DNA of 64,000 bases, taken from contig JAJDVG010000016.1 in the NCBI GenBank assembly GCA_022826245.1, positions 1 to 64,000 on the forward strand, written 5' to 3'. Below, piece by piece: positions 1 through 64,000 of the stretch. How positions within the stretch are numbered: position 1 is the stretch's first letter; each line of letters begins with the position of its first letter. Source of the stretch: Gammaproteobacteria bacterium. Lineage in GTDB: Bacteria; Pseudomonadota; Gammaproteobacteria; Steroidobacterales; Rariloculaceae. Under the pieces are notes generated by a model. The model was given only the letters and a program-made list of their open reading frames with translations. It did not search any database and was not told where the DNA came from. The position numbers and the translations under genes were made by a program.

Positions 1-112
1 CGGGGAGCCGCACTACGTGCCGCTTGAAACACGCCGTGAATCCATCCCTGGAGGCTCCGCGCGCGCATCCCTGCGCGCGAGGGTTTCAAGCGGCCCGGAG
101 TACGACTCCCCG
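1..112. repeat. 112-bp dispersed palindromic repeat, copy 1
   Basis: An imperfect long palindrome. The arm at 2-30 pairs with 83-111 at 25 of 29 positions, and between them lie GC-rich inner hairpins around two GGGAT/ATCCC motifs. The reverse complement matches a second copy at 19768-19879, including the shared 18-mer GGGATGCGCGCGCGGAGC. It lies just 3' of valS (minus strand), as REP/BIME-type elements often do. It begins at the window edge, so the left limit is not certain. A role as terminator or mRNA-stability element is inference. Confidence 0.75.
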
Positions 113-174
113 TGGTTGGTCACGGGTTTGGACTGCCGTTAACTACGTTGGCGACCGGACAATAGCTCCGCTGT

Positions 175-2931
175 TCAGGAAAGATCTGTCAGGCGTTTGA
201 GTTGCTGTTCGAGTTGGTCGGCGCGGAGGGCGAATTCCTCGGCCCGATTGCGTTCCTTTGTGACGATCTCGGGAGGGGCGTTGTTCACGAATTTGGTGTT
301 GCCGAGCTTGCGTTCGGCCTTTTCGAGGTCGGCACGGACGCGGCTTAGCTGTTTGCCGAGCCGTTCGCGTTCCTGGGCGACATCGATGAGGCCCGCGAGC
401 GGTACGAGGATGCGCATCTCGCCGAGCAGGGCCGTGGCGGCGCCGGGAACGTCTTCGTCGGCAGCGACGAAGTCGACGGTACGGATCCCGGCGAGCCGCT
501 TGAGGTAGGTGCCGTGATCGGCGAGTCTGCGTCGGTCGCTCGCGGAAGCTCCGGCGAGCTTGACCGGCAGCGTCTGTGCTCTGCCGATGTTCATTTCGCC
601 CCGGATCTGGCGGATCCCGACGATGAACCCCTGAATCCAGGCCATCTCACCTTCGGCGTCGGCGTCTCGCGGGAAGTCGTCGGTTTCCGGCATGCGTTCG
701 AGCATGACCGTGGCGCTCTCGACATCGGTTTTCGCGCACAGTTTGAGCCAGATCTCCTCGGTGACGAACGGGATCAGCGGGTGCAGCAGCTTGCAGAGGC
801 CGCCGAGTACCTCGGCAAGCGTGGCGCGCGCCGCGCGCTGCTCGGCGGCGTCGGCATCCCCGGAGGTCAGAATCGGTTTCGTGAGTTCGACGTACCAGTC
901 GCAGAACTCGTGCCAGGTGAAGTCGTAAAGCGCCTGCGCCATGAGGTCGAGGCGATAGCTCGCGTAGGCCTTGTGGACTTCGTCCACCGTGCGGTTGAGG
1001 CGGGACAGGATCCAGCGATCGGCGACGGTAAGGCGCAGGTCGCCGTCGGCGCGCTCGGCTAACTGCCTGAAGACGTACGCTGCCGCGTTCCAGAGTTTGT
1101 TGCAGAAGCGGTGATAGCCCTCGATCCGGCCGAGGTCGAAGCGCACGTCCTGGCCCATCGTCGCGAGCGAGGCGAAGGTATAGCGCAACGCGTCGGTACC
1201 GTACGGCTGGATGCCGTCCGGGAATTCCGCTCGGGTGACCTGCTCGACGCGCGACTTCAGGTGCGTCTGCATCATGCCCGATGTGCGCTTCTCGAGCAGC
1301 GTCTCCAGATCCACGCCGTCGACGAGATCGATCGGGTCGAGAATGTTGCCCTTGGACTTGGACATCTTCTGACCTTCCTGGTCGCGCACGAGCGGATGGA
1401 TGTAGACGTGGCGGAACGGTACGTCGTCCATGAACCTGAGTCCCATCATGATCATGCGCGCGACCCAGAAGAAGATGATGTCGAAGCCCGTGACGAGTAA
1501 GGAGGTCGGGTAGAACGTCGCGAGTTCCGGGGTCTTTTCGGGCCAGCCCATCGTCGAAAACGGCCAGAGCGCGGAGGAAAACCACGTGTCGAGCACATCC
1601 TCGTCCTGGCGCAGGACCACATCGTCGCCGAGGCCGTGCCGGCTGCGCGCTTCGGCCTCGCTGCGCGCGACGTAGATCTGCCCGTGCTCGTCGTACCAGG
1701 CCGGAATGCGGTGCCCCCACCATAACTGCCTCGAGATGCACCAGTCGTGGATGTTGCGCATCCATTCGAAGTAGATTTTCGACCAGTTCTCCGGAACGAA
1801 CCGCACGCGGCCCTGCTCGACCGCCTCGATCGCGGGCCGGGCCAGCGTTTCGGCGCGTACGTACCACTGGTCCGTGAGCAGGGGTTCGACGACCACGCCG
1901 CTGCGGTCGCCGCGCGGAATCATCGCCGAGTGCTCGCTGACGCCGTCGAGGAGTCCTGCCGCCTCAAGATCCGCGACCACGAGCTCGCGGGCTTCGAAGC
2001 GGTCGAGCCTGCGGTAGCGTTCGGGGACGTTCTCGTTGAGCGCCGCGTCGCGATCGAAAATGTTGATCATCGGCAGCTCGTGGCGCAGCCCGATCTCGTA
2101 GTCGTTGAAATCGTGCGCCGGCGTGATCTTCACGCAGCCCGTGCCGAATTCGGGATCGACATGGCTGTCGGTGATCACGGGCATCGAGCGTTCGGCGAGC
2201 GGCAGGCGCACGCTCTTGCCGACGAGGCGCCGGTACCGCTCGTCATCCGGATGAACCGCGACGGCCGTGTCGCCGAGCATCGTCTCGGGCCGCGTCGTCG
2301 CGACGGTCAGCACGCCGCTGCCGTCCTCCAGCGGATAGCGGAACCGCCACAGCTTGCCGCTTTCCTCGCTGCTCAGTACTTCGAGGTCGGACAGCGCCGT
2401 GTGCAGCTTCGGGTCCCAGTTGGTCAGCCGCGTGCCGCGATAGATGATGCCTTCGTCGTAGAGGCGGACGAACACTTCGATCACGGCGCGCGACAGCGCC
2501 GGATCCATCGTGAAGCAGTCCCGCGACCAGTCAACGGACGCGCCGAGCCGTTCGAGCTGCGTGTTGATGGTGTTGCCGGAGTTCGCCTTCCATTCCCATA
2601 CGCGTTCCACGAAGGCTTCGCGGCCGAGCGCCTGGCGCGTCGTGCCCGCGGCGTCGATCTGCCGTTCGACGACCATCTGCGTGGCGATACCCGCATGATC
2701 CGTGCCGGGCTGCCAGAGCGTGTTGCGGCCGCACATGCGGTGGTAGCGCGTCAGGGCGTCCATGATCGTGACCTGAAACGCGTGGCCCATGTGCAGCGTT
2801 CCGGTCACGTTCGGCGGCGGTATGACGATGCTGTAGGCCTCGCCCGCGCCGGACGGCGCGAAGAAATTCGCATCCGCCCAGCGCCGGTAGTGGCGCGATT
2901 CGATTTCGGCGGGCCGGTACCTTGTGCTCAC
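175..2931 (-). CDS. valS: Valyl-tRNA synthetase
   Basis: Class I aminoacyl-tRNA synthetase that charges tRNA-Val in the cytoplasm. The class signature HIGH appears as HMGH at residues 47-50 after PPPNVTGTL, and KMSKS is at 522-526. An editing (CP1) domain lies between them, and the C-terminus carries the coiled-coil arm typical of ValRS (heptads of E/R/L in the last ~65 residues). I start at the GTG at 2931 (918 aa, normal for the family), preceded by GGGGGAA. The reading frame is open to an ATG at 3084, but that would run into holC and add a 51-residue N-terminus of low-complexity residues. It is last in a pepA-holC-valS operon. Confidence 0.97.
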
Positions 2932-2971
2932 CGGGCGTTCCCCCGTGTCTCGCGTTCCTCGGGCATGACGC

Positions 2972-3406
2972 TTACATCTGGTGGGTGTTGAGTTCGCAGC
3001 CGCGATCCTGATAGAAGCGGTAGCGTTCGCGGCCCTGTTTCCGGCGAAGCTGGTCGGCATCGACGAGTTCGACGACACGCTCATAGCGGCTGAAGAAATC
3101 GGGGACTTCCGCGGCGAGATTGATCAGCACGTTCCATTGTTCGCCGCCGGGCTCCCGGCCGCTCGCGATCACGACGGGTTCGCGCGCGGGTCCGGTCTCG
3201 CCGGCCCCGACGACCCTGTGCGGCACGAAACTGCCTTGCGAGAACGTCCACAGCAACTCGTCGAGCTGCCTGCTCTCGTGCTCCGATGTGGAATTGATGA
3301 CGATGTGGCGGCCGCTGCGCATGGCCTTGTCCGCGATTCGGCAGGTGAAGTGGAGCCGCGCCCGGTCGGAATCCGTCGAGAGGATGTAGAAGTCGACGCG
3401 GGTCAC
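2972..3406 (-). CDS. holC: DNA polymerase III subunit chi
   Basis: Chi subunit of the clamp-loader assembly; in the known family it links the polymerase III holoenzyme to single-stranded DNA-binding protein through psi. The 144-aa length is usual. The N-terminus [20 protein letters not shown] and the middle [17 protein letters not shown] are characteristic of HolC (the loaded W-[TS]-F-[S]-x-x-S-F-[VI]-P-H segment). The start is a GTG overlapping the pepA stop as GTGA (3403-3406), so translation is probably coupled. It is followed by valS after 40 nt, the conserved gammaproteobacterial order. Confidence 0.93.
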
Positions 3407-4893
3407 TGCATCCGGAGGTTCAACAGGAAGTCCATGAGCAGCGGAACGGGCCGGCCCGTGGCGCCCTTGGCCGCATCGCCCAGCCAGGCGGTACCCGCGA
3501 TATCGAGGTGCGCCCAGCCTTTGCGCTCGGCGAAACGCGACAGGAAGTGCGCGGCGCTGCTGGCGCCTCCCCAGCGTGAGCCGAGATTCGCAAAGTCGGC
3601 AAAATTGCTCTTCATGCTCTTGCCGTATTCGTCGTCGACCGGCAGGCGCCAGGCCGTGTCGCGCGAACGGCTGCCCGCGTCGAGCAACTGCGCGGCGAGC
3701 TCATCGTCGTTGGTGAAGAGTCCCGTATGGACCTTGCCGAGCGCGACGACACAGGCGCCGGTCAGTGTCGCGATGTCGATGATGTAGCGGGGATCGAAGC
3801 GTTTGGCGTATGTGAGCGCGTCGGCGAGGATCAGGCGGCCCTCTGCGTCGGTGTTGAGGATTTCGATCGTTTGGCCGGACATGCTCGTGACGATGTCGCC
3901 GGGTCGCGTGGCACGGCTGCCCGGCATGTTCTCGCAGGCCGGGACCACGCCAACGACGTTGATCGGGGCCTTGAGTTCACCGAGCGCCTTCATCGTGCCG
4001 AGCACGCCGGCCGCTCCGCACATGTCGAACTTCATTTCATCGAGCTTCGCGGCCGGTTTGATCGAGATGCCGCCCGTGTCGAACGTGATGCCCTTGCCGC
4101 AGAGCGCGACGGGTGCGGAGTCGTTGGGCCCGCCCCGGTAATCGAGCACGATGAGGCGGGCGGGTTCTTCCGCTCCGTGCGTCACCGACAGCAACGAACC
4201 CATGCCGAGGCGCTCCATTTCCGCTTCGTCGAGAACGTCGATTCCGAAATTCTCGTAGTCGCTGGCGATCGTGCGAGCGACATCGGCAAGGTGTGACGGC
4301 GTGCACACGTTGGCCGGACGGTTGCCGAGGTCGCGTGCGAGGTCGACGCCGGCAGCTATCGCGGCGCCGTGGTCCGCGCCGCGCCGCAGTTCCCGCCCTG
4401 CGGCGGCGTCAGGCGCCGAGAGCCCGAGGCGCGCGAGCTTCGGCTTCGGATCGCGCTTGCTCTTGAGTTCGTCGAACCGGTAGGCCTTCGAGCGGAACGA
4501 TTCCACGCTCGCGCGAGCGGTGTAGTAGGCGTCGACGCCCCGCGCAGTGTCGTGGGCGAAATAGGCGATCGCGTCGCGAATGCCCGTGTTTCCCAATGCA
4601 CTGGCCACGGCGGCAAGTGCCGACCGCAACTGCTTCGCGCCGAACTCGCCGCGCTTGCCGCAGCCGACGAGCAGGGCGCTTTGGGCTTCAGTCCCTTCGA
4701 GGTCGTGGACGAACGCCGTACGGCCGAGTTTGCCCGCGGCATGGCCCGACTTGACGAACCGGGCGATCTGACCGCCGGATGCCGCATCGAAGTCCCGGGT
4801 CACGCCCTGCAAGGGGCTGGCATCGAACAACGGCAATATCGCGCACGCGGTCTTCTGGCTTGCCGGCGCCCCGCGCTTGACGGGAAACTGCAT
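3403..4893 (-). CDS. pepA: Leucyl aminopeptidase (M17 family)
   Basis: Cytosolic M17 metallo-aminopeptidase that removes N-terminal residues from peptides with two divalent metals; some family members also bind DNA. The signature NTDAEGRL is at residues 347-354, and the metal-binding GKGITFDTGG block lies upstream of it. The 496-aa length fits. I chose the ATG at 4893 because GAGGAG sits just upstream; the frame is open to 4941, but that adds an atypical extension into the divergent promoter region. It is the first gene of the pepA-holC-valS operon and is divergent from lptF. Confidence 0.95.
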   Translation of the reverse strand: MQFPVKRGAPASQKTACAILPLFDASPLQGVTRDFDAASGGQIARFVKSGHAAGKLGRTAFVHDLEGTEAQSALLVGCGKRGEFGAKQLRSALAAVASALGNTGIRDAIAYFAHDTARGVDAYYTARASVESFRSKAYRFDELKSKRDPKPKLARLGLSAPDAAAGRELRRGADHGAAIAAGVDLARDLGNRPANVCTPSHLADVARTIASDYENFGIDVLDEAEMERLGMGSLLSVTHGAEEPARLIVLDYRGGPNDSAPVALCGKGITFDTGGISIKPAAKLDEMKFDMCGAAGVLGTMKALGELKAPINVVGVVPACENMPGSRATRPGDIVTSMSGQTIEILNTDAEGRLILADALTYAKRFDPRYIIDIATLTGACVVALGKVHTGLFTNDDELAAQLLDAGSRSRDTAWRLPVDDEYGKSMKSNFADFANLGSRWGGASSAAHFLSRFAERKGWAHLDIAGTAWLGDAAKGATGRPVPLLMDFLLNLRMQ

Positions 4894-4962
4894 GGACGCT
4901 CTCCTCAGGCTGGATCGTATCGGGTAGCGCCCGATCAACACCAGACCATGGCGCGTGTGCTG

Positions 4963-4992
4963 TTGACCGGTATCAAAAGCGCGGGCTAGTGT
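4963..4992 (+). promoter_or_regulatory. Candidate sigma70 promoter for lptF-lptG
   Basis: TTGACC (4963-4968) and TAGTGT (4987-4992) are separated by 18 bp. A start site near 5000 would leave the GTG at 4989 outside the message and favours the TTG at 5031 as the lptF start. Sequence match only. Confidence 0.45.
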
Positions 4993-5030
4993 ACTCGATT
5001 AACTCCGGCCACAGGAACGGGCCACATTCA

Positions 5031-6131
5031 TTGAGCCTGATCAGCCGCTACATCTTTCGTGAAGCGCTCGGCAGTTTCCTTGTTGCCACCGCCGTGCTGC
5101 TGACGGTGTTCATGGCCAATCAGTTCGCCGATATACTCGGCGACGCGGCCGCCAACCGCCTGCCGCGCGACATGGTGGTCGGGATTTTCGGCCTGACGCT
5201 GCTCAATTACCTGACGTTGCTGTCGCCCATCGGTCTGCTGCTCGGGGTGATGCTCGCTCTCGCCCGCCTCAACCGCGACTCCGAAATGGCGGCGCTGTCG
5301 GCTTGTGGCGTCGGCACGGCAAAGCTATTGATTCCCGTCGGCATGGTTGTGATCCCGCTTGCGGCGCTCGTGGCCTGGCTTGCGCTTTTCATGACGCCCG
5401 ATGCGAGCCGCGAAATCGAGCAGATCAGGTTCGAGGCCGATGCCAGCATGGACCTCGGTCTGCTCGAGGCCGGCAAGTTCATCACGCCGGACTCCGGACG
5501 CACGGTGTTGTACGCCCAGGAAGTCGACGGCGAGGAGCTCCGGGACGTGTTCCTTCAGCGCGACCGGGAAGGCCGGGTCGTCGTGATCGTTGCCGAGCGC
5601 GGCGAGCGGATACGCGACGACGACACCGGCCAGCTTACGCTGGTGTTCCATGACGGACGCCGCTACGAGGGTACGCCGGGGCAGAGCGACTTTTCGATCG
5701 CGGAGTTCGAGGAGCACGGGATTCCGATACGAAGCGACACGGAGCAGGAGTTTGTCGAGAGCGTGGATATCAAGCCCACCGCGGAGCTCTTCGAATCGGA
5801 CGATCCCGTGGCGCGGGCCGAGTTGCAGTGGCGCCTGTCCGCGCCGCTGTCCCTGTTGATCCTCGGTGCGCTGGCGGTTCCGCTGAGCCGGTCCTCGCCG
5901 CGGGAAGGACGCTACGCGCGCGTCGGCATCGCCTTCCTGATCTACCTGACGTACGCGAATACGCTGTCTATCGCGCGTGTGTGGGTCGAGCGCGACGAAG
6001 TTCCCGAGTGGCTCGGTCTGTGGTGGGTACACGCGGCGCTCGCACTGGTCGTCCTGCTGCTCCTGGTGCGCGACGCGGGCGCGTTCGCGCGATTGCGCTC
6101 CGGGCGGACCGCAGCGGAGGCATCGGCATGA
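5031..6131 (+). CDS. lptF: LPS export ABC transporter permease LptF
   Basis: Inner-membrane permease of the LptB2FG complex that extracts lipopolysaccharide from the inner membrane and passes it to the periplasmic bridge. The YjgP/YjgQ fold is visible. There is a first helix after SLISRYIFREALGSF, then helices around 60-80 and 95-125 with the conserved LARLNRDSEMAAL-x-ACG stretch, a central periplasmic beta-jellyroll and three C-terminal helices. I use the TTG at 5031 (366 aa), with AGGAACGG upstream and a promoter candidate just before. A GTG at 4989 is in frame and would add 14 residues with no family match. It overlaps lptG by ATGA. Confidence 0.93.
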   Translation: MSLISRYIFREALGSFLVATAVLLTVFMANQFADILGDAAANRLPRDMVVGIFGLTLLNYLTLLSPIGLLLGVMLALARLNRDSEMAALSACGVGTAKLLIPVGMVVIPLAALVAWLALFMTPDASREIEQIRFEADASMDLGLLEAGKFITPDSGRTVLYAQEVDGEELRDVFLQRDREGRVVVIVAERGERIRDDDTGQLTLVFHDGRRYEGTPGQSDFSIAEFEEHGIPIRSDTEQEFVESVDIKPTAELFESDDPVARAELQWRLSAPLSLLILGALAVPLSRSSPREGRYARVGIAFLIYLTYANTLSIARVWVERDEVPEWLGLWWVHAALALVVLLLLVRDAGAFARLRSGRTAAEASA

Positions 6132-7198
6132 GACTGCTCTCCGTGTACGTCGTCGTCAGCGTGTTGAAGGGCGTCGCTCTCGTGCTCGCCGTGCTCGTCG
6201 GTATCGGTGTGTTCATCGAGTTCGTCGGCCAGTTGGGCGATGTGGGCGTTGCCAACTACGACCTCGCCGCGGTAGCGACCTACGTTGCGCTGCGGGTTCC
6301 GAGATTGATGATCGAGGTGCTGCCCATTGCCGCACTGATCGGCGCACTGCTGAGCCTCGGCAATCTCGCCGTCCATCACGAACTCGTCGTGATGCGCACG
6401 AGCGGCATATCGAAGGTCAGCCTGCTTGGAGCCGTGACGTCCGCCGGGCTCGTGCTCATGATCGTCATGGTTCTGCTCGGCGAATCTCTGGCTCCGTCGC
6501 TCGGCGCTTATGCGCGGGAAATGCGAACCCGCTCCCTGCTTGAGGACGTCGGTCTCGAAGCCGGCGAATCGACGTGGCTCAAGGACGGGGATCAGATCAT
6601 CAGCCTGCGCAGTCCCGCCGGCACCGGGAGCTTCGGCCGCGAAGTGTTGCTGTTCGATCTGGCCGACGATCGGTCGCTGAGGCAGGTCGCGCGCGCGGAC
6701 TCCACCGACATCGATGCGAACGACGAGCTCGTGCTCGTCAACTACCGGGAAACGGAGTTCTCGATCGAGGGTATGACAGTCCGGCGCGAGCGCGACGAGC
6801 TCCGCGGCTTCTCGCTGAGCGCAGACCTTCTCGGATTGTCCGTGGTACGCGAGGACCTGCTCGATACCGGGAGCCTCGTGCGCTACATCGGGTACCTCAG
6901 GAGCAACGGGCTCGACGCTGACCGCTACCTCGTGGCGTACTGGAGCCGGATCGCCAACGTGGTGTCAGTGGTGCTCATGACCGTGCTGGCCCTGCCGTTC
7001 GTTTTCGGCGGTCTGCGCTCGGCGGGAACGAGCACGCGACTCGTCATCGGCCTGGTCATCGGGCTGAGTTATTTCGGGCTCGGCGAGGTGTTGGCCAATA
7101 GCGGGGAAGTCTTCAACCTCGATCCGCGTATGGTGGCCTGGATGCCCGGCGCGGTCCTTTTTCTCGTGACGCTCGGCGCCCTGCTTCGCGTCAGGTAA
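6128..7198 (+). CDS. lptG: LPS export ABC transporter permease LptG
   Basis: Second permease of LptB2FG. The 356-aa chain starts MRLLSVYVVVSVLKGVALVL, with helices near residues 10-35, 55-75 and 95-120, a periplasmic domain, and three C-terminal helices starting at the NVVSVVLMTVLALPFVFGGL segment. The stretch PIAALIGALLSLGNLAVHHE with VVMRTSG is the family's conserved loop. Its ATG overlaps the lptF stop (ATGA at 6128-6131), implying coupled, roughly equimolar synthesis as expected for a heterodimer. Confidence 0.94.
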   Translation: MRLLSVYVVVSVLKGVALVLAVLVGIGVFIEFVGQLGDVGVANYDLAAVATYVALRVPRLMIEVLPIAALIGALLSLGNLAVHHELVVMRTSGISKVSLLGAVTSAGLVLMIVMVLLGESLAPSLGAYAREMRTRSLLEDVGLEAGESTWLKDGDQIISLRSPAGTGSFGREVLLFDLADDRSLRQVARADSTDIDANDELVLVNYRETEFSIEGMTVRRERDELRGFSLSADLLGLSVVREDLLDTGSLVRYIGYLRSNGLDADRYLVAYWSRIANVVSVVLMTVLALPFVFGGLRSAGTSTRLVIGLVIGLSYFGLGEVLANSGEVFNLDPRMVAWMPGAVLFLVTLGALLRVR

Positions 7199-7601
7199 AG
7201 GCCTCGGGCGGTGCGTTCTTTCCACAAACCGGCCGTAACGTCAAAAAACTGTAATGTTGCCGAACATTTGTCATGTTAAAGTTCTGTTAATGAATGTAAA
7301 CCACTGATTTGTAAATGTTTTATAGTTCTGGCGATTATTACGGCCCGGACAGCGACCGCGCCGAAGCCCAATGGCGCCGCTGGCCGGAGGAAGTTTTCCA
7401 CTGATTTATCCACAAGCAGGTCAGCCCCTGCACGAGGTTCTGCGGAGCGCGAAAACCCTTGAATTTGATGGGCTCGGCGCCAGCCTCGATACGGTCTGTG
7501 GATGCAATGCGCTCGCCAACCGGGTTGCATATCGCGATAATTGTCAGACGATAAGATTACGTCCGGTGAGCACCGCGGACGTCGAAACGAAGAGGCGCAA
7601 G
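7199..7601. other. 403-bp intergenic region with an AT-rich tract and DnaA-box-like motifs
   Basis: No gene is supported. About 7240-7340 is strongly AT-rich against a GC-rich background and contains an AATGTT-N4-AACATT dyad (7253-7268). A perfect 9-mer DnaA box TTATCCACA is at 7406-7414, with near matches CTTTCCACA (7218-7226), TTTTCCACT (7394-7402) and an inverted TGTGGATGC (7497-7505). It probably also holds the promoter of the gene at 7602. I do not call an origin. Confidence 0.5.
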
Positions 7602-8345
7602 ATGATCGATCGATTTGCCACGCAGGTCCGGTTGCCGGCCGCCGCCATTCTCGTGGTGTGGCTTGTCTGCCCGGCAGCCGCTGCGGCTGACGAGCAGCCC
7701 GATTTCACGGGTATCTGGCGAAGCTATCCCGGGGCGCGAACTCAATGGCCCGCGGACCCAGCCCACACCGAGGAAGCCCGAACGAAGATCGATGCCTACC
7801 GGTCGTTGATCGAGGGTACCGGCGCGACGCCGGGCGGATTCTGCGTGGGTACGGGTATGCCGGGCTCGATGCTCGGTTCCGGCGGTTATCCGATGGAGAT
7901 AATCCAGCGCCCGGAGCAGGTCACGATCATCTACGAGGCGCACACCGAACTCAGGCGCGTGTATCTCGACGACCGGGAAGTCGATCCGAACGACCTCATC
8001 CCGACGCGCAACGGGTTTTCGACCGGCCGTTGGGACGGCGATACCCTCGTGGTCGGCACGACCAGCCTCAAGGAAGCCGTCGATCAACGTTCCGCCCACA
8101 GCGACGAGGCGGAAATCGTCGAGCGTTACCGGCTCGGTGAGGACGACGACGGCAATAAGCTGCTGATCGCCGAACTTACGCTGACCGATCCTCGCTTCTA
8201 CGTCGAGCCCGTGACCGTAACCAAGACCTGGGTCGCCGCGGCCCCCGACGCGCGCATGCTGCTCTACGAGTGCACGGAACCGGACTGGGAGGACTATCTG
8301 GAGGACTTGAGAACGCGGGCGGAAGCGCGCAACGACGGGGAGTAG
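7602..8345 (+). CDS. Exported protein with the WDGDTLVV partner domain
   Basis: Function unknown. The 247-aa protein begins with a Sec signal peptide (MIDRFATQVRLPAAAILVVW ending at AAAA/DEQ) and its mature part opens DFTGIWRSY. Near residue 145 comes FSTGRWDGDTLVVGT, a motif shared with five other proteins in this window. The C-terminus has an acidic stretch. I start at ATG 7602, preceded by AGAGG; the frame is open upstream to 7371, but that part has no signal peptide and lies in the intergenic region. The DUF6152 gene follows after 6 nt, so the two are probably co-transcribed. It corresponds to the C-terminal half of the fused protein at 9776. Confidence 0.8.
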   Translation: MIDRFATQVRLPAAAILVVWLVCPAAAAADEQPDFTGIWRSYPGARTQWPADPAHTEEARTKIDAYRSLIEGTGATPGGFCVGTGMPGSMLGSGGYPMEIIQRPEQVTIIYEAHTELRRVYLDDREVDPNDLIPTRNGFSTGRWDGDTLVVGTTSLKEAVDQRSAHSDEAEIVERYRLGEDDDGNKLLIAELTLTDPRFYVEPVTVTKTWVAAAPDARMLLYECTEPDWEDYLEDLRTRAEARNDGE

Positions 8346-8351
8346 TCCGCC

Positions 8352-8738
8352 ATGATCCGGTATCGAATCGATTTCATCGCATGTTGCTGCGCGGTCGCGG
8401 CCGCCGCGGCACTTGCCTTCCTCGCGCCGCCGGCCGGTGCGCACCATTCGGCGATACGCTTCGACCTGTCGATCCGGGATCGCACGGTCACGGGCATCGT
8501 CAAGGAGTTCAGGGCCGCGAACCCGCATACCCGGATCGTGCTCGAGGTTACGGACGAGAAGGGCACGCGCGACATCGAGTACGAGGGCCACAGCCGCAAC
8601 AACTACTTTCGGTCGGGTTGGCGCGTCGGTATGGTCGAGGTCGGCGACACGATCACGTTGACGGCGGCGCCCACCCGAGACGGCAGCGACGGCGGCTACG
8701 CCTTGCGGGTGACCACAGAGGACGGCACGACGTTCTGA
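8352..8738 (+). CDS. DUF6152 family exported protein
   Basis: 128 aa. A signal peptide ends PPAGA at residue 30, followed directly by HHSAIRFD, so the mature N-terminus would be His31-His32. ANPHTRIVLEV has its His at 59, 28 residues after the first His. The rest looks like a small beta-barrel with an N-x-x-R-x-G-W segment (NYFRSGWRVG) also seen in its paralogues. I place it in DUF6152, whose function is not established. It follows the partner-domain gene by 6 nt. A possible copper-binding role is inference from the N-terminal His. Confidence 0.8.
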   Translation: MIRYRIDFIACCCAVAAAAALAFLAPPAGAHHSAIRFDLSIRDRTVTGIVKEFRAANPHTRIVLEVTDEKGTRDIEYEGHSRNNYFRSGWRVGMVEVGDTITLTAAPTRDGSDGGYALRVTTEDGTTF

Positions 8739-8757
8739 GCAATTCGCCGGCGTTCGG

Positions 8758-9069
8758 CTATTCGTCGTTGTTCTGTTCGATCGCGACGGGTGCGGCCTCG
8801 AGTTCGATCGCCCCGAGGTCAGCAGACGGCGCCTCCACGGCGAACCCGGCGCCGGACCCGTCGTAGGGTAGTTGTGCGCGTTCGGGCGGCAGCGTCGGGT
8901 CGGTGAACTCGGGTCTTTGCCAGCCGTCGGGCGCCGGAATGAAATCCACGATCCGGAAATAGCGCGTCGGATCGCGTTCGCGAAACTTCTCGGCGATCCC
9001 GCTCATTCCAAGCAGGATCGAGAGGGTAATGATCGCGCCGCCGATGGATGCGATGAGCAGTCGTGCCAC
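8758..9069 (-). CDS. Short membrane-anchored protein resembling a TonB N-terminus
   Basis: 103 aa with a single N-terminal membrane helix (about residues 4-25, MARLLIASIGGAIITLSILLG) and then RDPTRYFRIVDFIPAP and a proline-rich tail (PEFTDPTLPPERAQLP). The helix followed by a VDF motif and a Pro-rich stretch resembles the start of TonB proteins in gammaproteobacteria, but the C-terminal TonB domain is absent and the chain ends in an acidic tail. It could be a TonB relative that lost its receptor-binding domain, or an unrelated anchored protein. It is convergent with the gene at 8352 and divergent from 9432. Confidence 0.6.
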   Translation of the reverse strand: MARLLIASIGGAIITLSILLGMSGIAEKFRERDPTRYFRIVDFIPAPDGWQRPEFTDPTLPPERAQLPYDGSGAGFAVEAPSADLGAIELEAAPVAIEQNNDE

Positions 9070-9216
9070 GGTGCCGTCCGGTGTTCGGGGTGATTCGGCG
9101 ACATCGTACTCGATTCCCGCCCGCCATGCCGCCGATGTGCGTTTCCGGGGCTTTCCGGGCGGTTCGACGACATTCGCGTTTTGCCGGGCGGAGGCCGAAT
9201 TTGCTAGTCTGTGCGG

Positions 9217-9402
9217 TCCCAGGAGCCTGCGCCGTAGGAAGTCGCGAAAGCGAAAATTCGATATCGCCGTCCGTTCGGTCGATCGATTGAGGAAAATATC
9301 GAGTCATATTTGACGAAATCGATCGGCCGAACGGGCGGATGAGAGCGCCAGGTAGAATATTGAACCTGCAGCCGTGAATTCCTGTGGCGCAGGCTCCTGG
9401 GT
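9217..9402 (+). repeat. Long imperfect inverted repeat, probable structured RNA
   Basis: Three nested stems share one axis: 9218-9240 with 9379-9401 (23 pairs), 9267-9288 with 9317-9338 (22 pairs), and 9294-9299 with 9306-9311 around the loop CGAGTC. All four non-Watson-Crick positions in the two long stems are G.U wobbles if the + strand is transcribed, and would be A.C mismatches in the opposite RNA. This supports an RNA transcribed towards the gene at 9432. A miniature mobile element is the alternative. It fills most of the 362-bp gap at 9070-9431, where I see no gene. Confidence 0.6.
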
Positions 9403-9431
9403 CCCGATGCGCGGCCCGACAAGAGAACACC

Positions 9432-9701
9432 ATGAGTTGGCGTGAGCAGAACGACAAGCCGTTCGAACTGCAGTCTGTAACCAAGACCGATCCGCCGGAG
9501 GGTGGCCAGGGTACCGATTGGGTGCGTTACGAGATCGTCCAGGGTCCGAACGTGATCACCGGATACCGGCAGGGTACCGTGCAGTCTATCAAGGAGGTCG
9601 CCGAGCAGATCGTTGTCGGGCTCAATGAGCGGCGATCGCCCAAGCGCGGCCGCGTCCAGTTGACCCGGCTCAACAAGTCGAGCAAGGCTCGCGCGTCCTG
9701 A
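9432..9701 (+). CDS. Small conserved-looking cytoplasmic protein, function unknown
   Basis: 89 aa with no signal peptide or membrane helix. It starts MSWREQNDKPFEL, has a YEIVQGPNVITGYRQGTVQS segment and ends in a basic tail (RRSPKRGRVQLTRLNKSSKA). I do not recognise a named family. The ATG at 9432 has AGAG nearby; an upstream in-frame start at 9384 would lie inside the inverted repeat at 9217-9402. The basic C-terminus might bind nucleic acid, but nothing else supports this. The hairpin just upstream could control its expression. Confidence 0.7.
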   Translation: MSWREQNDKPFELQSVTKTDPPEGGQGTDWVRYEIVQGPNVITGYRQGTVQSIKEVAEQIVVGLNERRSPKRGRVQLTRLNKSSKARAS

Positions 9702-9775
9702 TCTCGCCGCGAAACCTTCCGCGTTTTCCCTGATATCGTACGGATAGTCCGCCCATGCGCCGGGGAGATGGAACA

Positions 9776-10918
9776 ATGTCAAGAATCGCAGTCACAGCCT
9801 TTGTTGTCCTTGTCTTTGCAGGCACGGCGTCGGCCCATCACGGTTTCGGCCGCTTCGATCGGACCCGCGAAATCCAGGTCGAGGGGACGGTCACGGGCAT
9901 CGATTTCGTCAATCCGCACGCCTACGTGTACTTCGATGCGGTCGGGCCGGACGGCGAGGTCATCGAGATGCGTTGCGAGATGCGCGCGGCGACCGTGCTG
10001 CGGCGCTCGGGCTGGTCGGCGGAGATGTTCGTCGACGGTACGCACATCGCCATCGACGGCCGCCCGCATCGCGACGATCCGGCTTCATGCTACGTGGAGA
10101 CGCTTGCGCTCGGTGACGACGAGGCGCTTGAGCGCTACCAGCAACTCGACGAAGGCGCCGCTCCGGCAACGAGCGAGAACCGGCCGGCGCGCTTGCCGAG
10201 CGGCGTGCCCAACCTCGCCGGTGAATGGGCTCAGGAACAGTATCTGATGGCTCGGCCGCCCGGAGGCGGCGGCGCGCTCGTACCGCAGAGTCTGCTGGAA
10301 GCCGTCAACGCCGGCGAGGTCGCTCCCGACGACGTGCCCGGATCGGACTGGGGCGCCCGTCCCGTGACGTACACCGAAGCGGGTCAGGCGGCGGCCGACG
10401 AGCTTGCCGCCGCGCCGCCGGGATCCGCCCCGCGACTGCGCTGCGAGATCACGAGCATCCTGTTCGACTGGACCTTCGACGGCCCGATCAACCGCATCAC
10501 GCAAGCCGAGGACACGATCACGATCGAGTACGGCCGGGGCCTGACGCGAACGATCCACATGAACATGGACGAGCAGCCGACGATGATCGTACCGAGCCGC
10601 GGCGGCCATTCCATCGGCCGCTGGGACGGCGATACGCTCGTCGTCGACACGATCGGTTTCGAACCCGGCATTCTTGCGGGATCAGTTCCCCACAGCGGCG
10701 AACTTCATGTCGTTGAGCGATTCACGCTCGATCCGGAGACGATGGCTCTGACGCGCGATTACGTTGCAGAGGACCCGTTGTATTACACCGACGAGTATGT
10801 CGGCTCGGCCATCGTGATGCCTGCCGATGCGCCGTTCGCCGTCGATCCGTGCGAGGAACTCGCTTACGAGTACATTACGGACGGTGGCGCAACGACCGCG
10901 GAGGGCGCGGAACAGTAA
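9776..10918 (+). CDS. DUF6152 plus WDGDTLVV-domain fusion, exported
   Basis: 380 aa. The signal peptide ends TASA at residue 20 and is followed by HHGFGRFD, so the mature chain would start at His21-His22. NPH follows with its His at 48 (27 residues on). The N-terminal DUF6152-like part runs to about residue 115. After a linker the second domain opens PNLAGEWAQEQ and carries GHSIGRWDGDTLVVDTIGF near residues 280-298. It has both halves found as separate genes at 8352 and 7602, which links their functions. The start has GGGGAG upstream. No catalytic motif is recognised. Confidence 0.82.
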   Translation: MSRIAVTAFVVLVFAGTASAHHGFGRFDRTREIQVEGTVTGIDFVNPHAYVYFDAVGPDGEVIEMRCEMRAATVLRRSGWSAEMFVDGTHIAIDGRPHRDDPASCYVETLALGDDEALERYQQLDEGAAPATSENRPARLPSGVPNLAGEWAQEQYLMARPPGGGGALVPQSLLEAVNAGEVAPDDVPGSDWGARPVTYTEAGQAAADELAAAPPGSAPRLRCEITSILFDWTFDGPINRITQAEDTITIEYGRGLTRTIHMNMDEQPTMIVPSRGGHSIGRWDGDTLVVDTIGFEPGILAGSVPHSGELHVVERFTLDPETMALTRDYVAEDPLYYTDEYVGSAIVMPADAPFAVDPCEELAYEYITDGGATTAEGAEQ

Positions 10919-10955
10919 GCGCGCCCGCAACGCGCTTCAGCGGCGGTGCGCTGCC

Positions 10956-11672
10956 TCAGGGCGGCGATGCAGGCTTGCGATGCAAGGCTTGCGCTTCGCG
11001 CAGCCGGCTGAGCTGCGAGTCCGCTTCGAACGCGCGAACGGTGACGGAAATCCGCCGGCCCCGGTAGCGCCTGAAACGCGGCAACTCATGAGTCCACGCG
11101 AGATTCGTCGCCCAGGGCATGACGAATACATCGCCATCGCGCGTTTCGAGGTCGGTGAATCCCTTGCCGCGATACGGGCGCAGTCTGAAGACGCGTTCCT
11201 CGCCCAACGATATCGTCACGATCGGCGCTCCCGCCACGAGGTTCCTGCGGCTGTCGCGATGGGCGCTGATGTAGTGGCCGAGCGCGCCGTCGTACCAGTT
11301 GAGCAGCACGCCGTTGTAGCGGGCGTCGACTGTCGTCCGGGACCAGTCGAGCAGCGGGACGAGCGGCGGCGGGACCGGCAGCGCCGCGCTCTCGGCGCCG
11401 CTGAAGACGTAGTTCCTGCCGTAAGCCTGTTGCCAGCGCGGCGTCCGGACGAGCCGATGATGCACACGGATCTCGTGGTAGTCCGGAGGATGCAGCGACC
11501 AGATCGCCTTGAAGCGTGCGGTGTCGGGGACCAATCGGCCCGGCAGGCGCCCGACAAGAAGGTGATGCCGCTCGTCGAGGTCGATGCGCCTGAAGTCCGC
11601 AGGCCCGTTCAAGGCGCGTTGCGGCGGTCGGATCGAGTCTCGGTCCGCGCCACGCTTGTGCCCAACGGTCAA
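10956..11672 (-). CDS. AlkB-like 2-oxoglutarate/Fe(II) dioxygenase
   Basis: Likely member of the AlkB superfamily, which oxidatively demethylates nucleic acid bases (some members act on protein) using Fe(II) and 2-oxoglutarate. H138-x-D140 (HYISAHRDSRRNL) and H195 (WTHELPRF) form the iron triad, and R207/R213 in RRISVTVR would bind 2-oxoglutarate. ARYNGVLLNWYDG and VTISLGEERVFRLR are AlkB-type blocks. I start at the TTG at 11672, which overlaps the ankyrin stop as TTGA (11669-11672). The frame is open far upstream, but only as the shadow of the ankyrin gene. Length 238 aa. The substrate cannot be told from sequence. Confidence 0.8.
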   Translation of the reverse strand: MTVGHKRGADRDSIRPPQRALNGPADFRRIDLDERHHLLVGRLPGRLVPDTARFKAIWSLHPPDYHEIRVHHRLVRTPRWQQAYGRNYVFSGAESAALPVPPPLVPLLDWSRTTVDARYNGVLLNWYDGALGHYISAHRDSRRNLVAGAPIVTISLGEERVFRLRPYRGKGFTDLETRDGDVFVMPWATNLAWTHELPRFRRYRGRRISVTVRAFEADSQLSRLREAQALHRKPASPP

Positions 11673-13282
11673 GCGCCTTGTTCGCTTGCGATCGTTTCCG
11701 GCTCGGCAAGGTCGCAGTCGGCCTGTTCCCCGCACAGGCGTTCGAGAAGTTCGGCCGTGTCCGCGAAAACCTCGATCGTCGCGCCGCGTCCGTGGCCGCC
11801 GGCGCGGCCGAGCGCCGCGTCGACCGGCGTCAGGCCGTCCGTGTCGGCGACGTCGATCGTCGCGCCGCGTGCCACGAGTTCGACGACGACATCGTTCCAG
11901 CCCCAGAACGCGGCGCCGTAAAGCGCGCCGCGGCCGATACCGCGCGAGCCAGCCCGGCGGGCTGTCGTGCGGGCATTGATGTCGGCGCCCGTATCGAGAA
12001 GCAGCGTTATCGCTTCGATCGATTTCTGCTCGACGTCCGGTGCGAGGTAGTGGGGGATGCCGGGTCCGTAGCCGCGCGTATCGCACTCGACGGAACCGTA
12101 GCCCGCAGCCGCCATGAGCGGCGTGATCCCGCCATCGTTCGGCAATTCGAGAAGTGCGCCGTGGTCGATCAGAAGCTGAATTGCCGCAGTGTCAAACGTC
12201 TTGGCGGCGCGCAGCAGCGGCGTTGCGCCGATCGACAGAACCAGGTCGCAGCCGCGGTCGTCGCCGATGTGCCGCCACAGTGGATGCATCTTGAGTTGCG
12301 GATCGGGGTTCGCGCCCCGTTCCAGAAGCAGTTCGATGATTTCGAGGCTCGAGGTTGAGTCGACGGACGGCCGGTCCGGCCGTCCGCCGCGCGGCAGCGT
12401 GTTGACGTCGACGGCCGAATACAGAGGCGTGCGTCCGAGCCAGTCCCACTTGTTCGGATTCGCCCCGGCTTCGATCAGCAGTTTCGCAACGTCGAAATTG
12501 AAATTGTCGATCGCGAGAAACAGCGGCGTCACGTTTTTCGGATCGGGCAGGTCGATGTCGGCTCCGGCCTCGATGAGCAGCCCTGCGCACTCGACGCAGC
12601 CCGCGCGCGCTGCAAACAGCAGCGGCGTCAGTCCGCCGAACGGCCGGTACATGCGCCGCGGTTCGCCGGTAACCTGGCGGGGCCAGTCGTTGACGGCCGA
12701 GCGCGCGTCGACCTCCGCGCCATGTTCGAGCAGGAGCTCGACCATCGCCGGCTGCCGCTGCGCGGCTGCCCACATCAGTGCGGTCTGGCTGCGCCAGGAT
12801 TCCCGCGCGTTGACGTTCGCGCCGCGCTCGATCAGCAGACGCGCGGCGGCGACGCGATTCGAGCGCGCAAGCACCATGAGGGCGGTCTGACCGTCGGCGC
12901 CCGGTGCATCCATCTCGGCGCCTGCGTCGAGCAGGCTCGCAATGACGGCGGCGTTGCCGACGACCGCGGCTTCCGCGAGCGGCGTTGAGCCATAGTCGTT
13001 GGCGGCATTGGCGTCGGCGCCGGCGGCGAGGAGCCGGTCGACGAGCGCGAGCTTGTCGTGGTAGACGGCCCAGTGCAGCGCCGTGGTGCCGTCGCTTGCG
13101 GGCGTTGCGACATCGACGCCCTGGTCGATCGCCGCAAGCGCAGCCGCGACCTCGTTACCGCTTGCCGCCTCGATGAGTGCCGTGTCAGCGTGCGCCGAAG
13201 CGCTCGCGATGCCGAGCACGGCCAGCGCAGCCACGGCCCCGATCCACAGCCGTGTTCGCGCTGCGCGTCCTGAGACGCCCAC
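11669..13282 (-). CDS. Exported ankyrin-repeat protein
   Basis: 537 aa: an N-terminal signal peptide (WIGAVAALAVLGIASASAHA) followed by roughly ten ankyrin repeats, recognisable by recurring DG-x-TAL-x-x-A and LLL-x-x-GA-[DN]-x-[ND] elements, ending in an acidic tail. Ankyrin repeats mediate protein contacts, and the signal places this one in the periplasm. It starts at GTG 13282, 3 nt after the DUF1552 stop, and ends overlapping the AlkB-like start, so it is inside an operon. The specific partner is unknown; an ankyrin protein next to DUF1552/DUF1592 genes is a combination I associate with other bacteria. Confidence 0.85.
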   Translation of the reverse strand: MGVSGRAARTRLWIGAVAALAVLGIASASAHADTALIEAASGNEVAAALAAIDQGVDVATPASDGTTALHWAVYHDKLALVDRLLAAGADANAANDYGSTPLAEAAVVGNAAVIASLLDAGAEMDAPGADGQTALMVLARSNRVAAARLLIERGANVNARESWRSQTALMWAAAQRQPAMVELLLEHGAEVDARSAVNDWPRQVTGEPRRMYRPFGGLTPLLFAARAGCVECAGLLIEAGADIDLPDPKNVTPLFLAIDNFNFDVAKLLIEAGANPNKWDWLGRTPLYSAVDVNTLPRGGRPDRPSVDSTSSLEIIELLLERGANPDPQLKMHPLWRHIGDDRGCDLVLSIGATPLLRAAKTFDTAAIQLLIDHGALLELPNDGGITPLMAAAGYGSVECDTRGYGPGIPHYLAPDVEQKSIEAITLLLDTGADINARTTARRAGSRGIGRGALYGAAFWGWNDVVVELVARGATIDVADTDGLTPVDAALGRAGGHGRGATIEVFADTAELLERLCGEQADCDLAEPETIASEQGA

Positions 13283-13285
13283 GAC

Positions 13286-14632
13286 TCACACTTCCGTCAG
13301 TTCGCCGCTGCTGTCGCCGACCGACTCGGCCGGCACTCCGGCCCGCTTGAGCAGCGTCAGCAGCAGGTTTGCAAGCGGAGTTCGATCGGGATAACGCAAG
13401 TGCCGATTGCCCTCGATCGTGCCGGAGCCGCGGCCGGCGATCAGGGTCGGCAACGGGAAGTTATTGTGCGAGTTGCTGTTGCTCATGTTGCTGCCGTAGA
13501 GCAGGATCGAATTGTCGAGGATGGAGCCGCCGTCGCCGTCGGGTATCGCGGCGAGCTTCGCAAGGAAGTCCGCGAAGACCTGAGAGTGGTAGCGCTGGAC
13601 GACGACGAGCTTCTCCATGGAGCCCTTGTTCTCCGCGTGGTGCGACAGCGGGTGGAACGCGTCCGGGATGCCGACGTGCGTGTATGGCTGGTTGCTGACT
13701 TCGGCGGCGAGCATGATGCTCACGATCCGCGTCATGTTCGCCTGAAACGCGGCGACGACGAGGTCGTGCATGAGACGGATGAGATCGTCGAAGTCGGGCC
13801 GGGCCACCGGGATCTCGGGCAGCGCCACCGCCGACAGGTCGCGTTGTCCGAGCAACTCGATACGTCGTTCGATCTCACGGACGCTCTCGAGGTAGTCGTC
13901 GACCAGAATCCTGTCGGCGGGACCAAGCTTGCGCTTGAGGTCCGCAGCTTCGCCCGCGACCATGTCGAGCAGGCTGCGGTAATCGTTTGCGACCTCGCTT
14001 CTTTGCTCCGGCGTCTTGCCGCGGCCGAAAATCTTCTCGAACGCCTTGCGCGGCTCGTATTCCATCGGCATCGGCGTCGTCGGGGCGCGAAAGGAGATCG
14101 TCCTGCCGTAGCTGCAGCCGTAGGTCCCGTCACAGGCCGCTCCGCCGCCTTCCTCTTCGGTGGCAAGCTCGAGCGACGGGAGCGGCGTGTCCTGACCGAT
14201 GTGCGCGGCGGCGATCTGGTCGACCGTAACGCCGGCAAACGGTGCGTGGCTCTGCCGGGGATGCTCGCAGGACAACCAGGTCGCGGGCACGATGGCGTGC
14301 ACGGCCGAGCTTTCGGCAGGCTTGTTGCCCAGGCCGCTGACGACGGTCAGATGGTCCCGGTGCGGCGCCAGCGGCTCGAGGATGGGTTTGAAGTCGAAAT
14401 CGCGGCCTTCGATGTCGGGCGTCCAGCGGTTCATTTCGGCGCCGAAGCGCGTGTTGTCCATGATCGCGCCGTGGGGCAGGTAGAAGAACCCCATGCGCGG
14501 TCTCGGCGCCGCGGCCGTCTGAGCGAGCGCCGTCGCCGCCGGCACCATGGCGCTCAGCAACGGCAGCCCGATGCTTGCGCCGCCGGCTTGCAACAGCGTC
14601 CGCCGCGACAGGTGCTTCTTCGTGATGAACAT
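13286..14632 (-). CDS. DUF1552 family Tat-exported protein
   Basis: 448 aa. The N-terminus has a twin-arginine signal (KHLSRRTLLQAGGASIGLPL), then PRPRMGFFYLPHGAIMDN and later SVREIERRIELLG and NNFPLPTLIAGRG, features of the DUF1552 family related to DUF1501-type, sulfatase-like exported proteins. The activity is not established. It lies 2 nt downstream of the DUF1592 gene with GGGGAG before its ATG. DUF1592 and DUF1552 are usually neighbours and are thought to act together on an exported substrate, which is inference. Confidence 0.87.
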   Translation of the reverse strand: MFITKKHLSRRTLLQAGGASIGLPLLSAMVPAATALAQTAAAPRPRMGFFYLPHGAIMDNTRFGAEMNRWTPDIEGRDFDFKPILEPLAPHRDHLTVVSGLGNKPAESSAVHAIVPATWLSCEHPRQSHAPFAGVTVDQIAAAHIGQDTPLPSLELATEEEGGGAACDGTYGCSYGRTISFRAPTTPMPMEYEPRKAFEKIFGRGKTPEQRSEVANDYRSLLDMVAGEAADLKRKLGPADRILVDDYLESVREIERRIELLGQRDLSAVALPEIPVARPDFDDLIRLMHDLVVAAFQANMTRIVSIMLAAEVSNQPYTHVGIPDAFHPLSHHAENKGSMEKLVVVQRYHSQVFADFLAKLAAIPDGDGGSILDNSILLYGSNMSNSNSHNNFPLPTLIAGRGSGTIEGNRHLRYPDRTPLANLLLTLLKRAGVPAESVGDSSGELTEV

Positions 14633-14634
14633 GT

Positions 14635-17103
14635 TCAGTCTCCCCGAGCCTGCAGCGCGTCTTCCGCATCCGGTTCCGGGACAGCGCGCATCCGGAAAGC
14701 CTCGCTCCGGGCTATTCCCAGGACGAGGGAGTCGAAACTATAGCCTGCTGCCGCCGCGTCGGCCACGATCGCACGCACGCTCGGCATGTCGTAGTACTCA
14801 AGCCCCCGTCCCAGCGCGTAGGTCATGAGCTTCTCCGCCAGCGCCTGAACGAAAAGTTCGGGTTCCGCCGTCAACGCGCGGCGCAACTCTTCCGGATCGT
14901 TGACCGGCATGCCGCCGGCCAGTGTGCCGCTTGAGTCGATGGGCAGGCCGTTGTCCCGCTCATGCGTTCGCCATTCGCCGATCACGTTGAAGTTCTCCAG
15001 TGCCTGGCCGAGCGGATCGATGACGCCGTGGCAGTGGTTGCACGAAGGTTCCGTACGGTGGCGTGCGAGGCGTTCGCGCACGGTGCGCGGGATGTCGCCG
15101 GGGGCCGGCGTCAGGTCGGTCTCGACCCCGGCGGGAACCGAGGCCGGCGGCGTCGCGAGGATGTGCTCCATGATCCACGCTCCGCGCAAGACCGGCGATG
15201 TGCGATCGGGATAGGACGTCACCATCAGGATGCTGGCCTTGCCGAACAGCCCGAAGCGCCGCGAATCCGCGAGTTCGACGCGCCGGAAGCGGTCGCCGCG
15301 AACCGTGTCGATGCCGTAATGGCGCGCGAGTCGCTCGTTGACGAAGGTGTGGTTCGCCGTGAGCAGGTCGAGCACACTGCGTTCCTCGCGCAGAATGCTG
15401 TCGAGGAACAGCGCCATTTCTTCCCGGAAGGCGCTGCGCAGGTCTTCGTCGAAATTCGGATAGAGCCGGGGATCCGGATCGATCATCTCGACCCGTCGCA
15501 CCGCAAGCCACTGGAACGCGAAGTTGGTCACGAGCGAACTCGAGCGCCGGTCCGCCAGCATGCGTCCGGCCTGCGCCTCGAGCACATCGGGGTCGCCGAG
15601 CCGGCCTTGTTCGGCGAGTTCGAGCAGCGTCTCGTCGGGGCCCTGGCTCCAGATGAAGAAAGCGAGCCGCCAGGCGAGCTCGAGATCGCTGACGGCGTAG
15701 GCGCTGGCGGCGTCAGGCCCTGCCGGGGCGTCGCCGGGCTCGGCGCGGTAAAGGAACTTGGTGCTTGCGAGCAAGGCCATGACGCCTTTCTGGATGCCCG
15801 CCTCGAAGTCTCCGTCGTTGCGCCCCGCATCGTAGAAACCGAGCAGCGGATCGATGTCGGCAGCGTCGACGGGGCGGCGAAAGGCCCGGGTGGCGAGGTT
15901 CGCGAATATCTCCCGCGCGCACGGCCGCTCGGCGCCCTGTTCGCGCGGGTAGCAGACGAAAATACGGTCGCGGCTGACGGTCGATTCGCCGATACCGGTC
16001 GCGTTATAGGGTCCGATGATCTCAAGCCCGTAGAGCCTCGGCACGTCGGGGACGCCTTCGCCCGGGGTCAGCGATTGCAGCAGATAGTCGCCCTCGGCCA
16101 GGCTGCGGGCGATGAAGCTTGCCGCCACGTTGCGCTGGCCGGCCTTGACGCTCACGCGGATGTTCCTGAAGCGGTCCCTGATCCGCTCGACGCCCTGGAT
16201 CTGTTCCTGATCGAGCGTTCGCGAGTCTTCCTCGCCGCCGATGAAGTCCTCGAACACCTTGATCCCGTCGATCGTGACGACGAGCCGATGGCGATATTCG
16301 AGCCAGCCGTAGGGATAACCGCGCAGTTCCGCGCCGGGTATCGATGAGATGTTGAGGCTGATGTCGTACTCGCCGTCGGCCGGAAAGTAGTGCCCGACTG
16401 CCAGCCCGCCGCGCGTGCCGAGCGGCAGTCCGGCGACGTGCATGGTCCGGTTCTCGCGCTCGGAACGATAGTACGCCCGGGTGAGTTCGGGCACGGCTTC
16501 ACCGACGGCGCGGATGCTGATGTCGCGCGCGGCCGCGAGGTACTGGTCGAGGTGGGTCGGCGATACGCCGAGCACTTCGGCGATATTGTCGAAGCCTTCG
16601 CTCGCGATGTCGTTCGGCAGCAGCGCCGCGGCGTCGATCCGGAATCCGAACAGATCCTCGATCGCTCGCGCGTACTCGGTGCGGTTCAGCCGGTGCGGCG
16701 AGACGTGGCCGGGCATCGGGCCGCGTATCGCGGCAGCGGCGTCGAGCGCATCGCCGAGCGATGCGACGAAAGCATCGACACGTTCGGCATCGGGCCGCGG
16801 ACCGCCCGGCGGCGGCATGAGGTCGCCGCGCAGCTTGCGCACGACTTTCTCCCAGGTTTCGGGATCGGCGGCGATGTCCGCGGGCTCCGCCGCATCGAAC
16901 GAGAACTCGGCCGCGTATTCGGTATCGTTGTGGCAGTCCGCGCAGTAGCCGTCCAGGATCGGCCAGTGGGCGGCGAGGGCGGCTTCAGGCGGGATATCGC
17001 GTTGCGCGCAGGCGGCAAGCAGTGCGCAGCCGACAACGGCCGCGGCGGTGCGCAAGGGGTGCACCCGCGAGCGCTTCGGAACGCGGCGCCTAAAGCGAGT
17101 CAC
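14635..17103 (-). CDS. DUF1592-type cytochrome-like lipoprotein (DUF1587/1595/1592/1588/1585)
   Basis: 822 aa. A lipobox (CALLAAC) predicts a lipoprotein. A haem-type CADCH motif lies soon after, at about residue 54. It is followed by the family's domain series: DUF1587 (HRLNRTEYARAIEDLFG), DUF1595, DUF1592 (ASTKFLYR, then DLELAWRLAFFIWSQGPD), DUF1588 (FGLFGKASILMVTSYPDRTSPVLRG and a second CNHCHG), and DUF1585 near the end. Such proteins are described as planctomycete-type cytochrome c relatives; the reaction is unknown. It starts at a GTG that overlaps the end of the hydrolase gene by 14 nt. It is probably co-transcribed with DUF1552 and ankyrin. Confidence 0.88.
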   Translation of the reverse strand: MTRFRRRVPKRSRVHPLRTAAAVVGCALLAACAQRDIPPEAALAAHWPILDGYCADCHNDTEYAAEFSFDAAEPADIAADPETWEKVVRKLRGDLMPPPGGPRPDAERVDAFVASLGDALDAAAAIRGPMPGHVSPHRLNRTEYARAIEDLFGFRIDAAALLPNDIASEGFDNIAEVLGVSPTHLDQYLAAARDISIRAVGEAVPELTRAYYRSERENRTMHVAGLPLGTRGGLAVGHYFPADGEYDISLNISSIPGAELRGYPYGWLEYRHRLVVTIDGIKVFEDFIGGEEDSRTLDQEQIQGVERIRDRFRNIRVSVKAGQRNVAASFIARSLAEGDYLLQSLTPGEGVPDVPRLYGLEIIGPYNATGIGESTVSRDRIFVCYPREQGAERPCAREIFANLATRAFRRPVDAADIDPLLGFYDAGRNDGDFEAGIQKGVMALLASTKFLYRAEPGDAPAGPDAASAYAVSDLELAWRLAFFIWSQGPDETLLELAEQGRLGDPDVLEAQAGRMLADRRSSSLVTNFAFQWLAVRRVEMIDPDPRLYPNFDEDLRSAFREEMALFLDSILREERSVLDLLTANHTFVNERLARHYGIDTVRGDRFRRVELADSRRFGLFGKASILMVTSYPDRTSPVLRGAWIMEHILATPPASVPAGVETDLTPAPGDIPRTVRERLARHRTEPSCNHCHGVIDPLGQALENFNVIGEWRTHERDNGLPIDSSGTLAGGMPVNDPEELRRALTAEPELFVQALAEKLMTYALGRGLEYYDMPSVRAIVADAAAAGYSFDSLVLGIARSEAFRMRAVPEPDAEDALQARGD

Positions 17104-18061
17104 CGAGTCGCCCCTGCCACCAGAGACCGCCGTACACGTTGGCGATGAATCGTTCGCGGTTGTGGCCCCAGTCCGCGTCGAACTCCGCGGTCACGCCCGC
17201 CGCGACCATCTCCCTCGCGCTGCGCCCCTCGCGCATCATCGTCTCGACGCGTTCGCGAACGGTCGCGACCATCTCGTACTGGAACTCTAGGTAATCGCGC
17301 GACTGGGCGGGCCCCGTACCCGGTACGACGATGGTTTCGTTGTCGGTCAGGTCGATGAGCTTCCGCGTCGCGTCCATGAGGCCGCCGATCCAGCCGCCCG
17401 TCGAATAGTCGAGCACGGGATAGGCGCCTGCCGACACCGCCCCGCCGGTGGCGACGACATTGCGGTCGCGGAAGAAGACGTAGATGTCGCCGTCGGTGTG
17501 GGCTTCGCGCAGGTGCCCATACTCGATCGTCTCGCCGCCGACGTCGAGCGCTATCGGTTGCGGGTCGGACGAGTAGAACGTCTCCGTCGGCAGTGCGGCG
17601 GCCGGCCGCGGGCCGTAGGTTCGGTCCTGCCAGTCGACGTAGTATTCCGTGCTCATCCACAGTCGCGTGTTCTCGTGAGCGACGATTCTCGCGCCCTGCC
17701 TGCCGAACGACTCGTTCGCGCCGGTGTGGTCGCTGTGCCAATGCGTGTTGAACAACACGTCGACCGGCGCATCTCCGAGCAACGCCGCGATCCGTTCGAC
17801 GAGCGCGGTCGCGCTTTCGATCGAACCGCTGTCCACGAGCACCGCACCGTCGGTCCCGTTGCAGAGCAGCGCGTTGCCACCGGCGCCGGTGACCTGGGTC
17901 ATGCCGTCGCCCAACGGAATCGTCGCGATCGCGTCGCTCGTGGACTGCGCGCGGGCGAAACGCGTGAGCCCGCCGAGCGCGCCGGCATGCGCCGCCGCGC
18001 AGGCAGCGCCGAGCGCGATGCGCAGAAAGTCTCGACGGTCTTCGCGATGCCGCATGAACAT
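17090..18061 (-). CDS. Tat-exported metallo-beta-lactamase-fold hydrolase
   Basis: 323 aa with a Tat signal (DRRDFLRIALGAACAAAHAG, after MFMRHRE). The metal site HWHSDH is at residues 107-112. A further conserved Asp/His cluster (EAHTDGDIYVFF) and a PGTGP loop follow, consistent with the MBL fold of the quinoprotein-relay/SoxH type. The substrate is unknown; esters, lactones or thioesters are typical of the fold. The start choice (ATG 18061) rests on the signal peptide, as ribosome-binding sites here are weak; 18055 is an alternative. It is first in the operon running down to the AlkB-like gene and is divergent from the carotenoid oxygenase. Confidence 0.85.
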   Translation of the reverse strand: MFMRHREDRRDFLRIALGAACAAAHAGALGGLTRFARAQSTSDAIATIPLGDGMTQVTGAGGNALLCNGTDGAVLVDSGSIESATALVERIAALLGDAPVDVLFNTHWHSDHTGANESFGRQGARIVAHENTRLWMSTEYYVDWQDRTYGPRPAAALPTETFYSSDPQPIALDVGGETIEYGHLREAHTDGDIYVFFRDRNVVATGGAVSAGAYPVLDYSTGGWIGGLMDATRKLIDLTDNETIVVPGTGPAQSRDYLEFQYEMVATVRERVETMMREGRSAREMVAAGVTAEFDADWGHNRERFIANVYGGLWWQGRLGDSL

Positions 18062-18173
18062 ATCGCCGCGATGGTAGCAAAGTGTCCTGCGATTACGTGG
18101 GACGCCAATGGATCGGAAACGTGATCGCAAGGTGAGTTGAGCTAAACTAACCCGAAATTCCCGACGGACAGGA

Positions 18174-19742
18174 ATGATGACTGACGAATCGAAAAACCTC
18201 GATCGCCGCTCGTTCATGGGCGGCGTGCTCGGCGCGACCGCCGGCGTGGGCGCCGCCGCATTGTTGGCCGACAGGGCGACTGCGCAACAGCCCGACGCGC
18301 CGCCGGACGAGGAACTGCGTCCATCGATGCGGCGCCCGACGAGGCTCTACAAGCTCGAGGCCACGATCCACGATTGCGAGGTCGACGGAACCGTGCCGTC
18401 GGACCTGAACGGCGCGTTCTACCGGGTCGGTCCGGACGCGCAATATCCGCTTGCGCCGGGCAACATTCCGTTCGACGGCGAAGGCCATGTCAGCATGTTC
18501 CGCATCAGGGACGGCCGAGTCGACTACCGCAGCCGTTTCGTCAGGAACGATCGCTGGCTCGCGCAGAACGAGGCCGGCAGGATCCTGTTTCCGATGTACC
18601 GGAACCCGTCGATGGACGATCCGAGCGTCGCGGGCCTGAGCCGCAGCACGGCCAATACCCACATCATCAATCACAGGAACCTGTTGCTCGCGCTCAAGGA
18701 AGACAGTCCGCCGTCGGCGCTCGACCTGCTCACGCTCGAGACGCTCGTGCCGAACTACACGTTCGACGATCAGTTGCCGAGCAGGACGTTCACGGCGCAC
18801 CCGAAGATCGATTCGGAGACCGGCAACATGGTCGCTTTCGGCTACGAGGCGGAAGGCCACGGCAGCCGCGTCGTATCCATGTTCGAGATCACGCCCGCGG
18901 GCGAACTGGTCTGGGATGCCAAGATCGAAGTGCCTTACGTCGGCATGCTCCACGACTTCGCCGTCACGCGGAACCACATCGTGTTCTACGTGATACCGCT
19001 CGCCTTTGACCAGGCGCAGATGGACCGCGGCGGGATTCACTGGTCCTGGGACGCGACGAAGCCGACGTATTTCGGTTTCGTGCGCCGCGGCGGCGACGGC
19101 TCCGACATTCGCTGGATCGAGGGGCCGACGCGCAGCGCCACCCACGTCATGGGCGCCTTCGACGACGGCAACGAGCTCTACGTCGACGTCGAGATGTCGA
19201 TGTCGAATCCGTTTCCCTTCATGCCCATGCGCGACGGCGCCCCATGGAATCCGATCGCGGGTTCAAGCCATATCACGCGGCTTTCGGTCGATCTCTCCGG
19301 GAGCCGGCCGAGCAACTACGGGATCGAGCAGCTTTATCCGCACGTTGGCGCCTTGCCGCGGCAGGACGATCGCTACAACACCGTGCCTTACCGCTACGGC
19401 TTCCTCGGCTGTCCGAACCCGCGCGCGAACGATCCGCGCAACGCCGGGGCCTGCTACACGCGCTTCGATCACCAGACCCGCACCGATACGCTGTTCGATT
19501 TCGGTCCGAACACTTCGCTCGCCGAGTGCTGTTTCGCGCCGCGCAGCGCCGATGCGCGCGAAGGGGAGGGCTACCTCATGGGGCTCGCGACGCGCATCGA
19601 CGAGAACGGCCGCGGGGATCTCGTGATCCTCGACGCCGAGCACCTGGCCGACGGGCCGGTCGCGACCGTCAAGCTGCCGATGCGCGCGGTGGGTCAGGTG
19701 CATGGCTGGTGGGTGCCGGAGGCACAGCTTCCGAGCGCCTAG
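18174..19742 (+). CDS. Exported carotenoid oxygenase family protein
   Basis: 522 aa non-haem iron enzyme of the carotenoid/stilbene cleavage (RPE65-like) family, which splits C=C bonds with O2. The four iron His ligands are recognisable in FTAHPKID, MLHDFAVT, THVMGAFDDGN and VHGWWVPE. LNGAFYRVGPD and FDGEGHVSMFRI are family blocks near the N-terminus. It also has a Tat-type signal (DRRSFMGGVLGATAGVG... ATAQ), so it should work outside the cytoplasm, unusual for this family. AGGA precedes ATG ATG; the second Met (18177) is equally possible. The substrate could be a carotenoid, stilbene or lignin-derived compound; the sequence does not decide. Confidence 0.92.
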   Translation: MMTDESKNLDRRSFMGGVLGATAGVGAAALLADRATAQQPDAPPDEELRPSMRRPTRLYKLEATIHDCEVDGTVPSDLNGAFYRVGPDAQYPLAPGNIPFDGEGHVSMFRIRDGRVDYRSRFVRNDRWLAQNEAGRILFPMYRNPSMDDPSVAGLSRSTANTHIINHRNLLLALKEDSPPSALDLLTLETLVPNYTFDDQLPSRTFTAHPKIDSETGNMVAFGYEAEGHGSRVVSMFEITPAGELVWDAKIEVPYVGMLHDFAVTRNHIVFYVIPLAFDQAQMDRGGIHWSWDATKPTYFGFVRRGGDGSDIRWIEGPTRSATHVMGAFDDGNELYVDVEMSMSNPFPFMPMRDGAPWNPIAGSSHITRLSVDLSGSRPSNYGIEQLYPHVGALPRQDDRYNTVPYRYGFLGCPNPRANDPRNAGACYTRFDHQTRTDTLFDFGPNTSLAECCFAPRSADAREGEGYLMGLATRIDENGRGDLVILDAEHLADGPVATVKLPMRAVGQVHGWWVPEAQLPSA

Positions 19743-19767
19743 TCTGGGCTCCTCACCGAAGGTATGC

Positions 19768-19879
19768 GGGGAGTTGCACGACCCGTCGCTTGAGACCCCC
19801 GCGCGCCGGGATGCGCGCGCGGAGCGTACAGGGATGTATTCACTCCGCGTGTCTCAAGCGACCGGTCGTGCAACTCCCC
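19768..19879. repeat. 112-bp dispersed palindromic repeat, copy 2
   Basis: Arms 19768-19796 and 19851-19879 pair at 28 of 29 positions. Two inner hairpins lie between them, built on CGCGCGC...GCGCGC and CGGAG...CTCCG. It is the inverted counterpart of 1-112. Two base pairs in the inner end of the arms differ between copies with both partners changed (GTCGCTTGAGAC here, GCCGCTTGAAAC there). It lies between two convergent gene ends. Confidence 0.8.
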
Positions 19880-19921
19880 TTGGCGTCGGCGCGGGACTCT
19901 GTGTCGTTCGCGACTGACCGC

Positions 19922-21019
19922 TTACAGGGGCGGGCTGGCCGTTGAGCCGTCGACGCAGTCGTAGGCGCTGACCGTGAGGTCAGGCCGCCAGACGAAATAG
20001 CGTGTCAGGTCGAATGGTTCGGCGAAGGTCACCGGGTCATCGATCGTGATGCGGTAGTCCATGCGCTCGCCGTCGGCGCTCGGCATGAAGCGTTCCACGA
20101 CTCGGATGTCTTCGCTCTGGCGAACTCCGTCCGGCGAAAAGATTTCTGCCTGCATGTGCGTCGTCTCGACGACGAGCGCGTCGCCGTCCCAGCTTCCGGT
20201 CGAGAAGCCGAGGAAGCTGGGTTCGCCCGGCGGCGACGCTGCGCCCATGTGAATACGCCGCACGGCATCGTCTTCCTCCATGCGGATCACGATATCGTCG
20301 CCGTCGCGAATGAACTCGATCGGGTATGGCGTGATCATGATGTATGGCATGGCCTTCAGCGTGCAGTCGTTGAGCGCGGCGCTTGCCGCATCCCACTGCG
20401 CGAGCGTCGCCCGCCCGGCCTCCGTCAGCGGATAGCCGCCCTTGTACATCGGAAAGGCCGCGGGATCGTCGAGGACCGTGCCCCAGACGCGAAACACGCC
20501 CACGGCGCTCTCGCGAGCCGCCGCCGCGGTCTGCTCATCGAAAGCCGGCGCGATGAGTTCACCCGTCCCGGCGTCGGTCCAGCGCGGCGCGACGCCGATC
20601 GACAGCAGGATCTCCCGGCCGTCCGCAAGCAGCAACTGCCGCCCGTAAATTCCCGTGTCGTTGCGAATGGCGGCATCGCCGGCCAGCCGGATGCGGTCGC
20701 CGACCTGCACGAGGTCCGGATCGACGCCGCGCGTGCGCAACACGCTGACGCTGCCGGTCTCGACATCCCAAATGTCACTCGCTCCGGATTCGTCGGTGAC
20801 TTCGACGCGCATTCGCCCGTGCGGGTTGAACCACGACACTTCCGTGACGACGCCTTCGATCTCGATGGTCCGGTCCGGGTAATAGAATCCGGCGAAGGAG
20901 TGGTGCGCGCCGGCAACGGCGGGCAGCGCGAGAACGATCAGCGCCGCGGTGCGCGGAAACCGGGCGAACCGGCCGGATATTGCAGTATCGGTTTGTTGGC
21001 TGTGCGGTAGCTTGGTCAT
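19922..21019 (-). CDS. DUF6152 plus WDGD-domain fusion, exported
   Basis: 365 aa. The signal peptide ends AVAGA at residue 38, followed by HHSFAGFYYPD, so the mature N-terminus would be His39-His40. WFNPHGRM has its His at 67, 28 residues on. The second domain carries FSTGSWDGDALVVETTHMQ, then VVERF, and ends with a Cys-containing YDCVDG segment like the other members. The ATG at 21019 has AGGGGAA upstream; in-frame codons up to 21097 lack support. It stands alone, convergent with the carotenoid oxygenase and divergent from hflK. Confidence 0.83.
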   Translation of the reverse strand: MTKLPHSQQTDTAISGRFARFPRTAALIVLALPAVAGAHHSFAGFYYPDRTIEIEGVVTEVSWFNPHGRMRVEVTDESGASDIWDVETGSVSVLRTRGVDPDLVQVGDRIRLAGDAAIRNDTGIYGRQLLLADGREILLSIGVAPRWTDAGTGELIAPAFDEQTAAAARESAVGVFRVWGTVLDDPAAFPMYKGGYPLTEAGRATLAQWDAASAALNDCTLKAMPYIMITPYPIEFIRDGDDIVIRMEEDDAVRRIHMGAASPPGEPSFLGFSTGSWDGDALVVETTHMQAEIFSPDGVRQSEDIRVVERFMPSADGERMDYRITIDDPVTFAEPFDLTRYFVWRPDLTVSAYDCVDGSTASPPL

Positions 21020-21266
21020 GATGGTTCCCCTAGCGACAGGTACCAGCTCGGCTCGATTGTAAGCGCTCATTTGTTGTCCTGTCCCCGCCGTGCGCACCCG
21101 AGATGCGGGCGGCGGGCTTCACAGCGCCGCGCCGAGGGCGCAGAATGGTCGCGGTAGCAGGGCCGCGTGTCCGCAATGAGCGCGGCAATCCCCCGTACGC
21201 AAAGGTCGCGGCCGTGGTTTCGGTGGCCTGCGTGTTCACGGGAACACACCCCAAGGGAAAACAACC

Positions 21267-22334
21267 ATGAGTCAAGCAAGGGATCTGATCGAACAGCTAA
21301 TGAACGCTGCCGGCGCGACGAACGGGTCCGGCCAGCCGCGCAGACGCAGCGGCGTACGCCGGCCGAGCGGGCTGCCCGGCGGAGCGTTGGCCATCGTTGT
21401 CGCCATGGCCGTCCTGGCCTGGGCGGCGTTGAGTTCCTTCTACACCGTACAGCCGGAGGAACGGGCCGTCGTCAAGCGTTTCGGCAACGTGATCGGGATC
21501 ACCGATCCGGGGCTGCACTTCAAGTTTCCGTTCGGCATCGACGAAGTTCAGCGCGTGGCCACCGAGCGCGTGCTCAAGCAGGAATTCGGTTTCCGTACCG
21601 AGGACGCCTCGGCGCTGCAGAGAACGCGTTTCTCGGATGAGGATTTTCCGGGCGAATCGCTGATGCTGACGGGCGACCTAAACATCATCCAGGTGGAATG
21701 GGTGGTGCAGTACCGTATCGGCGACCCGATCCGTTTCCTGTACGGCATGCGCGATCCGACCGGCACCCTGCGCGACCTGTCCGAATCCGTGATGCGGCGC
21801 GTCGTCGGCAACCGGATCGGCAGCGACGTGCTGACCGTCGGCCGCGTCGATATCGCGAATACCGCGCGCGACGAGATCCAGGCCGCGATGGACCGCTACG
21901 ACAACGGCATCAGGATCATCACGGTGGAACTTCAGGACGTCGTGCCGCCACCGCGCGTTCAGCCGGCCTTCAACGAGGTCAACGAAGCGCGCCAGGAGCT
22001 CGAGCGCATGATCAACGAGGCCACGATGCAGGCCAATCAGGCAATCCCGCGCGCCCGGGGCACGGCCAACCGAATCATTTCGGAGGCCGAAGGCTACGCC
22101 ACGGAGCGCGTCAACCGGGCTTTCGGGGAAACGGCGCGCTTCACGTCGGTGTTGTCCGAGTACCGGAACGTGCCGGAGGTGACGCGGTCGCGTCTCTACC
22201 TCGAGACGCTCAACGAGGCGCTGCCGAGAATCGGCCGCGTGCTTGTCGTGCAGGACGATCAGATATCGCCGCTGCCGCTGCTCAATCTGCCTGACCAGCA
22301 GCCCCGTGCACAGAACCTGGAGGCGAGCCGATGA
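21267..22334 (+). CDS. hflK: FtsH protease modulator HflK
   Basis: SPFH/band-7 membrane protein that forms a cage with HflC around the membrane protease FtsH and modulates its activity. 355 aa: a short cytoplasmic Gly/Arg-rich N-terminus, one membrane helix (about residues 35-55, ALAIVVAMAVLAWAALSSFY), then the band-7 domain beginning TVQPEERAVVKRFG and IGITDPGLHFKFPFGIDEV, followed by an Ala/Glu-rich helical stretch (EARQELERMINEATMQANQA). AGGGAAA lies before the ATG. Its stop overlaps hflC as ATGA. Confidence 0.95.
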   Translation: MSQARDLIEQLMNAAGATNGSGQPRRRSGVRRPSGLPGGALAIVVAMAVLAWAALSSFYTVQPEERAVVKRFGNVIGITDPGLHFKFPFGIDEVQRVATERVLKQEFGFRTEDASALQRTRFSDEDFPGESLMLTGDLNIIQVEWVVQYRIGDPIRFLYGMRDPTGTLRDLSESVMRRVVGNRIGSDVLTVGRVDIANTARDEIQAAMDRYDNGIRIITVELQDVVPPPRVQPAFNEVNEARQELERMINEATMQANQAIPRARGTANRIISEAEGYATERVNRAFGETARFTSVLSEYRNVPEVTRSRLYLETLNEALPRIGRVLVVQDDQISPLPLLNLPDQQPRAQNLEASR

Positions 22335-23275
22335 ACAAGCTGACTCTACCCATAGCCGCGCTCATCGTTGCGGCTTTCGTCGCCTACAACGCCGCGTTCG
22401 TGATCGACCAGGCCGAGCAGGGCATCCTCGTTCAGTTCGGTGAACCGATCGGCGACGTCATTACCGACCCCGGGCTGCATTGGCGCCTGCCGTTCATCCA
22501 GGAAGTGCGCCGTTTCGACAACCGGCTGCTCGCCTGGGACGGCGCCGTGAGCCAGATTCCGACGCTCGGCCGCGAGTTCATCGTGGTGGATACGACGGCC
22601 CGCTGGCGCATTTCCGACCCGCTGCAGTTCCTGCGCTCGGTGCGCGACGAGGTCGGCGCCCGGACGCGGCTTGACGACATCCTCGATTCGGTCGCGCGCG
22701 ACATCGTTTCGGGCACGGAGCTTGAGGAAATCGTCCGTTCGGCCGACTGGCAGGTCGATGTCGAGGGGCTCGACGAGGAGGAACTCTCCGCGCTCGGTGC
22801 GGCAAATCTCGAGCGGCCGACGAAGGGCCGCGAGCAACTCGAGGAAGAGATGCTCGTATCCGCGTCGCGGCTCATGCCGGAGCTCGGCATCGATCTCGTC
22901 GACGTCAGGATCAAGCGGATCAACTACATCGATTCGGTCCGCGAGCAGGTCGAGAGCCGCATGATCTCCGAACGGCAGAGCATCGCGGCGCGCTTCCGCT
23001 CCGAGGGCCAGGGCCGGAGCCAGGAAATACTCGGCGACATGGAGCGCGAACTGCGCAGGATCACGTCGGAAGCCGAACGCAGGGCCCAGGAGATCATCGG
23101 CGAAGCCGACGCCGAAGCCACGCGAATCTACGGCGAAGCCTACGGCGCCGATCCCGAGTTCTACAACTTCTCGAGAACGCTCGAGAGCTATGACTCGCTC
23201 GGCGAGAACACGACCCTGATGATCCGGGCGGAGTCGGAGTTCTTCCGCTACCTGGAGTCGACGACGCAGCCCTGA
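22331..23275 (+). CDS. hflC: FtsH protease modulator HflC
   Basis: Partner of HflK. 314 aa: an N-terminal membrane helix (LTLPIAALIVAAFVAYNAAF), then the band-7 domain (GILVQFGEPIG, DPGLHWRLPFIQEVRRFDNR) and the conserved SRLMPELGIDLVDVRIKRIN segment, followed by a long charged helix (ERRAQEIIGEADAEATRIYG) typical of HflC. Start ATG 22331 overlaps the hflK stop by 4 nt. It is convergent with the PepSY gene, leaving 40 nt between stops. Confidence 0.95.
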   Translation: MNKLTLPIAALIVAAFVAYNAAFVIDQAEQGILVQFGEPIGDVITDPGLHWRLPFIQEVRRFDNRLLAWDGAVSQIPTLGREFIVVDTTARWRISDPLQFLRSVRDEVGARTRLDDILDSVARDIVSGTELEEIVRSADWQVDVEGLDEEELSALGAANLERPTKGREQLEEEMLVSASRLMPELGIDLVDVRIKRINYIDSVREQVESRMISERQSIAARFRSEGQGRSQEILGDMERELRRITSEAERRAQEIIGEADAEATRIYGEAYGADPEFYNFSRTLESYDSLGENTTLMIRAESEFFRYLESTTQP

Positions 23276-23315
23276 CGGGCGCCGCGCCAGGAACGGGCAT
23301 TCCCGCAGAGCGTAG

Positions 23316-24530
23316 TCAGGGCTTGGCGGCGTCGGAAACGACCGGCTGTGATGCCGGTCGCGGCCGGCCTCGCCGGACGAGTGGGGTGACGAGTCGCCGC
23401 CAGGCGAGGGCGATGCCGGTCCAGACCATGATCAGGCTGGTCAGCGAGACCAGCCCCGCGACAGTCTGCCCGACGATACCGAGGGCTTCGCCCGTGTGCA
23501 GGAAGCGAATCCACAGGCGCGCCTGCCGGCCCGGCGACTGGCTGTCAAATGGCTGCCAGAGCGCGACCTGACCGTTGTACCTGTCCAGCGTCACGTTGTG
23601 CCGCTTCTGCGGTTCGCCGCCATTGCCGAGATCGATCCTGAACTGCGCCGACGTTGCATCGGCATCCGGGAGTGTCAGCGTGATCGTCTGCCAGTCCGGT
23701 AGTTGCATCGACGCACGCTCGAAGAGTTCGTCAAGAGTCAGCGGGGACGCAAGCGCTGCGTCCGGGCCATAGGAAGCGGCAGAAGCGGCAGCAGGTTCCC
23801 CGGCTCGAGCGGTCGGCTGCGCGGCGCCGGCGGACGGATCCTCGCCAAAAACCCGGTAGACGAGATCATTGGCCCAGCCGTAGGAGAACACGACCGCGGT
23901 GGCGACGACGACCGCAAGCGGAATCGCCGACCAGAAACCGATGACGTGATGCCAGTTGTAATCTCGCGCCTTGGCGGTGACTGCCGTGCTGTTGAACAGC
24001 AGCCTGGTTCTGAAGCGGATCCATCTGAACGTCGGCGGCAGCCAGAGATACAGCCCGCTGAAAATCAGGAACAGGAACGCCAGGTTGCTGATACCGGTAA
24101 TCGCGCGCGGGACGGCGCGGTCCTCGCGGCTCGCATTGAACCAGCGATGCCAGCCCGTCATCGCGCTGAAGAAGCTGCGCATACCCGCAGCGGCCGGTTC
24201 CAGGACCTCGCCGCTGTAACGGTCGATGCGAAGCGAACTCGAGCGGCCGGCGCTGAGCGTGGCGGGCGCCCGGGGATCGTTCGACAGACCGAGTGAATTT
24301 GCTTCGAACTCCGGAACCTGACGGCTGGCCGCTGCGAGCAGTTCGGCGATCGGCAGCGGGGCCTGACCGGGCGCGGGGTCCGCGAACTGTGCGCGGTCGG
24401 CCCATGCCAGCATCTGCCGTTCGTAGGTCAGAACGACTCCGGTCGCCGACATCATGATGACGACGAGGCCGGTTACCACGCCGCAGACGAGGTGTGTCCA
24501 GAAAATGGTCTTGCGCAACACGGCTCGCAA
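23316..24530 (-). CDS. PepSY-associated TM helix protein, probably iron-regulated
   Basis: 404 aa with about four membrane helices: residues 10-35 (THLVCGVVTGLVVIMMSATG), near 145-165, near 200-220 and near 365-385. PepSY-type periplasmic loops lie between them (RIDRYSGEVLEP, TLDRYNGQVALW). Several His lie in or near the helices (WHRWF, WHHVIG, LHTGEALG), as in the siderophore/iron-reductase-linked PepSY_TM family. A Fur-box-like site is 48 bp upstream, supporting a role in iron uptake or reduction. The start is uncertain: TTG 24530 has GGGAAG upstream and GTG 24521 is possible. Confidence 0.83.
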   Translation of the reverse strand: MRAVLRKTIFWTHLVCGVVTGLVVIMMSATGVVLTYERQMLAWADRAQFADPAPGQAPLPIAELLAAASRQVPEFEANSLGLSNDPRAPATLSAGRSSSLRIDRYSGEVLEPAAAGMRSFFSAMTGWHRWFNASREDRAVPRAITGISNLAFLFLIFSGLYLWLPPTFRWIRFRTRLLFNSTAVTAKARDYNWHHVIGFWSAIPLAVVVATAVVFSYGWANDLVYRVFGEDPSAGAAQPTARAGEPAAASAASYGPDAALASPLTLDELFERASMQLPDWQTITLTLPDADATSAQFRIDLGNGGEPQKRHNVTLDRYNGQVALWQPFDSQSPGRQARLWIRFLHTGEALGIVGQTVAGLVSLTSLIMVWTGIALAWRRLVTPLVRRGRPRPASQPVVSDAAKP

Positions 24531-24578
24531 TCGCTTCCCGCAAATCTCGCGCGAAGCGTAGCAGAAATTGCATTAATT

Positions 24579-24597
24579 GCAAATCATTCTCATTAGC
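24579..24597. promoter_or_regulatory. Fur-box-like operator
   Basis: The 19-mer read on the minus strand (GCTAATGAGAATGATTTGC) matches the classic 19-bp Fur consensus at 14 positions. It sits in an AT-rich patch 48 bp before the PepSY gene start and could control that gene; the MFS gene on the other side is about 200 bp away. Confidence 0.65.
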
Positions 24598-24793
24598 AAA
24601 CGTAAACACGTGTCATTCGCAGCGCGCCGCGCGTGGGCCACCCGGCTAGCGCCGACGAATGGCGATAATTCCAGTAAAGCTGCCGCGTGCCCGCTGCGTG
24701 TGGAAATCGGGCACGATACGCGCTATGTTGCACGCCCGGCAGAACCAACGATAACAACCGTCCGGTTTCTACGGCCGGTCTTGGGAGGAACTC

Positions 24794-26029
24794 ATGAATC
24801 AGACTGCTAACGGCAAGTGGGACACGGACTATGAATGGAAGGCGGTCGCACTGCTCGGCATCGGCTTCGGCCTCGTGGGCCTTGATCGCTGGATCATCGC
24901 GCCACTGTTTCCGTTCATCATGCAGGACCTCGGCCTGGCCGAAGGCGACATTGGCCGACTTGCCGGAATCCTCGGCATCACCTGGGGAATTTTCGCAATC
25001 TTTTCGGGCCGCCTGTCGGACAAGATCGGCCACCGCAAGGTCCTGATACCGGCAATTATCCTGTTTTCACTCCTGTCGGGCTTGTCCGGCGTGGTCCAGA
25101 CTCTGGTCATGCTGACGGTCATTCGCGCACTCATGGGCGCGATGGAAGGCAGCTATTGCCCGACGAGTTTCACGGCCGTCGCGTCAGCTTCCAAACCGTC
25201 GCGCCGGGGCTTCAACCAGGGCCTGCAGCAAAGCGGTTTCGCCTTGCTCGGCCTCGCGCTCGGGCCGATCATCGCCACGGTACTGCTCAATTACATGACC
25301 TGGCGCGGCGTGTTCTGGGTCGTGGCCATCCCGGGCTTCATCATCGGCGGGTTGTTGTACTTCGTGTTGCGCGAGCCGAAGGACACCCAGGCCGGTGAAC
25401 TCATCGGCGCGACGCATCAGGGCGGTAGCTGGTTCGAGGTGCTGCAGTCGAGAAACATAATCGTCTGCATGCTCGCGCTGCTTTGCGCGATGGCCTGCGT
25501 TTTCGTACTTAGCGCAATGGTGCCTGTGTATCTCATAAACGTGCTGGGATTGACACCAGTGCAGATGGGAGTCGTGACCTCGGCGATCGGTTTCGGCGGC
25601 TTCTTCGGCCAATTCGGCTGGCCGGGACTGTCCGACCGCTTCGGCCGCAAGCCGCTTGCGATTATCGGTTTTATCGGCGCGACGATCACGGTGTACTGGT
25701 TCTTCAATACCGGCGCCTCGACGGCTGCGCTGTTCGTGGCGCTCTTCGTTTGCTCGTTCTTCTGCCTCGGAAATATCGCGCTGATCACCGGGCCCATTGC
25801 CACGGAGTCGGCGCCGGTCGGCCTGATCTCGTCGGCCATCGGCCTTGTCGTCGGCGCCGGGGAGATCTTCGGCGGCGGCGTGGCGCCGATCATCGCCGGC
25901 GGCGTGGCGGACGCTTACGGCCTGCCGAGCGTTGGCTGGGTCGCGTTGGCGGGCGTTGCACTTGGCATCTTCGTGTGCCTGTTCCTGAAGGAAACCGCGC
26001 CAACCAAGGTTGCAGCTCAGGCAGCCTGA
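24794..26029 (+). CDS. MFS transporter
   Basis: 411 aa with 12 predicted membrane helices. The loop between helices 2 and 3 is GRLSDKIGHRKVL (the MFS G-x-L-[SA]-D-x-x-G-[HR]-[RK] motif) and is repeated in the second half as WPGLSDRFGRKPL. The N-terminal half has LDRWIIAPLFPFIMQDLGL and the R in VIRALMGAMEG, resembling anion/sugar-acid symporters and related families. The substrate is unknown. GGGAGGA precedes the ATG. It is followed by a strong hairpin. Confidence 0.92.
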   Translation: MNQTANGKWDTDYEWKAVALLGIGFGLVGLDRWIIAPLFPFIMQDLGLAEGDIGRLAGILGITWGIFAIFSGRLSDKIGHRKVLIPAIILFSLLSGLSGVVQTLVMLTVIRALMGAMEGSYCPTSFTAVASASKPSRRGFNQGLQQSGFALLGLALGPIIATVLLNYMTWRGVFWVVAIPGFIIGGLLYFVLREPKDTQAGELIGATHQGGSWFEVLQSRNIIVCMLALLCAMACVFVLSAMVPVYLINVLGLTPVQMGVVTSAIGFGGFFGQFGWPGLSDRFGRKPLAIIGFIGATITVYWFFNTGASTAALFVALFVCSFFCLGNIALITGPIATESAPVGLISSAIGLVVGAGEIFGGGVAPIIAGGVADAYGLPSVGWVALAGVALGIFVCLFLKETAPTKVAAQAA

Positions 26030-26040
26030 GTGTCTGCTCA

Positions 26041-26111
26041 GCGGTTGCGCGGCTCGAGCGGCCGTGCAACCGCGACGAGCGGCGCATCCGACCAGTCCGC
26101 CGGATGCGGAC
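26041..26111 (+). terminator. Hairpin terminator and overlapping alternative stems
   Basis: 26041-26053 pairs with 26061-26073 (13 pairs, one G.U) 11 nt after the MFS stop. Next, 26083-26090 can pair with 26101-26108, or 26095-26100 with 26106-26111; the last two share bases and exclude each other. No T-run follows the first stem directly; a T-rich stretch occurs only at about 26145. Rho-independent action is therefore uncertain. Confidence 0.5.
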
Positions 26112-26207
26112 GGCGCGGGCAAGACATCTGCCGAAAGGCGGTTCAATTTTTGTTATGCTCGGAAAATAGCTGTTTGGCAATGAATCAATAACGGATATGG
26201 TGAAGCG

Positions 26208-27326
26208 ATGATCGACAGAAAACTTGGTGGTTCAGTGGCTTCGTCGTGCATGGTTGTCGCCGGCGTGGCAGTCCTTTTCACCGCGCCTGACGTCGCACGG
26301 GCACAGGGCAATGGCGGGGCCGGAGGCGCCGAATGCGTCCCGCTCGCGGAGCAGTATCCCGATCTCGGCACGCCGCAGAGCGTGTCGGCGAACCGCGAGT
26401 TCACGACAGTCTGGGGCTCGTTCGAGCTGCCGGGCGGTCCGTGCGGTTACGCATCGGCCGAGGAGCACTACAACGCGCTGCTCGAGGATGCACAGAGCCG
26501 CGGCGGCCCGTCCGAGCACACGATGGCAACCCTGCCGGACTGGAGCGGACACTGGGGTACGGAAAACTCGACGGGCGAGATCACGATCGTCGGTCGGCAC
26601 TCCACGCTCGAGGGCATGGCCGTGCGGCTGACTCCGGAAGCGCGCGAGGTCTTCCAGCGCGACTACGAGATGTGGAGAGAGGATCACGCGATCGACCCGT
26701 TGTCGTTCTGCCTGCCGCCGAATTTCCCGCGCTGGTTCACCGAGTACGGCTACAGGGAACATTTTCTCGCGCCCGACAAGACCGTGCTCGGCAGCGAGAT
26801 GGTCAACCAGTTCAGGCGGGTATTCACCGATGGTCGGCCGCATCCCAGCGAGGAGTGGCTCACTAACGAATGGCTCGGCTATTCGATCGGATTCTGGGAT
26901 GAAGACGTCCTGACGATCTGGACCAAGGGCATCAAGGAAGGCATTCTGCAGCGCAACATGCCGCGCCAGACGAACCGGATGGAAGTCATCGAGCGCTGGC
27001 GCAAGGTCGATCCGGTAGCGGCCGGCGTCGAATTGGCGCTCGACACCTTCGGTTCGGATCACATACCCACCGAGCGTATCGAAGTCGAAGTCACGATGTA
27101 CGACCCGACATTCGTCGAGCCGTGGCACACGGTCGCCGCGCTCTACAAGGAAGACGACCGCACGCCCGAGGCCAAGGAACGGATCTGGCCGCACCAGTGG
27201 GACTGCGTCGAAGGTTCCCAGTGGTTCATTACCGAGGAGGGCGTCGTCAGCCAGTATGCGCCCGGCGAGAAGCCCGCGCTGACGAACCCGGATTTCTGGT
27301 TCGACGAAGACTACGTTCACCAGTAG
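26208..27326 (+). CDS. Exported protein with a diverged WDGD-type domain
   Basis: 372 aa. The signal peptide runs to VARA near residue 33. The mature chain includes PDWSGHWGTENSTG at about 105-118, equivalent to the F-x-G-x-W opening of the partner domain. LGYSIGFWDEDVLTIWTKG near residue 225 is the same motif with Glu for Gly. It has no N-terminal HH and no NPH, so only one half of the DUF6152 pair is present, with a different N-terminal half. It ends near DCVEGSQWF, similar to the Cys-Val-[DE]-G close of the protein at 19922. Function unknown. GGTGA lies before the ATG. Confidence 0.78.
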   Translation: MIDRKLGGSVASSCMVVAGVAVLFTAPDVARAQGNGGAGGAECVPLAEQYPDLGTPQSVSANREFTTVWGSFELPGGPCGYASAEEHYNALLEDAQSRGGPSEHTMATLPDWSGHWGTENSTGEITIVGRHSTLEGMAVRLTPEAREVFQRDYEMWREDHAIDPLSFCLPPNFPRWFTEYGYREHFLAPDKTVLGSEMVNQFRRVFTDGRPHPSEEWLTNEWLGYSIGFWDEDVLTIWTKGIKEGILQRNMPRQTNRMEVIERWRKVDPVAAGVELALDTFGSDHIPTERIEVEVTMYDPTFVEPWHTVAALYKEDDRTPEAKERIWPHQWDCVEGSQWFITEEGVVSQYAPGEKPALTNPDFWFDEDYVHQ

Positions 27327-27346
27327 CCGCGGAGCCTGAACACGAT

Positions 27347-27372
27347 CGTCCGCGCCCGTTGCGGCGCGGACG
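27347..27372. terminator. Hairpin between convergent genes
   Basis: A perfect 10-bp stem (27347-27356 with 27363-27372) with a 6-nt loop lies between the stop of the gene at 26208 and the stop of the P450 gene. It has no T-run on either side, so it is a possible bidirectional or Rho-assisted terminator. Confidence 0.45.
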
Positions 27373-27392
27373 GCGCGTCCTGGGTCGCGTTC

Positions 27393-28655
27393 TCAGGCCC
27401 TGACGCAGCGTACCGGAAGCGAATTCAGGCCGCGCAACACAACATTGCGGCGAAATCTCGGACGATCGGTCAGTAGCTCCATTCGCGCAAAGCGCTCGAG
27501 CAGCGTCTCGAGCACGATACGGCCCTCGAGTCGTGCGAGCGTCGCCCCAAGACAATGGTGAATACCGCGTCCAAACGATACGTGGGACCGCGCTCCCCGT
27601 CCGACATCGAGCCGGTCGGGTTGCTCGAACGCTTCGGGATCGCGATTGGCCGCGCCAAGCGCGAGAATGACATTCTCGCGTTGGCGCAGCTCGAAGCCGC
27701 TTATCTCGCAGTCGGCGAGCACGCGCCGCGTATCCAGTTGCACCGGAGAATCGAAGCGCAGGATTTCCTCGACCGCTGAGGGAATCAGATTCGGTTCCGT
27801 CCGCAGTCGCTCGAGTTCATCCGGGTGGCGCAGCAGCGCCAGCACGCCGTTGCCGATCAGGTTCGTGGTGGTCTCATTGCCGGCGATCAGCAGCAGGCGC
27901 AGCATGTTCAGCGTTTCGCGTTCGGTGAGACGATCGTCGTCGAGCTGAGCCTGCACCAGTGCGCTGACGAGATCATCGCGCGGTTGTTCGCGCCGCTTCT
28001 TGATGACGGCGCGAAAGTACGCGTCGAAGTCTTCAAGTGTGCTGAAAGCGACGGCACGCTCGCGCCGGCTGATTGTCGGTTCGAGCAGGCGAGCGCGCTG
28101 AATGGACCAGCGCTTGAACAGATTCCGGTCGCGTGCGGGAATGCCCAGCATCTCGGCGATGACGATGATCGGCAGGGGCCGGGCAATGGCCTCGATGAGA
28201 TCGAATCCGTCAGGCTCGCCGATCTCGTCAAGCAGCGAATTCAGTACGCTGCGAATGCGCGGTTCAAGCGCATTGACGGCTCGCGAAGTGAAGGCCTTGT
28301 TCACGAGCGAGCGCAGCCTCGTGTGATCGGGCGGGTCGAGCAGGAGCATCGTGAACTCATCCGGCGGCGGCAGTCTCGCGCTCTGCTGCGACGACAACGT
28401 GCCCTTGCGGGGGTCGTTACCGAACCGGCGGTGGTCGCGAAGGATGGTGTCGACATCCGCGTGGCGTGTGAACAGCCACGCGTTCATGACCCGGCTGCGA
28501 TGCACGGGCGAGCGGCTGCGCAACGCCGCGTAGGCAGGGTAGGGGTCCTGGACGGTGCCGGCGGACAGCGGGTTGTAGCTTGTGCCGGTACCGACGCGCT
28601 CCAGGAGACTCGCGAACGCGGCGAGCGCGGCTTGTACGGCCTGGTCAACGGACAT
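27393..28655 (-). CDS. Cytochrome P450
   Basis: 420-aa soluble bacterial P450 monooxygenase. The haem Cys is C368 in SFGRGIHHCLGATLARLE. The I-helix oxygen-activation motif is AGNETTTN, the ExxR motif is EEILR, and the DPPDHTRLR block of bacterial CYPs is near residue 105. No signal peptide, so it is cytoplasmic and needs a ferredoxin and reductase from elsewhere. I start at ATG 28655 (MSVDQAVQAAL); the frame extends to a TTG at 28697. It lies 51 nt after the partner-domain gene and may share its message. The substrate is unknown. Confidence 0.93.
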   Translation of the reverse strand: MSVDQAVQAALAAFASLLERVGTGTSYNPLSAGTVQDPYPAYAALRSRSPVHRSRVMNAWLFTRHADVDTILRDHRRFGNDPRKGTLSSQQSARLPPPDEFTMLLLDPPDHTRLRSLVNKAFTSRAVNALEPRIRSVLNSLLDEIGEPDGFDLIEAIARPLPIIVIAEMLGIPARDRNLFKRWSIQRARLLEPTISRRERAVAFSTLEDFDAYFRAVIKKRREQPRDDLVSALVQAQLDDDRLTERETLNMLRLLLIAGNETTTNLIGNGVLALLRHPDELERLRTEPNLIPSAVEEILRFDSPVQLDTRRVLADCEISGFELRQRENVILALGAANRDPEAFEQPDRLDVGRGARSHVSFGRGIHHCLGATLARLEGRIVLETLLERFARMELLTDRPRFRRNVVLRGLNSLPVRCVRA

Positions 28656-28706
28656 CACGTTCGTTCGGCGGCGCGGAGGGCCGGACGCTGCCCGCAACGC
28701 GGGCGC

Positions 28707-29525
28707 TCAGGGCACGATCGGGCTGCTTCGGTCGATCGACGACGCTTCGCCGCCGACCATGAGTTCGTGTGCGTAGTTGGCTTCCTGGCAGATGTACTCA
28801 AAAAGCTCCGTGCCTTCTTCCCAATTGAGATCGAAGCCGCCCGTCCACGGCGCCGTGTAGGCGCCCGGGTCCTCAATGGTGACACGGTACTCGATCGTCG
28901 AGGCGTCGACGCGCGTCAGCCGCTCTATCGTGTGCAGTTGTTCCGTGTGCGGCAGGCCGCGGCGTTCGAACCAGAAGTCCTCGTTGAACCCGATGCTGTC
29001 GATGACCAGCGTGTCGCCCTCCCACCAGCCGATCGAATGGCCGTAGTTGGTCGGGCTCGGGTTCGTGGGGTGCGAACGCCCGTCCATGTAGACGGTGCGG
29101 TAGGTGTGCGGCCCGCCGATGTCGAAGATGTAGAGGCGCTTGACTTCGGGCAGTTCGAGGATTTCGACGCCGTAGGGCGTCAGGAACTGGCGCGAAATGC
29201 CCGACGCCTTGCAGCGCGCATGCGGCTCGAGTTCGTGAATCTGGCGGGCGTCGTACAGGGCGCGCGCCCAGGGCTTGAACGGTATCTGGTCGGCCGGCGC
29301 AATCGGGTCGAAAATGCCGAACATGGGCTCCCAGACGCCCTTCTCGTCGGCCGTGGCGCCCGACAGCATGACCTTGCCGTCCGCCGTGCGCGGCACGGGT
29401 CCGGGCGGGGGCGAATCCGGATCGCGCTCACGCCGCTGGGCGGCGGCCCAGTCAACGGGCAACGCAGTCGCGAGCAGCGCCGCGGCGGCGATCAGCGTCA
29501 GGCAGCGTCGTCCCGGCATGGTCAT
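28707..29525 (-). CDS. Exported protein with the WDGDTLVV partner domain
   Basis: 272 aa with its own signal peptide (RRCLTLIAAAALLATALPVD ending WAAAQ). YGHSIGWWEGDTLVIDSIGF with NEDFWFERRGLPHTEQLHTI is nearly the same as the equivalent segment of the fused protein at 30036 (NEDFWFTSGGLPHTDRLRLI), so this is the detached second domain. The YIFDIGGPHTYRTVYMDGRSHP segment precedes it. The start overlaps the stop of the DUF6152 gene (ATGA at 29522-29525), so the two are almost certainly made together. The activity is unknown. A few residues at the extreme N-terminus (ATG 29525 or 29519) are uncertain. Confidence 0.84.
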   Translation of the reverse strand: MTMPGRRCLTLIAAAALLATALPVDWAAAQRRERDPDSPPPGPVPRTADGKVMLSGATADEKGVWEPMFGIFDPIAPADQIPFKPWARALYDARQIHELEPHARCKASGISRQFLTPYGVEILELPEVKRLYIFDIGGPHTYRTVYMDGRSHPTNPSPTNYGHSIGWWEGDTLVIDSIGFNEDFWFERRGLPHTEQLHTIERLTRVDASTIEYRVTIEDPGAYTAPWTGGFDLNWEEGTELFEYICQEANYAHELMVGGEASSIDRSSPIVP

Positions 29526-29938
29526 TCGCCGCCCTGGCGGCTCGAATTCGCATCGAGCGTCTCGCCCGGTCGCCCGCCGGTCGCCGTAAGCGTCACGGAC
29601 CGCGCGTTGAGACGGTTGCTGCCGTTGCGCGCAAGGAAACCGTCAACGGTGACCTCTTCGCCAATCTGCAGCGAATTGCGCCGCCAGCCTCGGCGTTGCA
29701 GCCCGTGTGGCGGGCCCATTTCGGCGCCCCAGTTGACGACTTCGCCCGAATCCTCGTCCCGGACGTTGATATAGAACCAGACATGCGGGTTGGTCCACTC
29801 GACGTTCGTGACGATACCGGTCAGCGTTACCGGCTGATTGCTGTCGAATTCCGCGGAGAACGAATGATGCGCAATTCCTTGCGCTCCCATCAACAGCGCG
29901 CCCGCGGAAAATACTCCGGCAAGAACATTTACTTTCAT
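29522..29938 (-). CDS. DUF6152 family exported protein
   Basis: 138 aa. The signal peptide ends AQGIA at residue 23, followed by HHSFSAEFD, so the mature N-terminus would be His24-His25. WTNPHVWFYINV has its His at 52, 28 residues on. Further family blocks are VVNWGAEMGPPHGLQRRGW and DGFLARNGSNRLNARSVTL. This is the most typical single-domain DUF6152 protein in the window. It is paired by ATGA overlap with the separate second-domain gene. No function is known for the family; copper binding through the N-terminal His is my inference. Confidence 0.88.
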   Translation of the reverse strand: MKVNVLAGVFSAGALLMGAQGIAHHSFSAEFDSNQPVTLTGIVTNVEWTNPHVWFYINVRDEDSGEVVNWGAEMGPPHGLQRRGWRRNSLQIGEEVTVDGFLARNGSNRLNARSVTLTATGGRPGETLDANSSRQGGE

Positions 29939-30035
29939 TTCACGACTCCCCAGGTTCCGGCAAATCGGCCCGAGGCCGGACTGCCTGATTCTACTTCATC
30001 CTCGTTACTGCACCAGTGGCGATTTCCGTCGTACG

Positions 30036-31169
30036 TCAGGGCCTGTTGTGCTGGCAAAGGTGGAACGGCAATTCGGCGCCGCCGACCCAGCGCAGCATCC
30101 AGGTGCTCGTCCACGGTCTCGTGTAGGTGCCGTCGTCCTCGATCGTGACCTCGTATTCGAGCGTTTCCAGGTCGATCCGCGTGAACCGTTCGATGAGCCT
30201 GAGACGGTCCGTATGCGGCAGGCCGCCGCTCGTGAACCAGAAGTCCTCATTGAAGCCGCGCGTGTCGACGACGAGCGTATCGCCGTCCCAGGAGCCGACC
30301 GAGCGGCCGTAGTAGAGCGGATTGTCGTCGTCGCCGCCGACCTGCCCCACGTGTTCGCGGCCGTCGAGATAGATGATCCGGTAGTTGCGGTTTCCGCTGC
30401 CGATCAGGACGAAGACGCGTTCGCTGTCGCGATCCTCGATGAGCTGAAAGCCCAGATGCGACAGATACTGGCGCGGGCCGCCGGGCGGCTTGCAGTTCAG
30501 ATACATCGGATCGTCCCTGAGGGAACGTTCCTGGCGATGTCGGTAGAGCGCAAGCGCCCAGGGCTGCATCGGCGCGACGCGAGCCGCATCGTCGAGGTCC
30601 TCAAGCATGCCGCTTGCGTCCATTGCGACATCGACGCCGTCCTCGACGAGCACCGTTGCGCTCGGGTAGCCCCAATAGCCGTTTATGGATTCGGCCGTCC
30701 CGCCGAGCGCCGGTTGTCCGTCGGGCCAGCGCGGCGTCGGCCGGGGCGCGAGAGGCGGCGGCGGCGGCTCGTTCGATACCCGAAAGACCGCGCTGCCACT
30801 GTCGCTGCGTAACACGGAGTCGCCCCAGATCTGGCGCGTGCCGTCGCGCGCGGTAATCCCGCTGACCGTGATCGCGTCTCCGGGCAGCACGGTGGCCTGC
30901 GACCAGCCGTTCGCCTCGAGGTCGATCGGACTCTCGAGTTCGACCGCCCAGTTCAGTACCTCGTCGCCGTCGCTCACGTTCATGAAGACGTGCGTGTGCG
31001 GATTGCGCCAATCGACGTATGTCACGATGCCGTTCAGCGTGAGGGCCGCGTCGGGGTCGAACTTGCCGTGAATGGGGTGGTGCGCTACGGCTGCGCTGGA
31101 CGCGAGCGCGAACAGCGCGGTCGCAGTCATTGTCGCCGTGCGGCGAGAATTCGTGTCGGCATTTCTCAT
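30036..31169 (-). CDS. DUF6152 plus WDGDTLVV-domain fusion, exported
   Basis: 377 aa. The signal peptide ends SSAAVA at residue 29, followed by HHPIHGKFD, so the mature N-terminus would be His30-His31. WRNPHTHVFMNV has its His at 58, 28 residues on. A Pro-rich linker (EPPPPPLAPRPTPRWPDG) joins the second domain, which has NGYWGYPS and YGRSVGSWDGDTLVVDTRGF. The start ATG 31169 is preceded by AGGAGC; the frame extends to 31226 without support. It lies between the small secreted gene at 31201 and the split DUF6152 pair, so a fused and a split version of the same two domains sit side by side. Confidence 0.85.
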   Translation of the reverse strand: MRNADTNSRRTATMTATALFALASSAAVAHHPIHGKFDPDAALTLNGIVTYVDWRNPHTHVFMNVSDGDEVLNWAVELESPIDLEANGWSQATVLPGDAITVSGITARDGTRQIWGDSVLRSDSGSAVFRVSNEPPPPPLAPRPTPRWPDGQPALGGTAESINGYWGYPSATVLVEDGVDVAMDASGMLEDLDDAARVAPMQPWALALYRHRQERSLRDDPMYLNCKPPGGPRQYLSHLGFQLIEDRDSERVFVLIGSGNRNYRIIYLDGREHVGQVGGDDDNPLYYGRSVGSWDGDTLVVDTRGFNEDFWFTSGGLPHTDRLRLIERFTRIDLETLEYEVTIEDDGTYTRPWTSTWMLRWVGGAELPFHLCQHNRP

Positions 31170-31200
31170 TGGAAGCTCCTGCGGGTCGAAACCACGCCGG

Positions 31201-31602
31201 CTACTGCCGGCGAATCTCGAACGCACCGCCGCCGCTGTCGTGCTGCCAAGAGCCGGTGATGTAGCGGTTCGGCAACTCGAGGTCCCCGATCGTGCCCTCG
31301 ATCACGTAACTGACGGTGCCGCCGTCGCGGTTTTCGGCGTCGGCCTCGATGCGCACGCTCCAAGCCTCCGGATCGAGCGTCGCCGCGTCGATCTCGATGT
31401 TGTCCGTGCCGGGGTTGATGATGCCCGAGACCCGCTCACCGTCCCAGTCGAGCACGACGAGCACGAATTCGCCGTGGGTCTCGTTGGACTCCCAGGTTCC
31501 GATCCACGAACCCTTGAGCGGATGGCCTTCCTGCGCGGTCGCAGCCCCGGCCACGCCGAGTACGAGCAGCGCACAGACGAGCCTCCACGTCGATATCCGC
31601 AT
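31201..31602 (-). CDS. Small secreted beta-rich protein, function unknown
   Basis: 133 aa with a clear signal peptide (TWRLVCALLVLGVAGAATAQ). The mature chain starts EGHPLKGSWIGTWESNETHG, followed by alternating beta-strand-like stretches (FVLVVLDWDGERVSGIINPG, YITGSWQHDSGGGAFEIRRQ), which suggests a small lipocalin-like or avidin-like barrel. I do not recognise a named family. AGGAGA precedes the ATG. It is 31 nt upstream of the DUF6152 fusion on the same strand, so probably in the same operon. Confidence 0.75.
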   Translation of the reverse strand: MRISTWRLVCALLVLGVAGAATAQEGHPLKGSWIGTWESNETHGEFVLVVLDWDGERVSGIINPGTDNIEIDAATLDPEAWSVRIEADAENRDGGTVSYVIEGTIGDLELPNRYITGSWQHDSGGGAFEIRRQ

Positions 31603-31799
31603 TTTCGATTCTCCTTGAGAAATTCCGGCCGGCGGAATTGTATGACAAACTTGCCGTCAGCGTCGCCCGCTTTTTCACTGCGAACTGAAGGATACCGGAC
31701 GCCGCAGTGACGGCAAGCGTTGGGTGACCGCGCACTGCCGGCGCCGCGCCGCGAACGGCTGTCTGCTACCTTGCCTGACACCCAGGATCAAACGCTTGC

Positions 31800-32951
31800 T
31801 CAAACGGTGACGCGCGGAACGCGCGAACTGATCCCGGTCACGATTTCGTAGCTGATCGTCCCGAGGCGCTGCGCGAGTTCGTCGGCACTCACGCGTTCGT
31901 GGCCCTGGCTGCCGATCAGCACGGCTTCGTCGCCCGTGTTGACGCGACCGCGCAGCGCAGTGACGTCGACGAGCGTGGTGTCCATCGTGATGCGGCCGAC
32001 CTGCCGACAGCGGCGGCCGCCGATGAGCACGTCGAGGTTGTTCGACAGTCGCCTGCCAAGGCCGTCACCGTAACCCACCGGAAGCGCCGCGAGCAGCGAC
32101 GGCCCTTCCGTGCGGTACGCGTGCCCGTAGCTCACTCCGGTCCCCGCCGGCAGCTCGTTGAGAAACGCGACCTGCGTCTTCCACTCGAGTACGGGTTCAA
32201 GGTCCCGCACCCTCGGGTTGACGATGTTCGTCGATGGCGCGAGCCCGTACATCGCGACGCCCGGCCGTACGGCGTCGAGATGCGAGTCGGGGATATCGAA
32301 TATCGCCGCGCTGTTCGCCATGTGCGCGTACTCGACGCCGAATGCTTGTGCCTGTTCCACGGCGCTTCCGAAAACTTCGGTCTGCGCGTGCGAAAAGGTC
32401 TTGTCGGCTTCGTCAGCGCGCGCGAAGTGGCTCATGATGCCGCGCAGCGTTACGCCCCGATGGCCGGTGCAGGCTTCAAGGAACTCTCCGACGTCATCCG
32501 GCCGGATGCCGATGCGCCCCATCCCGGTATCTACCTTGACATGCACCGGGACGGTTCGGCCGAGTGCCTGCGCGGCGCTTGCGAGCGCCTGCACCATCTC
32601 GAGAGTGCAAACGACCGGTTCGCAGCCGAGCGCGACGAGCGCCCCGGCATGCTCGGGCAATGCGGGCGCAAGCACGAGGAACGTCGCATCGATGCCGGCG
32701 TCGGCGAGCGAAGACGCTTCGCTGACGTCGGCAACTGCTAAGGTATCGTAGCCGAGGCCGAGCAGACGCCGCGCAACGGGTACCGCGCCGTGGCCGTAGG
32801 CGTTCGCCTTGATGCATGGCCAAAGCGGCCGATCGCCGACGCACCGCTCGAGCACGCGCATGTTGTGCTCGAGGCGATCCAGATGCAGGTGGACGCGGTT
32901 GAGCCGCTCGGCCCGCTGCGGCTGGCTCGGGTTTCGGTCCTGTTCGGTCAC
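31800..32951 (-). CDS. alr: Alanine racemase
   Basis: PLP enzyme that makes D-alanine from L-alanine for peptidoglycan. 383 aa; the Schiff-base lysine is K48 in PCIKANAYGHG, and the catalytic Tyr is in GVSYGHAYRTEGPS at about residue 270. VDTGMGRIGIRP and the HMANSAA segment are family blocks. It starts at a GTG. It sits between a PQQ dehydrogenase and the small secreted gene in a long same-strand run; whether it shares a message with them is unclear. I see no sign that it is anything other than the housekeeping type. Confidence 0.95.
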   Translation of the reverse strand: MTEQDRNPSQPQRAERLNRVHLHLDRLEHNMRVLERCVGDRPLWPCIKANAYGHGAVPVARRLLGLGYDTLAVADVSEASSLADAGIDATFLVLAPALPEHAGALVALGCEPVVCTLEMVQALASAAQALGRTVPVHVKVDTGMGRIGIRPDDVGEFLEACTGHRGVTLRGIMSHFARADEADKTFSHAQTEVFGSAVEQAQAFGVEYAHMANSAAIFDIPDSHLDAVRPGVAMYGLAPSTNIVNPRVRDLEPVLEWKTQVAFLNELPAGTGVSYGHAYRTEGPSLLAALPVGYGDGLGRRLSNNLDVLIGGRRCRQVGRITMDTTLVDVTALRGRVNTGDEAVLIGSQGHERVSADELAQRLGTISYEIVTGISSRVPRVTV

Positions 32952-33070
32952 GGCGGCCCCATGCAGCGAAGCCGCCTTTCCCTGGCGGTCGCGCCGCGCC
33001 GGCTACACCGCCGGGCGGTGATTGATGTGACGACGTCAGCCGTGAAGTTCAAAACGGTTCAGGCGGACGT

Positions 33071-34849
33071 TCACTCCGGCAGTGCAAACACGTAGAGATT
33101 GTTGGCCGTCCCGGCACGGCGTTCGGGTGTGAGGGTGGAAAGTCCGATCGTATTCAGCGCGCCGCCGGTGCTGACGGCGACATATTGCCGACCGTTGACG
33201 GCATACGTGGCGGGATAACCGGTGACGTGCGAGCCGAGACTGACTTCCCAGAGTACCTCCCCCGACTCCTGATCGTAGGCTCGAAACATGCCCCACACGT
33301 CGCCGCCGAACAGGAGGCCGGAGGCCGTCGTCATGAGCGATGTCATGCCCGCGCGTTGCTCGATCTTCCAGACAGTCTCTCCGGTCTCGACGGAAATCGC
33401 CTCGATCGTGCCGGCATTCTCTTCGCCGGGCGGAAGCACGACTCGCGAATCGATCGCATAGAGGTCGTCGAGACTGGGCTCCTCGGCAGTCGAACTCATC
33501 TCCGAGCAGGTATTGTGCAAGGCGTAGTACATCACCCCGTTCAGCGGGCTGTACGAGGCCGCCTGAAAGTTCTTGCCGCCGCCGGGAGAGGGACAGATCA
33601 GACGTTCCTGACCGGCTGCCGTGAAGAGCGTCTCCTCGTTGATCAGTGCAGCACCCGATTCGGTATTGACCTCGGCGATCACGTTCTGCATGACCGTTTC
33701 ACGGGCCCAGAGGAACTGGCCGGTTTCGCGGTCGATCGTATAGACGAGCCCGGTCTTGCCGGGCACGCCCGTAACTACCTTGCGGACCTCGCCGGGGCGC
33801 ACGCGGGGACTGATCCACTCGACCGCATCGGGATCGGGCGTCACGGCCGTCTCGACCAGCAGCCGCGCGAACGGGTGGTCGAGATCCCAGTGATCGACGA
33901 GATGCTGCATGTACCAGACGATCTCGCCGGTATCGGCATCGAGCGCCAGCGTCGAGTTGTGATACAGGTACTGTTCGTCGTTTCCGGCCAGCATGAACTT
34001 CGGAGCAGGCGACGTGACCGACGTACCGACGTAAACCTGGTTCAGTTCCGGGTCGAAGCTCGGGATCATCCACGTGCCGACATGGCGTCGCTCCTCGAAC
34101 GGGATGTCGCCCCAGGTCTCGTCGCCGGGCTCTCCCGGAGCCGGGATCGTTCGAGTGCGCCAGAGTTCCTCGCCCGTAAGCGGGTCGAAAGCCGTGATCA
34201 CGCAGGCTTCGGGTCCGCCTTCCGGTTCGCAGCCGCGGCCGGAGACGACCTTGCCGTTGGCGATGATGGGTCCGGAGGTGTGCTGGGCGCCGCGCCTGTA
34301 GTCGAGAATCCGCGTTTCCCAGGCGACTTCGCCGGTGCGCGCGTCGAGCGCGTAGGCGTAGTTGTCGTTGCCGTTGTCGAATATGTAGTTCCCGTAGATC
34401 GCGAGATTGCGGTTGATCGACGGATAGGGAATGTAGTCGTTGATGTCGTCCGGGTAGGGCCTGCGATACTCCCAGATCAGATCGCCGGTCGCGGCGTCGA
34501 GCGCCTGGGTGATGTCATCCGGGTTCGGGAAATACATGATGCCGTCGTACACGAGCGGCGTGCCTTCCTGCACTCCGGCCGTCAGCGGCCGTGTCCACAC
34601 GAGCTGAAGCCCGGAAACGTTGTCGCGGTCGATCTGCTCGAGCGGACTGTAGCCCCAGTGATCGAGCGTGCGCCGCCAGGTCAGCCAGTCGGCCGGATCC
34701 GGGTTCTGCACCATCTCGTCCGTGACGGGAATGAAGTCGCTCTCCTGGGCCGTGGCCTGCATGCAAAGCGCCGTGCCGAGCACCGTCACCAGGGCCGTGA
34801 CCAATGCCGGCACGCGTGCTACCGGGTCAGTGAGTGTCGTGCGAGTCAT
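33071..34849 (-). CDS. PQQ-dependent dehydrogenase (paralogue 1)
   Basis: Periplasmic eight-bladed quinoprotein dehydrogenase. 592 aa with a signal peptide ending in ATAQ. The tryptophan-docking style repeats include ALDAATGDLIWEYRR, ALDARTGEVAWETR, ALDADTGEIVWYMQ and AYDQESGEVLWEVSLGS. QEGTPLVYDG keeps the PQQ-contacting Glu, and HWDLDHP probably supplies the catalytic Asp. There is no cytochrome c CxxCH domain and no adjacent Cys-Cys pair of the kind that forms the disulfide ring in classic methanol dehydrogenases. Start ATG 34849 has GGAGAACC upstream. It is highly similar to the next gene upstream. The alcohol or polyol substrate is unknown. Confidence 0.92.
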   Translation of the reverse strand: MTRTTLTDPVARVPALVTALVTVLGTALCMQATAQESDFIPVTDEMVQNPDPADWLTWRRTLDHWGYSPLEQIDRDNVSGLQLVWTRPLTAGVQEGTPLVYDGIMYFPNPDDITQALDAATGDLIWEYRRPYPDDINDYIPYPSINRNLAIYGNYIFDNGNDNYAYALDARTGEVAWETRILDYRRGAQHTSGPIIANGKVVSGRGCEPEGGPEACVITAFDPLTGEELWRTRTIPAPGEPGDETWGDIPFEERRHVGTWMIPSFDPELNQVYVGTSVTSPAPKFMLAGNDEQYLYHNSTLALDADTGEIVWYMQHLVDHWDLDHPFARLLVETAVTPDPDAVEWISPRVRPGEVRKVVTGVPGKTGLVYTIDRETGQFLWARETVMQNVIAEVNTESGAALINEETLFTAAGQERLICPSPGGGKNFQAASYSPLNGVMYYALHNTCSEMSSTAEEPSLDDLYAIDSRVVLPPGEENAGTIEAISVETGETVWKIEQRAGMTSLMTTASGLLFGGDVWGMFRAYDQESGEVLWEVSLGSHVTGYPATYAVNGRQYVAVSTGGALNTIGLSTLTPERRAGTANNLYVFALPE

Positions 34850-34895
34850 CGTGGGTTCTCCGGTTCGATTCATGGCGCTTGGGGTGCCCGTGGCT

Positions 34896-34921
34896 CGCCC
34901 CGCCGGTTCGCTGGCGGGGCG
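34896..34921. terminator. Strong hairpin between the tandem dehydrogenase genes
   Basis: Perfect 9-bp GC stem (34896-34904 with 34913-34921), extended inward by a G.T pair and a G-C pair to close a TTCG loop as read on the + strand. It lies 45 nt beyond the stop of the upstream dehydrogenase in the direction of transcription. There is no U-run on the minus strand. It could reduce read-through or protect the upstream message. Confidence 0.45.
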
Positions 34922-34965
34922 CTTGATGTGACTTCAGCGGCGCGACCGGGCACCCGCTCGGTTGC

Positions 34966-36732
34966 TCACTCCGGTAACGCAAAAACGTACAGGTTGTTGG
35001 CCGTACCGGCGCGGCGCTCCGGTGCGAGGTTCGAGATGGAGAGCGTGTTCAGCGAGCCGCCCGTGCTGACCGCGACGTATTGCCGGCCGTTGACGGCATA
35101 CGTCGCGGGATAGCCCGTAACGTGCGAGCCGAGACTGACTTCCCAGAGCACCTCGCCCGTCTCCTGATCGTAGGCGCGGAACATGCCCATCGTGTCGCCG
35201 CCGAAGAGCAGCCCGCTGGCCGTCGTCATGAGCGACGTCGCGCCGGCGCGTTGCTCGAGTTTCCAGGCGGTCTCGCCCGTCTCGACGGAAATGGCCTCGA
35301 TGGTGCCGGCGTTTTCGACACCCGGCGGGAGCACGATGCGCGAGTCGATCGCATAGAGTTCGTCGAGACTCGGCTCCTCGGCGAGCGAGGTCATCTCCGC
35401 GCAGGTGTTGTGCAGCGGATAGTACATGAGCCCGGTCAGCGGGCTGTAGGCCCCCGAAGGGAAATTCTTGCCGCCGTTGAGGCTCGGGCAGATGAAGCGC
35501 TCCTGATCGGCGCCGGTGAAGAGGGTCTCCTGATTGATCACTGCCGCGCCGGATTCCGTGTTGACCTCGGCGATCACGTTCTGCATCACCGTTTCGCGGG
35601 CCCAGAGGAACTCACCCGTCTCGCGGTCTAGCGTGTAGACGAGCCCGGTCTTGCCCGGAATGCCCGTCACGACCCTGCGGACCTCGCCGGGGCGCACGCG
35701 CGGACTGATCCATTCGACCGCATCGGAATCGGGCGTCACGGCCGTATCGAGAAGGAGGCGCGCGAACGGATGATCGAGATCCCAGTGGTCGACGACATGC
35801 TGCAGGTACCAGACGATCTCGCCGGTGTCCGCGTCGAGCGCCAGCGTCGAGTTGTGGTACAGGTACTGTTCGTCGTTGCCGGCCAGCATGAACTTCGGGG
35901 CCGGCGACGTGACCGAGGTGCCGATGTAAACCTGGTTCAGTTCCGGGTCGAAGCTCGGGATCATCCACGTGCCGACGTGGCGCCGCTCCTCGAACGGGAT
36001 GTCGCCCCAGGTCTCGTCGCCGGGCTCGCCCGGACCCGGAATCGTTCGGGTGCGCCAGATTTCCTCGCCCGTAAGCGGATCGAAAGCCGTGATCACACAG
36101 GCTTCGGGTCCGCCCTCCGGTTCGCAGCCGCGCCCCGAGACGACCTTGCCGTTGGCGATGATGGGGCCGGAGGTGTGCTGGGCGCCGCGCCGGTAGTCGA
36201 GAATTTGCGTTTCCCAGGCGACCTCGCCGGTGCGCGCGTCGAGCGCGTAGGCGTAGTTGTCGTTGCCGTTGTCGAATATGTAGTTGCCGAAGATCGCAAG
36301 ATTGCGGTTGATCGAAGGGAAGGGGATGTAGTCGTTGAGGTCGTCCGGGTAGGGCCTGCGATACTCCCAGATCAGATCGCCGGTCGCGGCGTCGAGCGCC
36401 TGGGTGATGTCCTCCGGGCTCGGGAAATACATGACGCCGTCGTAGACGAGCGGCGTGCCTTCCTGAATCCCGAGCGCCAGCGGCCGCGTCCACACGAGCT
36501 GAAGCCCGGAGACGTTGTCGCGGTCGATCTGCTCGAGCGGACTGTAAGCCCAGTGATCGAGCGTACGCCGCCAGGTCAGCCAGTCGGCCGGATCCGGGTT
36601 CTGCACCATTTCGTCGGTGACGGGTATGAAGTCGCTCTCCTGGGCCGTGGCCGGCATGCAGAGCGCGGCGCCGAGCGTGAGGGCGAGCGCTACAGAGCCG
36701 GCCGGGAAGTGCGTCGGTCTGGTGTGAGTCAT
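34966..36732 (-). CDS. PQQ-dependent dehydrogenase (paralogue 2)
   Basis: 588-aa periplasmic quinoprotein, signal peptide ending PATAQ, then ESDFIPVTDEMVQNPDPADW exactly as in the paralogue at 33071. Long blocks are identical, and differences are concentrated in the signal peptide, the region near residues 415-450 and scattered substitutions. The same features are kept (QEGTPLVYDG, HWDLDHP, propeller W motifs), with no adjacent Cys-Cys pair and no CxxCH. AAGGAGA precedes the ATG. It lies 67 nt after the amidase gene. The tandem pair arose by duplication; the two enzymes may differ in substrate or merely in dosage. Confidence 0.92.
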   Translation of the reverse strand: MTHTRPTHFPAGSVALALTLGAALCMPATAQESDFIPVTDEMVQNPDPADWLTWRRTLDHWAYSPLEQIDRDNVSGLQLVWTRPLALGIQEGTPLVYDGVMYFPSPEDITQALDAATGDLIWEYRRPYPDDLNDYIPFPSINRNLAIFGNYIFDNGNDNYAYALDARTGEVAWETQILDYRRGAQHTSGPIIANGKVVSGRGCEPEGGPEACVITAFDPLTGEEIWRTRTIPGPGEPGDETWGDIPFEERRHVGTWMIPSFDPELNQVYIGTSVTSPAPKFMLAGNDEQYLYHNSTLALDADTGEIVWYLQHVVDHWDLDHPFARLLLDTAVTPDSDAVEWISPRVRPGEVRRVVTGIPGKTGLVYTLDRETGEFLWARETVMQNVIAEVNTESGAAVINQETLFTGADQERFICPSLNGGKNFPSGAYSPLTGLMYYPLHNTCAEMTSLAEEPSLDELYAIDSRIVLPPGVENAGTIEAISVETGETAWKLEQRAGATSLMTTASGLLFGGDTMGMFRAYDQETGEVLWEVSLGSHVTGYPATYAVNGRQYVAVSTGGSLNTLSISNLAPERRAGTANNLYVFALPE

Positions 36733-36799
36733 CGCATGGTCTCCTTGTCGAATCCGGGTGATCGGCAGCCAAATCCGGCGACCGCCTCATGCAAACGTA

Positions 36800-38281
36800 T
36801 CAATCGAGCGGTGGGCGGCGTTCGTGCCAGTTCGTGGCTTGCTCGTAAGCGTGTGCGAGCGCGAGTACACGAGGTTCGCCGAGTCCCGGCCCGCTGATCT
36901 GCATGCCGATCGGCAGGCCGGAACCGCTGAAGCCGCAAGGCACGCTGATCGTCGGGATGCCGTAGAGGTTGAAGGGCGCGGTATTGCGAACGGTCGATTC
37001 GGCGCCTGTCGGCGTTTCCGCTCCCTCGGCTCCTTCGATCCTGCTCGGCAGCGACGGGGTCGTCGGAGTGACGAGCAGATCGACTTCCTCGAATACTGCG
37101 TCCACGGCGTTTCTCGCCAGCACGAGCTCGCGTCGGGCGTCGACGTACTCCGCTGCCGAAAAGCCCCCGGCCGCGACGATGCGTTCGAGCGTGGCCGGAT
37201 CGTAGCGCGCGTGGTTCTCGGCGATATCGAGATATTCGTCGTGGTAAGCGTAGGCTTCGGCAAGCAGGACGCCGAAGTCGGGTGTGTCGGGCAGGGTGAC
37301 GTCCTCAAAGTCGGCACTCAAGCCGCCGAGCACCTCCAGCGCCGTTTCCATCGCGCTCTCGATTTCGGGATCGAGCCGCAGATAGTAGGGGTCGTGCGGC
37401 ACGCCGATGCGAAGCGTTGCGGTCGGCGCATCGAGCGCGCCCGCGTAGTTCGGGATCTCCGCCCGGATGCTCACCGGGTCGCGCGGGTCGTAGCCCGCGA
37501 TCGCCTGCATCACGAGCGCGGCATCCGCGACACTGCGGCTGAGCGGCCCGACGTGGTCGAGGGTTTCGGAGATCGGCACGATGCCGCGGATGCTCGCAAG
37601 CCCATGCGTCGCCTTGAGCCCGGTGACGCCGCAGAACGCGGCCGGTTGGCGAATCGATGCAAGCGTGTCCGTACCGAGCGCCGCAGGACACAGTCGCGCC
37701 GCGACGGCGGCGGCCGAGCCTCCCGATGACCCGCCCGGAATGTAGTCGAGGTTCCACGGGTTGTGCACGGGGCCGAAGTGCGTGATCGCCGATGTGCCGC
37801 CGTAGGCAAACTCGTGCAGGTTGAGCTTGCCGAGCAGGATGGCGCCGGCGTCCTTCAGGCGCCGGTACACCTCCGAGTCCTCGCCCGGGACGCGGTCGGC
37901 GAAGAGCTCGCTCGCCGCCGTCGTCTGAATCCCGGCCGTATCCATGTTGTCCTTGAGCGCGATCGGGATGCCGTGCAACGGGCTGCGCCGGCGGCCGTCC
38001 GCGAGTTCCGTCTCGAGCTCGCGCGCCTGCTCGAGGGCAAGCTCCGCCGTGACGGTAATGTAGGCATTGATGGCCGGGTCGATGCGCTCGATGCGTTCGA
38101 GGTAGGCCGTGACGAGTTCGGTCGGCGAAATCGCAGCTGAGCCGATCAGGTTCGCGGCCTCGGCGATCGAGAGTTCGACGAGGTCCGTCGCCTGCGCTCC
38201 GGCGCGGTCCGCCGCAAGCAGCGCGCCTGCGGCAAGGCTGCCGGCGACGAAGTCTCGACGTGTCGGTGTGGGCGCGCTCAT
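36800..38281 (-). CDS. Tat-exported amidase signature family protein
   Basis: 493-aa serine amidase fold with a Tat-type signal (TRRDFVAGSLAAGALLAADR). The catalytic triad positions are K110 (IALKDNMD), the cis-Ser in GGSSGGS (183-189), and S209 as nucleophile. The usual T-G-G-S-I-R nucleophile loop reads TLASIR here (T206-L207-A208-S209): both glycines are replaced. GSGLPIGMQISGPGLGE near the C-terminus is typical. The substrate is unknown; the changed loop may alter the oxyanion hole. It is first in the minus-strand run and divergent from the ThDP enzyme. Confidence 0.9.
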   Translation of the reverse strand: MSAPTPTRRDFVAGSLAAGALLAADRAGAQATDLVELSIAEAANLIGSAAISPTELVTAYLERIERIDPAINAYITVTAELALEQARELETELADGRRRSPLHGIPIALKDNMDTAGIQTTAASELFADRVPGEDSEVYRRLKDAGAILLGKLNLHEFAYGGTSAITHFGPVHNPWNLDYIPGGSSGGSAAAVAARLCPAALGTDTLASIRQPAAFCGVTGLKATHGLASIRGIVPISETLDHVGPLSRSVADAALVMQAIAGYDPRDPVSIRAEIPNYAGALDAPTATLRIGVPHDPYYLRLDPEIESAMETALEVLGGLSADFEDVTLPDTPDFGVLLAEAYAYHDEYLDIAENHARYDPATLERIVAAGGFSAAEYVDARRELVLARNAVDAVFEEVDLLVTPTTPSLPSRIEGAEGAETPTGAESTVRNTAPFNLYGIPTISVPCGFSGSGLPIGMQISGPGLGEPRVLALAHAYEQATNWHERRPPLD

Positions 38282-38407
38282 GGTTTCCCGGCCCGCGATT
38301 CTAAATCAAAACCGGGCTCTGCCGGAAAGAAAAGGGCCAGAGGGCGCCGACGATGCCTGTTTCCGGAGTCGGAATGAGCGCAGTCAGTATTGCAGCCCCG
38401 GTCTGGC

Positions 38408-38437
38408 TTGACCGCTTCGCAGAGCGGCGCCTGTAAT
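38408..38437 (+). promoter_or_regulatory. Candidate promoter for the ThDP enzyme
   Basis: TTGACC (38408-38413) and TGTAAT (38432-38437) with an 18-bp spacer containing the dyad CCGCT-N6-AGCGG, which could be an operator. Sequence match only. Confidence 0.4.
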
Positions 38438-38461
38438 ATGGGCGCCGGATCGACCAGCCTT

Positions 38462-40165
38462 ATGGATACGAAACGACAGACCAGCACCGCCTGGAACTTC
38501 ATTCGAGCCCTGCACCGCAGGGGCATCGAACACGTGTTCTGCAACGCCGGCACAGACCACGTGCCGATCATCGAGGCGCTCGCTGACATGCGTGCGAGCG
38601 GCGAACCCGTGCCCGAGTTTCACGTCGTGCCGCACGAGAACCTCGCGATCGCGATGGCGCAGGGCTACTACGGCGTCAGCGGCAAACCCGCCTGCGTTCT
38701 CGTTCACGTCACGGTCGGAACCGCGAACACGATCTGCGGGCTCATGAACGCCTGGCGCAGCTACATGCCCGTAATTCTGATGGCAGGCCACACGCCGGCG
38801 ACGCAGGAAGGGTTCGTCGGGTCGCGCAACGTGCCCATCCACTGGGGTCAGGACAGTTTCGACCAGGGCGGGCTCGTCCGGGAGTTCACGAAGTGGGACT
38901 ATGAACTCAGGGCGGGGCAGAACGTCGATGCGATCGTCGACCGGGCGATCGCGATCGCGATGAGCGAGCCGCGCGGTCCGGTGTACCTCGCGCTGCCGCG
39001 CGAGCTGCTGGCGGCGACGGACGCAAACGAGCCCGGCCGCATGAGCCCGACGGCAGCGCCGCCGCTTCCCGATTCCGCCGCGATCGAGCGGCTCGCCAAC
39101 GCGCTCGCCGGCGCGGAGCGGCCGGTCGTCGTCACATCGACTCTCGGCGGCAACATTGACGGCCGTCGTTCGCTCGAAGCGATCGCGGACCGTTACGCGA
39201 TTCCCGTCGCCCAGTCGTGGCCTGCGTCCGTGAACATCGTTTCGGGTCACCCGATGAACCTGCGCACCCACGGCGACGAGTGGCTCGCCGCCGCGGACGT
39301 GATCGTTGTCGTGGATTCGGCCGTTCCCTGGGTGCCCGTGCGGACCAGGCCACGCGCCGACGCGCGCGTATTCAGCCTCGCGAGCGATCCGAACTACAGC
39401 ATGTATCCCTACCGCGACTTCGCCGCAAGCGAACTCGTCACGGGCGCGGGCTTTGCTGCCTTGCCGCTGCTCGCCGAGGCGCTGGCCGCCGGGGGGTTCG
39501 ACGCGGCGGCCGTTGCTGCGCGCCGCGAGGCGATCGCATCGATTCAGGCCCGGGCAGCCGGGCAGCGCACCGTCCGCATCGAGTCTGCGCGGCGCAGGTC
39601 GCCGATCGATGCCGCTTGGGCCGCCGAATGCCTGAACGCTGTCCGGCCGCCCGGCAGCGTGATCGTCAACGAGCTTTGCCTGCCCTTCGACCACCTCGAA
39701 CTCGAGAACGGGGATGTCTTTTTCGGCGAGACCACTGCGGGAGGCCTCGGGGCCGGTCTCGGCATGAGCCTCGGCGCGAAGCTCGCCGATCCCTCGAGAT
39801 CGGTAATCGCAGCCGTCGGTGACGGCTCTTACATGTTCGGCAACCCGACCCCGGCTTTGCTCGTGTCACGCGCGCTGGACATCCCGACGCTGACGCTGAT
39901 CGCGAACAACAATCTCTGGTATGCCGTGCGCCAGTCAACGCTCGCAAGCTACCCGGACGGTGCGGCGGCGGTGGCCGAAGCCATGCCGCTGACGAATTTC
40001 GGCCCGTCGCCGAGCTACGCCGGCATGGCCGAAGCCGCGGGCGCGTGGGCCGCCAGAGTCAGCGATCCCGACGAACTTGAAGGGCTGATGCATGCGGCAT
40101 TCGAGCAGACGGCTGCCGGACGCTCGGCGGTGCTCGAGATCGTCACGGAGCCCGGCACGCGCTGA
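38462..40165 (+). CDS. Thiamine diphosphate-dependent enzyme (acetolactate synthase/benzoylformate decarboxylase-like)
   Basis: 567 aa with the three-domain POX fold. The catalytic Glu is E59 in PHENLAIAMAQGYYG. The ThDP/Mg motif starts at GDG (453-455, VGDGSYMFGNPTP) and ends at IANNN about 27 residues later. The chain cleaves or joins 2-oxo acids; the exact reaction is not clear. It stands alone without the small regulatory subunit of acetolactate synthase, so catabolic use is more likely than branched-chain synthesis (inference). I start at ATG 38462; in-frame Mets at 38438 and 38390 add residues without family match. Confidence 0.88.
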   Translation: MDTKRQTSTAWNFIRALHRRGIEHVFCNAGTDHVPIIEALADMRASGEPVPEFHVVPHENLAIAMAQGYYGVSGKPACVLVHVTVGTANTICGLMNAWRSYMPVILMAGHTPATQEGFVGSRNVPIHWGQDSFDQGGLVREFTKWDYELRAGQNVDAIVDRAIAIAMSEPRGPVYLALPRELLAATDANEPGRMSPTAAPPLPDSAAIERLANALAGAERPVVVTSTLGGNIDGRRSLEAIADRYAIPVAQSWPASVNIVSGHPMNLRTHGDEWLAAADVIVVVDSAVPWVPVRTRPRADARVFSLASDPNYSMYPYRDFAASELVTGAGFAALPLLAEALAAGGFDAAAVAARREAIASIQARAAGQRTVRIESARRRSPIDAAWAAECLNAVRPPGSVIVNELCLPFDHLELENGDVFFGETTAGGLGAGLGMSLGAKLADPSRSVIAAVGDGSYMFGNPTPALLVSRALDIPTLTLIANNNLWYAVRQSTLASYPDGAAAVAEAMPLTNFGPSPSYAGMAEAAGAWAARVSDPDELEGLMHAAFEQTAAGRSAVLEIVTEPGTR

Positions 40166-40271
40166 CGCCAACGCGCAGCAGCCTCCGTAACGCGCATCCC
40201 GATCGTCATTTCCGCTCTCACGCGCGGACTGCTATATTCGCTCACCCATTCATGCCACACGGTCAACAACG

Positions 40272-40916
40272 ATGCACAACAAGACAAGAGTCGTAACGCT
40301 GGTACTGGCCGCCTACGGCCTCCTCGGAGCAGGCGCGGCGCTGACGCAGCCGCCGACCGGGCCGATGTCCTTCTTCATCACGAGTTCGGGTTCCGGCAAC
40401 GGCGCCGATCTCGGCGGGCTCGAAGGCGCCGACGCCATCTGCCAGAACCTCGCCGAGAGCGTCGATCAGGGGCACCTCACCTGGCGCGCCTATCTGAGCA
40501 CGCAGGGTCCCGACGCCGTCAACGCACGCGACCGGATCGGCCCGGGTCCCTGGTTCAATGCCAACGGCAACCAGATCGCGCCCAATGTCGATGCGCTGCA
40601 CAGCATGATGCACCGCATGAGCGGGTACACCGGACGTGACCAGAACGGCAACGTGATTCCGGGCAGCGGAACTTCGCCCAACAGACATGACATCCTGACC
40701 GGCTCGCAAGCCGACGGGACGGCGTATCCGGAAGGCGAGGACATGACCTGCAGCAACTGGACGAGCAGCAGCGACGACGAGGGCAACAAGGCGCGGGTAG
40801 GCCATCACGACTATGCCGCCTGGGGATCGGCCCACGATTCGAGGGGCTGCAGTCAGGCTGCGCTGGTCAGCACCGGCGGCGACGGCCTCTTCTACTGCTT
40901 CGCGCTGCCGCAGTAA
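40272..40916 (+). CDS. Secreted lectin-like protein
   Basis: 214 aa. A signal peptide (VVTLVLAAYGLLGAGAALTQ) precedes MSFFITSSGSGNGADLGGLE, then GADAICQNLAESV, WRAYLSTQGPDAVNARDRIG and GPWFNANGN, and a C-terminal CSNWTSSS and GCSQAALVSTGGDGLFYCFA. This pattern of Cys pairs and NARDRIG-x-GPW matches a bacterial family often annotated as lectin, related in shape to C-type-lectin/endostatin-like folds. The ligand is unknown. It stands alone between the ThDP enzyme and the gcv operon. Confidence 0.75.
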   Translation: MHNKTRVVTLVLAAYGLLGAGAALTQPPTGPMSFFITSSGSGNGADLGGLEGADAICQNLAESVDQGHLTWRAYLSTQGPDAVNARDRIGPGPWFNANGNQIAPNVDALHSMMHRMSGYTGRDQNGNVIPGSGTSPNRHDILTGSQADGTAYPEGEDMTCSNWTSSSDDEGNKARVGHHDYAAWGSAHDSRGCSQAALVSTGGDGLFYCFALPQ

Positions 40917-40929
40917 GCCCTGAGTAGAC

Positions 40930-40953
40930 CGGCAGGGCGGAATGGCCCTGCCG
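40930..40953. terminator. Hairpin between convergent genes
   Basis: Perfect 9-bp stem (40930-40938 with 40945-40953), loop GGAATG, 14 nt after the lectin-like stop and 15 nt from the gcvT stop on the opposite strand. No T-run; a possible bidirectional terminator. Confidence 0.5.
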
Positions 40954-40967
40954 TAACGGTCATTCGT

Positions 40968-42089
40968 TCAGCCGGTCGTGCCGCGCACAAAACCGTGCGG
41001 CACGACCGGCAGCTTCGCGACTTCGACCGGGAGCGTTTTGCCGCGCACGGTGGCTGACAGCATTGTGCCTGCTCGCGCCAACCCGGCTTCGACGTAGCCC
41101 ATCGCAATGGGCGCACCGAGCGTCGGACCGAATCCGCCGCTCGTTACCTGCCCCGCGATCGCTCCATCGTGGCTCTGCAGGACGGCGCCGCCGCGCAAGG
41201 GGACGCGCGATCGGGGCAGAAGAGCCACTCGGCGCCGTGCGGCGCCGGCCGCCAGTTCACGGTCGATGACGCCTGCCCCCGGATATCCGCCCGCCCGCGC
41301 GCCGCCGGCGCGCCTGGTCTTTGCCACCGTCCATGTCAGTCCGGCTTCGACCGGCGTCGTGCTTCTATCGAGATCCTGGCCGTACAGGCAAAGACCCGCC
41401 TCTAGTCTGAGCGAATCGCGCGCGCCGAGTCCGATCGGCTCGACTTCCTCGTGTCCGAGCAACTGATGGGCGAGGGTTTCGGCCCGGTCCGCTGCAACCG
41501 ATATCTCGAAGCCGTCCTCGCCCGTGTATCCGGACCGGCTCACGATACACTCGCTTCCGGCCAGACTCATCCGCGCGACCTGCATGAAACCGAGCGCCGC
41601 TGTCTCGCGCGCGAGGCGCCCGAGGACAAGGGCGGCGGCCGGTCCCTGCAGTGCAAGCAGCGCCCGGTCGTCGAGAACCTCGATCGAGCACCGTTCGCCG
41701 ATGCGCCCGCGCAGATGTTCGATGTCATCCTGCTTGCATGCGGCGTTGACGACGATCAGGAGATGTTCGCCAAGCCGGGCAACCATGAAGTCGTCGCGCA
41801 CCCCGCCGGCGTCGTTCGTCAACAGGGCGTAGCGCTGCCGGCCGTCCGGCAGTTCGACGATATCGGCTGGCGTGAGCGTCTCGAGCGCCGCGGCGGCGCC
41901 GCCACCGGCAAGCCGCACCTGGCCCATGTGCGAGACGTCGAAGAGGCCCGCGCCCGTGCGCGTGTGCGTGTGCTCGCGGATTATTCCCGACCGGTACTGT
42001 ATGGGCATCGAGTAGCTCGCGAACGGCGCCATCCGTGCGCCGAGCGCTACGTGCAGCGCGTGGAGCGGCGTTTGCAGCGGCTCGGTCAA
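40968..42089 (-). CDS. gcvT: Glycine cleavage system T protein (aminomethyltransferase)
   Basis: Transfers the aminomethyl carbon from lipoyl-GcvH to tetrahydrofolate. 373 aa with [30 protein letters not shown] near the N-terminus (the folate/His-Met signature), [13 protein letters not shown] in the middle, and the catalytic Asp in the FDVSHM neighbourhood. I start at the TTG at 42089, which overlaps the gcvP stop as TTGA and has GGAAG upstream; the frame is open to 42137, but only inside gcvP. Last gene of gcvH-gcvP-gcvT. Confidence 0.94.
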
Positions 42090-44986
42090 GCTTCCGGCGT
42101 CTCCGTCTCGTAGTCGGCTATGGGCGGACAGGAGCACACGAGATTCCGGTCCCCCCAGGCGCCGTCGACGCGGCCGACCGGCGGCCAGTATTTCGCGTCG
42201 CGCAGGCCCGCAACCGGAAATACGCCCTGCTCGCGCGGGTAACCGTGCGTCCAGCCCGTCGCAAGATCGAATGCCGTGTGGGGCGCATTGACGAGCGGAT
42301 TGTCCCGTGCATCGAGCCTGCCATCGGCGACGGCCTCGATCTCGCCGTGGATCGCTATCATCGCCTCGCAGAACCGGTCGAGCTCACGCTTCGATTCGCT
42401 TTCGGTCGGCTCGACCATGAGCGTGCCCGCGACCGGGAACGACATGGTCGGGGCGTGAAAGCCGTAGTCGATGAGCCGCTTGGCGACATCCTCGACCGTG
42501 ATGCCGGTCCGTGCCTTGATGGGCCGCAGGTCCAGCACGCATTCGTGGGCCACCATGCCGTTCTCGCCGGTATAGAGAACCGGATAGTGCGTCCGGAGCC
42601 GATGCGCCACGTAGTTCGCGTTCAGGATCGCGATCTCGGTGGCCTTGCGCAGGCCCTCGCGGCCCATGAGTTTCAGATAGGCCCAGCAGATCGGCAGGAT
42701 GCCGGCGCTGCCGTACGGCGCCGAAGCGATCGCGCCGGTCCCGGCCATGCCCGTAACGCCGTGCCCGGGCAGGAACCGTTTCAGGTGCGCCTTCACGCCG
42801 ATCGGTCCCATGCCGGGTCCGCCGCCGCCATGCGGGATGCAGAACGTCTTGTGCAGGTTGATGTGCGAGACGTCGCCGCCGATTTCGGCCAGCGAGCTCA
42901 AGCCCACCATGGCGTTGAGATTGGCGCCGTCGATGTAGACCTGACCGCCCGCCTCGTGGACGATCTCGCAGACCTCGCGAACCGCCGGCTCGAACACGCC
43001 GTGAGTGGACGGATAGGTGATCATGATCGCGCCGAGCCGGTCGGCATGCTCGCCGGTTTTGGTCCGGAGCTCATCGACGTCGACGTTGCCGTCGTCGTCG
43101 CAGCCGACGACGACGACGCGCATGCCGGCGAGTCTCGCGCTAGCGGGATTCGTCCCGTGTGCGGAGCTCGGAATCAGGCAGACGTCGCGATCGGGCTCGC
43201 CGCGGCTTGCGTGATACGCGCGGATCGCCACGAGGCCGGCGTATTCGCCTTGCGAGCCCGCATTCGGTTGCAGCGAAACCGCGTCATATCCGGTGCATGC
43301 GCAGAGCATCCGTTCGAGCTCCGCCGTGAGCCGCCGGTAGCCCTTGCTCTGCTTGCGCGGCGCGAACGGATGAAGCGCCCCGAACTCGCGCCAGGTGACG
43401 GGCATCATTTCCGTCGTCGCGTTGAGTTTCATCGTGCATGACCCGAGCGGAATCATGCCGCGGTCGAGCGCAAAGTCCCTGGCCGCAAGCCGCGCCATAT
43501 AGCGCAGCATCTCGGTCTCGGCATGGTGATCGTTGAATACCGGATGCGTGAGATACGCGGATTGCCGGGCAAGCGCGGCCGGCAGAAGCTGCGGCGCCGT
43601 TGCTTCGACGGAGCCGAATTCCGGCGCCTGACCGGCGGCTGCCGCGAATACGCCGAAGAGCGTCTCGACATCCGCCCGCGTCGTCGTTTCGTCGAGCGAA
43701 ACGCCGACCGTATTCCCGTCGATCTCGCGCAGGTTGATGCGCGCTCGGCGCGCAGCCGCGTGAACGGCATCGGCTCGGTCCGGAACGTCGACCGTCAGCG
43801 TGTCGAAGGCCGTATCGTTCCGGATTCCAAGCCCCATTCCGCGGAGTCCCTCGGCGAGAATCGCGGTCAGTCGATGGACCCGTCGGGCGATCGTTCGCAA
43901 GCCGTCGGGGCCGTGATAACAGGCATACATGGCTGCGATGACGGCGAGCAGGACCTGTGCCGTGCAGATGTTGCTCGTGGCCTTCTCGCGGCGAATGTGC
44001 TGCTCGCGCGTTTGCAGCGCGAGGCGGTAGGCCGGCCGGCCGCTCGAATCGACCGAAACGCCGACCAGGCGGCCCGGTACCGCCCGCTTGTGCCGCTCGC
44101 GAGTTGCAAAGTAGGCCGCGTGCGGGCCGCCGAAGCCGAGCGGTACACCGAAGCGCTGGGTCGTGCCGACGGCAACGTCCGCGCCTTGCTCGCCCGGCGG
44201 CGTGAGCAGCGTGAGGCTCAGCAGATCAGCGGCAACGACAGCGATCGCGCCCTGCTCGTGAGCCGCGGCGATCGCCGCGGAATGATCGCGAACGTGGCCG
44301 TCCGTCGCCGGGTACTGAAGCAGCAGGCCGAAGTAGTCGTCGCCATCGAAATCGCTGCGCTCGTCGCCGACGACGACCTCGAACCCAAGCGGCGCGGCGC
44401 GCGTGCGAACGACTTCGATGGTCTGCGGCAGGCAGTCGCGCGAGACGAAGAAGCGCGAGCCCGGGTTCCGGCTCACGCGCCGGCAGAACGTCATCGCTTC
44501 GGCTGCCGCCGTCGCCTCGTCGAGCAGCGATGCGTTGGCGATCTCAAGCCCCGTCAGGTCCGACACCATGGTCTGGAAATTCAGCAGCGCCTCCAGGCGC
44601 CCCTGGGAGATCTCCGGCTGATAGGGCGTGTAGGCCGTATACCAGGCCGGGTCCTCGAGGACGTTTCTGAGGATCACGGCCGGCGTGTGCGTCCCGTAGT
44701 AGCCCATGCCGATGAAGGACCTGAAGACCTCATTGTCGGCGGCGATGCGGCGCAGTTCCTCGATGACTTCGGCCTCGGTGCAGGCGAGATCGAGCGGGAG
44801 CGGGCGCCGGGAGAGAATGTTCGCGGGAACGGCCCTGTCGATCAGCGCATCGACCGAGTCGAGACCGAGCGTGTCGAGCATCGCCCGGGTCTGCGCCCGA
44901 CCCGGACCGATGTGTCGGTGCACGAAGTCGTCGCGTTGCTCGAGGGCGCTCAGGTCTGTGTGAGTGTTGGCGGTGGTCGCGGCCAC
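42086..44986 (-). CDS. gcvP: Glycine dehydrogenase (decarboxylating), P protein
   Basis: PLP enzyme that decarboxylates glycine and hands the aminomethyl group to GcvH. 966-aa single-chain form, usual in gammaproteobacteria. The PLP lysine is K713 in [18 protein letters not shown]. The N-terminus has FVHRHIGP and the [18 protein letters not shown] block. It starts 24 nt after the gcvH stop and is coupled to gcvT by TTGA. Confidence 0.97.
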
Positions 44987-45010
44987 GGCGGCGAATGCTG
45001 TTGCGGCGTG

Positions 45011-45388
45011 TTATAGCGTGCCGACCAACTCGTCGTAGGCGGCCTTGTCGAGCAGCGCGCCGAGATCGTCGGGCGAGTCGGGCAGAACCCTGATGAACCA
45101 GCCGTCGCCGAGCGGGTCCGCGTTGACGGTCTCGGGCTCATCGGCAAGCACTTCGTTGACGGCGACCACCTCGCCGCTGAGCGGCATCCTGATGTCGGCC
45201 GCGGACTTGACGGACTCGATCACGCAAGCCTCATCGCCCGCCGTGACTCTCGCGCCGGCTTCGGGCAGCTCGACGAAGACGATATCGCCGAGCTGCTCCT
45301 GGGCGTAGTCGGTAATGCCTATCGTGACAGTGCCGTCATCCTCGGGCCGCAGCCACTCGTGATCGTCCGTGTATCGCAGTTCGGTCAT
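45011..45388 (-). CDS. gcvH: Glycine cleavage system H protein
   Basis: 125-aa lipoyl carrier. The lipoyl lysine is K61 in IESVKSAADI, and DHEWLRPEDDGTVTIGITDYAQEQLG fits the family. It is the first gene of the operon. The 226-bp divergent region towards nifJ (45389-45614) has no glycine-riboswitch core that I can recognise; it does contain a small GCGCC-GAAA-GGCGC hairpin (45460-45473). Confidence 0.96.
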   Translation of the reverse strand: MTELRYTDDHEWLRPEDDGTVTIGITDYAQEQLGDIVFVELPEAGARVTAGDEACVIESVKSAADIRMPLSGEVVAVNEVLADEPETVNADPLGDGWFIRVLPDSPDDLGALLDKAAYDELVGTL

Positions 45389-45614
45389 GGCCGGGAGGGA
45401 AGGCGTATTCCGGAAAGCGGAACTTTACCACCGCTGGCGCGGCGCGAGCCATAGCGCGAGCGCCGAAAGGCGCGTTCGTGCCTGAACCTGTGCTTGCTGC
45501 CGATGCTGCTAGAATGTCCGGCGAGCCAGACGAAGAAGCAGGCCGCCCCGCGATTTCACGCCGGCGCGAAACCTGATCCGGCCGCAGCTCCATCCACGGC
45601 AGCGAGGTACCACG

Positions 45615-49225
<3,611 letters not shown>

Positions 49226-49226
<1 letters not shown>

Positions 49227-51058
49227 TGGCCGCCAAACCCCGGCCGATCGATATCGGCCCCGGCCCGCACCGCTTCCCGCACTTCTCCCTTTCCCGCGAG
49301 GACGGGTTCGCGAACCAGCCCAAGGACATGGACTGGCTCGACACGAACATTCCCTGCCAGGCCGCCTGCCCGGCGCACACGCGCATCCCGGACTATCTCG
49401 GCGAGATCCACAAGGGCAACTACGACGAAGCCTACCTGATCAACCTCGTCGACAACGTGTTCCCGGGCGTGCTCGGCCGCGTCTGCTCCCGGCCCTGCGA
49501 GGACGTCTGCCGTCACGGCCGCGAGGGCCTCGGCGAGCCGGTCGCGATCTGCTTCTCCAAGCGCGCCGCATCGGACCTCGGCAGCGGCAAGCTCGTGATC
49601 CTCGATCCGCTCTATCCCGAAACCGGCAAGACCGTCGCGATCGTCGGCGGCGGTTGCGCGGGGCTCGCCGCCGCGCGCGAGCTCGCGCTCTACGGCCACA
49701 AGCCGACCGTGTTCGAGAAGTACTCCGCGCCCGGGGGCATGATGAACCAGGGCATTCCGGAGTTTCGCCTGCCGCGCGACATCATCGACAACGAGATCGA
49801 ACAGATTCGCCGCCTCGGCGTCGAGATCCTCTGCAAGCAGGACATCGGCGTCGACACGACCGTCGAAGAGCTCATGCAGTCGTACGATGCCGTGGTCATC
49901 GCGGCCGGAACGCTCGATCCGAACATCATCGATCTGCCCGGCAAGGACCTCGGCGGCATCAGGCACGGGCTCGACTTTCTGCTCGAGGCCAACGAAACGG
50001 GCGAGTCCGAACTCGGCAGGCGCGTCATCGTGATCGGCGGCGGGTTCACGGCGATGGACTGCGCGCGCACGGCGCTGCGCCTGGACACCGAGCCCAGTGT
50101 CTACTACCGGCGCTCGCGCGAGGAAATGTCGGTCACGAAGGACGAGATCGACGAACTCATCCACGAGCGGATTCCGCTCGAACTCATGGTCGGCCCGACC
50201 GCCTATCTGGGCAACGGCAGCGGCCAGATCGAGCAGATGCGCTTCATCCGCAACGAACTCGGCGCGCCCGATGCGAGCGGCCGCCGGCGGCCCGTCGCGA
50301 TCGAAGACAGCGAATTCGAAGTCGGCGTCGACACGATCCTGCTCGCCACGGGCCAGTGGCAGGACACTTCCTGGCTCGGCGAAGCCGTCGCTCCCAAGGT
50401 GCTCGACGAGAATGGCTGGATCCGCTCGGGATCGCCGGTCGCCACCGATCTTCCGGGCCTCTTCCTGGCCGGCGACTACTCGATCGGCGCGTCGACGCTG
50501 ATCGAGGCGATCGGCCACGCGAAGCAATGCGCGCGCGCCGTGGACGAGTACCTCATGGGCGAGGCGCGCGTGCTCGATGTCGCAAGGATCACGGGCGGGA
50601 CCACGGAAACGGGGCGGGTTCCGGAAATGGACGACATCCCGCGCCAGCCGATCCCGACGCTCCCGCTCGACGAACGCTCACTGAAGGCGGAGGTCGAGAC
50701 CGGATACACGCCCGCGCTCGCCAACCGCGAGACGATGCGCTGCTATCTGTGCCACTTCAAGTTCGAGATCGACAACGACATCTGCATCTATTGCGAGAAA
50801 TGTCTCGAGGTCAAGCCGCACGACAACTGTATCGTGCGCGTCGACGATCTGGAGTATGATGCCGACGGCCGCATCGTCGGCTACGAGGACGCGGCGGATC
50901 ATACGCCGCATCACTACAACCTGCTTTACATCGATCAGGACGAGTGCACGCGATGCGGACGCTGCGAGAAGGTTTGCCCCGTCGAGTGCATCTCGATACA
51001 GAAGGTCACGCGCAACGTCGAGCGTGCCTGCGATGTGAGCAAGGATATCGGGACCTGA
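49226..51058 (+). CDS. GltD-like FAD/Fe-S oxidoreductase, probable NAD(P)H:ferredoxin partner of PFOR
   Basis: 610 aa. The N-terminal Fe-S domain as in GltD/NfnB has IPCQAACPAH (C44, C48) and RVCSRPCEDVC. An FAD Rossmann motif (AIVGGGCAGLAAA) is near residue 136, with a second nucleotide motif (VIVIGGGFTAMD) near 268. The C-terminus has MRCYLCHFKFE, CIYCEKC and a ferredoxin-like CTRCGRCEKVCP. This is the glutamate-synthase-small-chain fold used in several ferredoxin:NAD(P)H oxidoreductases. The gene begins inside the nifJ stop (TGATG) and no GltB gene is present, so I infer a role in moving electrons between ferredoxin and NAD(P)H, not in glutamate synthesis. The frame is open upstream, but only as shadow of nifJ. 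Confidence 0.87.
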
Positions 51059-51095
51059 ACGCAGGGACGGGCGGGTTTTTGCTGGAGGCGCGTGG

Positions 51096-51719
51096 ATGAC
51101 GCCACGAAGTGTGATGAGCGCGGCGCTGCGGCCGCTACTAGCGACCACAATCGGCAGCGCGAGCCTGGTTTGGACGGTTGCCGCGGCACAGGCAGACGGT
51201 CTGATCGAGATCGACGTGCGGGTGGCGCCGATCGAAGCCACGCCGCCAGCCGACGCCGGGATACCGGCGGCGATCGATTCCGAATCCCTGGCCGCGATGG
51301 TCGGGCCCGAAGCCACCGGCATGACCGAGGAAGTCATCGTGCGCGGCCAGACCCCGGGGGCGCTGCGAATCCAGATCGAACTCGCCGAAGAGGCCGTCTA
51401 CGACCGCTTCAACGAGATCAACAGCAACGACGAGTTCGATATTCACTGCGAGGAAGTTGCGTTCACGGGCTCGAGGATGCTCACGCGCTTCTGCCAGCCC
51501 AACTTCTGGCACGCGGCGGAGGAGGACATCGCCTTCGAGTCGGTACGATTGCTGCAGGGCTCGGCGTTCACGGCCGGCACCGGACAGTTCCGGGGCGAAG
51601 CTCACTACAAGCGCGTGCAAATGCGCGAGGAGATGGAGAGGCTGGCGCGCGAGGACGAGGAGTTTCTCAATGCGCTCAGGCATCTGTACTCGCTGACGCT
51701 CGGCGACGATTCCGAATAA
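51096..51719 (+). CDS. Secreted protein of unknown function
   Basis: 207 aa. A signal-like N-terminus (LRPLLATTIGSASLVWTVAA ending AAQADG) is followed by a disordered Pro/Ala stretch, then EEVIVRGQTPGALRIQIELA and YDRFNEINSNDEFDIHCEEV, TGSRMLTRFCQPNFW and a charged C-terminal helix. The two Cys (HCEE and RFCQP) could form a disulfide. The VRG and FNEINSNDEFDIHC segments look like a conserved gammaproteobacterial family without a name that I know. GGAGG precedes the ATG. It lies 37 nt after the flavoprotein and upstream of the TonB receptor. Confidence 0.75.
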   Translation: MTPRSVMSAALRPLLATTIGSASLVWTVAAAQADGLIEIDVRVAPIEATPPADAGIPAAIDSESLAAMVGPEATGMTEEVIVRGQTPGALRIQIELAEEAVYDRFNEINSNDEFDIHCEEVAFTGSRMLTRFCQPNFWHAAEEDIAFESVRLLQGSAFTAGTGQFRGEAHYKRVQMREEMERLAREDEEFLNALRHLYSLTLGDDSE

Positions 51720-52090
51720 CGCGCCGATCCTGGACGAAGCACTCGCGGCGATTCTCGGCAGGCCATCGGCGCCGGTCGACAGGCTACAGTGACGGACGTT
51801 CCCTGCACCTCTTCCGTTGCCGATGCCGTGCATGTCGCGCGGCGTTTCAGAAATCCTTCGTCGATGCTGTATCGTGCAAGTCTGATCGACCTGCCTGAAA
51901 GCGGTTGCACAATAGCAACACCCATTGATTTCAAATTTTACGCTGCCCAGCTAGCATAAGCGCTTGGCGCAACCGTTCGCAGTGTGTATATTCGGGACGG
52001 CACAACAGTTGCGGCGCCGATACGCAGACAATAAAACTTTATGCAACCGGCGTCCTGGGGATCATTACTGACCGGATCGGGGGTTATCAG
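51720..52090. other. 371-bp region upstream of the TonB receptor
   Basis: No gene supported. A short protein-like open frame ending in a stop at about 51791 has no start codon. The last ~100 bp before 52091 form the leader of the receptor gene, downstream of the promoter at 51964. I see no clear terminator. Confidence 0.5.
51964..51992 (+). promoter_or_regulatory. Sigma70-type promoter of the TonB receptor gene
   Basis: TTGGCG (51964-51969) and TATATT (51987-51992) with the ideal 17-bp spacer. Transcription would start near 52000, giving a leader of about 90 nt. Confidence 0.65.
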
Positions 52091-55000
52091 ATGAAGAGTA
52101 CGACCGGCGCGAGCCGCAGCCCGCGTTTGCACGCATTGTCCAGGGGGATCGCCGAGGCGCTTCGCAGCCCGTCATCGGCAGGCTTGAGACCCGCGGTTCT
52201 TTCGGCCTCGGGCGGCGCAATCATGGGCATGGCGCTTGCCGTCACGCCGGTCACCCCGGCCGCGGCTCAGGACGACGCGGTGCTCGAGGAGGTCACGGTC
52301 ACGGGCTCGCGCATTCGCCGTCAGGACTTCACGGCGAACGCGCCGATCCAGACCGTCGATGAGGAACTCTTCGACAACACCTCGTCAATCGGTGTCGAGA
52401 CGGTCCTGAACCGCCTGCCGCAGTTCGTGCCGGCCGTCACGCAGTTCACGACGACCGACGTACAGCAGACGGCCACGAACACCGTTGGCGTATCGACGGT
52501 CAGCCTGCGCGGCCTCGGCCCGAACCGGAACCTCGTCCTGATCAACGGCCGCCGCGCCATGCCGGTCGATCCGACCATGATCGTCGACACCAACTCGATT
52601 CCCGCGTCCGCGATTTCGCGCGTCGAGGTCATCTCTGGCGGCGCTTCGGCCGTGTACGGCGCCGACGCCGTCGGCGGCGTCGTCAACTTCATCCTCAAGG
52701 ACGATTTCGAGGGCGCCAGTGTCGATATCCGCTTCGGCGATACGCAGCATGGCGGCAATCAGGAGGTCACCGTCTCGGGCCTTATCGGCGCCAACGTGGC
52801 CAACGACCGCGGCAACGTGATGCTCGGCGTCGAGCGCGCCACCCGGTCGCTGCAGCGTGAGTGGCAACGCGACTGGCGCGTCGCTGACTTCGCCAACCCG
52901 AACGTAGGGGGCGGCACGTTCGTCTGGGGCAGCTCGCCCTGGCTAAGGAACGAAGCGGCTTTCTCCAACCCGCCTGCGCCTCCTCCCGGTTACAGAAACA
53001 ACTGGCCGGCGCAGAACCGGGCGGAAATGGCCGCGAGAGACGGCTGGGTCGATCAGACCCCGTTGGGGACGGCGACCGGCGTTGACGAGATATTCGACGA
53101 ACTGCCGCCGGGCACGATCCAGAACAACGTCAACGGCACGAATTTCCGCGTCAACGACGACGGCACGATTTACACGGGCCACGGTTTCGGTTCCCAGAAC
53201 TGGAGCCCGGCTCGCGCACCGGGCGGCTACCGCTTCAATGGACCGGTATACGATCCGAACACGCCCGGATCGGGCGGCGATCACTGGGGCAACTACGAAG
53301 GTCTGCCGGTGTTCGTTCGCCACCCGAGCGGCGCCATCAAGGAAAACAATTTCTATCGATGGTCGTCCTCGCCGCTGGAGCGCCTCTCGGCGTTCGGTAA
53401 CGGTCAGTTCGAAGTCACCGACAATGTCAGGGTGACGGCGCAGGCCCAGTTCACGCGCACCCAAACCCAGTCGAGCCTCGGAAATACGGCCGCCAACATC
53501 AACCAGTGGGCCGCCGCGATACCGTTCGGTAACGAGATCTACCGCGGCAACAACCAGCCGCTCTTCCCGGGAAATTCGCCGGATCGCAGCATTTACGATA
53601 TCCCGGATTCGCTGATCGACGTGAACGGCAACGGCATCGCCGATGCCGGCGACATGACTCATTCGGCCTACACGATCGACGGCCGCTTCCAGGTCGAGTG
53701 CGACGCTCAGCCGACGGCGGAAAGGCCCTGGCTCGACGGTCTGCCCGGTTGCACGATGTCGGAGGCCTGGCCGACCTCGGCTGAGGTCTACAACCTCTTC
53801 ATGAGCCGGCCGGATCCCAACCGCATCCTCTGGGGGAACCGTTCGCCCGACTATCTCAGGGAAGCGATCGGCGCCGGGCGCTCGACGACGAATACGACGA
53901 CGACGATGAATTTCTCGCTTGGACTCGAAGGCGAGCTGCCGAGCGGCAACGACTTCTGGGATGTGACCGTCTCGACGGGACGCTCGGACAACATCGTCAA
54001 CCAGAACGGTTCGGTCAGGCTTTCTCAGTTGAGGGCCCTGTACCTCGTTCCGAATTACGGGCGCAACGCCATCTTCGATCCGGAACCGGTCAACGACGGC
54101 TTCGCCGAGAACAACTCGACCTGTACCACGGGTCTGCCGATCTTCGAGCGGTTCATTCCGTCACAGGACTGCGTGCAGATGATCGCGCCGTCTCTGAAGA
54201 ACCAGCGCGAAATGACTCAGTCGCTCATCGAAGCCAACATCGTCGGCGATCTCATCGAGATGCCCGCCGGGCCTCTCGCCTACGCGCTCGGCGGCACCTA
54301 TCGCGAGAACAGCTTCGACTTCGTGCCGGACAACCTGAGCCACAACCAGAACTTCATCGATCCGATCGCGGGAACCTACCCGAACGAAGAGAGCTACGGC
54401 GAGTTCGACGTCTCGGAGATTTACGGCGAACTGCTCGTCCCGGTTGTCAGCGACGGGCCTGCCGGCTTCTCGCACGTCAACCTCGAGCTAGGCGGGCGTA
54501 TCTCGGACTGGAGCATGCCGAACATGCCCAATCTCGAGACCTACAAGGCGCTGGTCGACTGGGGCATCACGCCGCGCTACCGGTTCCGCGGCGGCTTCAA
54601 TCGCGCGTTCCGCGCGCCGAACCTGGGTGAGCTCTTCATCACGCGTACGCAGATTTTCGGCGGCATCGGTACCGACGACTTCTGCTCGTCGAACCTGAGC
54701 GTGCCTTGGGAATTCAGCGCCTCATCGCCGGATTCCCAGCAGGCCGCCCATGCGCAGTCGATCTGCCGTGCCTTGATGGGCACGTCGGGTGCGTACGAGT
54801 ACTACGACAACCCGGATAACCAGCCACAGACCACCGGAGGCAATACCGGCGTTTCGAACAGTTTCGGCAACCGCGATCTGCGGGAAGAGCAGGCCGATAC
54901 GTTCACGATCGGCATGGTCATGGATTTTCATGACAACTTCACGCTCACGGTCGACTGGTACGAGATCGAGATCAAGGACATGATCGCGCTCGAGCATCCC

Positions 55001-55690
55001 GACTCTGTCTACGAACGCTGCCTGTCCATGCAGTTCAACCCGACCGCCGACCCGAACATCGCGGCCTGTCAGCAGGCCAACAGGGACGCGGCCGACGGCG
55101 GCCCGGCGAACACCGACCGGACGTTCTCGAACGAGGGACGGGCATTGATGGAGGGAGTCGACCTTCAGCTCAACTGGCAGAGGGACCTCGGCCCCGGCTT
55201 TTTCAGCATGAATACGGTAGCGAACTTCAATCTCAGTTCGATTACGCAGGACCGCCCCGAACTGCCCGAGGAGGACCATGCCGGCTACAACGACTGCTCG
55301 CTGCAGATTCAATGCCAGCGCTACGACTACCGGATTTTCACGCAGTTCAGCTACACCCAGGGGTCGTGGAACGTATCGTTGAGGCACCAGTACTGGCCGA
55401 GCCTCGACGATCAGGATTGCCGTAGAAGCCGAATGCAGGAGGATTGCATTTACGACAGTCGTCCGACCTATCAGCTCTTCGCCATGACGGCCGGCTATAC
55501 GTTTGCCGACAGGTACCGGGTCAATCTCGGAATCGAGAACCTGCTCGATGAAGAGCCCCCGTGCCTGGGCGCGGATCCGGATGGTCCGGGATGGTTCCCG
55601 CTGGAGTGCTCGCACATCAGCGGCGGCAACGGCAACACCTACGATCCGCTCGGTCGGCGGTTCTACGTCAGCATGACGATGGATTTCTGA
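52091..55690 (+). CDS. TonB-dependent receptor
   Basis: 1199-aa outer-membrane receptor. A signal region (helix near residues 40-60, ending PAAAQ) is followed by the TonB-box-like LEEVTVTGSRI. The plug domain includes VSLRGLGPNRNLVLINGRR and VEVISGGASAVYGADAVGGV. The long barrel finishes GRRFYVSMTMDF with a terminal Phe. It is longer than a typical receptor because of large loops rich in Cys-containing segments (CTTGLPIFERFIPSQDC, CRRSRMQEDC). The QDD-VEEV-TGSRI type is common for receptors of carbohydrates, peptides or other large ligands; the ligand is unknown. It has a good promoter upstream and a terminator downstream, so it is probably transcribed alone. Confidence 0.93.
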   Translation: MKSTTGASRSPRLHALSRGIAEALRSPSSAGLRPAVLSASGGAIMGMALAVTPVTPAAAQDDAVLEEVTVTGSRIRRQDFTANAPIQTVDEELFDNTSSIGVETVLNRLPQFVPAVTQFTTTDVQQTATNTVGVSTVSLRGLGPNRNLVLINGRRAMPVDPTMIVDTNSIPASAISRVEVISGGASAVYGADAVGGVVNFILKDDFEGASVDIRFGDTQHGGNQEVTVSGLIGANVANDRGNVMLGVERATRSLQREWQRDWRVADFANPNVGGGTFVWGSSPWLRNEAAFSNPPAPPPGYRNNWPAQNRAEMAARDGWVDQTPLGTATGVDEIFDELPPGTIQNNVNGTNFRVNDDGTIYTGHGFGSQNWSPARAPGGYRFNGPVYDPNTPGSGGDHWGNYEGLPVFVRHPSGAIKENNFYRWSSSPLERLSAFGNGQFEVTDNVRVTAQAQFTRTQTQSSLGNTAANINQWAAAIPFGNEIYRGNNQPLFPGNSPDRSIYDIPDSLIDVNGNGIADAGDMTHSAYTIDGRFQVECDAQPTAERPWLDGLPGCTMSEAWPTSAEVYNLFMSRPDPNRILWGNRSPDYLREAIGAGRSTTNTTTTMNFSLGLEGELPSGNDFWDVTVSTGRSDNIVNQNGSVRLSQLRALYLVPNYGRNAIFDPEPVNDGFAENNSTCTTGLPIFERFIPSQDCVQMIAPSLKNQREMTQSLIEANIVGDLIEMPAGPLAYALGGTYRENSFDFVPDNLSHNQNFIDPIAGTYPNEESYGEFDVSEIYGELLVPVVSDGPAGFSHVNLELGGRISDWSMPNMPNLETYKALVDWGITPRYRFRGGFNRAFRAPNLGELFITRTQIFGGIGTDDFCSSNLSVPWEFSASSPDSQQAAHAQSICRALMGTSGAYEYYDNPDNQPQTTGGNTGVSNSFGNRDLREEQADTFTIGMVMDFHDNFTLTVDWYEIEIKDMIALEHPDSVYERCLSMQFNPTADPNIAACQQANRDAADGGPANTDRTFSNEGRALMEGVDLQLNWQRDLGPGFFSMNTVANFNLSSITQDRPELPEEDHAGYNDCSLQIQCQRYDYRIFTQFSYTQGSWNVSLRHQYWPSLDDQDCRRSRMQEDCIYDSRPTYQLFAMTAGYTFADRYRVNLGIENLLDEEPPCLGADPDGPGWFPLECSHISGGNGNTYDPLGRRFYVSMTMDF

Positions 55691-55717
55691 TCGGGTCGTC
55701 AGTCCTGAAACCTTTTG

Positions 55718-55746
55718 GCGGCGGGCCTGGTCCCGCCGCTTTTTTT
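55718..55746 (+). terminator. Rho-independent terminator of the TonB receptor gene
   Basis: Stem GCGGCGGG/CCCGCCGC (55718-55725 with 55732-55739), loop CCTGGT, followed by seven T (55740-55746). A textbook terminator for the + strand. The T-run touches the stop codon of the convergent gene. Confidence 0.9.
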
Positions 55747-56483
55747 CAGGCGTAGCGCCAGTGACTCGGCGCGTTCTCCGTGCCCGTAAGTCTCACATGG
55801 AGCAGGATGATCAGGGCCAGGATCGTCGAGTGCCACGATGATTCGTCCGGGTTGCCGGCGCCCTCGGCCGGCACGCCCCAACCCCCATCGTCGTTCTGAA
55901 ACCGGATGACGCGCCGGACGAATCCGAGATCGACCCGCGCGCTCGCGCGCGCCAGGCACAGGAACGCACCGGCTTCGAGCTTGATATCGTTCACCGATGT
56001 CGGGTCCTCGTCGATTATTTCGGCGACGGTCCGATACATTTCATCGACAAAACCGTCCGGCACGGCCAGTTTGCAGCCGTTCTCCCGAATCCAGATCCAT
56101 GACAGAAGCGCGTGGGTGGCCGCGTAACCCCCCTGGCTCACAGCTCTGCCGAGTGCTTCGGCGAAGTCGGCGGGCAGGCCCAGCCGATCGCAATAGAGCG
56201 CCGTGACGAGGAGACGATCGGTCTGAATCGTCACGTGTTGCCAGTCGTCGGGCTCCAGCGGGTTGTTGGCGTCGAACATGCGTCGAAACACGCGCAGCAC
56301 GGGTGCGCGATCCGGGTGCTCGGGCAGCACCGCGTCGTAGCGCTCGAGGCAATCCGCGAACTCCTCGACTCCGCAGCGCCGGTGTATGAGACCCATGAAC
56401 AGCAGGGCGTGCGGCTCCCGCACACGATTGAGAAAGTCGATCGCGTTCGCAACGGTCGTGCGAACGTCCGTCTCGTTCAGCAT
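55746..56483 (-). CDS. Helical protein with a terpene-cyclase-like QW motif, function unknown
   Basis: 245 aa starting MLNETDVRTTVANAIDFLNR, mostly alpha-helical with no signal peptide. Near the C-terminus RFQNDDGGWGVPAEG resembles the QW repeat (Q-x-x-D/G-G-x-W) of squalene-hopene cyclases and prenyltransferase-like toroids, followed by SSWHSTILALIILL. One repeat is not enough to call a cyclase. It is divergent from the TIGR02466-type gene across 120 nt. The frame is open upstream to 57209, but that part is the shadow of the neighbour. The ribosome-binding site is weak. Confidence 0.7.
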   Translation of the reverse strand: MLNETDVRTTVANAIDFLNRVREPHALLFMGLIHRRCGVEEFADCLERYDAVLPEHPDRAPVLRVFRRMFDANNPLEPDDWQHVTIQTDRLLVTALYCDRLGLPADFAEALGRAVSQGGYAATHALLSWIWIRENGCKLAVPDGFVDEMYRTVAEIIDEDPTSVNDIKLEAGAFLCLARASARVDLGFVRRVIRFQNDDGGWGVPAEGAGNPDESSWHSTILALIILLHVRLTGTENAPSHWRYA

Positions 56484-56603
56484 GAGTTCATCTGTCCACG
56501 CTCCTCTGCGCCTGCAAGTATAATCGCCGCGGAACAGAGCCGGCTCGCGTGGCTGCAGGCGGGATATCCCCAGCGCTGCGCGAGTTCCTGCTGAGGAAGC
56601 GAT

Positions 56604-57281
56604 ATGGCCGAGCACACGCCAGCCATTGGGGCTGCAGGCGTTGGGGCGCCGCCGGAGCTGTCGGTGCTCAAGCTCTTCCCGACGCCCGTGCTGATCGCCA
56701 ACATGCCGGACGCGGAAGCGCTGAACGCAGAACTCAGGTCCATCATCCTCGCCCGCGAGGAGGTGAGCGAATCGGTGGAACGCTCCAACCGCGGCGGCTG
56801 GCAGTCGAGTTGGGATCTGCATCAATGGGGCGGTACGCCGGTTCAGAAAGTGCTCGCCTTCGCGCGGTCGATCGTCGACGACGCCACGGTCGACCGCACG
56901 GGCAAGCGCGACCAGCTCGCCTGGCGGATCAACTGCTGGGCGAACGTAAACCGCGCCGGCCACGGCAACCAGTTCCATACCCATCCGGGCGCGCTCTGGT
57001 CTGCCGGTTACTACGTCGACGACGGAGGAATCAGCGACGACCCGTCGCTCGGCGGCGAGTTCGAGATCGCCGACCCGCGCGGCGTGGCGCCGGTCATGTA
57101 CGCGCCGCGGCTGACCTTCCCCGGTCCTGACGGGCTTTCCCTGGGCGAGTCGCAGCGACTGACGCCGCGCTCGGGCGCGATCATCGTATTCCCGAGCTGG
57201 CTGCAACACGGCGTCTGTCCCTATCGCGGTACGCGCGAGCGCATCTCGATCGCGATCAACTTCAGCATCGCCGGGGTCTGA
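56604..57281 (+). CDS. TIGR02466-type putative 2-oxoglutarate/Fe(II) oxygenase
   Basis: 225 aa. GNQFHTHPGALWSAGYYVDD and FPSWLQHGVCPYRG supply the two His of a jelly-roll metal site, and RERISIAINFSI a C-terminal Arg that could bind 2-oxoglutarate. The family opening LKLFPTPVLIANMPDAEALN and the WQSSWDLHQWG segment are clear. Family members are predicted hydroxylases whose targets are unknown. GAGGAAG precedes the ATG. It lies 44 nt before the first FG-GAP protein on the same strand, and such genes frequently sit near tryptophan halogenase and TonB receptor genes. Confidence 0.85.
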   Translation: MAEHTPAIGAAGVGAPPELSVLKLFPTPVLIANMPDAEALNAELRSIILAREEVSESVERSNRGGWQSSWDLHQWGGTPVQKVLAFARSIVDDATVDRTGKRDQLAWRINCWANVNRAGHGNQFHTHPGALWSAGYYVDDGGISDDPSLGGEFEIADPRGVAPVMYAPRLTFPGPDGLSLGESQRLTPRSGAIIVFPSWLQHGVCPYRGTRERISIAINFSIAGV

Positions 57282-57325
57282 ATGGGTAGCTTGTCGGACA
57301 CCCGAACGGGCCGGGAACGAACTCG

Positions 57326-59116
57326 ATGAAGAAGTCAGCTACGGGGAAGCCGGCAGTGTTGTCGCTTGTGCTCCTTGCCGGTCCCGCGTCGCCGCAAACC
57401 GACCCGCCCGCCGCTCCGCCACCCTTTGTCGACGTGACGGAGGCCTCGAACATCGCCTTCCAGGTGGGCTATACCCGACCCTACCTGGTCAGGGAACCGA
57501 GGGCGGTCACGGAATCGACGTTCGGAGGCGCGGCGGCGGGCGATTGCGACAACGACGGCGACATAGACTTGTTCATTACGTATGGCAATACCGGCGGACC
57601 GGACGGCGGCGGTGGGCCCAATCGGCTGTATCTGAATCAGCTCGCAGAGCAGGGCAACGGCCTGCTGTTCGAGGACATCGCCGAGCAGGCCGGCGTCGCC
57701 AATACTCGTCCTGACGGCAGGAACAACGATCGCCACAGCGGGCCCGCTTTCGCGGACATGGACGGCGACGGGGATCTCGATCTGTTTCTCGGCGGTGTCC
57801 ACGACGACCCGAGCAAGATCTATGAAAATCAGGGCAGGTGTCTCTTCACTGACGTCACATCGAACTCGCCGGACATCGAAAACATGCTGGCCACGCATAC
57901 GATCTCCGCGGGATTCGGCGACTACGATCTGGACGGCGACCTCGACATGTTCCTGACGCACTGGGCGACGCGCGACCGGGTGTATGGCGCGTACGTGGAT
58001 GGCGCCGTCCAGTTGCTGGAAACCGACCACCTGTGGAGAAACGAATCTGACGAATCGGGTATCAGGTTCGTCAACGTCAGCGAAGAAACCGGGATTTCCG
58101 GCCTGAGCTGGAGTACCCGCGCCCTGGACTTCTATGTCTGGCCACAGGACGCGGATTTCACGTTTACAGCGACCTTCGCGCGCATCAACGACGATCCCTG
58201 GCCGGACATCGCCATCGCGGCCGATTTCGGGACGACCCAGCTCGCCATCAACAATGGAGACGGCACGTTCCGGAGCCTCGACAATGCGGTTCTCGGTACA
58301 GCTCAGTATGGAATGGGGTCGGCACTCGGCGACATCGACAACGACGGCGATCTCGACTGGTTCGTGACCAGCATCCTCGGGCCCGGCGACGAGAGCCTCG
58401 ACCTCGAACCCTGGGGCAATCGCCTGTACACGAACGATGGCAGCGGCTTGATCGATGACACGGCGCGCCTCGGGGTCGCGGACGGGTCCTGGGGCTGGGG
58501 AGCCTGCTTCCTCGATATCGACAACGATTCCGATCTCGACATCTATCACACCAACGGCTGGTCGGAACCGTACCTCGGTCACCAGGTGTGGCAAACGCCT
58601 CACGCCAGGGCGTTCCTCATGAACGCTGCTGGCACCTACACCGAGCAAGCGCAGGCGCTCGGACTGGCTGAAATGACTTCGGGACGCGGCGTAGTGTGCG
58701 CGGATTTCGACAACGACGGCGACACGGATATCCTCGAGATCACCGATGCCCCCGGCAATTCCGCCAGGCTATGGGAGAACCGGACTGCCGCTGCGGGCCG
58801 AAACTTTCTGCGCGTCAAGCTCGAGGGGCTGCCGCCCAACACCGAGGCCGCGGGCGCCCGGATCATCGCCGTGACCGGCGACACCACGCAGATGCGCGAG
58901 ATCATGATCGGCAGCAACTACACGTCGCAGAATCCGACGGTACAGATTTTCGGGCTCGATTCGTCGACAACCGTAGACGAGCTTCTCGTGGAATGGCCGG
59001 CGACGAATGGCGGCGCAGGCCCCGTGCAGCTTGGAACCCGACTGACCGGCCCCATCGCGGCCAGCCAGCCGGGCCAGACCCTCGTGATCACGCAACCGGA
59101 ACTGGCACCGCCCTAG
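57326..59116 (+). CDS. CRTAC1-type FG-GAP/ASPIC repeat protein (copy 1)
   Basis: 596-aa exported beta-propeller-like protein. A signal peptide (KPAVLSLVLLAGPASPQ) precedes FVDVTEASNIAFQVG. Calcium-loop repeats follow: DCDNDGDIDLF, DMDGDGDLDLF, DYDLDGDLDMF, DIDNDGDLDWF, DIDNDSDLDIY and DFDNDGDTDIL. The C-terminal ASPIC/UnbV-type region has NFLRVKLEGLPPNTEAAGAR, GSNYTSQNPTVQIFGL and VDELLVEWP. It likely binds calcium and another partner outside the cytoplasm. The next gene is a close paralogue. Such proteins often accompany vanadium haloperoxidase-type genes, as here. Confidence 0.9.
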   Translation: MKKSATGKPAVLSLVLLAGPASPQTDPPAAPPPFVDVTEASNIAFQVGYTRPYLVREPRAVTESTFGGAAAGDCDNDGDIDLFITYGNTGGPDGGGGPNRLYLNQLAEQGNGLLFEDIAEQAGVANTRPDGRNNDRHSGPAFADMDGDGDLDLFLGGVHDDPSKIYENQGRCLFTDVTSNSPDIENMLATHTISAGFGDYDLDGDLDMFLTHWATRDRVYGAYVDGAVQLLETDHLWRNESDESGIRFVNVSEETGISGLSWSTRALDFYVWPQDADFTFTATFARINDDPWPDIAIAADFGTTQLAINNGDGTFRSLDNAVLGTAQYGMGSALGDIDNDGDLDWFVTSILGPGDESLDLEPWGNRLYTNDGSGLIDDTARLGVADGSWGWGACFLDIDNDSDLDIYHTNGWSEPYLGHQVWQTPHARAFLMNAAGTYTEQAQALGLAEMTSGRGVVCADFDNDGDTDILEITDAPGNSARLWENRTAAAGRNFLRVKLEGLPPNTEAAGARIIAVTGDTTQMREIMIGSNYTSQNPTVQIFGLDSSTTVDELLVEWPATNGGAGPVQLGTRLTGPIAASQPGQTLVITQPELAPP

Positions 59117-59236
59117 GAGCGTCGTCGCAGGACACACGGTGCAGGCTTCTGGCGCGGCATCAAGAGACCGATGGAGACTGACGCTGCACGTGGCCTATTG
59201 TCTCGCCCGACGCGCTCATCGACACTTGCACGTAGA

Positions 59237-61063
59237 ATGAGCCAGATGAAAAAGTCAGTTGGAACGCTGGCTGGGTTCTCGTTTGCGTTCCTTGGCGCTT
59301 GCGGCGAAGGTGGCGGTCCCGCTTCCTCGCCGCCAACTCTTGCCCAACCGCCTTCGCCTCAACCGGCTTTCGTCAACGTAACGGCGGCTTCGAACATCGC
59401 CTACCAGGTCGGCTACACGCGACCTGCCTTGATTCCGAGAGGCGAAATCGCCTACCAGGTGTCGATCAATTCCTTCGGAGGCGCGGCGGCCGGCGATTGC
59501 GATAACGACAGCGACATCGATCTGTTCATCACCTATGGCAACACCGGTGGCCCGGACGGCGGCGGTGGCCCGAACCGCCTGTATCTGAATCAGCTCGCCG
59601 AGCAGGGCAATGGCCTGTTGTTCGAGGACGTTGCCGCCGATGCCGGCGTCGCGAACACCCGTCCCGACGGCGAGAACAACGATCGTCACAGTGGGCCGGC
59701 GTTCGCCGACATGGATGGCGACGGCGATCTCGATCTGTTCGTTGGCGGCATCTACGACGACCCGAGCAAGATCTACGAGAATCAGGGCAATTGTGTGTTT
59801 GCGGACGTCACATCGAATTCGCCCGACATCGAGCAGATGGTCGCCGCGCATACGATCTCCGCGGGATTCGGCGACTACGACCTCGACGGCGACCTCGACA
59901 TGTTCCTGGCGCACTGGGCCACGCCCGACAGGTTGTACAGGCTCACGGGTCCGCGTTTGCTGGAGACGGACCATCTGTGGAGAAACGAATCCGATGCGTC
60001 GGGTATCCGCTTCGTGAATGCGAGCGAAGAAACCGGAATGTCGGACCTGGTCTGGCTCACGCGCACTTATCCCGGCACGCTGGATTTTCCGTTCTCGGCC
60101 CAGGAGTTCGACTTCACGTTTACACCGACCTTTGCGCGCATCAACGACGATCCGTGGCCCGATATCGCGATTGCGGCAGATTTCGGTACCACACAACTCG
60201 CCATCAACAATGGCGACGGAACGTTTCGAAGCCTCGAAAACCCGATCCTGCGCGAAGCCCAGTTCGCTATGGGGTCGGCGCTTGGCGACATCGACAACGA
60301 CGGCGATCTCGACTGGTTCATTTCGAGCGTCCTGGGTCCCGGCAACGAGATTCTCACGCCGCACGGCAATCGCCTGTACACCAACGACGGCAGCGACTTC
60401 GTCGATGACACCGCGCGACTTGGGGTCGCGGACGGTTCCTGGGGTTGGGGAGCCTGTTTTCTCGATATCGACAACGATTCCGACCTCGACATCTATCACA
60501 CGAACGGCTGGTCGGAACCGTACCTCGGCCACCAGGTGTGGCAGACTCCCGACGCCCGGGCGTTCGTGATGAACGAGGTCGGCACGTACACCGATGAAGC
60601 ACAGGCGCTGGGACTCGCCACCGGTACTTCGGGCCGGGGCGTCGTCTGCGCGGATTTCGATCATGACGGCGATACGGACATCCTCGAACTCACCGACTCG
60701 CCCGGCAATTCCGCGAGCCTCTGGGAGAACCGCAGCGCCGCCGCCGGGCGAAACTTCCTGCGCGTCAAGCTCGAGGGCCTGCCGCCCAATACCGAGGCCG
60801 CCGGCGCCCGGATCTTCGCGAGTGTCGACGGCGCCGTGCAGATGCGAGAGGTCATGATCGGCAGCAACTACACGTCGCAGAATCCGACGGTACAGATCTT
60901 CGGGCTCGATTCATCGACTGTCGTTGACGAGCTCCTCGTGGAGTGGCCGGCGATAGACTCCGGCGCAGGCCCGGTGCAGTTCGGAACCAGACTGGCCGGC
61001 CCGATCGCGGCCAGCCAGCCGGGCCAGACCCTCGTGATCACCCAGCCGGAGCCGCCGCCCTGA
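59237..61063 (+). CDS. CRTAC1-type FG-GAP/ASPIC repeat lipoprotein (copy 2)
   Basis: 608 aa. Unlike copy 1 it has a lipobox (FLGACGEGG), so it is probably membrane-anchored. It has the same run of calcium loops (DCDNDSDIDLF, DMDGDGDLDLF, DYDLDGDLDMF and others) and the same ASPIC end. Large parts match copy 1 exactly, and the main differences are at the N-terminus and in insertions near residues 45-60 and 280-300. I start at ATG 59237; an in-frame Met at 59171 and one at 59246 are possible. It is followed after 30 nt by the haloperoxidase-like gene, suggesting co-transcription. Confidence 0.9.
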   Translation: MSQMKKSVGTLAGFSFAFLGACGEGGGPASSPPTLAQPPSPQPAFVNVTAASNIAYQVGYTRPALIPRGEIAYQVSINSFGGAAAGDCDNDSDIDLFITYGNTGGPDGGGGPNRLYLNQLAEQGNGLLFEDVAADAGVANTRPDGENNDRHSGPAFADMDGDGDLDLFVGGIYDDPSKIYENQGNCVFADVTSNSPDIEQMVAAHTISAGFGDYDLDGDLDMFLAHWATPDRLYRLTGPRLLETDHLWRNESDASGIRFVNASEETGMSDLVWLTRTYPGTLDFPFSAQEFDFTFTPTFARINDDPWPDIAIAADFGTTQLAINNGDGTFRSLENPILREAQFAMGSALGDIDNDGDLDWFISSVLGPGNEILTPHGNRLYTNDGSDFVDDTARLGVADGSWGWGACFLDIDNDSDLDIYHTNGWSEPYLGHQVWQTPDARAFVMNEVGTYTDEAQALGLATGTSGRGVVCADFDHDGDTDILELTDSPGNSASLWENRSAAAGRNFLRVKLEGLPPNTEAAGARIFASVDGAVQMREVMIGSNYTSQNPTVQIFGLDSSTVVDELLVEWPAIDSGAGPVQFGTRLAGPIAASQPGQTLVITQPEPPP

Positions 61064-61093
61064 GGCGCGGTATCGGGAGCCCGATCCAGATCG

Positions 61094-63100
61094 ATGCGAA
61101 TAGACGGGATACGAATATCGGCGGCAGTACTGGCGATCGGCGTCGCCGGCTGCGATGCCTTCTCGCCTCCGCTTACTCCGGACGACCGCGAGGTGTCGGT
61201 CGCGCGGATCTGGAACGAGGTCCTGCTCGAGGGAATTCGCAACGATTTCGCGCGTCCCACCGTGCACGCGCGCAACCTCTGGCACAGTTCAGCGGCCATG
61301 TACGATGCGTGGGCGGCGTACGACGAAACGGCATCGACCTGGCTGCTTGGCAAAACGCAGGCAGCTTATGAGTGCGACTACACACCACCGCGTTCCCCGC
61401 GCGATCGTCAACTCGCGCGCGAGGAGGCGGTTAGCTTCGCGGCCTATCGGATCGTCCGGCATCGGTTCGCCAACTCGCCGGGTGCGGAGTTCGTCGCCGA
61501 GCTTGCCGACGCCACGATGGCCGAACTCGGCTACGACGTCGGCAACGAGAGCACGGCTTACGAGCAGGGCTCGCCCGCGGCGCTCGGCAACTACATCGCC
61601 GCATGCTATGTCGCTTACGGGCTGCAGGACGGTTCCAACGAAGCGAACGCATACGCTCCCGAGGTCTACGCGCCGTTCAATCCGCCAATCCTGCCCGAAC
61701 TGCCCGGTAATCCCGATATCGTCGATCTGGATCGCTGGCAGCAGATCACGTTGACGCTTTCGATCGACCAGGCCGGCAACATCGTCGATGGCACACCGGA
61801 ATTCGTGGGCCCGGAATGGGGCGCCGTGCACCCGTTTTCACTGACCGCGGCCGAGATGAGCACCTGTCCGCGCGACGGCTTCGACTACCCGGTCTACTTC
61901 GATCCGGGCGCGCCGCCGGGGCATGACGGGGCGCTCGCGGGCGAGTACAAGTGGGGTCACTCGCTCGTCGCCGTCTGGTCCGGGCATCTGGATCCGGAGG
62001 ACGGGCGCGGCGCCGAACTCATCGACATTTCGCCGGCGAGCCTCGGCAACATTCAGGACTACCCGGCGAGCTTCGCCGGGCATCGCGATTTCTACGACCT
62101 GCTCGCGGGCGGCACGCCTGAAACCGGCTATGAGGTGAATCCCGCGACCGGCGTGCCGTATGAGCCGCAGTTCGTGCCGCTCGCCGACTACGCGCGGGCG
62201 ATCGCGGAATTCTGGGCGGACGGACCGGATTCCGAAACGCCGCCCGGGCACTGGTTCGTGATCGTCAACACCATCGGCGAGCATCCGGAACTCGTCAGGC
62301 GATTCGAAGGCACGGGACCCGTTCTCGGCTCGCTCGAATGGGACGTCAAGATCTATTTCGCGCTCGGCGGCGCGATGCATGACGCGGCGATCGCGGCATG
62401 GGGAATCAAGGGCTGTTACGACTACGTGCGGCCGGTTTCCGCGATTCGCGCCATGGCCGGGCGCGGCCAGTCCAGCGACCCGGACGATCCACACTGTCCC
62501 TACCATGCCGACGGCATCCAGTTCATCGACGATCCCGAAGACCCGGCCGGCGACGGCAGCAACCGCGTGATCGACTGCGTGCGCCCCGGCGATCCGCTCG
62601 CGGACGATCCCTGGTCGCTGGGTCCCGATGAACGCAACGTCGGCAAGATCAAGCTTTACGCATGGCGCGGGCCCTTGTACATCAGCAATCCCGTATTCGA
62701 TTACGCCGGCGTCGACTGGGTGCTCGCCGAAGAGTGGTGGCCCTATCAGCGCCCGACCTTCGTGACGCCGCCGTTTGCAGGCTATGTCTCCGGCCACTCG
62801 ACCTACTCGCGCACGGCGGCGGAACTCCTCACGCGCTTTACCGGCGACGCCTACTTCCCGGGCGGCAAGAGCGACTTTCCGGCGCCGATGAACGAGTTCC
62901 TGGTCTTCGAGGAGGGACCGAGCGTCGACATCACGCTCGAATGGGCGACCTATGCCGATGCTTCCGACCAATGCAGCCTGTCGCGCCTCTGGGGCGGCAT
63001 CCATCCCCCGGCCGACGACATCCCGGGCCGCCTGATCGGAATGCAACTCGGTCCCGGAGCGTTCGACCGCGCGCGCGAATATTTCAGCGGATTACACTGA
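61094..63100 (+). CDS. Vanadium-dependent haloperoxidase-like lipoprotein
   Basis: 668 aa. A lipobox (IGVAGCDAF) suggests membrane anchoring. The vanadate pocket of the VHPO/PAP2 superfamily is complete: K439 and R446 (IKGCYDYVRPVSAIR), S566-G567-H568 (GYVSGHSTYSRT), R631 and H637 (SRLWGGIHPPADD). The spacings of 7, 2 and 6 residues are the same as K353/R360, S402/H404 and R490/H496 of Curvularia chloroperoxidase. These enzymes oxidise halide with H2O2, though the same fold also includes phosphatases. It follows the second FG-GAP gene by 30 nt. A weak GGGAGC precedes the ATG. Confidence 0.9.
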   Translation: MRIDGIRISAAVLAIGVAGCDAFSPPLTPDDREVSVARIWNEVLLEGIRNDFARPTVHARNLWHSSAAMYDAWAAYDETASTWLLGKTQAAYECDYTPPRSPRDRQLAREEAVSFAAYRIVRHRFANSPGAEFVAELADATMAELGYDVGNESTAYEQGSPAALGNYIAACYVAYGLQDGSNEANAYAPEVYAPFNPPILPELPGNPDIVDLDRWQQITLTLSIDQAGNIVDGTPEFVGPEWGAVHPFSLTAAEMSTCPRDGFDYPVYFDPGAPPGHDGALAGEYKWGHSLVAVWSGHLDPEDGRGAELIDISPASLGNIQDYPASFAGHRDFYDLLAGGTPETGYEVNPATGVPYEPQFVPLADYARAIAEFWADGPDSETPPGHWFVIVNTIGEHPELVRRFEGTGPVLGSLEWDVKIYFALGGAMHDAAIAAWGIKGCYDYVRPVSAIRAMAGRGQSSDPDDPHCPYHADGIQFIDDPEDPAGDGSNRVIDCVRPGDPLADDPWSLGPDERNVGKIKLYAWRGPLYISNPVFDYAGVDWVLAEEWWPYQRPTFVTPPFAGYVSGHSTYSRTAAELLTRFTGDAYFPGGKSDFPAPMNEFLVFEEGPSVDITLEWATYADASDQCSLSRLWGGIHPPADDIPGRLIGMQLGPGAFDRAREYFSGLH

Positions 63101-63121
63101 ATCCAGGCGTCGCGGCCTGGC

Positions 63122-64000
63122 TCACATGAGGATTTGAGCGCCCCGCTTGCCGGATGTCGTCGGCGGGAGGACGCACTCCAGCGGGCCTATCCCGCGCCTC
63201 GGTTTCGAAGCGATCTCGCGTAGCTGCTCTTCCGCCGCCTGCATCTGCATCGGGCCGACATCGAGTTGCGCGTACCTGAAGTTGTAGCCGTTCAGGATGT
63301 CGATCCACGACAGCTCGTGAAATGCCCACGGCGTCGTCTTCAATCGGTTCGCGTCACATGGCATCTCTTTCGCGTAGAGCGCAAGGCGGTGTTCCAGCCG
63401 CTCGGGATATGCCCTGGAGGTCTGGTACTTCCAGAACTCGCTGTCCCGGCGCGCCGACAGCTTGTAGTGCGCATCGATGAAGTCCTGCACGTCGTAGACG
63501 TATCCGAGCATATTGAAGTTGTACTTCGCGCTCGTATCCCTGTCGTAGTACCGCGCAGCGATGGCTTCGTAGAGCGTCTGCCCGCTCGTGATGGTCCAGT
63601 TCAATCCGGTGGCCTCCAGCGGCTCGACGAAACCCGCGCTCAGACCGATCGCCACGACGTTCTCGACCCAGGGATTGCGAAGCGTGGGACTGTCGAAGCG
63701 TATGTGCGCGACTTCGACGTCTTTCATTCTCTCAATGCCCCAGTGTTGTCTGAAGTCCGTCTCGGCTTCATCCGCCGAGCAGAAGTCGCCGTGATACACG
63801 TAACCGCTGCCGATTCTCGACTGAAGCGGGATCGACCACGTCCAGCCGTGCTTGTGAGCATGCGCGCCCGTGTACGGAGTAATCTCCTTCTCGATATCCA
63901 CGTAGGGCACCTGCGCGGCGACGGCGCGATTGACGTTCGCCTCGTAGTCCACGATATCGGGCTCCGCCACACGCCTGTGAATCGCCCGTGCGAAGCCGCT
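63122..64000 (-). CDS. Flavin-dependent tryptophan halogenase, C-terminal part (runs off the window)
   Basis: At least 292 residues of the C-terminal side of a FADH2-dependent halogenase; the gene enters from beyond 64000. The visible frame begins SGFARAIHRRVAEPDIVDYE and has NRAVAAQVPYVDIEKEITPY, GWTWSIPLQSRIGSGYVYH (the W-x-W-x-I-P-L-Q-x-R block of the family), GFVEPLEATGLNWTI and WAFHELSW. The FAD-binding GxGxxG and catalytic Lys should lie outside. The Met at 63970 (a GTG) is internal. It is convergent with the haloperoxidase-like gene, leaving about 20 nt. The substrate may be tryptophan or another aromatic compound. Confidence 0.88.
   Translation of the reverse strand, partial: SGFARAIHRRVAEPDIVDYEANVNRAVAAQVPYVDIEKEITPYTGAHAHKHGWTWSIPLQSRIGSGYVYHGDFCSADEAETDFRQHWGIERMKDVEVAHIRFDSPTLRNPWVENVVAIGLSAGFVEPLEATGLNWTITSGQTLYEAIAARYYDRDTSAKYNFNMLGYVYDVQDFIDAHYKLSARRDSEFWKYQTSRAYPERLEHRLALYAKEMPCDANRLKTTPWAFHELSWIDILNGYNFRYAQLDVGPMQMQAAEEQLREIASKPRRGIGPLECVLPPTTSGKRGAQILM

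Follow-up and report, generated by a model that had tools for sequence, protein, structure and literature searches.

DUF6152, a secreted protein family with three invariant histidines and about a hundred copies per genome in one gammaproteobacterial family, is probably an unrecognised metal-binding family

Copper histidine-brace proteins such as LPMO, CopC, PmoB and X325/Bim1 are secreted beta-sandwich or cupredoxin proteins in which removal of the signal peptide exposes an N-terminal histidine, and a second invariant histidine is found further along the chain (PMC10952591). In 2025, additional N-terminal-His families lacking an assigned function, some of them encoded beside permeases, were described to bind nickel or copper (PMC12537917). 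These include DUF4198, DUF6702 and the anglerases Ang-1 and Ang-2, which are beta-sandwich proteins with a His1 conserved at 65-100% after cleavage and with further histidine ligands that follow 17-31 residues later (His18; His28 and His32). Ang is tied to a membrane permease. For DUF4198 and DUF6702, catalytic activity is low or absent (PMC12537917). The signal-strapping screen reported in that study rejects a histidine at position 2 as a co-ligand on steric grounds, and 2.6% of the mature proteins in the training set of SignalP start with histidine (PMC12537917). Periplasmic N-terminal-His proteins are also found beside, or fused to, small multi-TM proteins, as in the CopC-CopD and YcnI-YcnJ pairs.

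DUF6152 (PF19649; here D) resembles both groups in carrying an export signal whose removal would expose an N-terminal histidine, followed by another invariant histidine at a distance comparable to that of the further ligands in the 2025 families. Just as Ang is tied to its permease, D is tied to a 4-TM-looking protein, termed T, which is not HupE. D is nevertheless distinct from the histidine-brace and the 2025 N-terminal-His families in its predicted OB fold, in its equally invariant His2, and in its pairing either with T or with a second domain, termed C, that has no Pfam family. DUF6152 is not named among the families of PMC12537917, and its exclusion by a screen that rejects His at position 2 may explain why it was overlooked. 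In line with a first-pass annotation of the DNA studied here, which named no established function, no paper naming DUF6152 or DUF6644 (the family nearest to T) was found in the literature searched.

The window, i.e., the whole 64,000-nt stretch of DNA that was analysed, belongs to a 3.6 Mb genome (96.5% complete) of the genus Candidatus Rariloculus, order Ca. Rariloculales, Gammaproteobacteria. It contains five D domains, all at the places given in the first-pass annotation, and each of them has a C partner, either fused (three cases) or adjacent (two cases). The single-domain D at 8352..8738 (+; 128 aa) has a predicted signal peptide at 8352-8441, the His-His (HH) of the predicted mature start at 8442-8447 and the codon of the third His at 8526-8528. 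Its C partner lies immediately upstream in the same orientation (7566..8345, +), with a calycin-like barrel domain at 7644-8288, an uncertain start codon (7371 or 7566), and a score of 157 (E 2e-47) against the C profile built in this analysis. The second single-domain D, at 29522..29938 (-; 138 aa), has its predicted mature start (HHSFSAEFD) from 29869 downwards, and the end of its gene shares 4 bases with the gene of a 272-aa C protein carrying its own signal peptide (28707..29525, -; C domain 28773-29342). The three D-C fusions are located at 9776..10918 (+; DUF6152 domain 9836-10081 with HH at 9836-9841, C domain 10154-10867), at 19922..21097 (-; DUF6152 domain 20657-20905, C domain 19943-20584, first His codon 20905-20903, probable start codon 21019) and at 30036..31226 (-; DUF6152 domain 30837-31082, C domain 30042-30758, first His codon 31082-31080, possible start codon 31130). 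A further C-domain protein lacks an adjacent D (26250..27326, +; C domain 26400-27218; score 125, E 2e-37 with the same profile). The proteins at 8352, 9776, 19922, 29522 and 30036 match PF19649 with E-values of 6e-18, 2e-19, 3e-16, 9e-29 and 6e-20, respectively, and their scores of 59.6-99.9 bits all exceed the Pfam gathering cut-off of 27 bits.

The spacing between the first His and that of an Asn-Pro-His (NPH) motif, reported in the first-pass annotation as 28, 27, 28, 28 and 28 residues for these five proteins, was identical when re-measured. That annotation had made its suggestion of a copper site dependent on the retention of HH and the NPH His across the family, and their loss was observed in 0 of 285 distinct homologous domains, a set drawn from relatives as well as from Acidobacteriota and remote proteobacteria. 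Each of H1, H2 and the third His occurs in 285/285, and no other position is invariant there; P28 reaches 99.6%, W47 95%, N27 94% and E50 93%. The motif itself proved less strict than had been proposed, as its Asn can be replaced by R, S, A, M or G. Likewise, the spacing is 27 or 28 in 266 of the 285 domains, but spans 26-33 overall. An alignment of the 91 copies of the source genome (mean column identity 34%) contains only four invariant columns, H1, H2, H29 and G70, while G18, P28, G42, E50 and G61 are conserved in at least 90% of copies. The shared pattern goes well past anything that chance would produce. HH and NPH are kept even in the most distant homologues, which score 30-49 bits against the profile of the own family. 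Circularity of the search was considered as a source of this invariance and ruled out with a profile of the C-terminal 71 positions, which lies past the third His and is blind to HH and NPH. Run on the entire genome, this profile recovered exactly the set of 91 copies found before, with none added or lost, and HH...H was found upstream of 360/360 of its matches in the fetched loci. The invariance is thus not a search artefact.

In all five window proteins, a hydrophobic N-terminal segment ends in a small residue immediately preceding HH (PPAGA, GTASA, AVAGA, AQGIA and SAAVA, in the order given above). Cleavage was scored with the generic (-3,-1) preferences of signal peptidase I. Family-wide, the residue at -1 is Ala in 265 of 285 domains and otherwise S, G, T, P or V, and the (-3,-1) rule is obeyed exactly before HH in 98.6%, compared to 58% or less at any upstream offset. 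As far as sequence can show, these features agree with the placement of the signal-peptide end by the first-pass annotation. Signal peptidase therefore likely cleaves directly before HH and exposes an N-terminal His, since invariant residues would be unexpected within a discarded signal. A second permissive site exists five residues later, between HHSFA and AEF, where the rule is obeyed in 86% of members, and a crude predictor working on one sequence at a time placed the cut at HH in 164 of the 285 proteins, at +5 in 24 and at -5 in 29. Cleavage elsewhere would mean that HH is not the mature N-terminus and that D has no histidine brace; alternatively, the signal might stay uncleaved, with HH as an internal His-His site. 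Given the near-universal agreement with the rule at HH and the complete conservation of H1 and H2, we regard both variants as very unlikely.

The fold of D was predicted with AlphaFold2 for the mature 29522 protein, using the 91-copy alignment (pLDDT 94.9, pTM 0.85). The model consists of the elements H(4-7) E(8-25) E(30-37) E(44-50) H(54-59) E(72-80) E(86-94), i.e., the order E-E-E-H-E-E with the helix between beta3 and beta4 that is characteristic of an OB fold, and Foldseek and VIA-align place residues 10-99 closest to the OB folds of PriB/SSB (Z 10.4, 2.2 A, 82 residues, 23% identity). These are cytoplasmic nucleic-acid binders, and the shared fold implies no function for D. Couplings between residues (Neff 210) link b1-b4, b2-b3, b4-b5, b1-b2 and b3-b5, which fits the five-strand OB order 1-2-3-5-4-1. 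D is thus confidently predicted to be an OB fold, and not an Ig-like or other beta-sandwich as in the LPMO, CopC and DUF4198 scaffolds. For the analogy to the brace drawn in the first-pass annotation, the conserved N-terminal His and the further His hold, whereas the scaffold is predicted to differ and His2 is an additional invariant residue. The HH tip is predicted to be ordered, as residues 1-10 have a mean pLDDT of 92. Residues 4-6 are coupled with the first residues of beta5 (86-88), two strands away from His29, and the beta2-beta3 coupling register would place Glu50 opposite residue 31, on the face of His29. These two observations make a cluster of His1, His29 and Glu50 plausible; as an acidic, nearly invariant residue that probably shares this face, Glu50 is reminiscent of the Asp of X325. 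Couplings between H1 and H29 obtained by mfDCA were discarded as an artefact of invariant columns. CusF, a copper carrier, is likewise a small periplasmic OB-fold protein, but binds Cu(I) via Met, His and Trp of the barrel and not via the N-terminus. It was absent among the matches listed for the D structure, which says nothing against a shared fold, and a PDB search returned no convincing sequence relative for D and none for C.

The expansion of the family, along with the invariance of His2 and the partners C and T, goes beyond the first-pass annotation. The source genome carries 91 copies, and the 2.9 Mb genome of Candidatus Rariloculus versatilis has 76 matches. D is present in each of the 17 further genomes that were sampled from this bacterial family, with 4 to at least 117 copies, and five of these relatives have at least 117. 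The bacterial family has multiplied DUF6152 to about a hundred copies, which, with a fixed set of three His and a barrel partner that diversified alongside, is a very large expansion for a secreted domain. No D was found in the 11 genomes representing other families of the order, and D occurs only sporadically beyond, in 6 of 274 genomes of a class sample and, mostly as a single copy, in 42 of 398 genomes of a phylum sample (source genome counted in both). Sampling the phylum to which an Acidobacteriota relative belongs gave 12 positive genomes out of 149 (relative counted), and copy numbers reach 86 in an Acidobacteria MAG and 62 in a MAG of Terriglobia. The paralogues of the source genome are old, as judged from a median identity of 48% to the nearest paralogue and a mean pairwise identity of 32%.

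Most of these copies are associated with C. In the source genome, 25 of the 89 called D genes are fused to C and 50 of the other 64 have C adjacent, defined as on the same strand within 300 bp, which gives 75 of 89. In loci of other organisms, C is fused to 4 of 80 D and adjacent to 68 of the 76 single D, mostly upstream (72 of 80 in total). The source genome encodes at least 110 copies of C, and none was found in the three single-copy-D genomes tested. The invariant positions of C are two Cys, which likely form a disulfide, G132 and D189, and there is no conserved His. The C model (pLDDT 87.6) is closest to calycin barrels (FABP, NanoLuc; VIA Z 9.0, rmsd 3.0 A, 115 residues), a moderate match with a best Foldseek E of only 0.017. 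Distances between D sequences correlate with those between their C partners, both for adjacent pairs (Mantel r 0.48, null maximum 0.18) and for fused pairs (Mantel r 0.71, null maximum 0.25); C has co-diversified with D.

The second partner, T, matches DUF6644 as its nearest profile and was adjacent or fused to D in all of the 20 distant D loci that were examined. There are 1-12 T genes in each of the 13 genomes tested from the family, with five in the source genome, and T was found in 0 of 7 order mates without D. One genome joins all three partners in a single 570-aa D-C-T fusion protein (L297 5566-7410, G833). The source genome also has, besides 90 other D, one D-T pair of a distant HHGW type (HHGWSGQSG..., C9:94033-94851, L073/L314). 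An identity of T with CopD (PF05425) was considered and rejected, as the profile match goes to DUF6644 and hhalign of T against CopD gave a probability of 0.9% (E 0.06); CopD had no match in the source genome. The D-T pair thus differs in its membrane partner from CopC-CopD and YcnI-YcnJ. Among 105 neighbours of D in the source genome and 95 in single-copy genomes, no metal gene family was recurrent. The sole metal-type neighbour, one DUF411 protein in 1 of 20 loci, is not counted as evidence. Operon neighbours in the source genome include PQQ dehydrogenases, a P450, esterases and a tannase, with no dominant family.

Taken from sequence, these features suggest that DUF6152 is probably an unrecognised metal-binding, possibly copper-binding, protein family. 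In the proposed mechanism, signal peptidase cleavage of the secreted, small OB-fold D would expose the N-terminal His, and the alpha-amine and ring of His1 would form a transition-metal site with His29 at the tip of the beta1-beta2 loop, probably joined by His2 and the near-invariant Glu50. Copper would be the most likely metal, and a strict copper histidine brace can be put forward as a hypothesis. Where a single-copy D lies beside T, as in most D-bearing proteobacteria, the arrangement is like the CopC-CopD or anglerase-HupE pairs, and by this analogy D would most likely capture or pass on metal. In the Rariloculaceae and some Acidobacteriota, D has multiplied to tens to more than 100 divergent copies, which for the most part are fused to C or paired with it, and D-C may act on many small hydrophobic molecules in the periplasm by metal-dependent chemistry, with C as a possible diversified periplasmic enzyme. 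About a hundred copies with a fixed putative metal site and a variable partner of the ligand-binding type would fit chemistry better than metal homeostasis. We lean slightly towards this proposal as a whole, i.e., a His-tipped OB-fold metal site acting as a carrier with T and in metal-dependent chemistry with C. Against the proposal count the invariance of His2, which no described histidine brace requires and which PMC12537917 rejects as a co-ligand, neighbours that are not metal genes, the profile assignment of T, the permissive site at +5, and the lack of a conserved His in C.

It is possible, though somewhat doubtful, that D everywhere acts solely as a carrier or sequesterase of metal in the periplasm, similar to CopC, YcnI or the anglerases, and would deliver metal held at His1/His29 to T or to clients, with C as an accessory or scaffold and no catalysis. 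The D-T pairs of distant single-copy genomes, the D-C-T fusion, the co-occurrence of T with D and its lack in the seven D-less order mates, and the weak or missing catalysis of DUF4198 and DUF6702, which share a similar N-terminal design (PMC12537917), all point in this direction. However, some 91 divergent copies per 3.6 Mb, mostly without T, are hard to understand as metal supply, and C is a ligand-binding type of barrel that diversified together with D. A reading in which the three His do not bind metal at all, and instead serve a structural role or offer C or T a docking patch or an acid-base site, appears unlikely. The proposed metal binding is read from the sequence, the invariance of His2 is unusual in a brace, and the neighbouring genes carry no metal signature; yet all three His are retained even where T is the sole partner and C is missing, a His at the mature N-terminus is rare (see above), and invariance at a chain end is hard to explain structurally.

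If the metal-site proposal holds, DUF6152 would gain a function class, namely N-terminal-His metalloproteins on an OB scaffold, the described ones being beta-sandwich or cupredoxin proteins. A more specific and rather improbable extension is that D-C pairs are secreted metal (copper) oxygenases or peroxygenases, in which the OB subunit would provide the chemistry and the lipocalin-like subunit the substrate pocket; the roughly hundred variants per genome would then represent a periplasmic counterpart of a P450 repertoire. The chemistry of D can be tested on one small soluble protein.

Several other genes of the window are recorded here as separate observations. A protein of the RPE65/carotenoid-oxygenase family with an apparent twin-arginine signal (RRSF) is encoded at 18174-19742 and adjoins a D-C fusion gene and a gene for a secreted metallo-beta-lactamase-fold protein. 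A pair of PQQ-dependent dehydrogenase genes in tandem (33071-36732) appears to be a duplication, their mature starts being nearly identical (QESDFIPVTDEMVQNPDP). A DUF1552 (HXXSHH) gene lies beside a cytochrome c-like multidomain gene with DUF1587/1588/1585/1592/1595 (13286-17064), both without function by record, and a secreted ankyrin-repeat gene is located alongside (11669-13234). A vanadium-haloperoxidase-like protein (VCPO second domain; 61193-63100) follows two FG-GAP/ASPIC-type proteins (57434-61063). Finally, an intergenic palindrome of about 190 bp is present at 9215-9404, with arms at 9215-9246/9373-9404 and inner arms at 9267-9299/9306-9338. None was found in the other genera tested, and 42, 23 and 63 full or partial matches are dispersed in three genomes of the genus, so that the palindrome is like a MITE or REP element.
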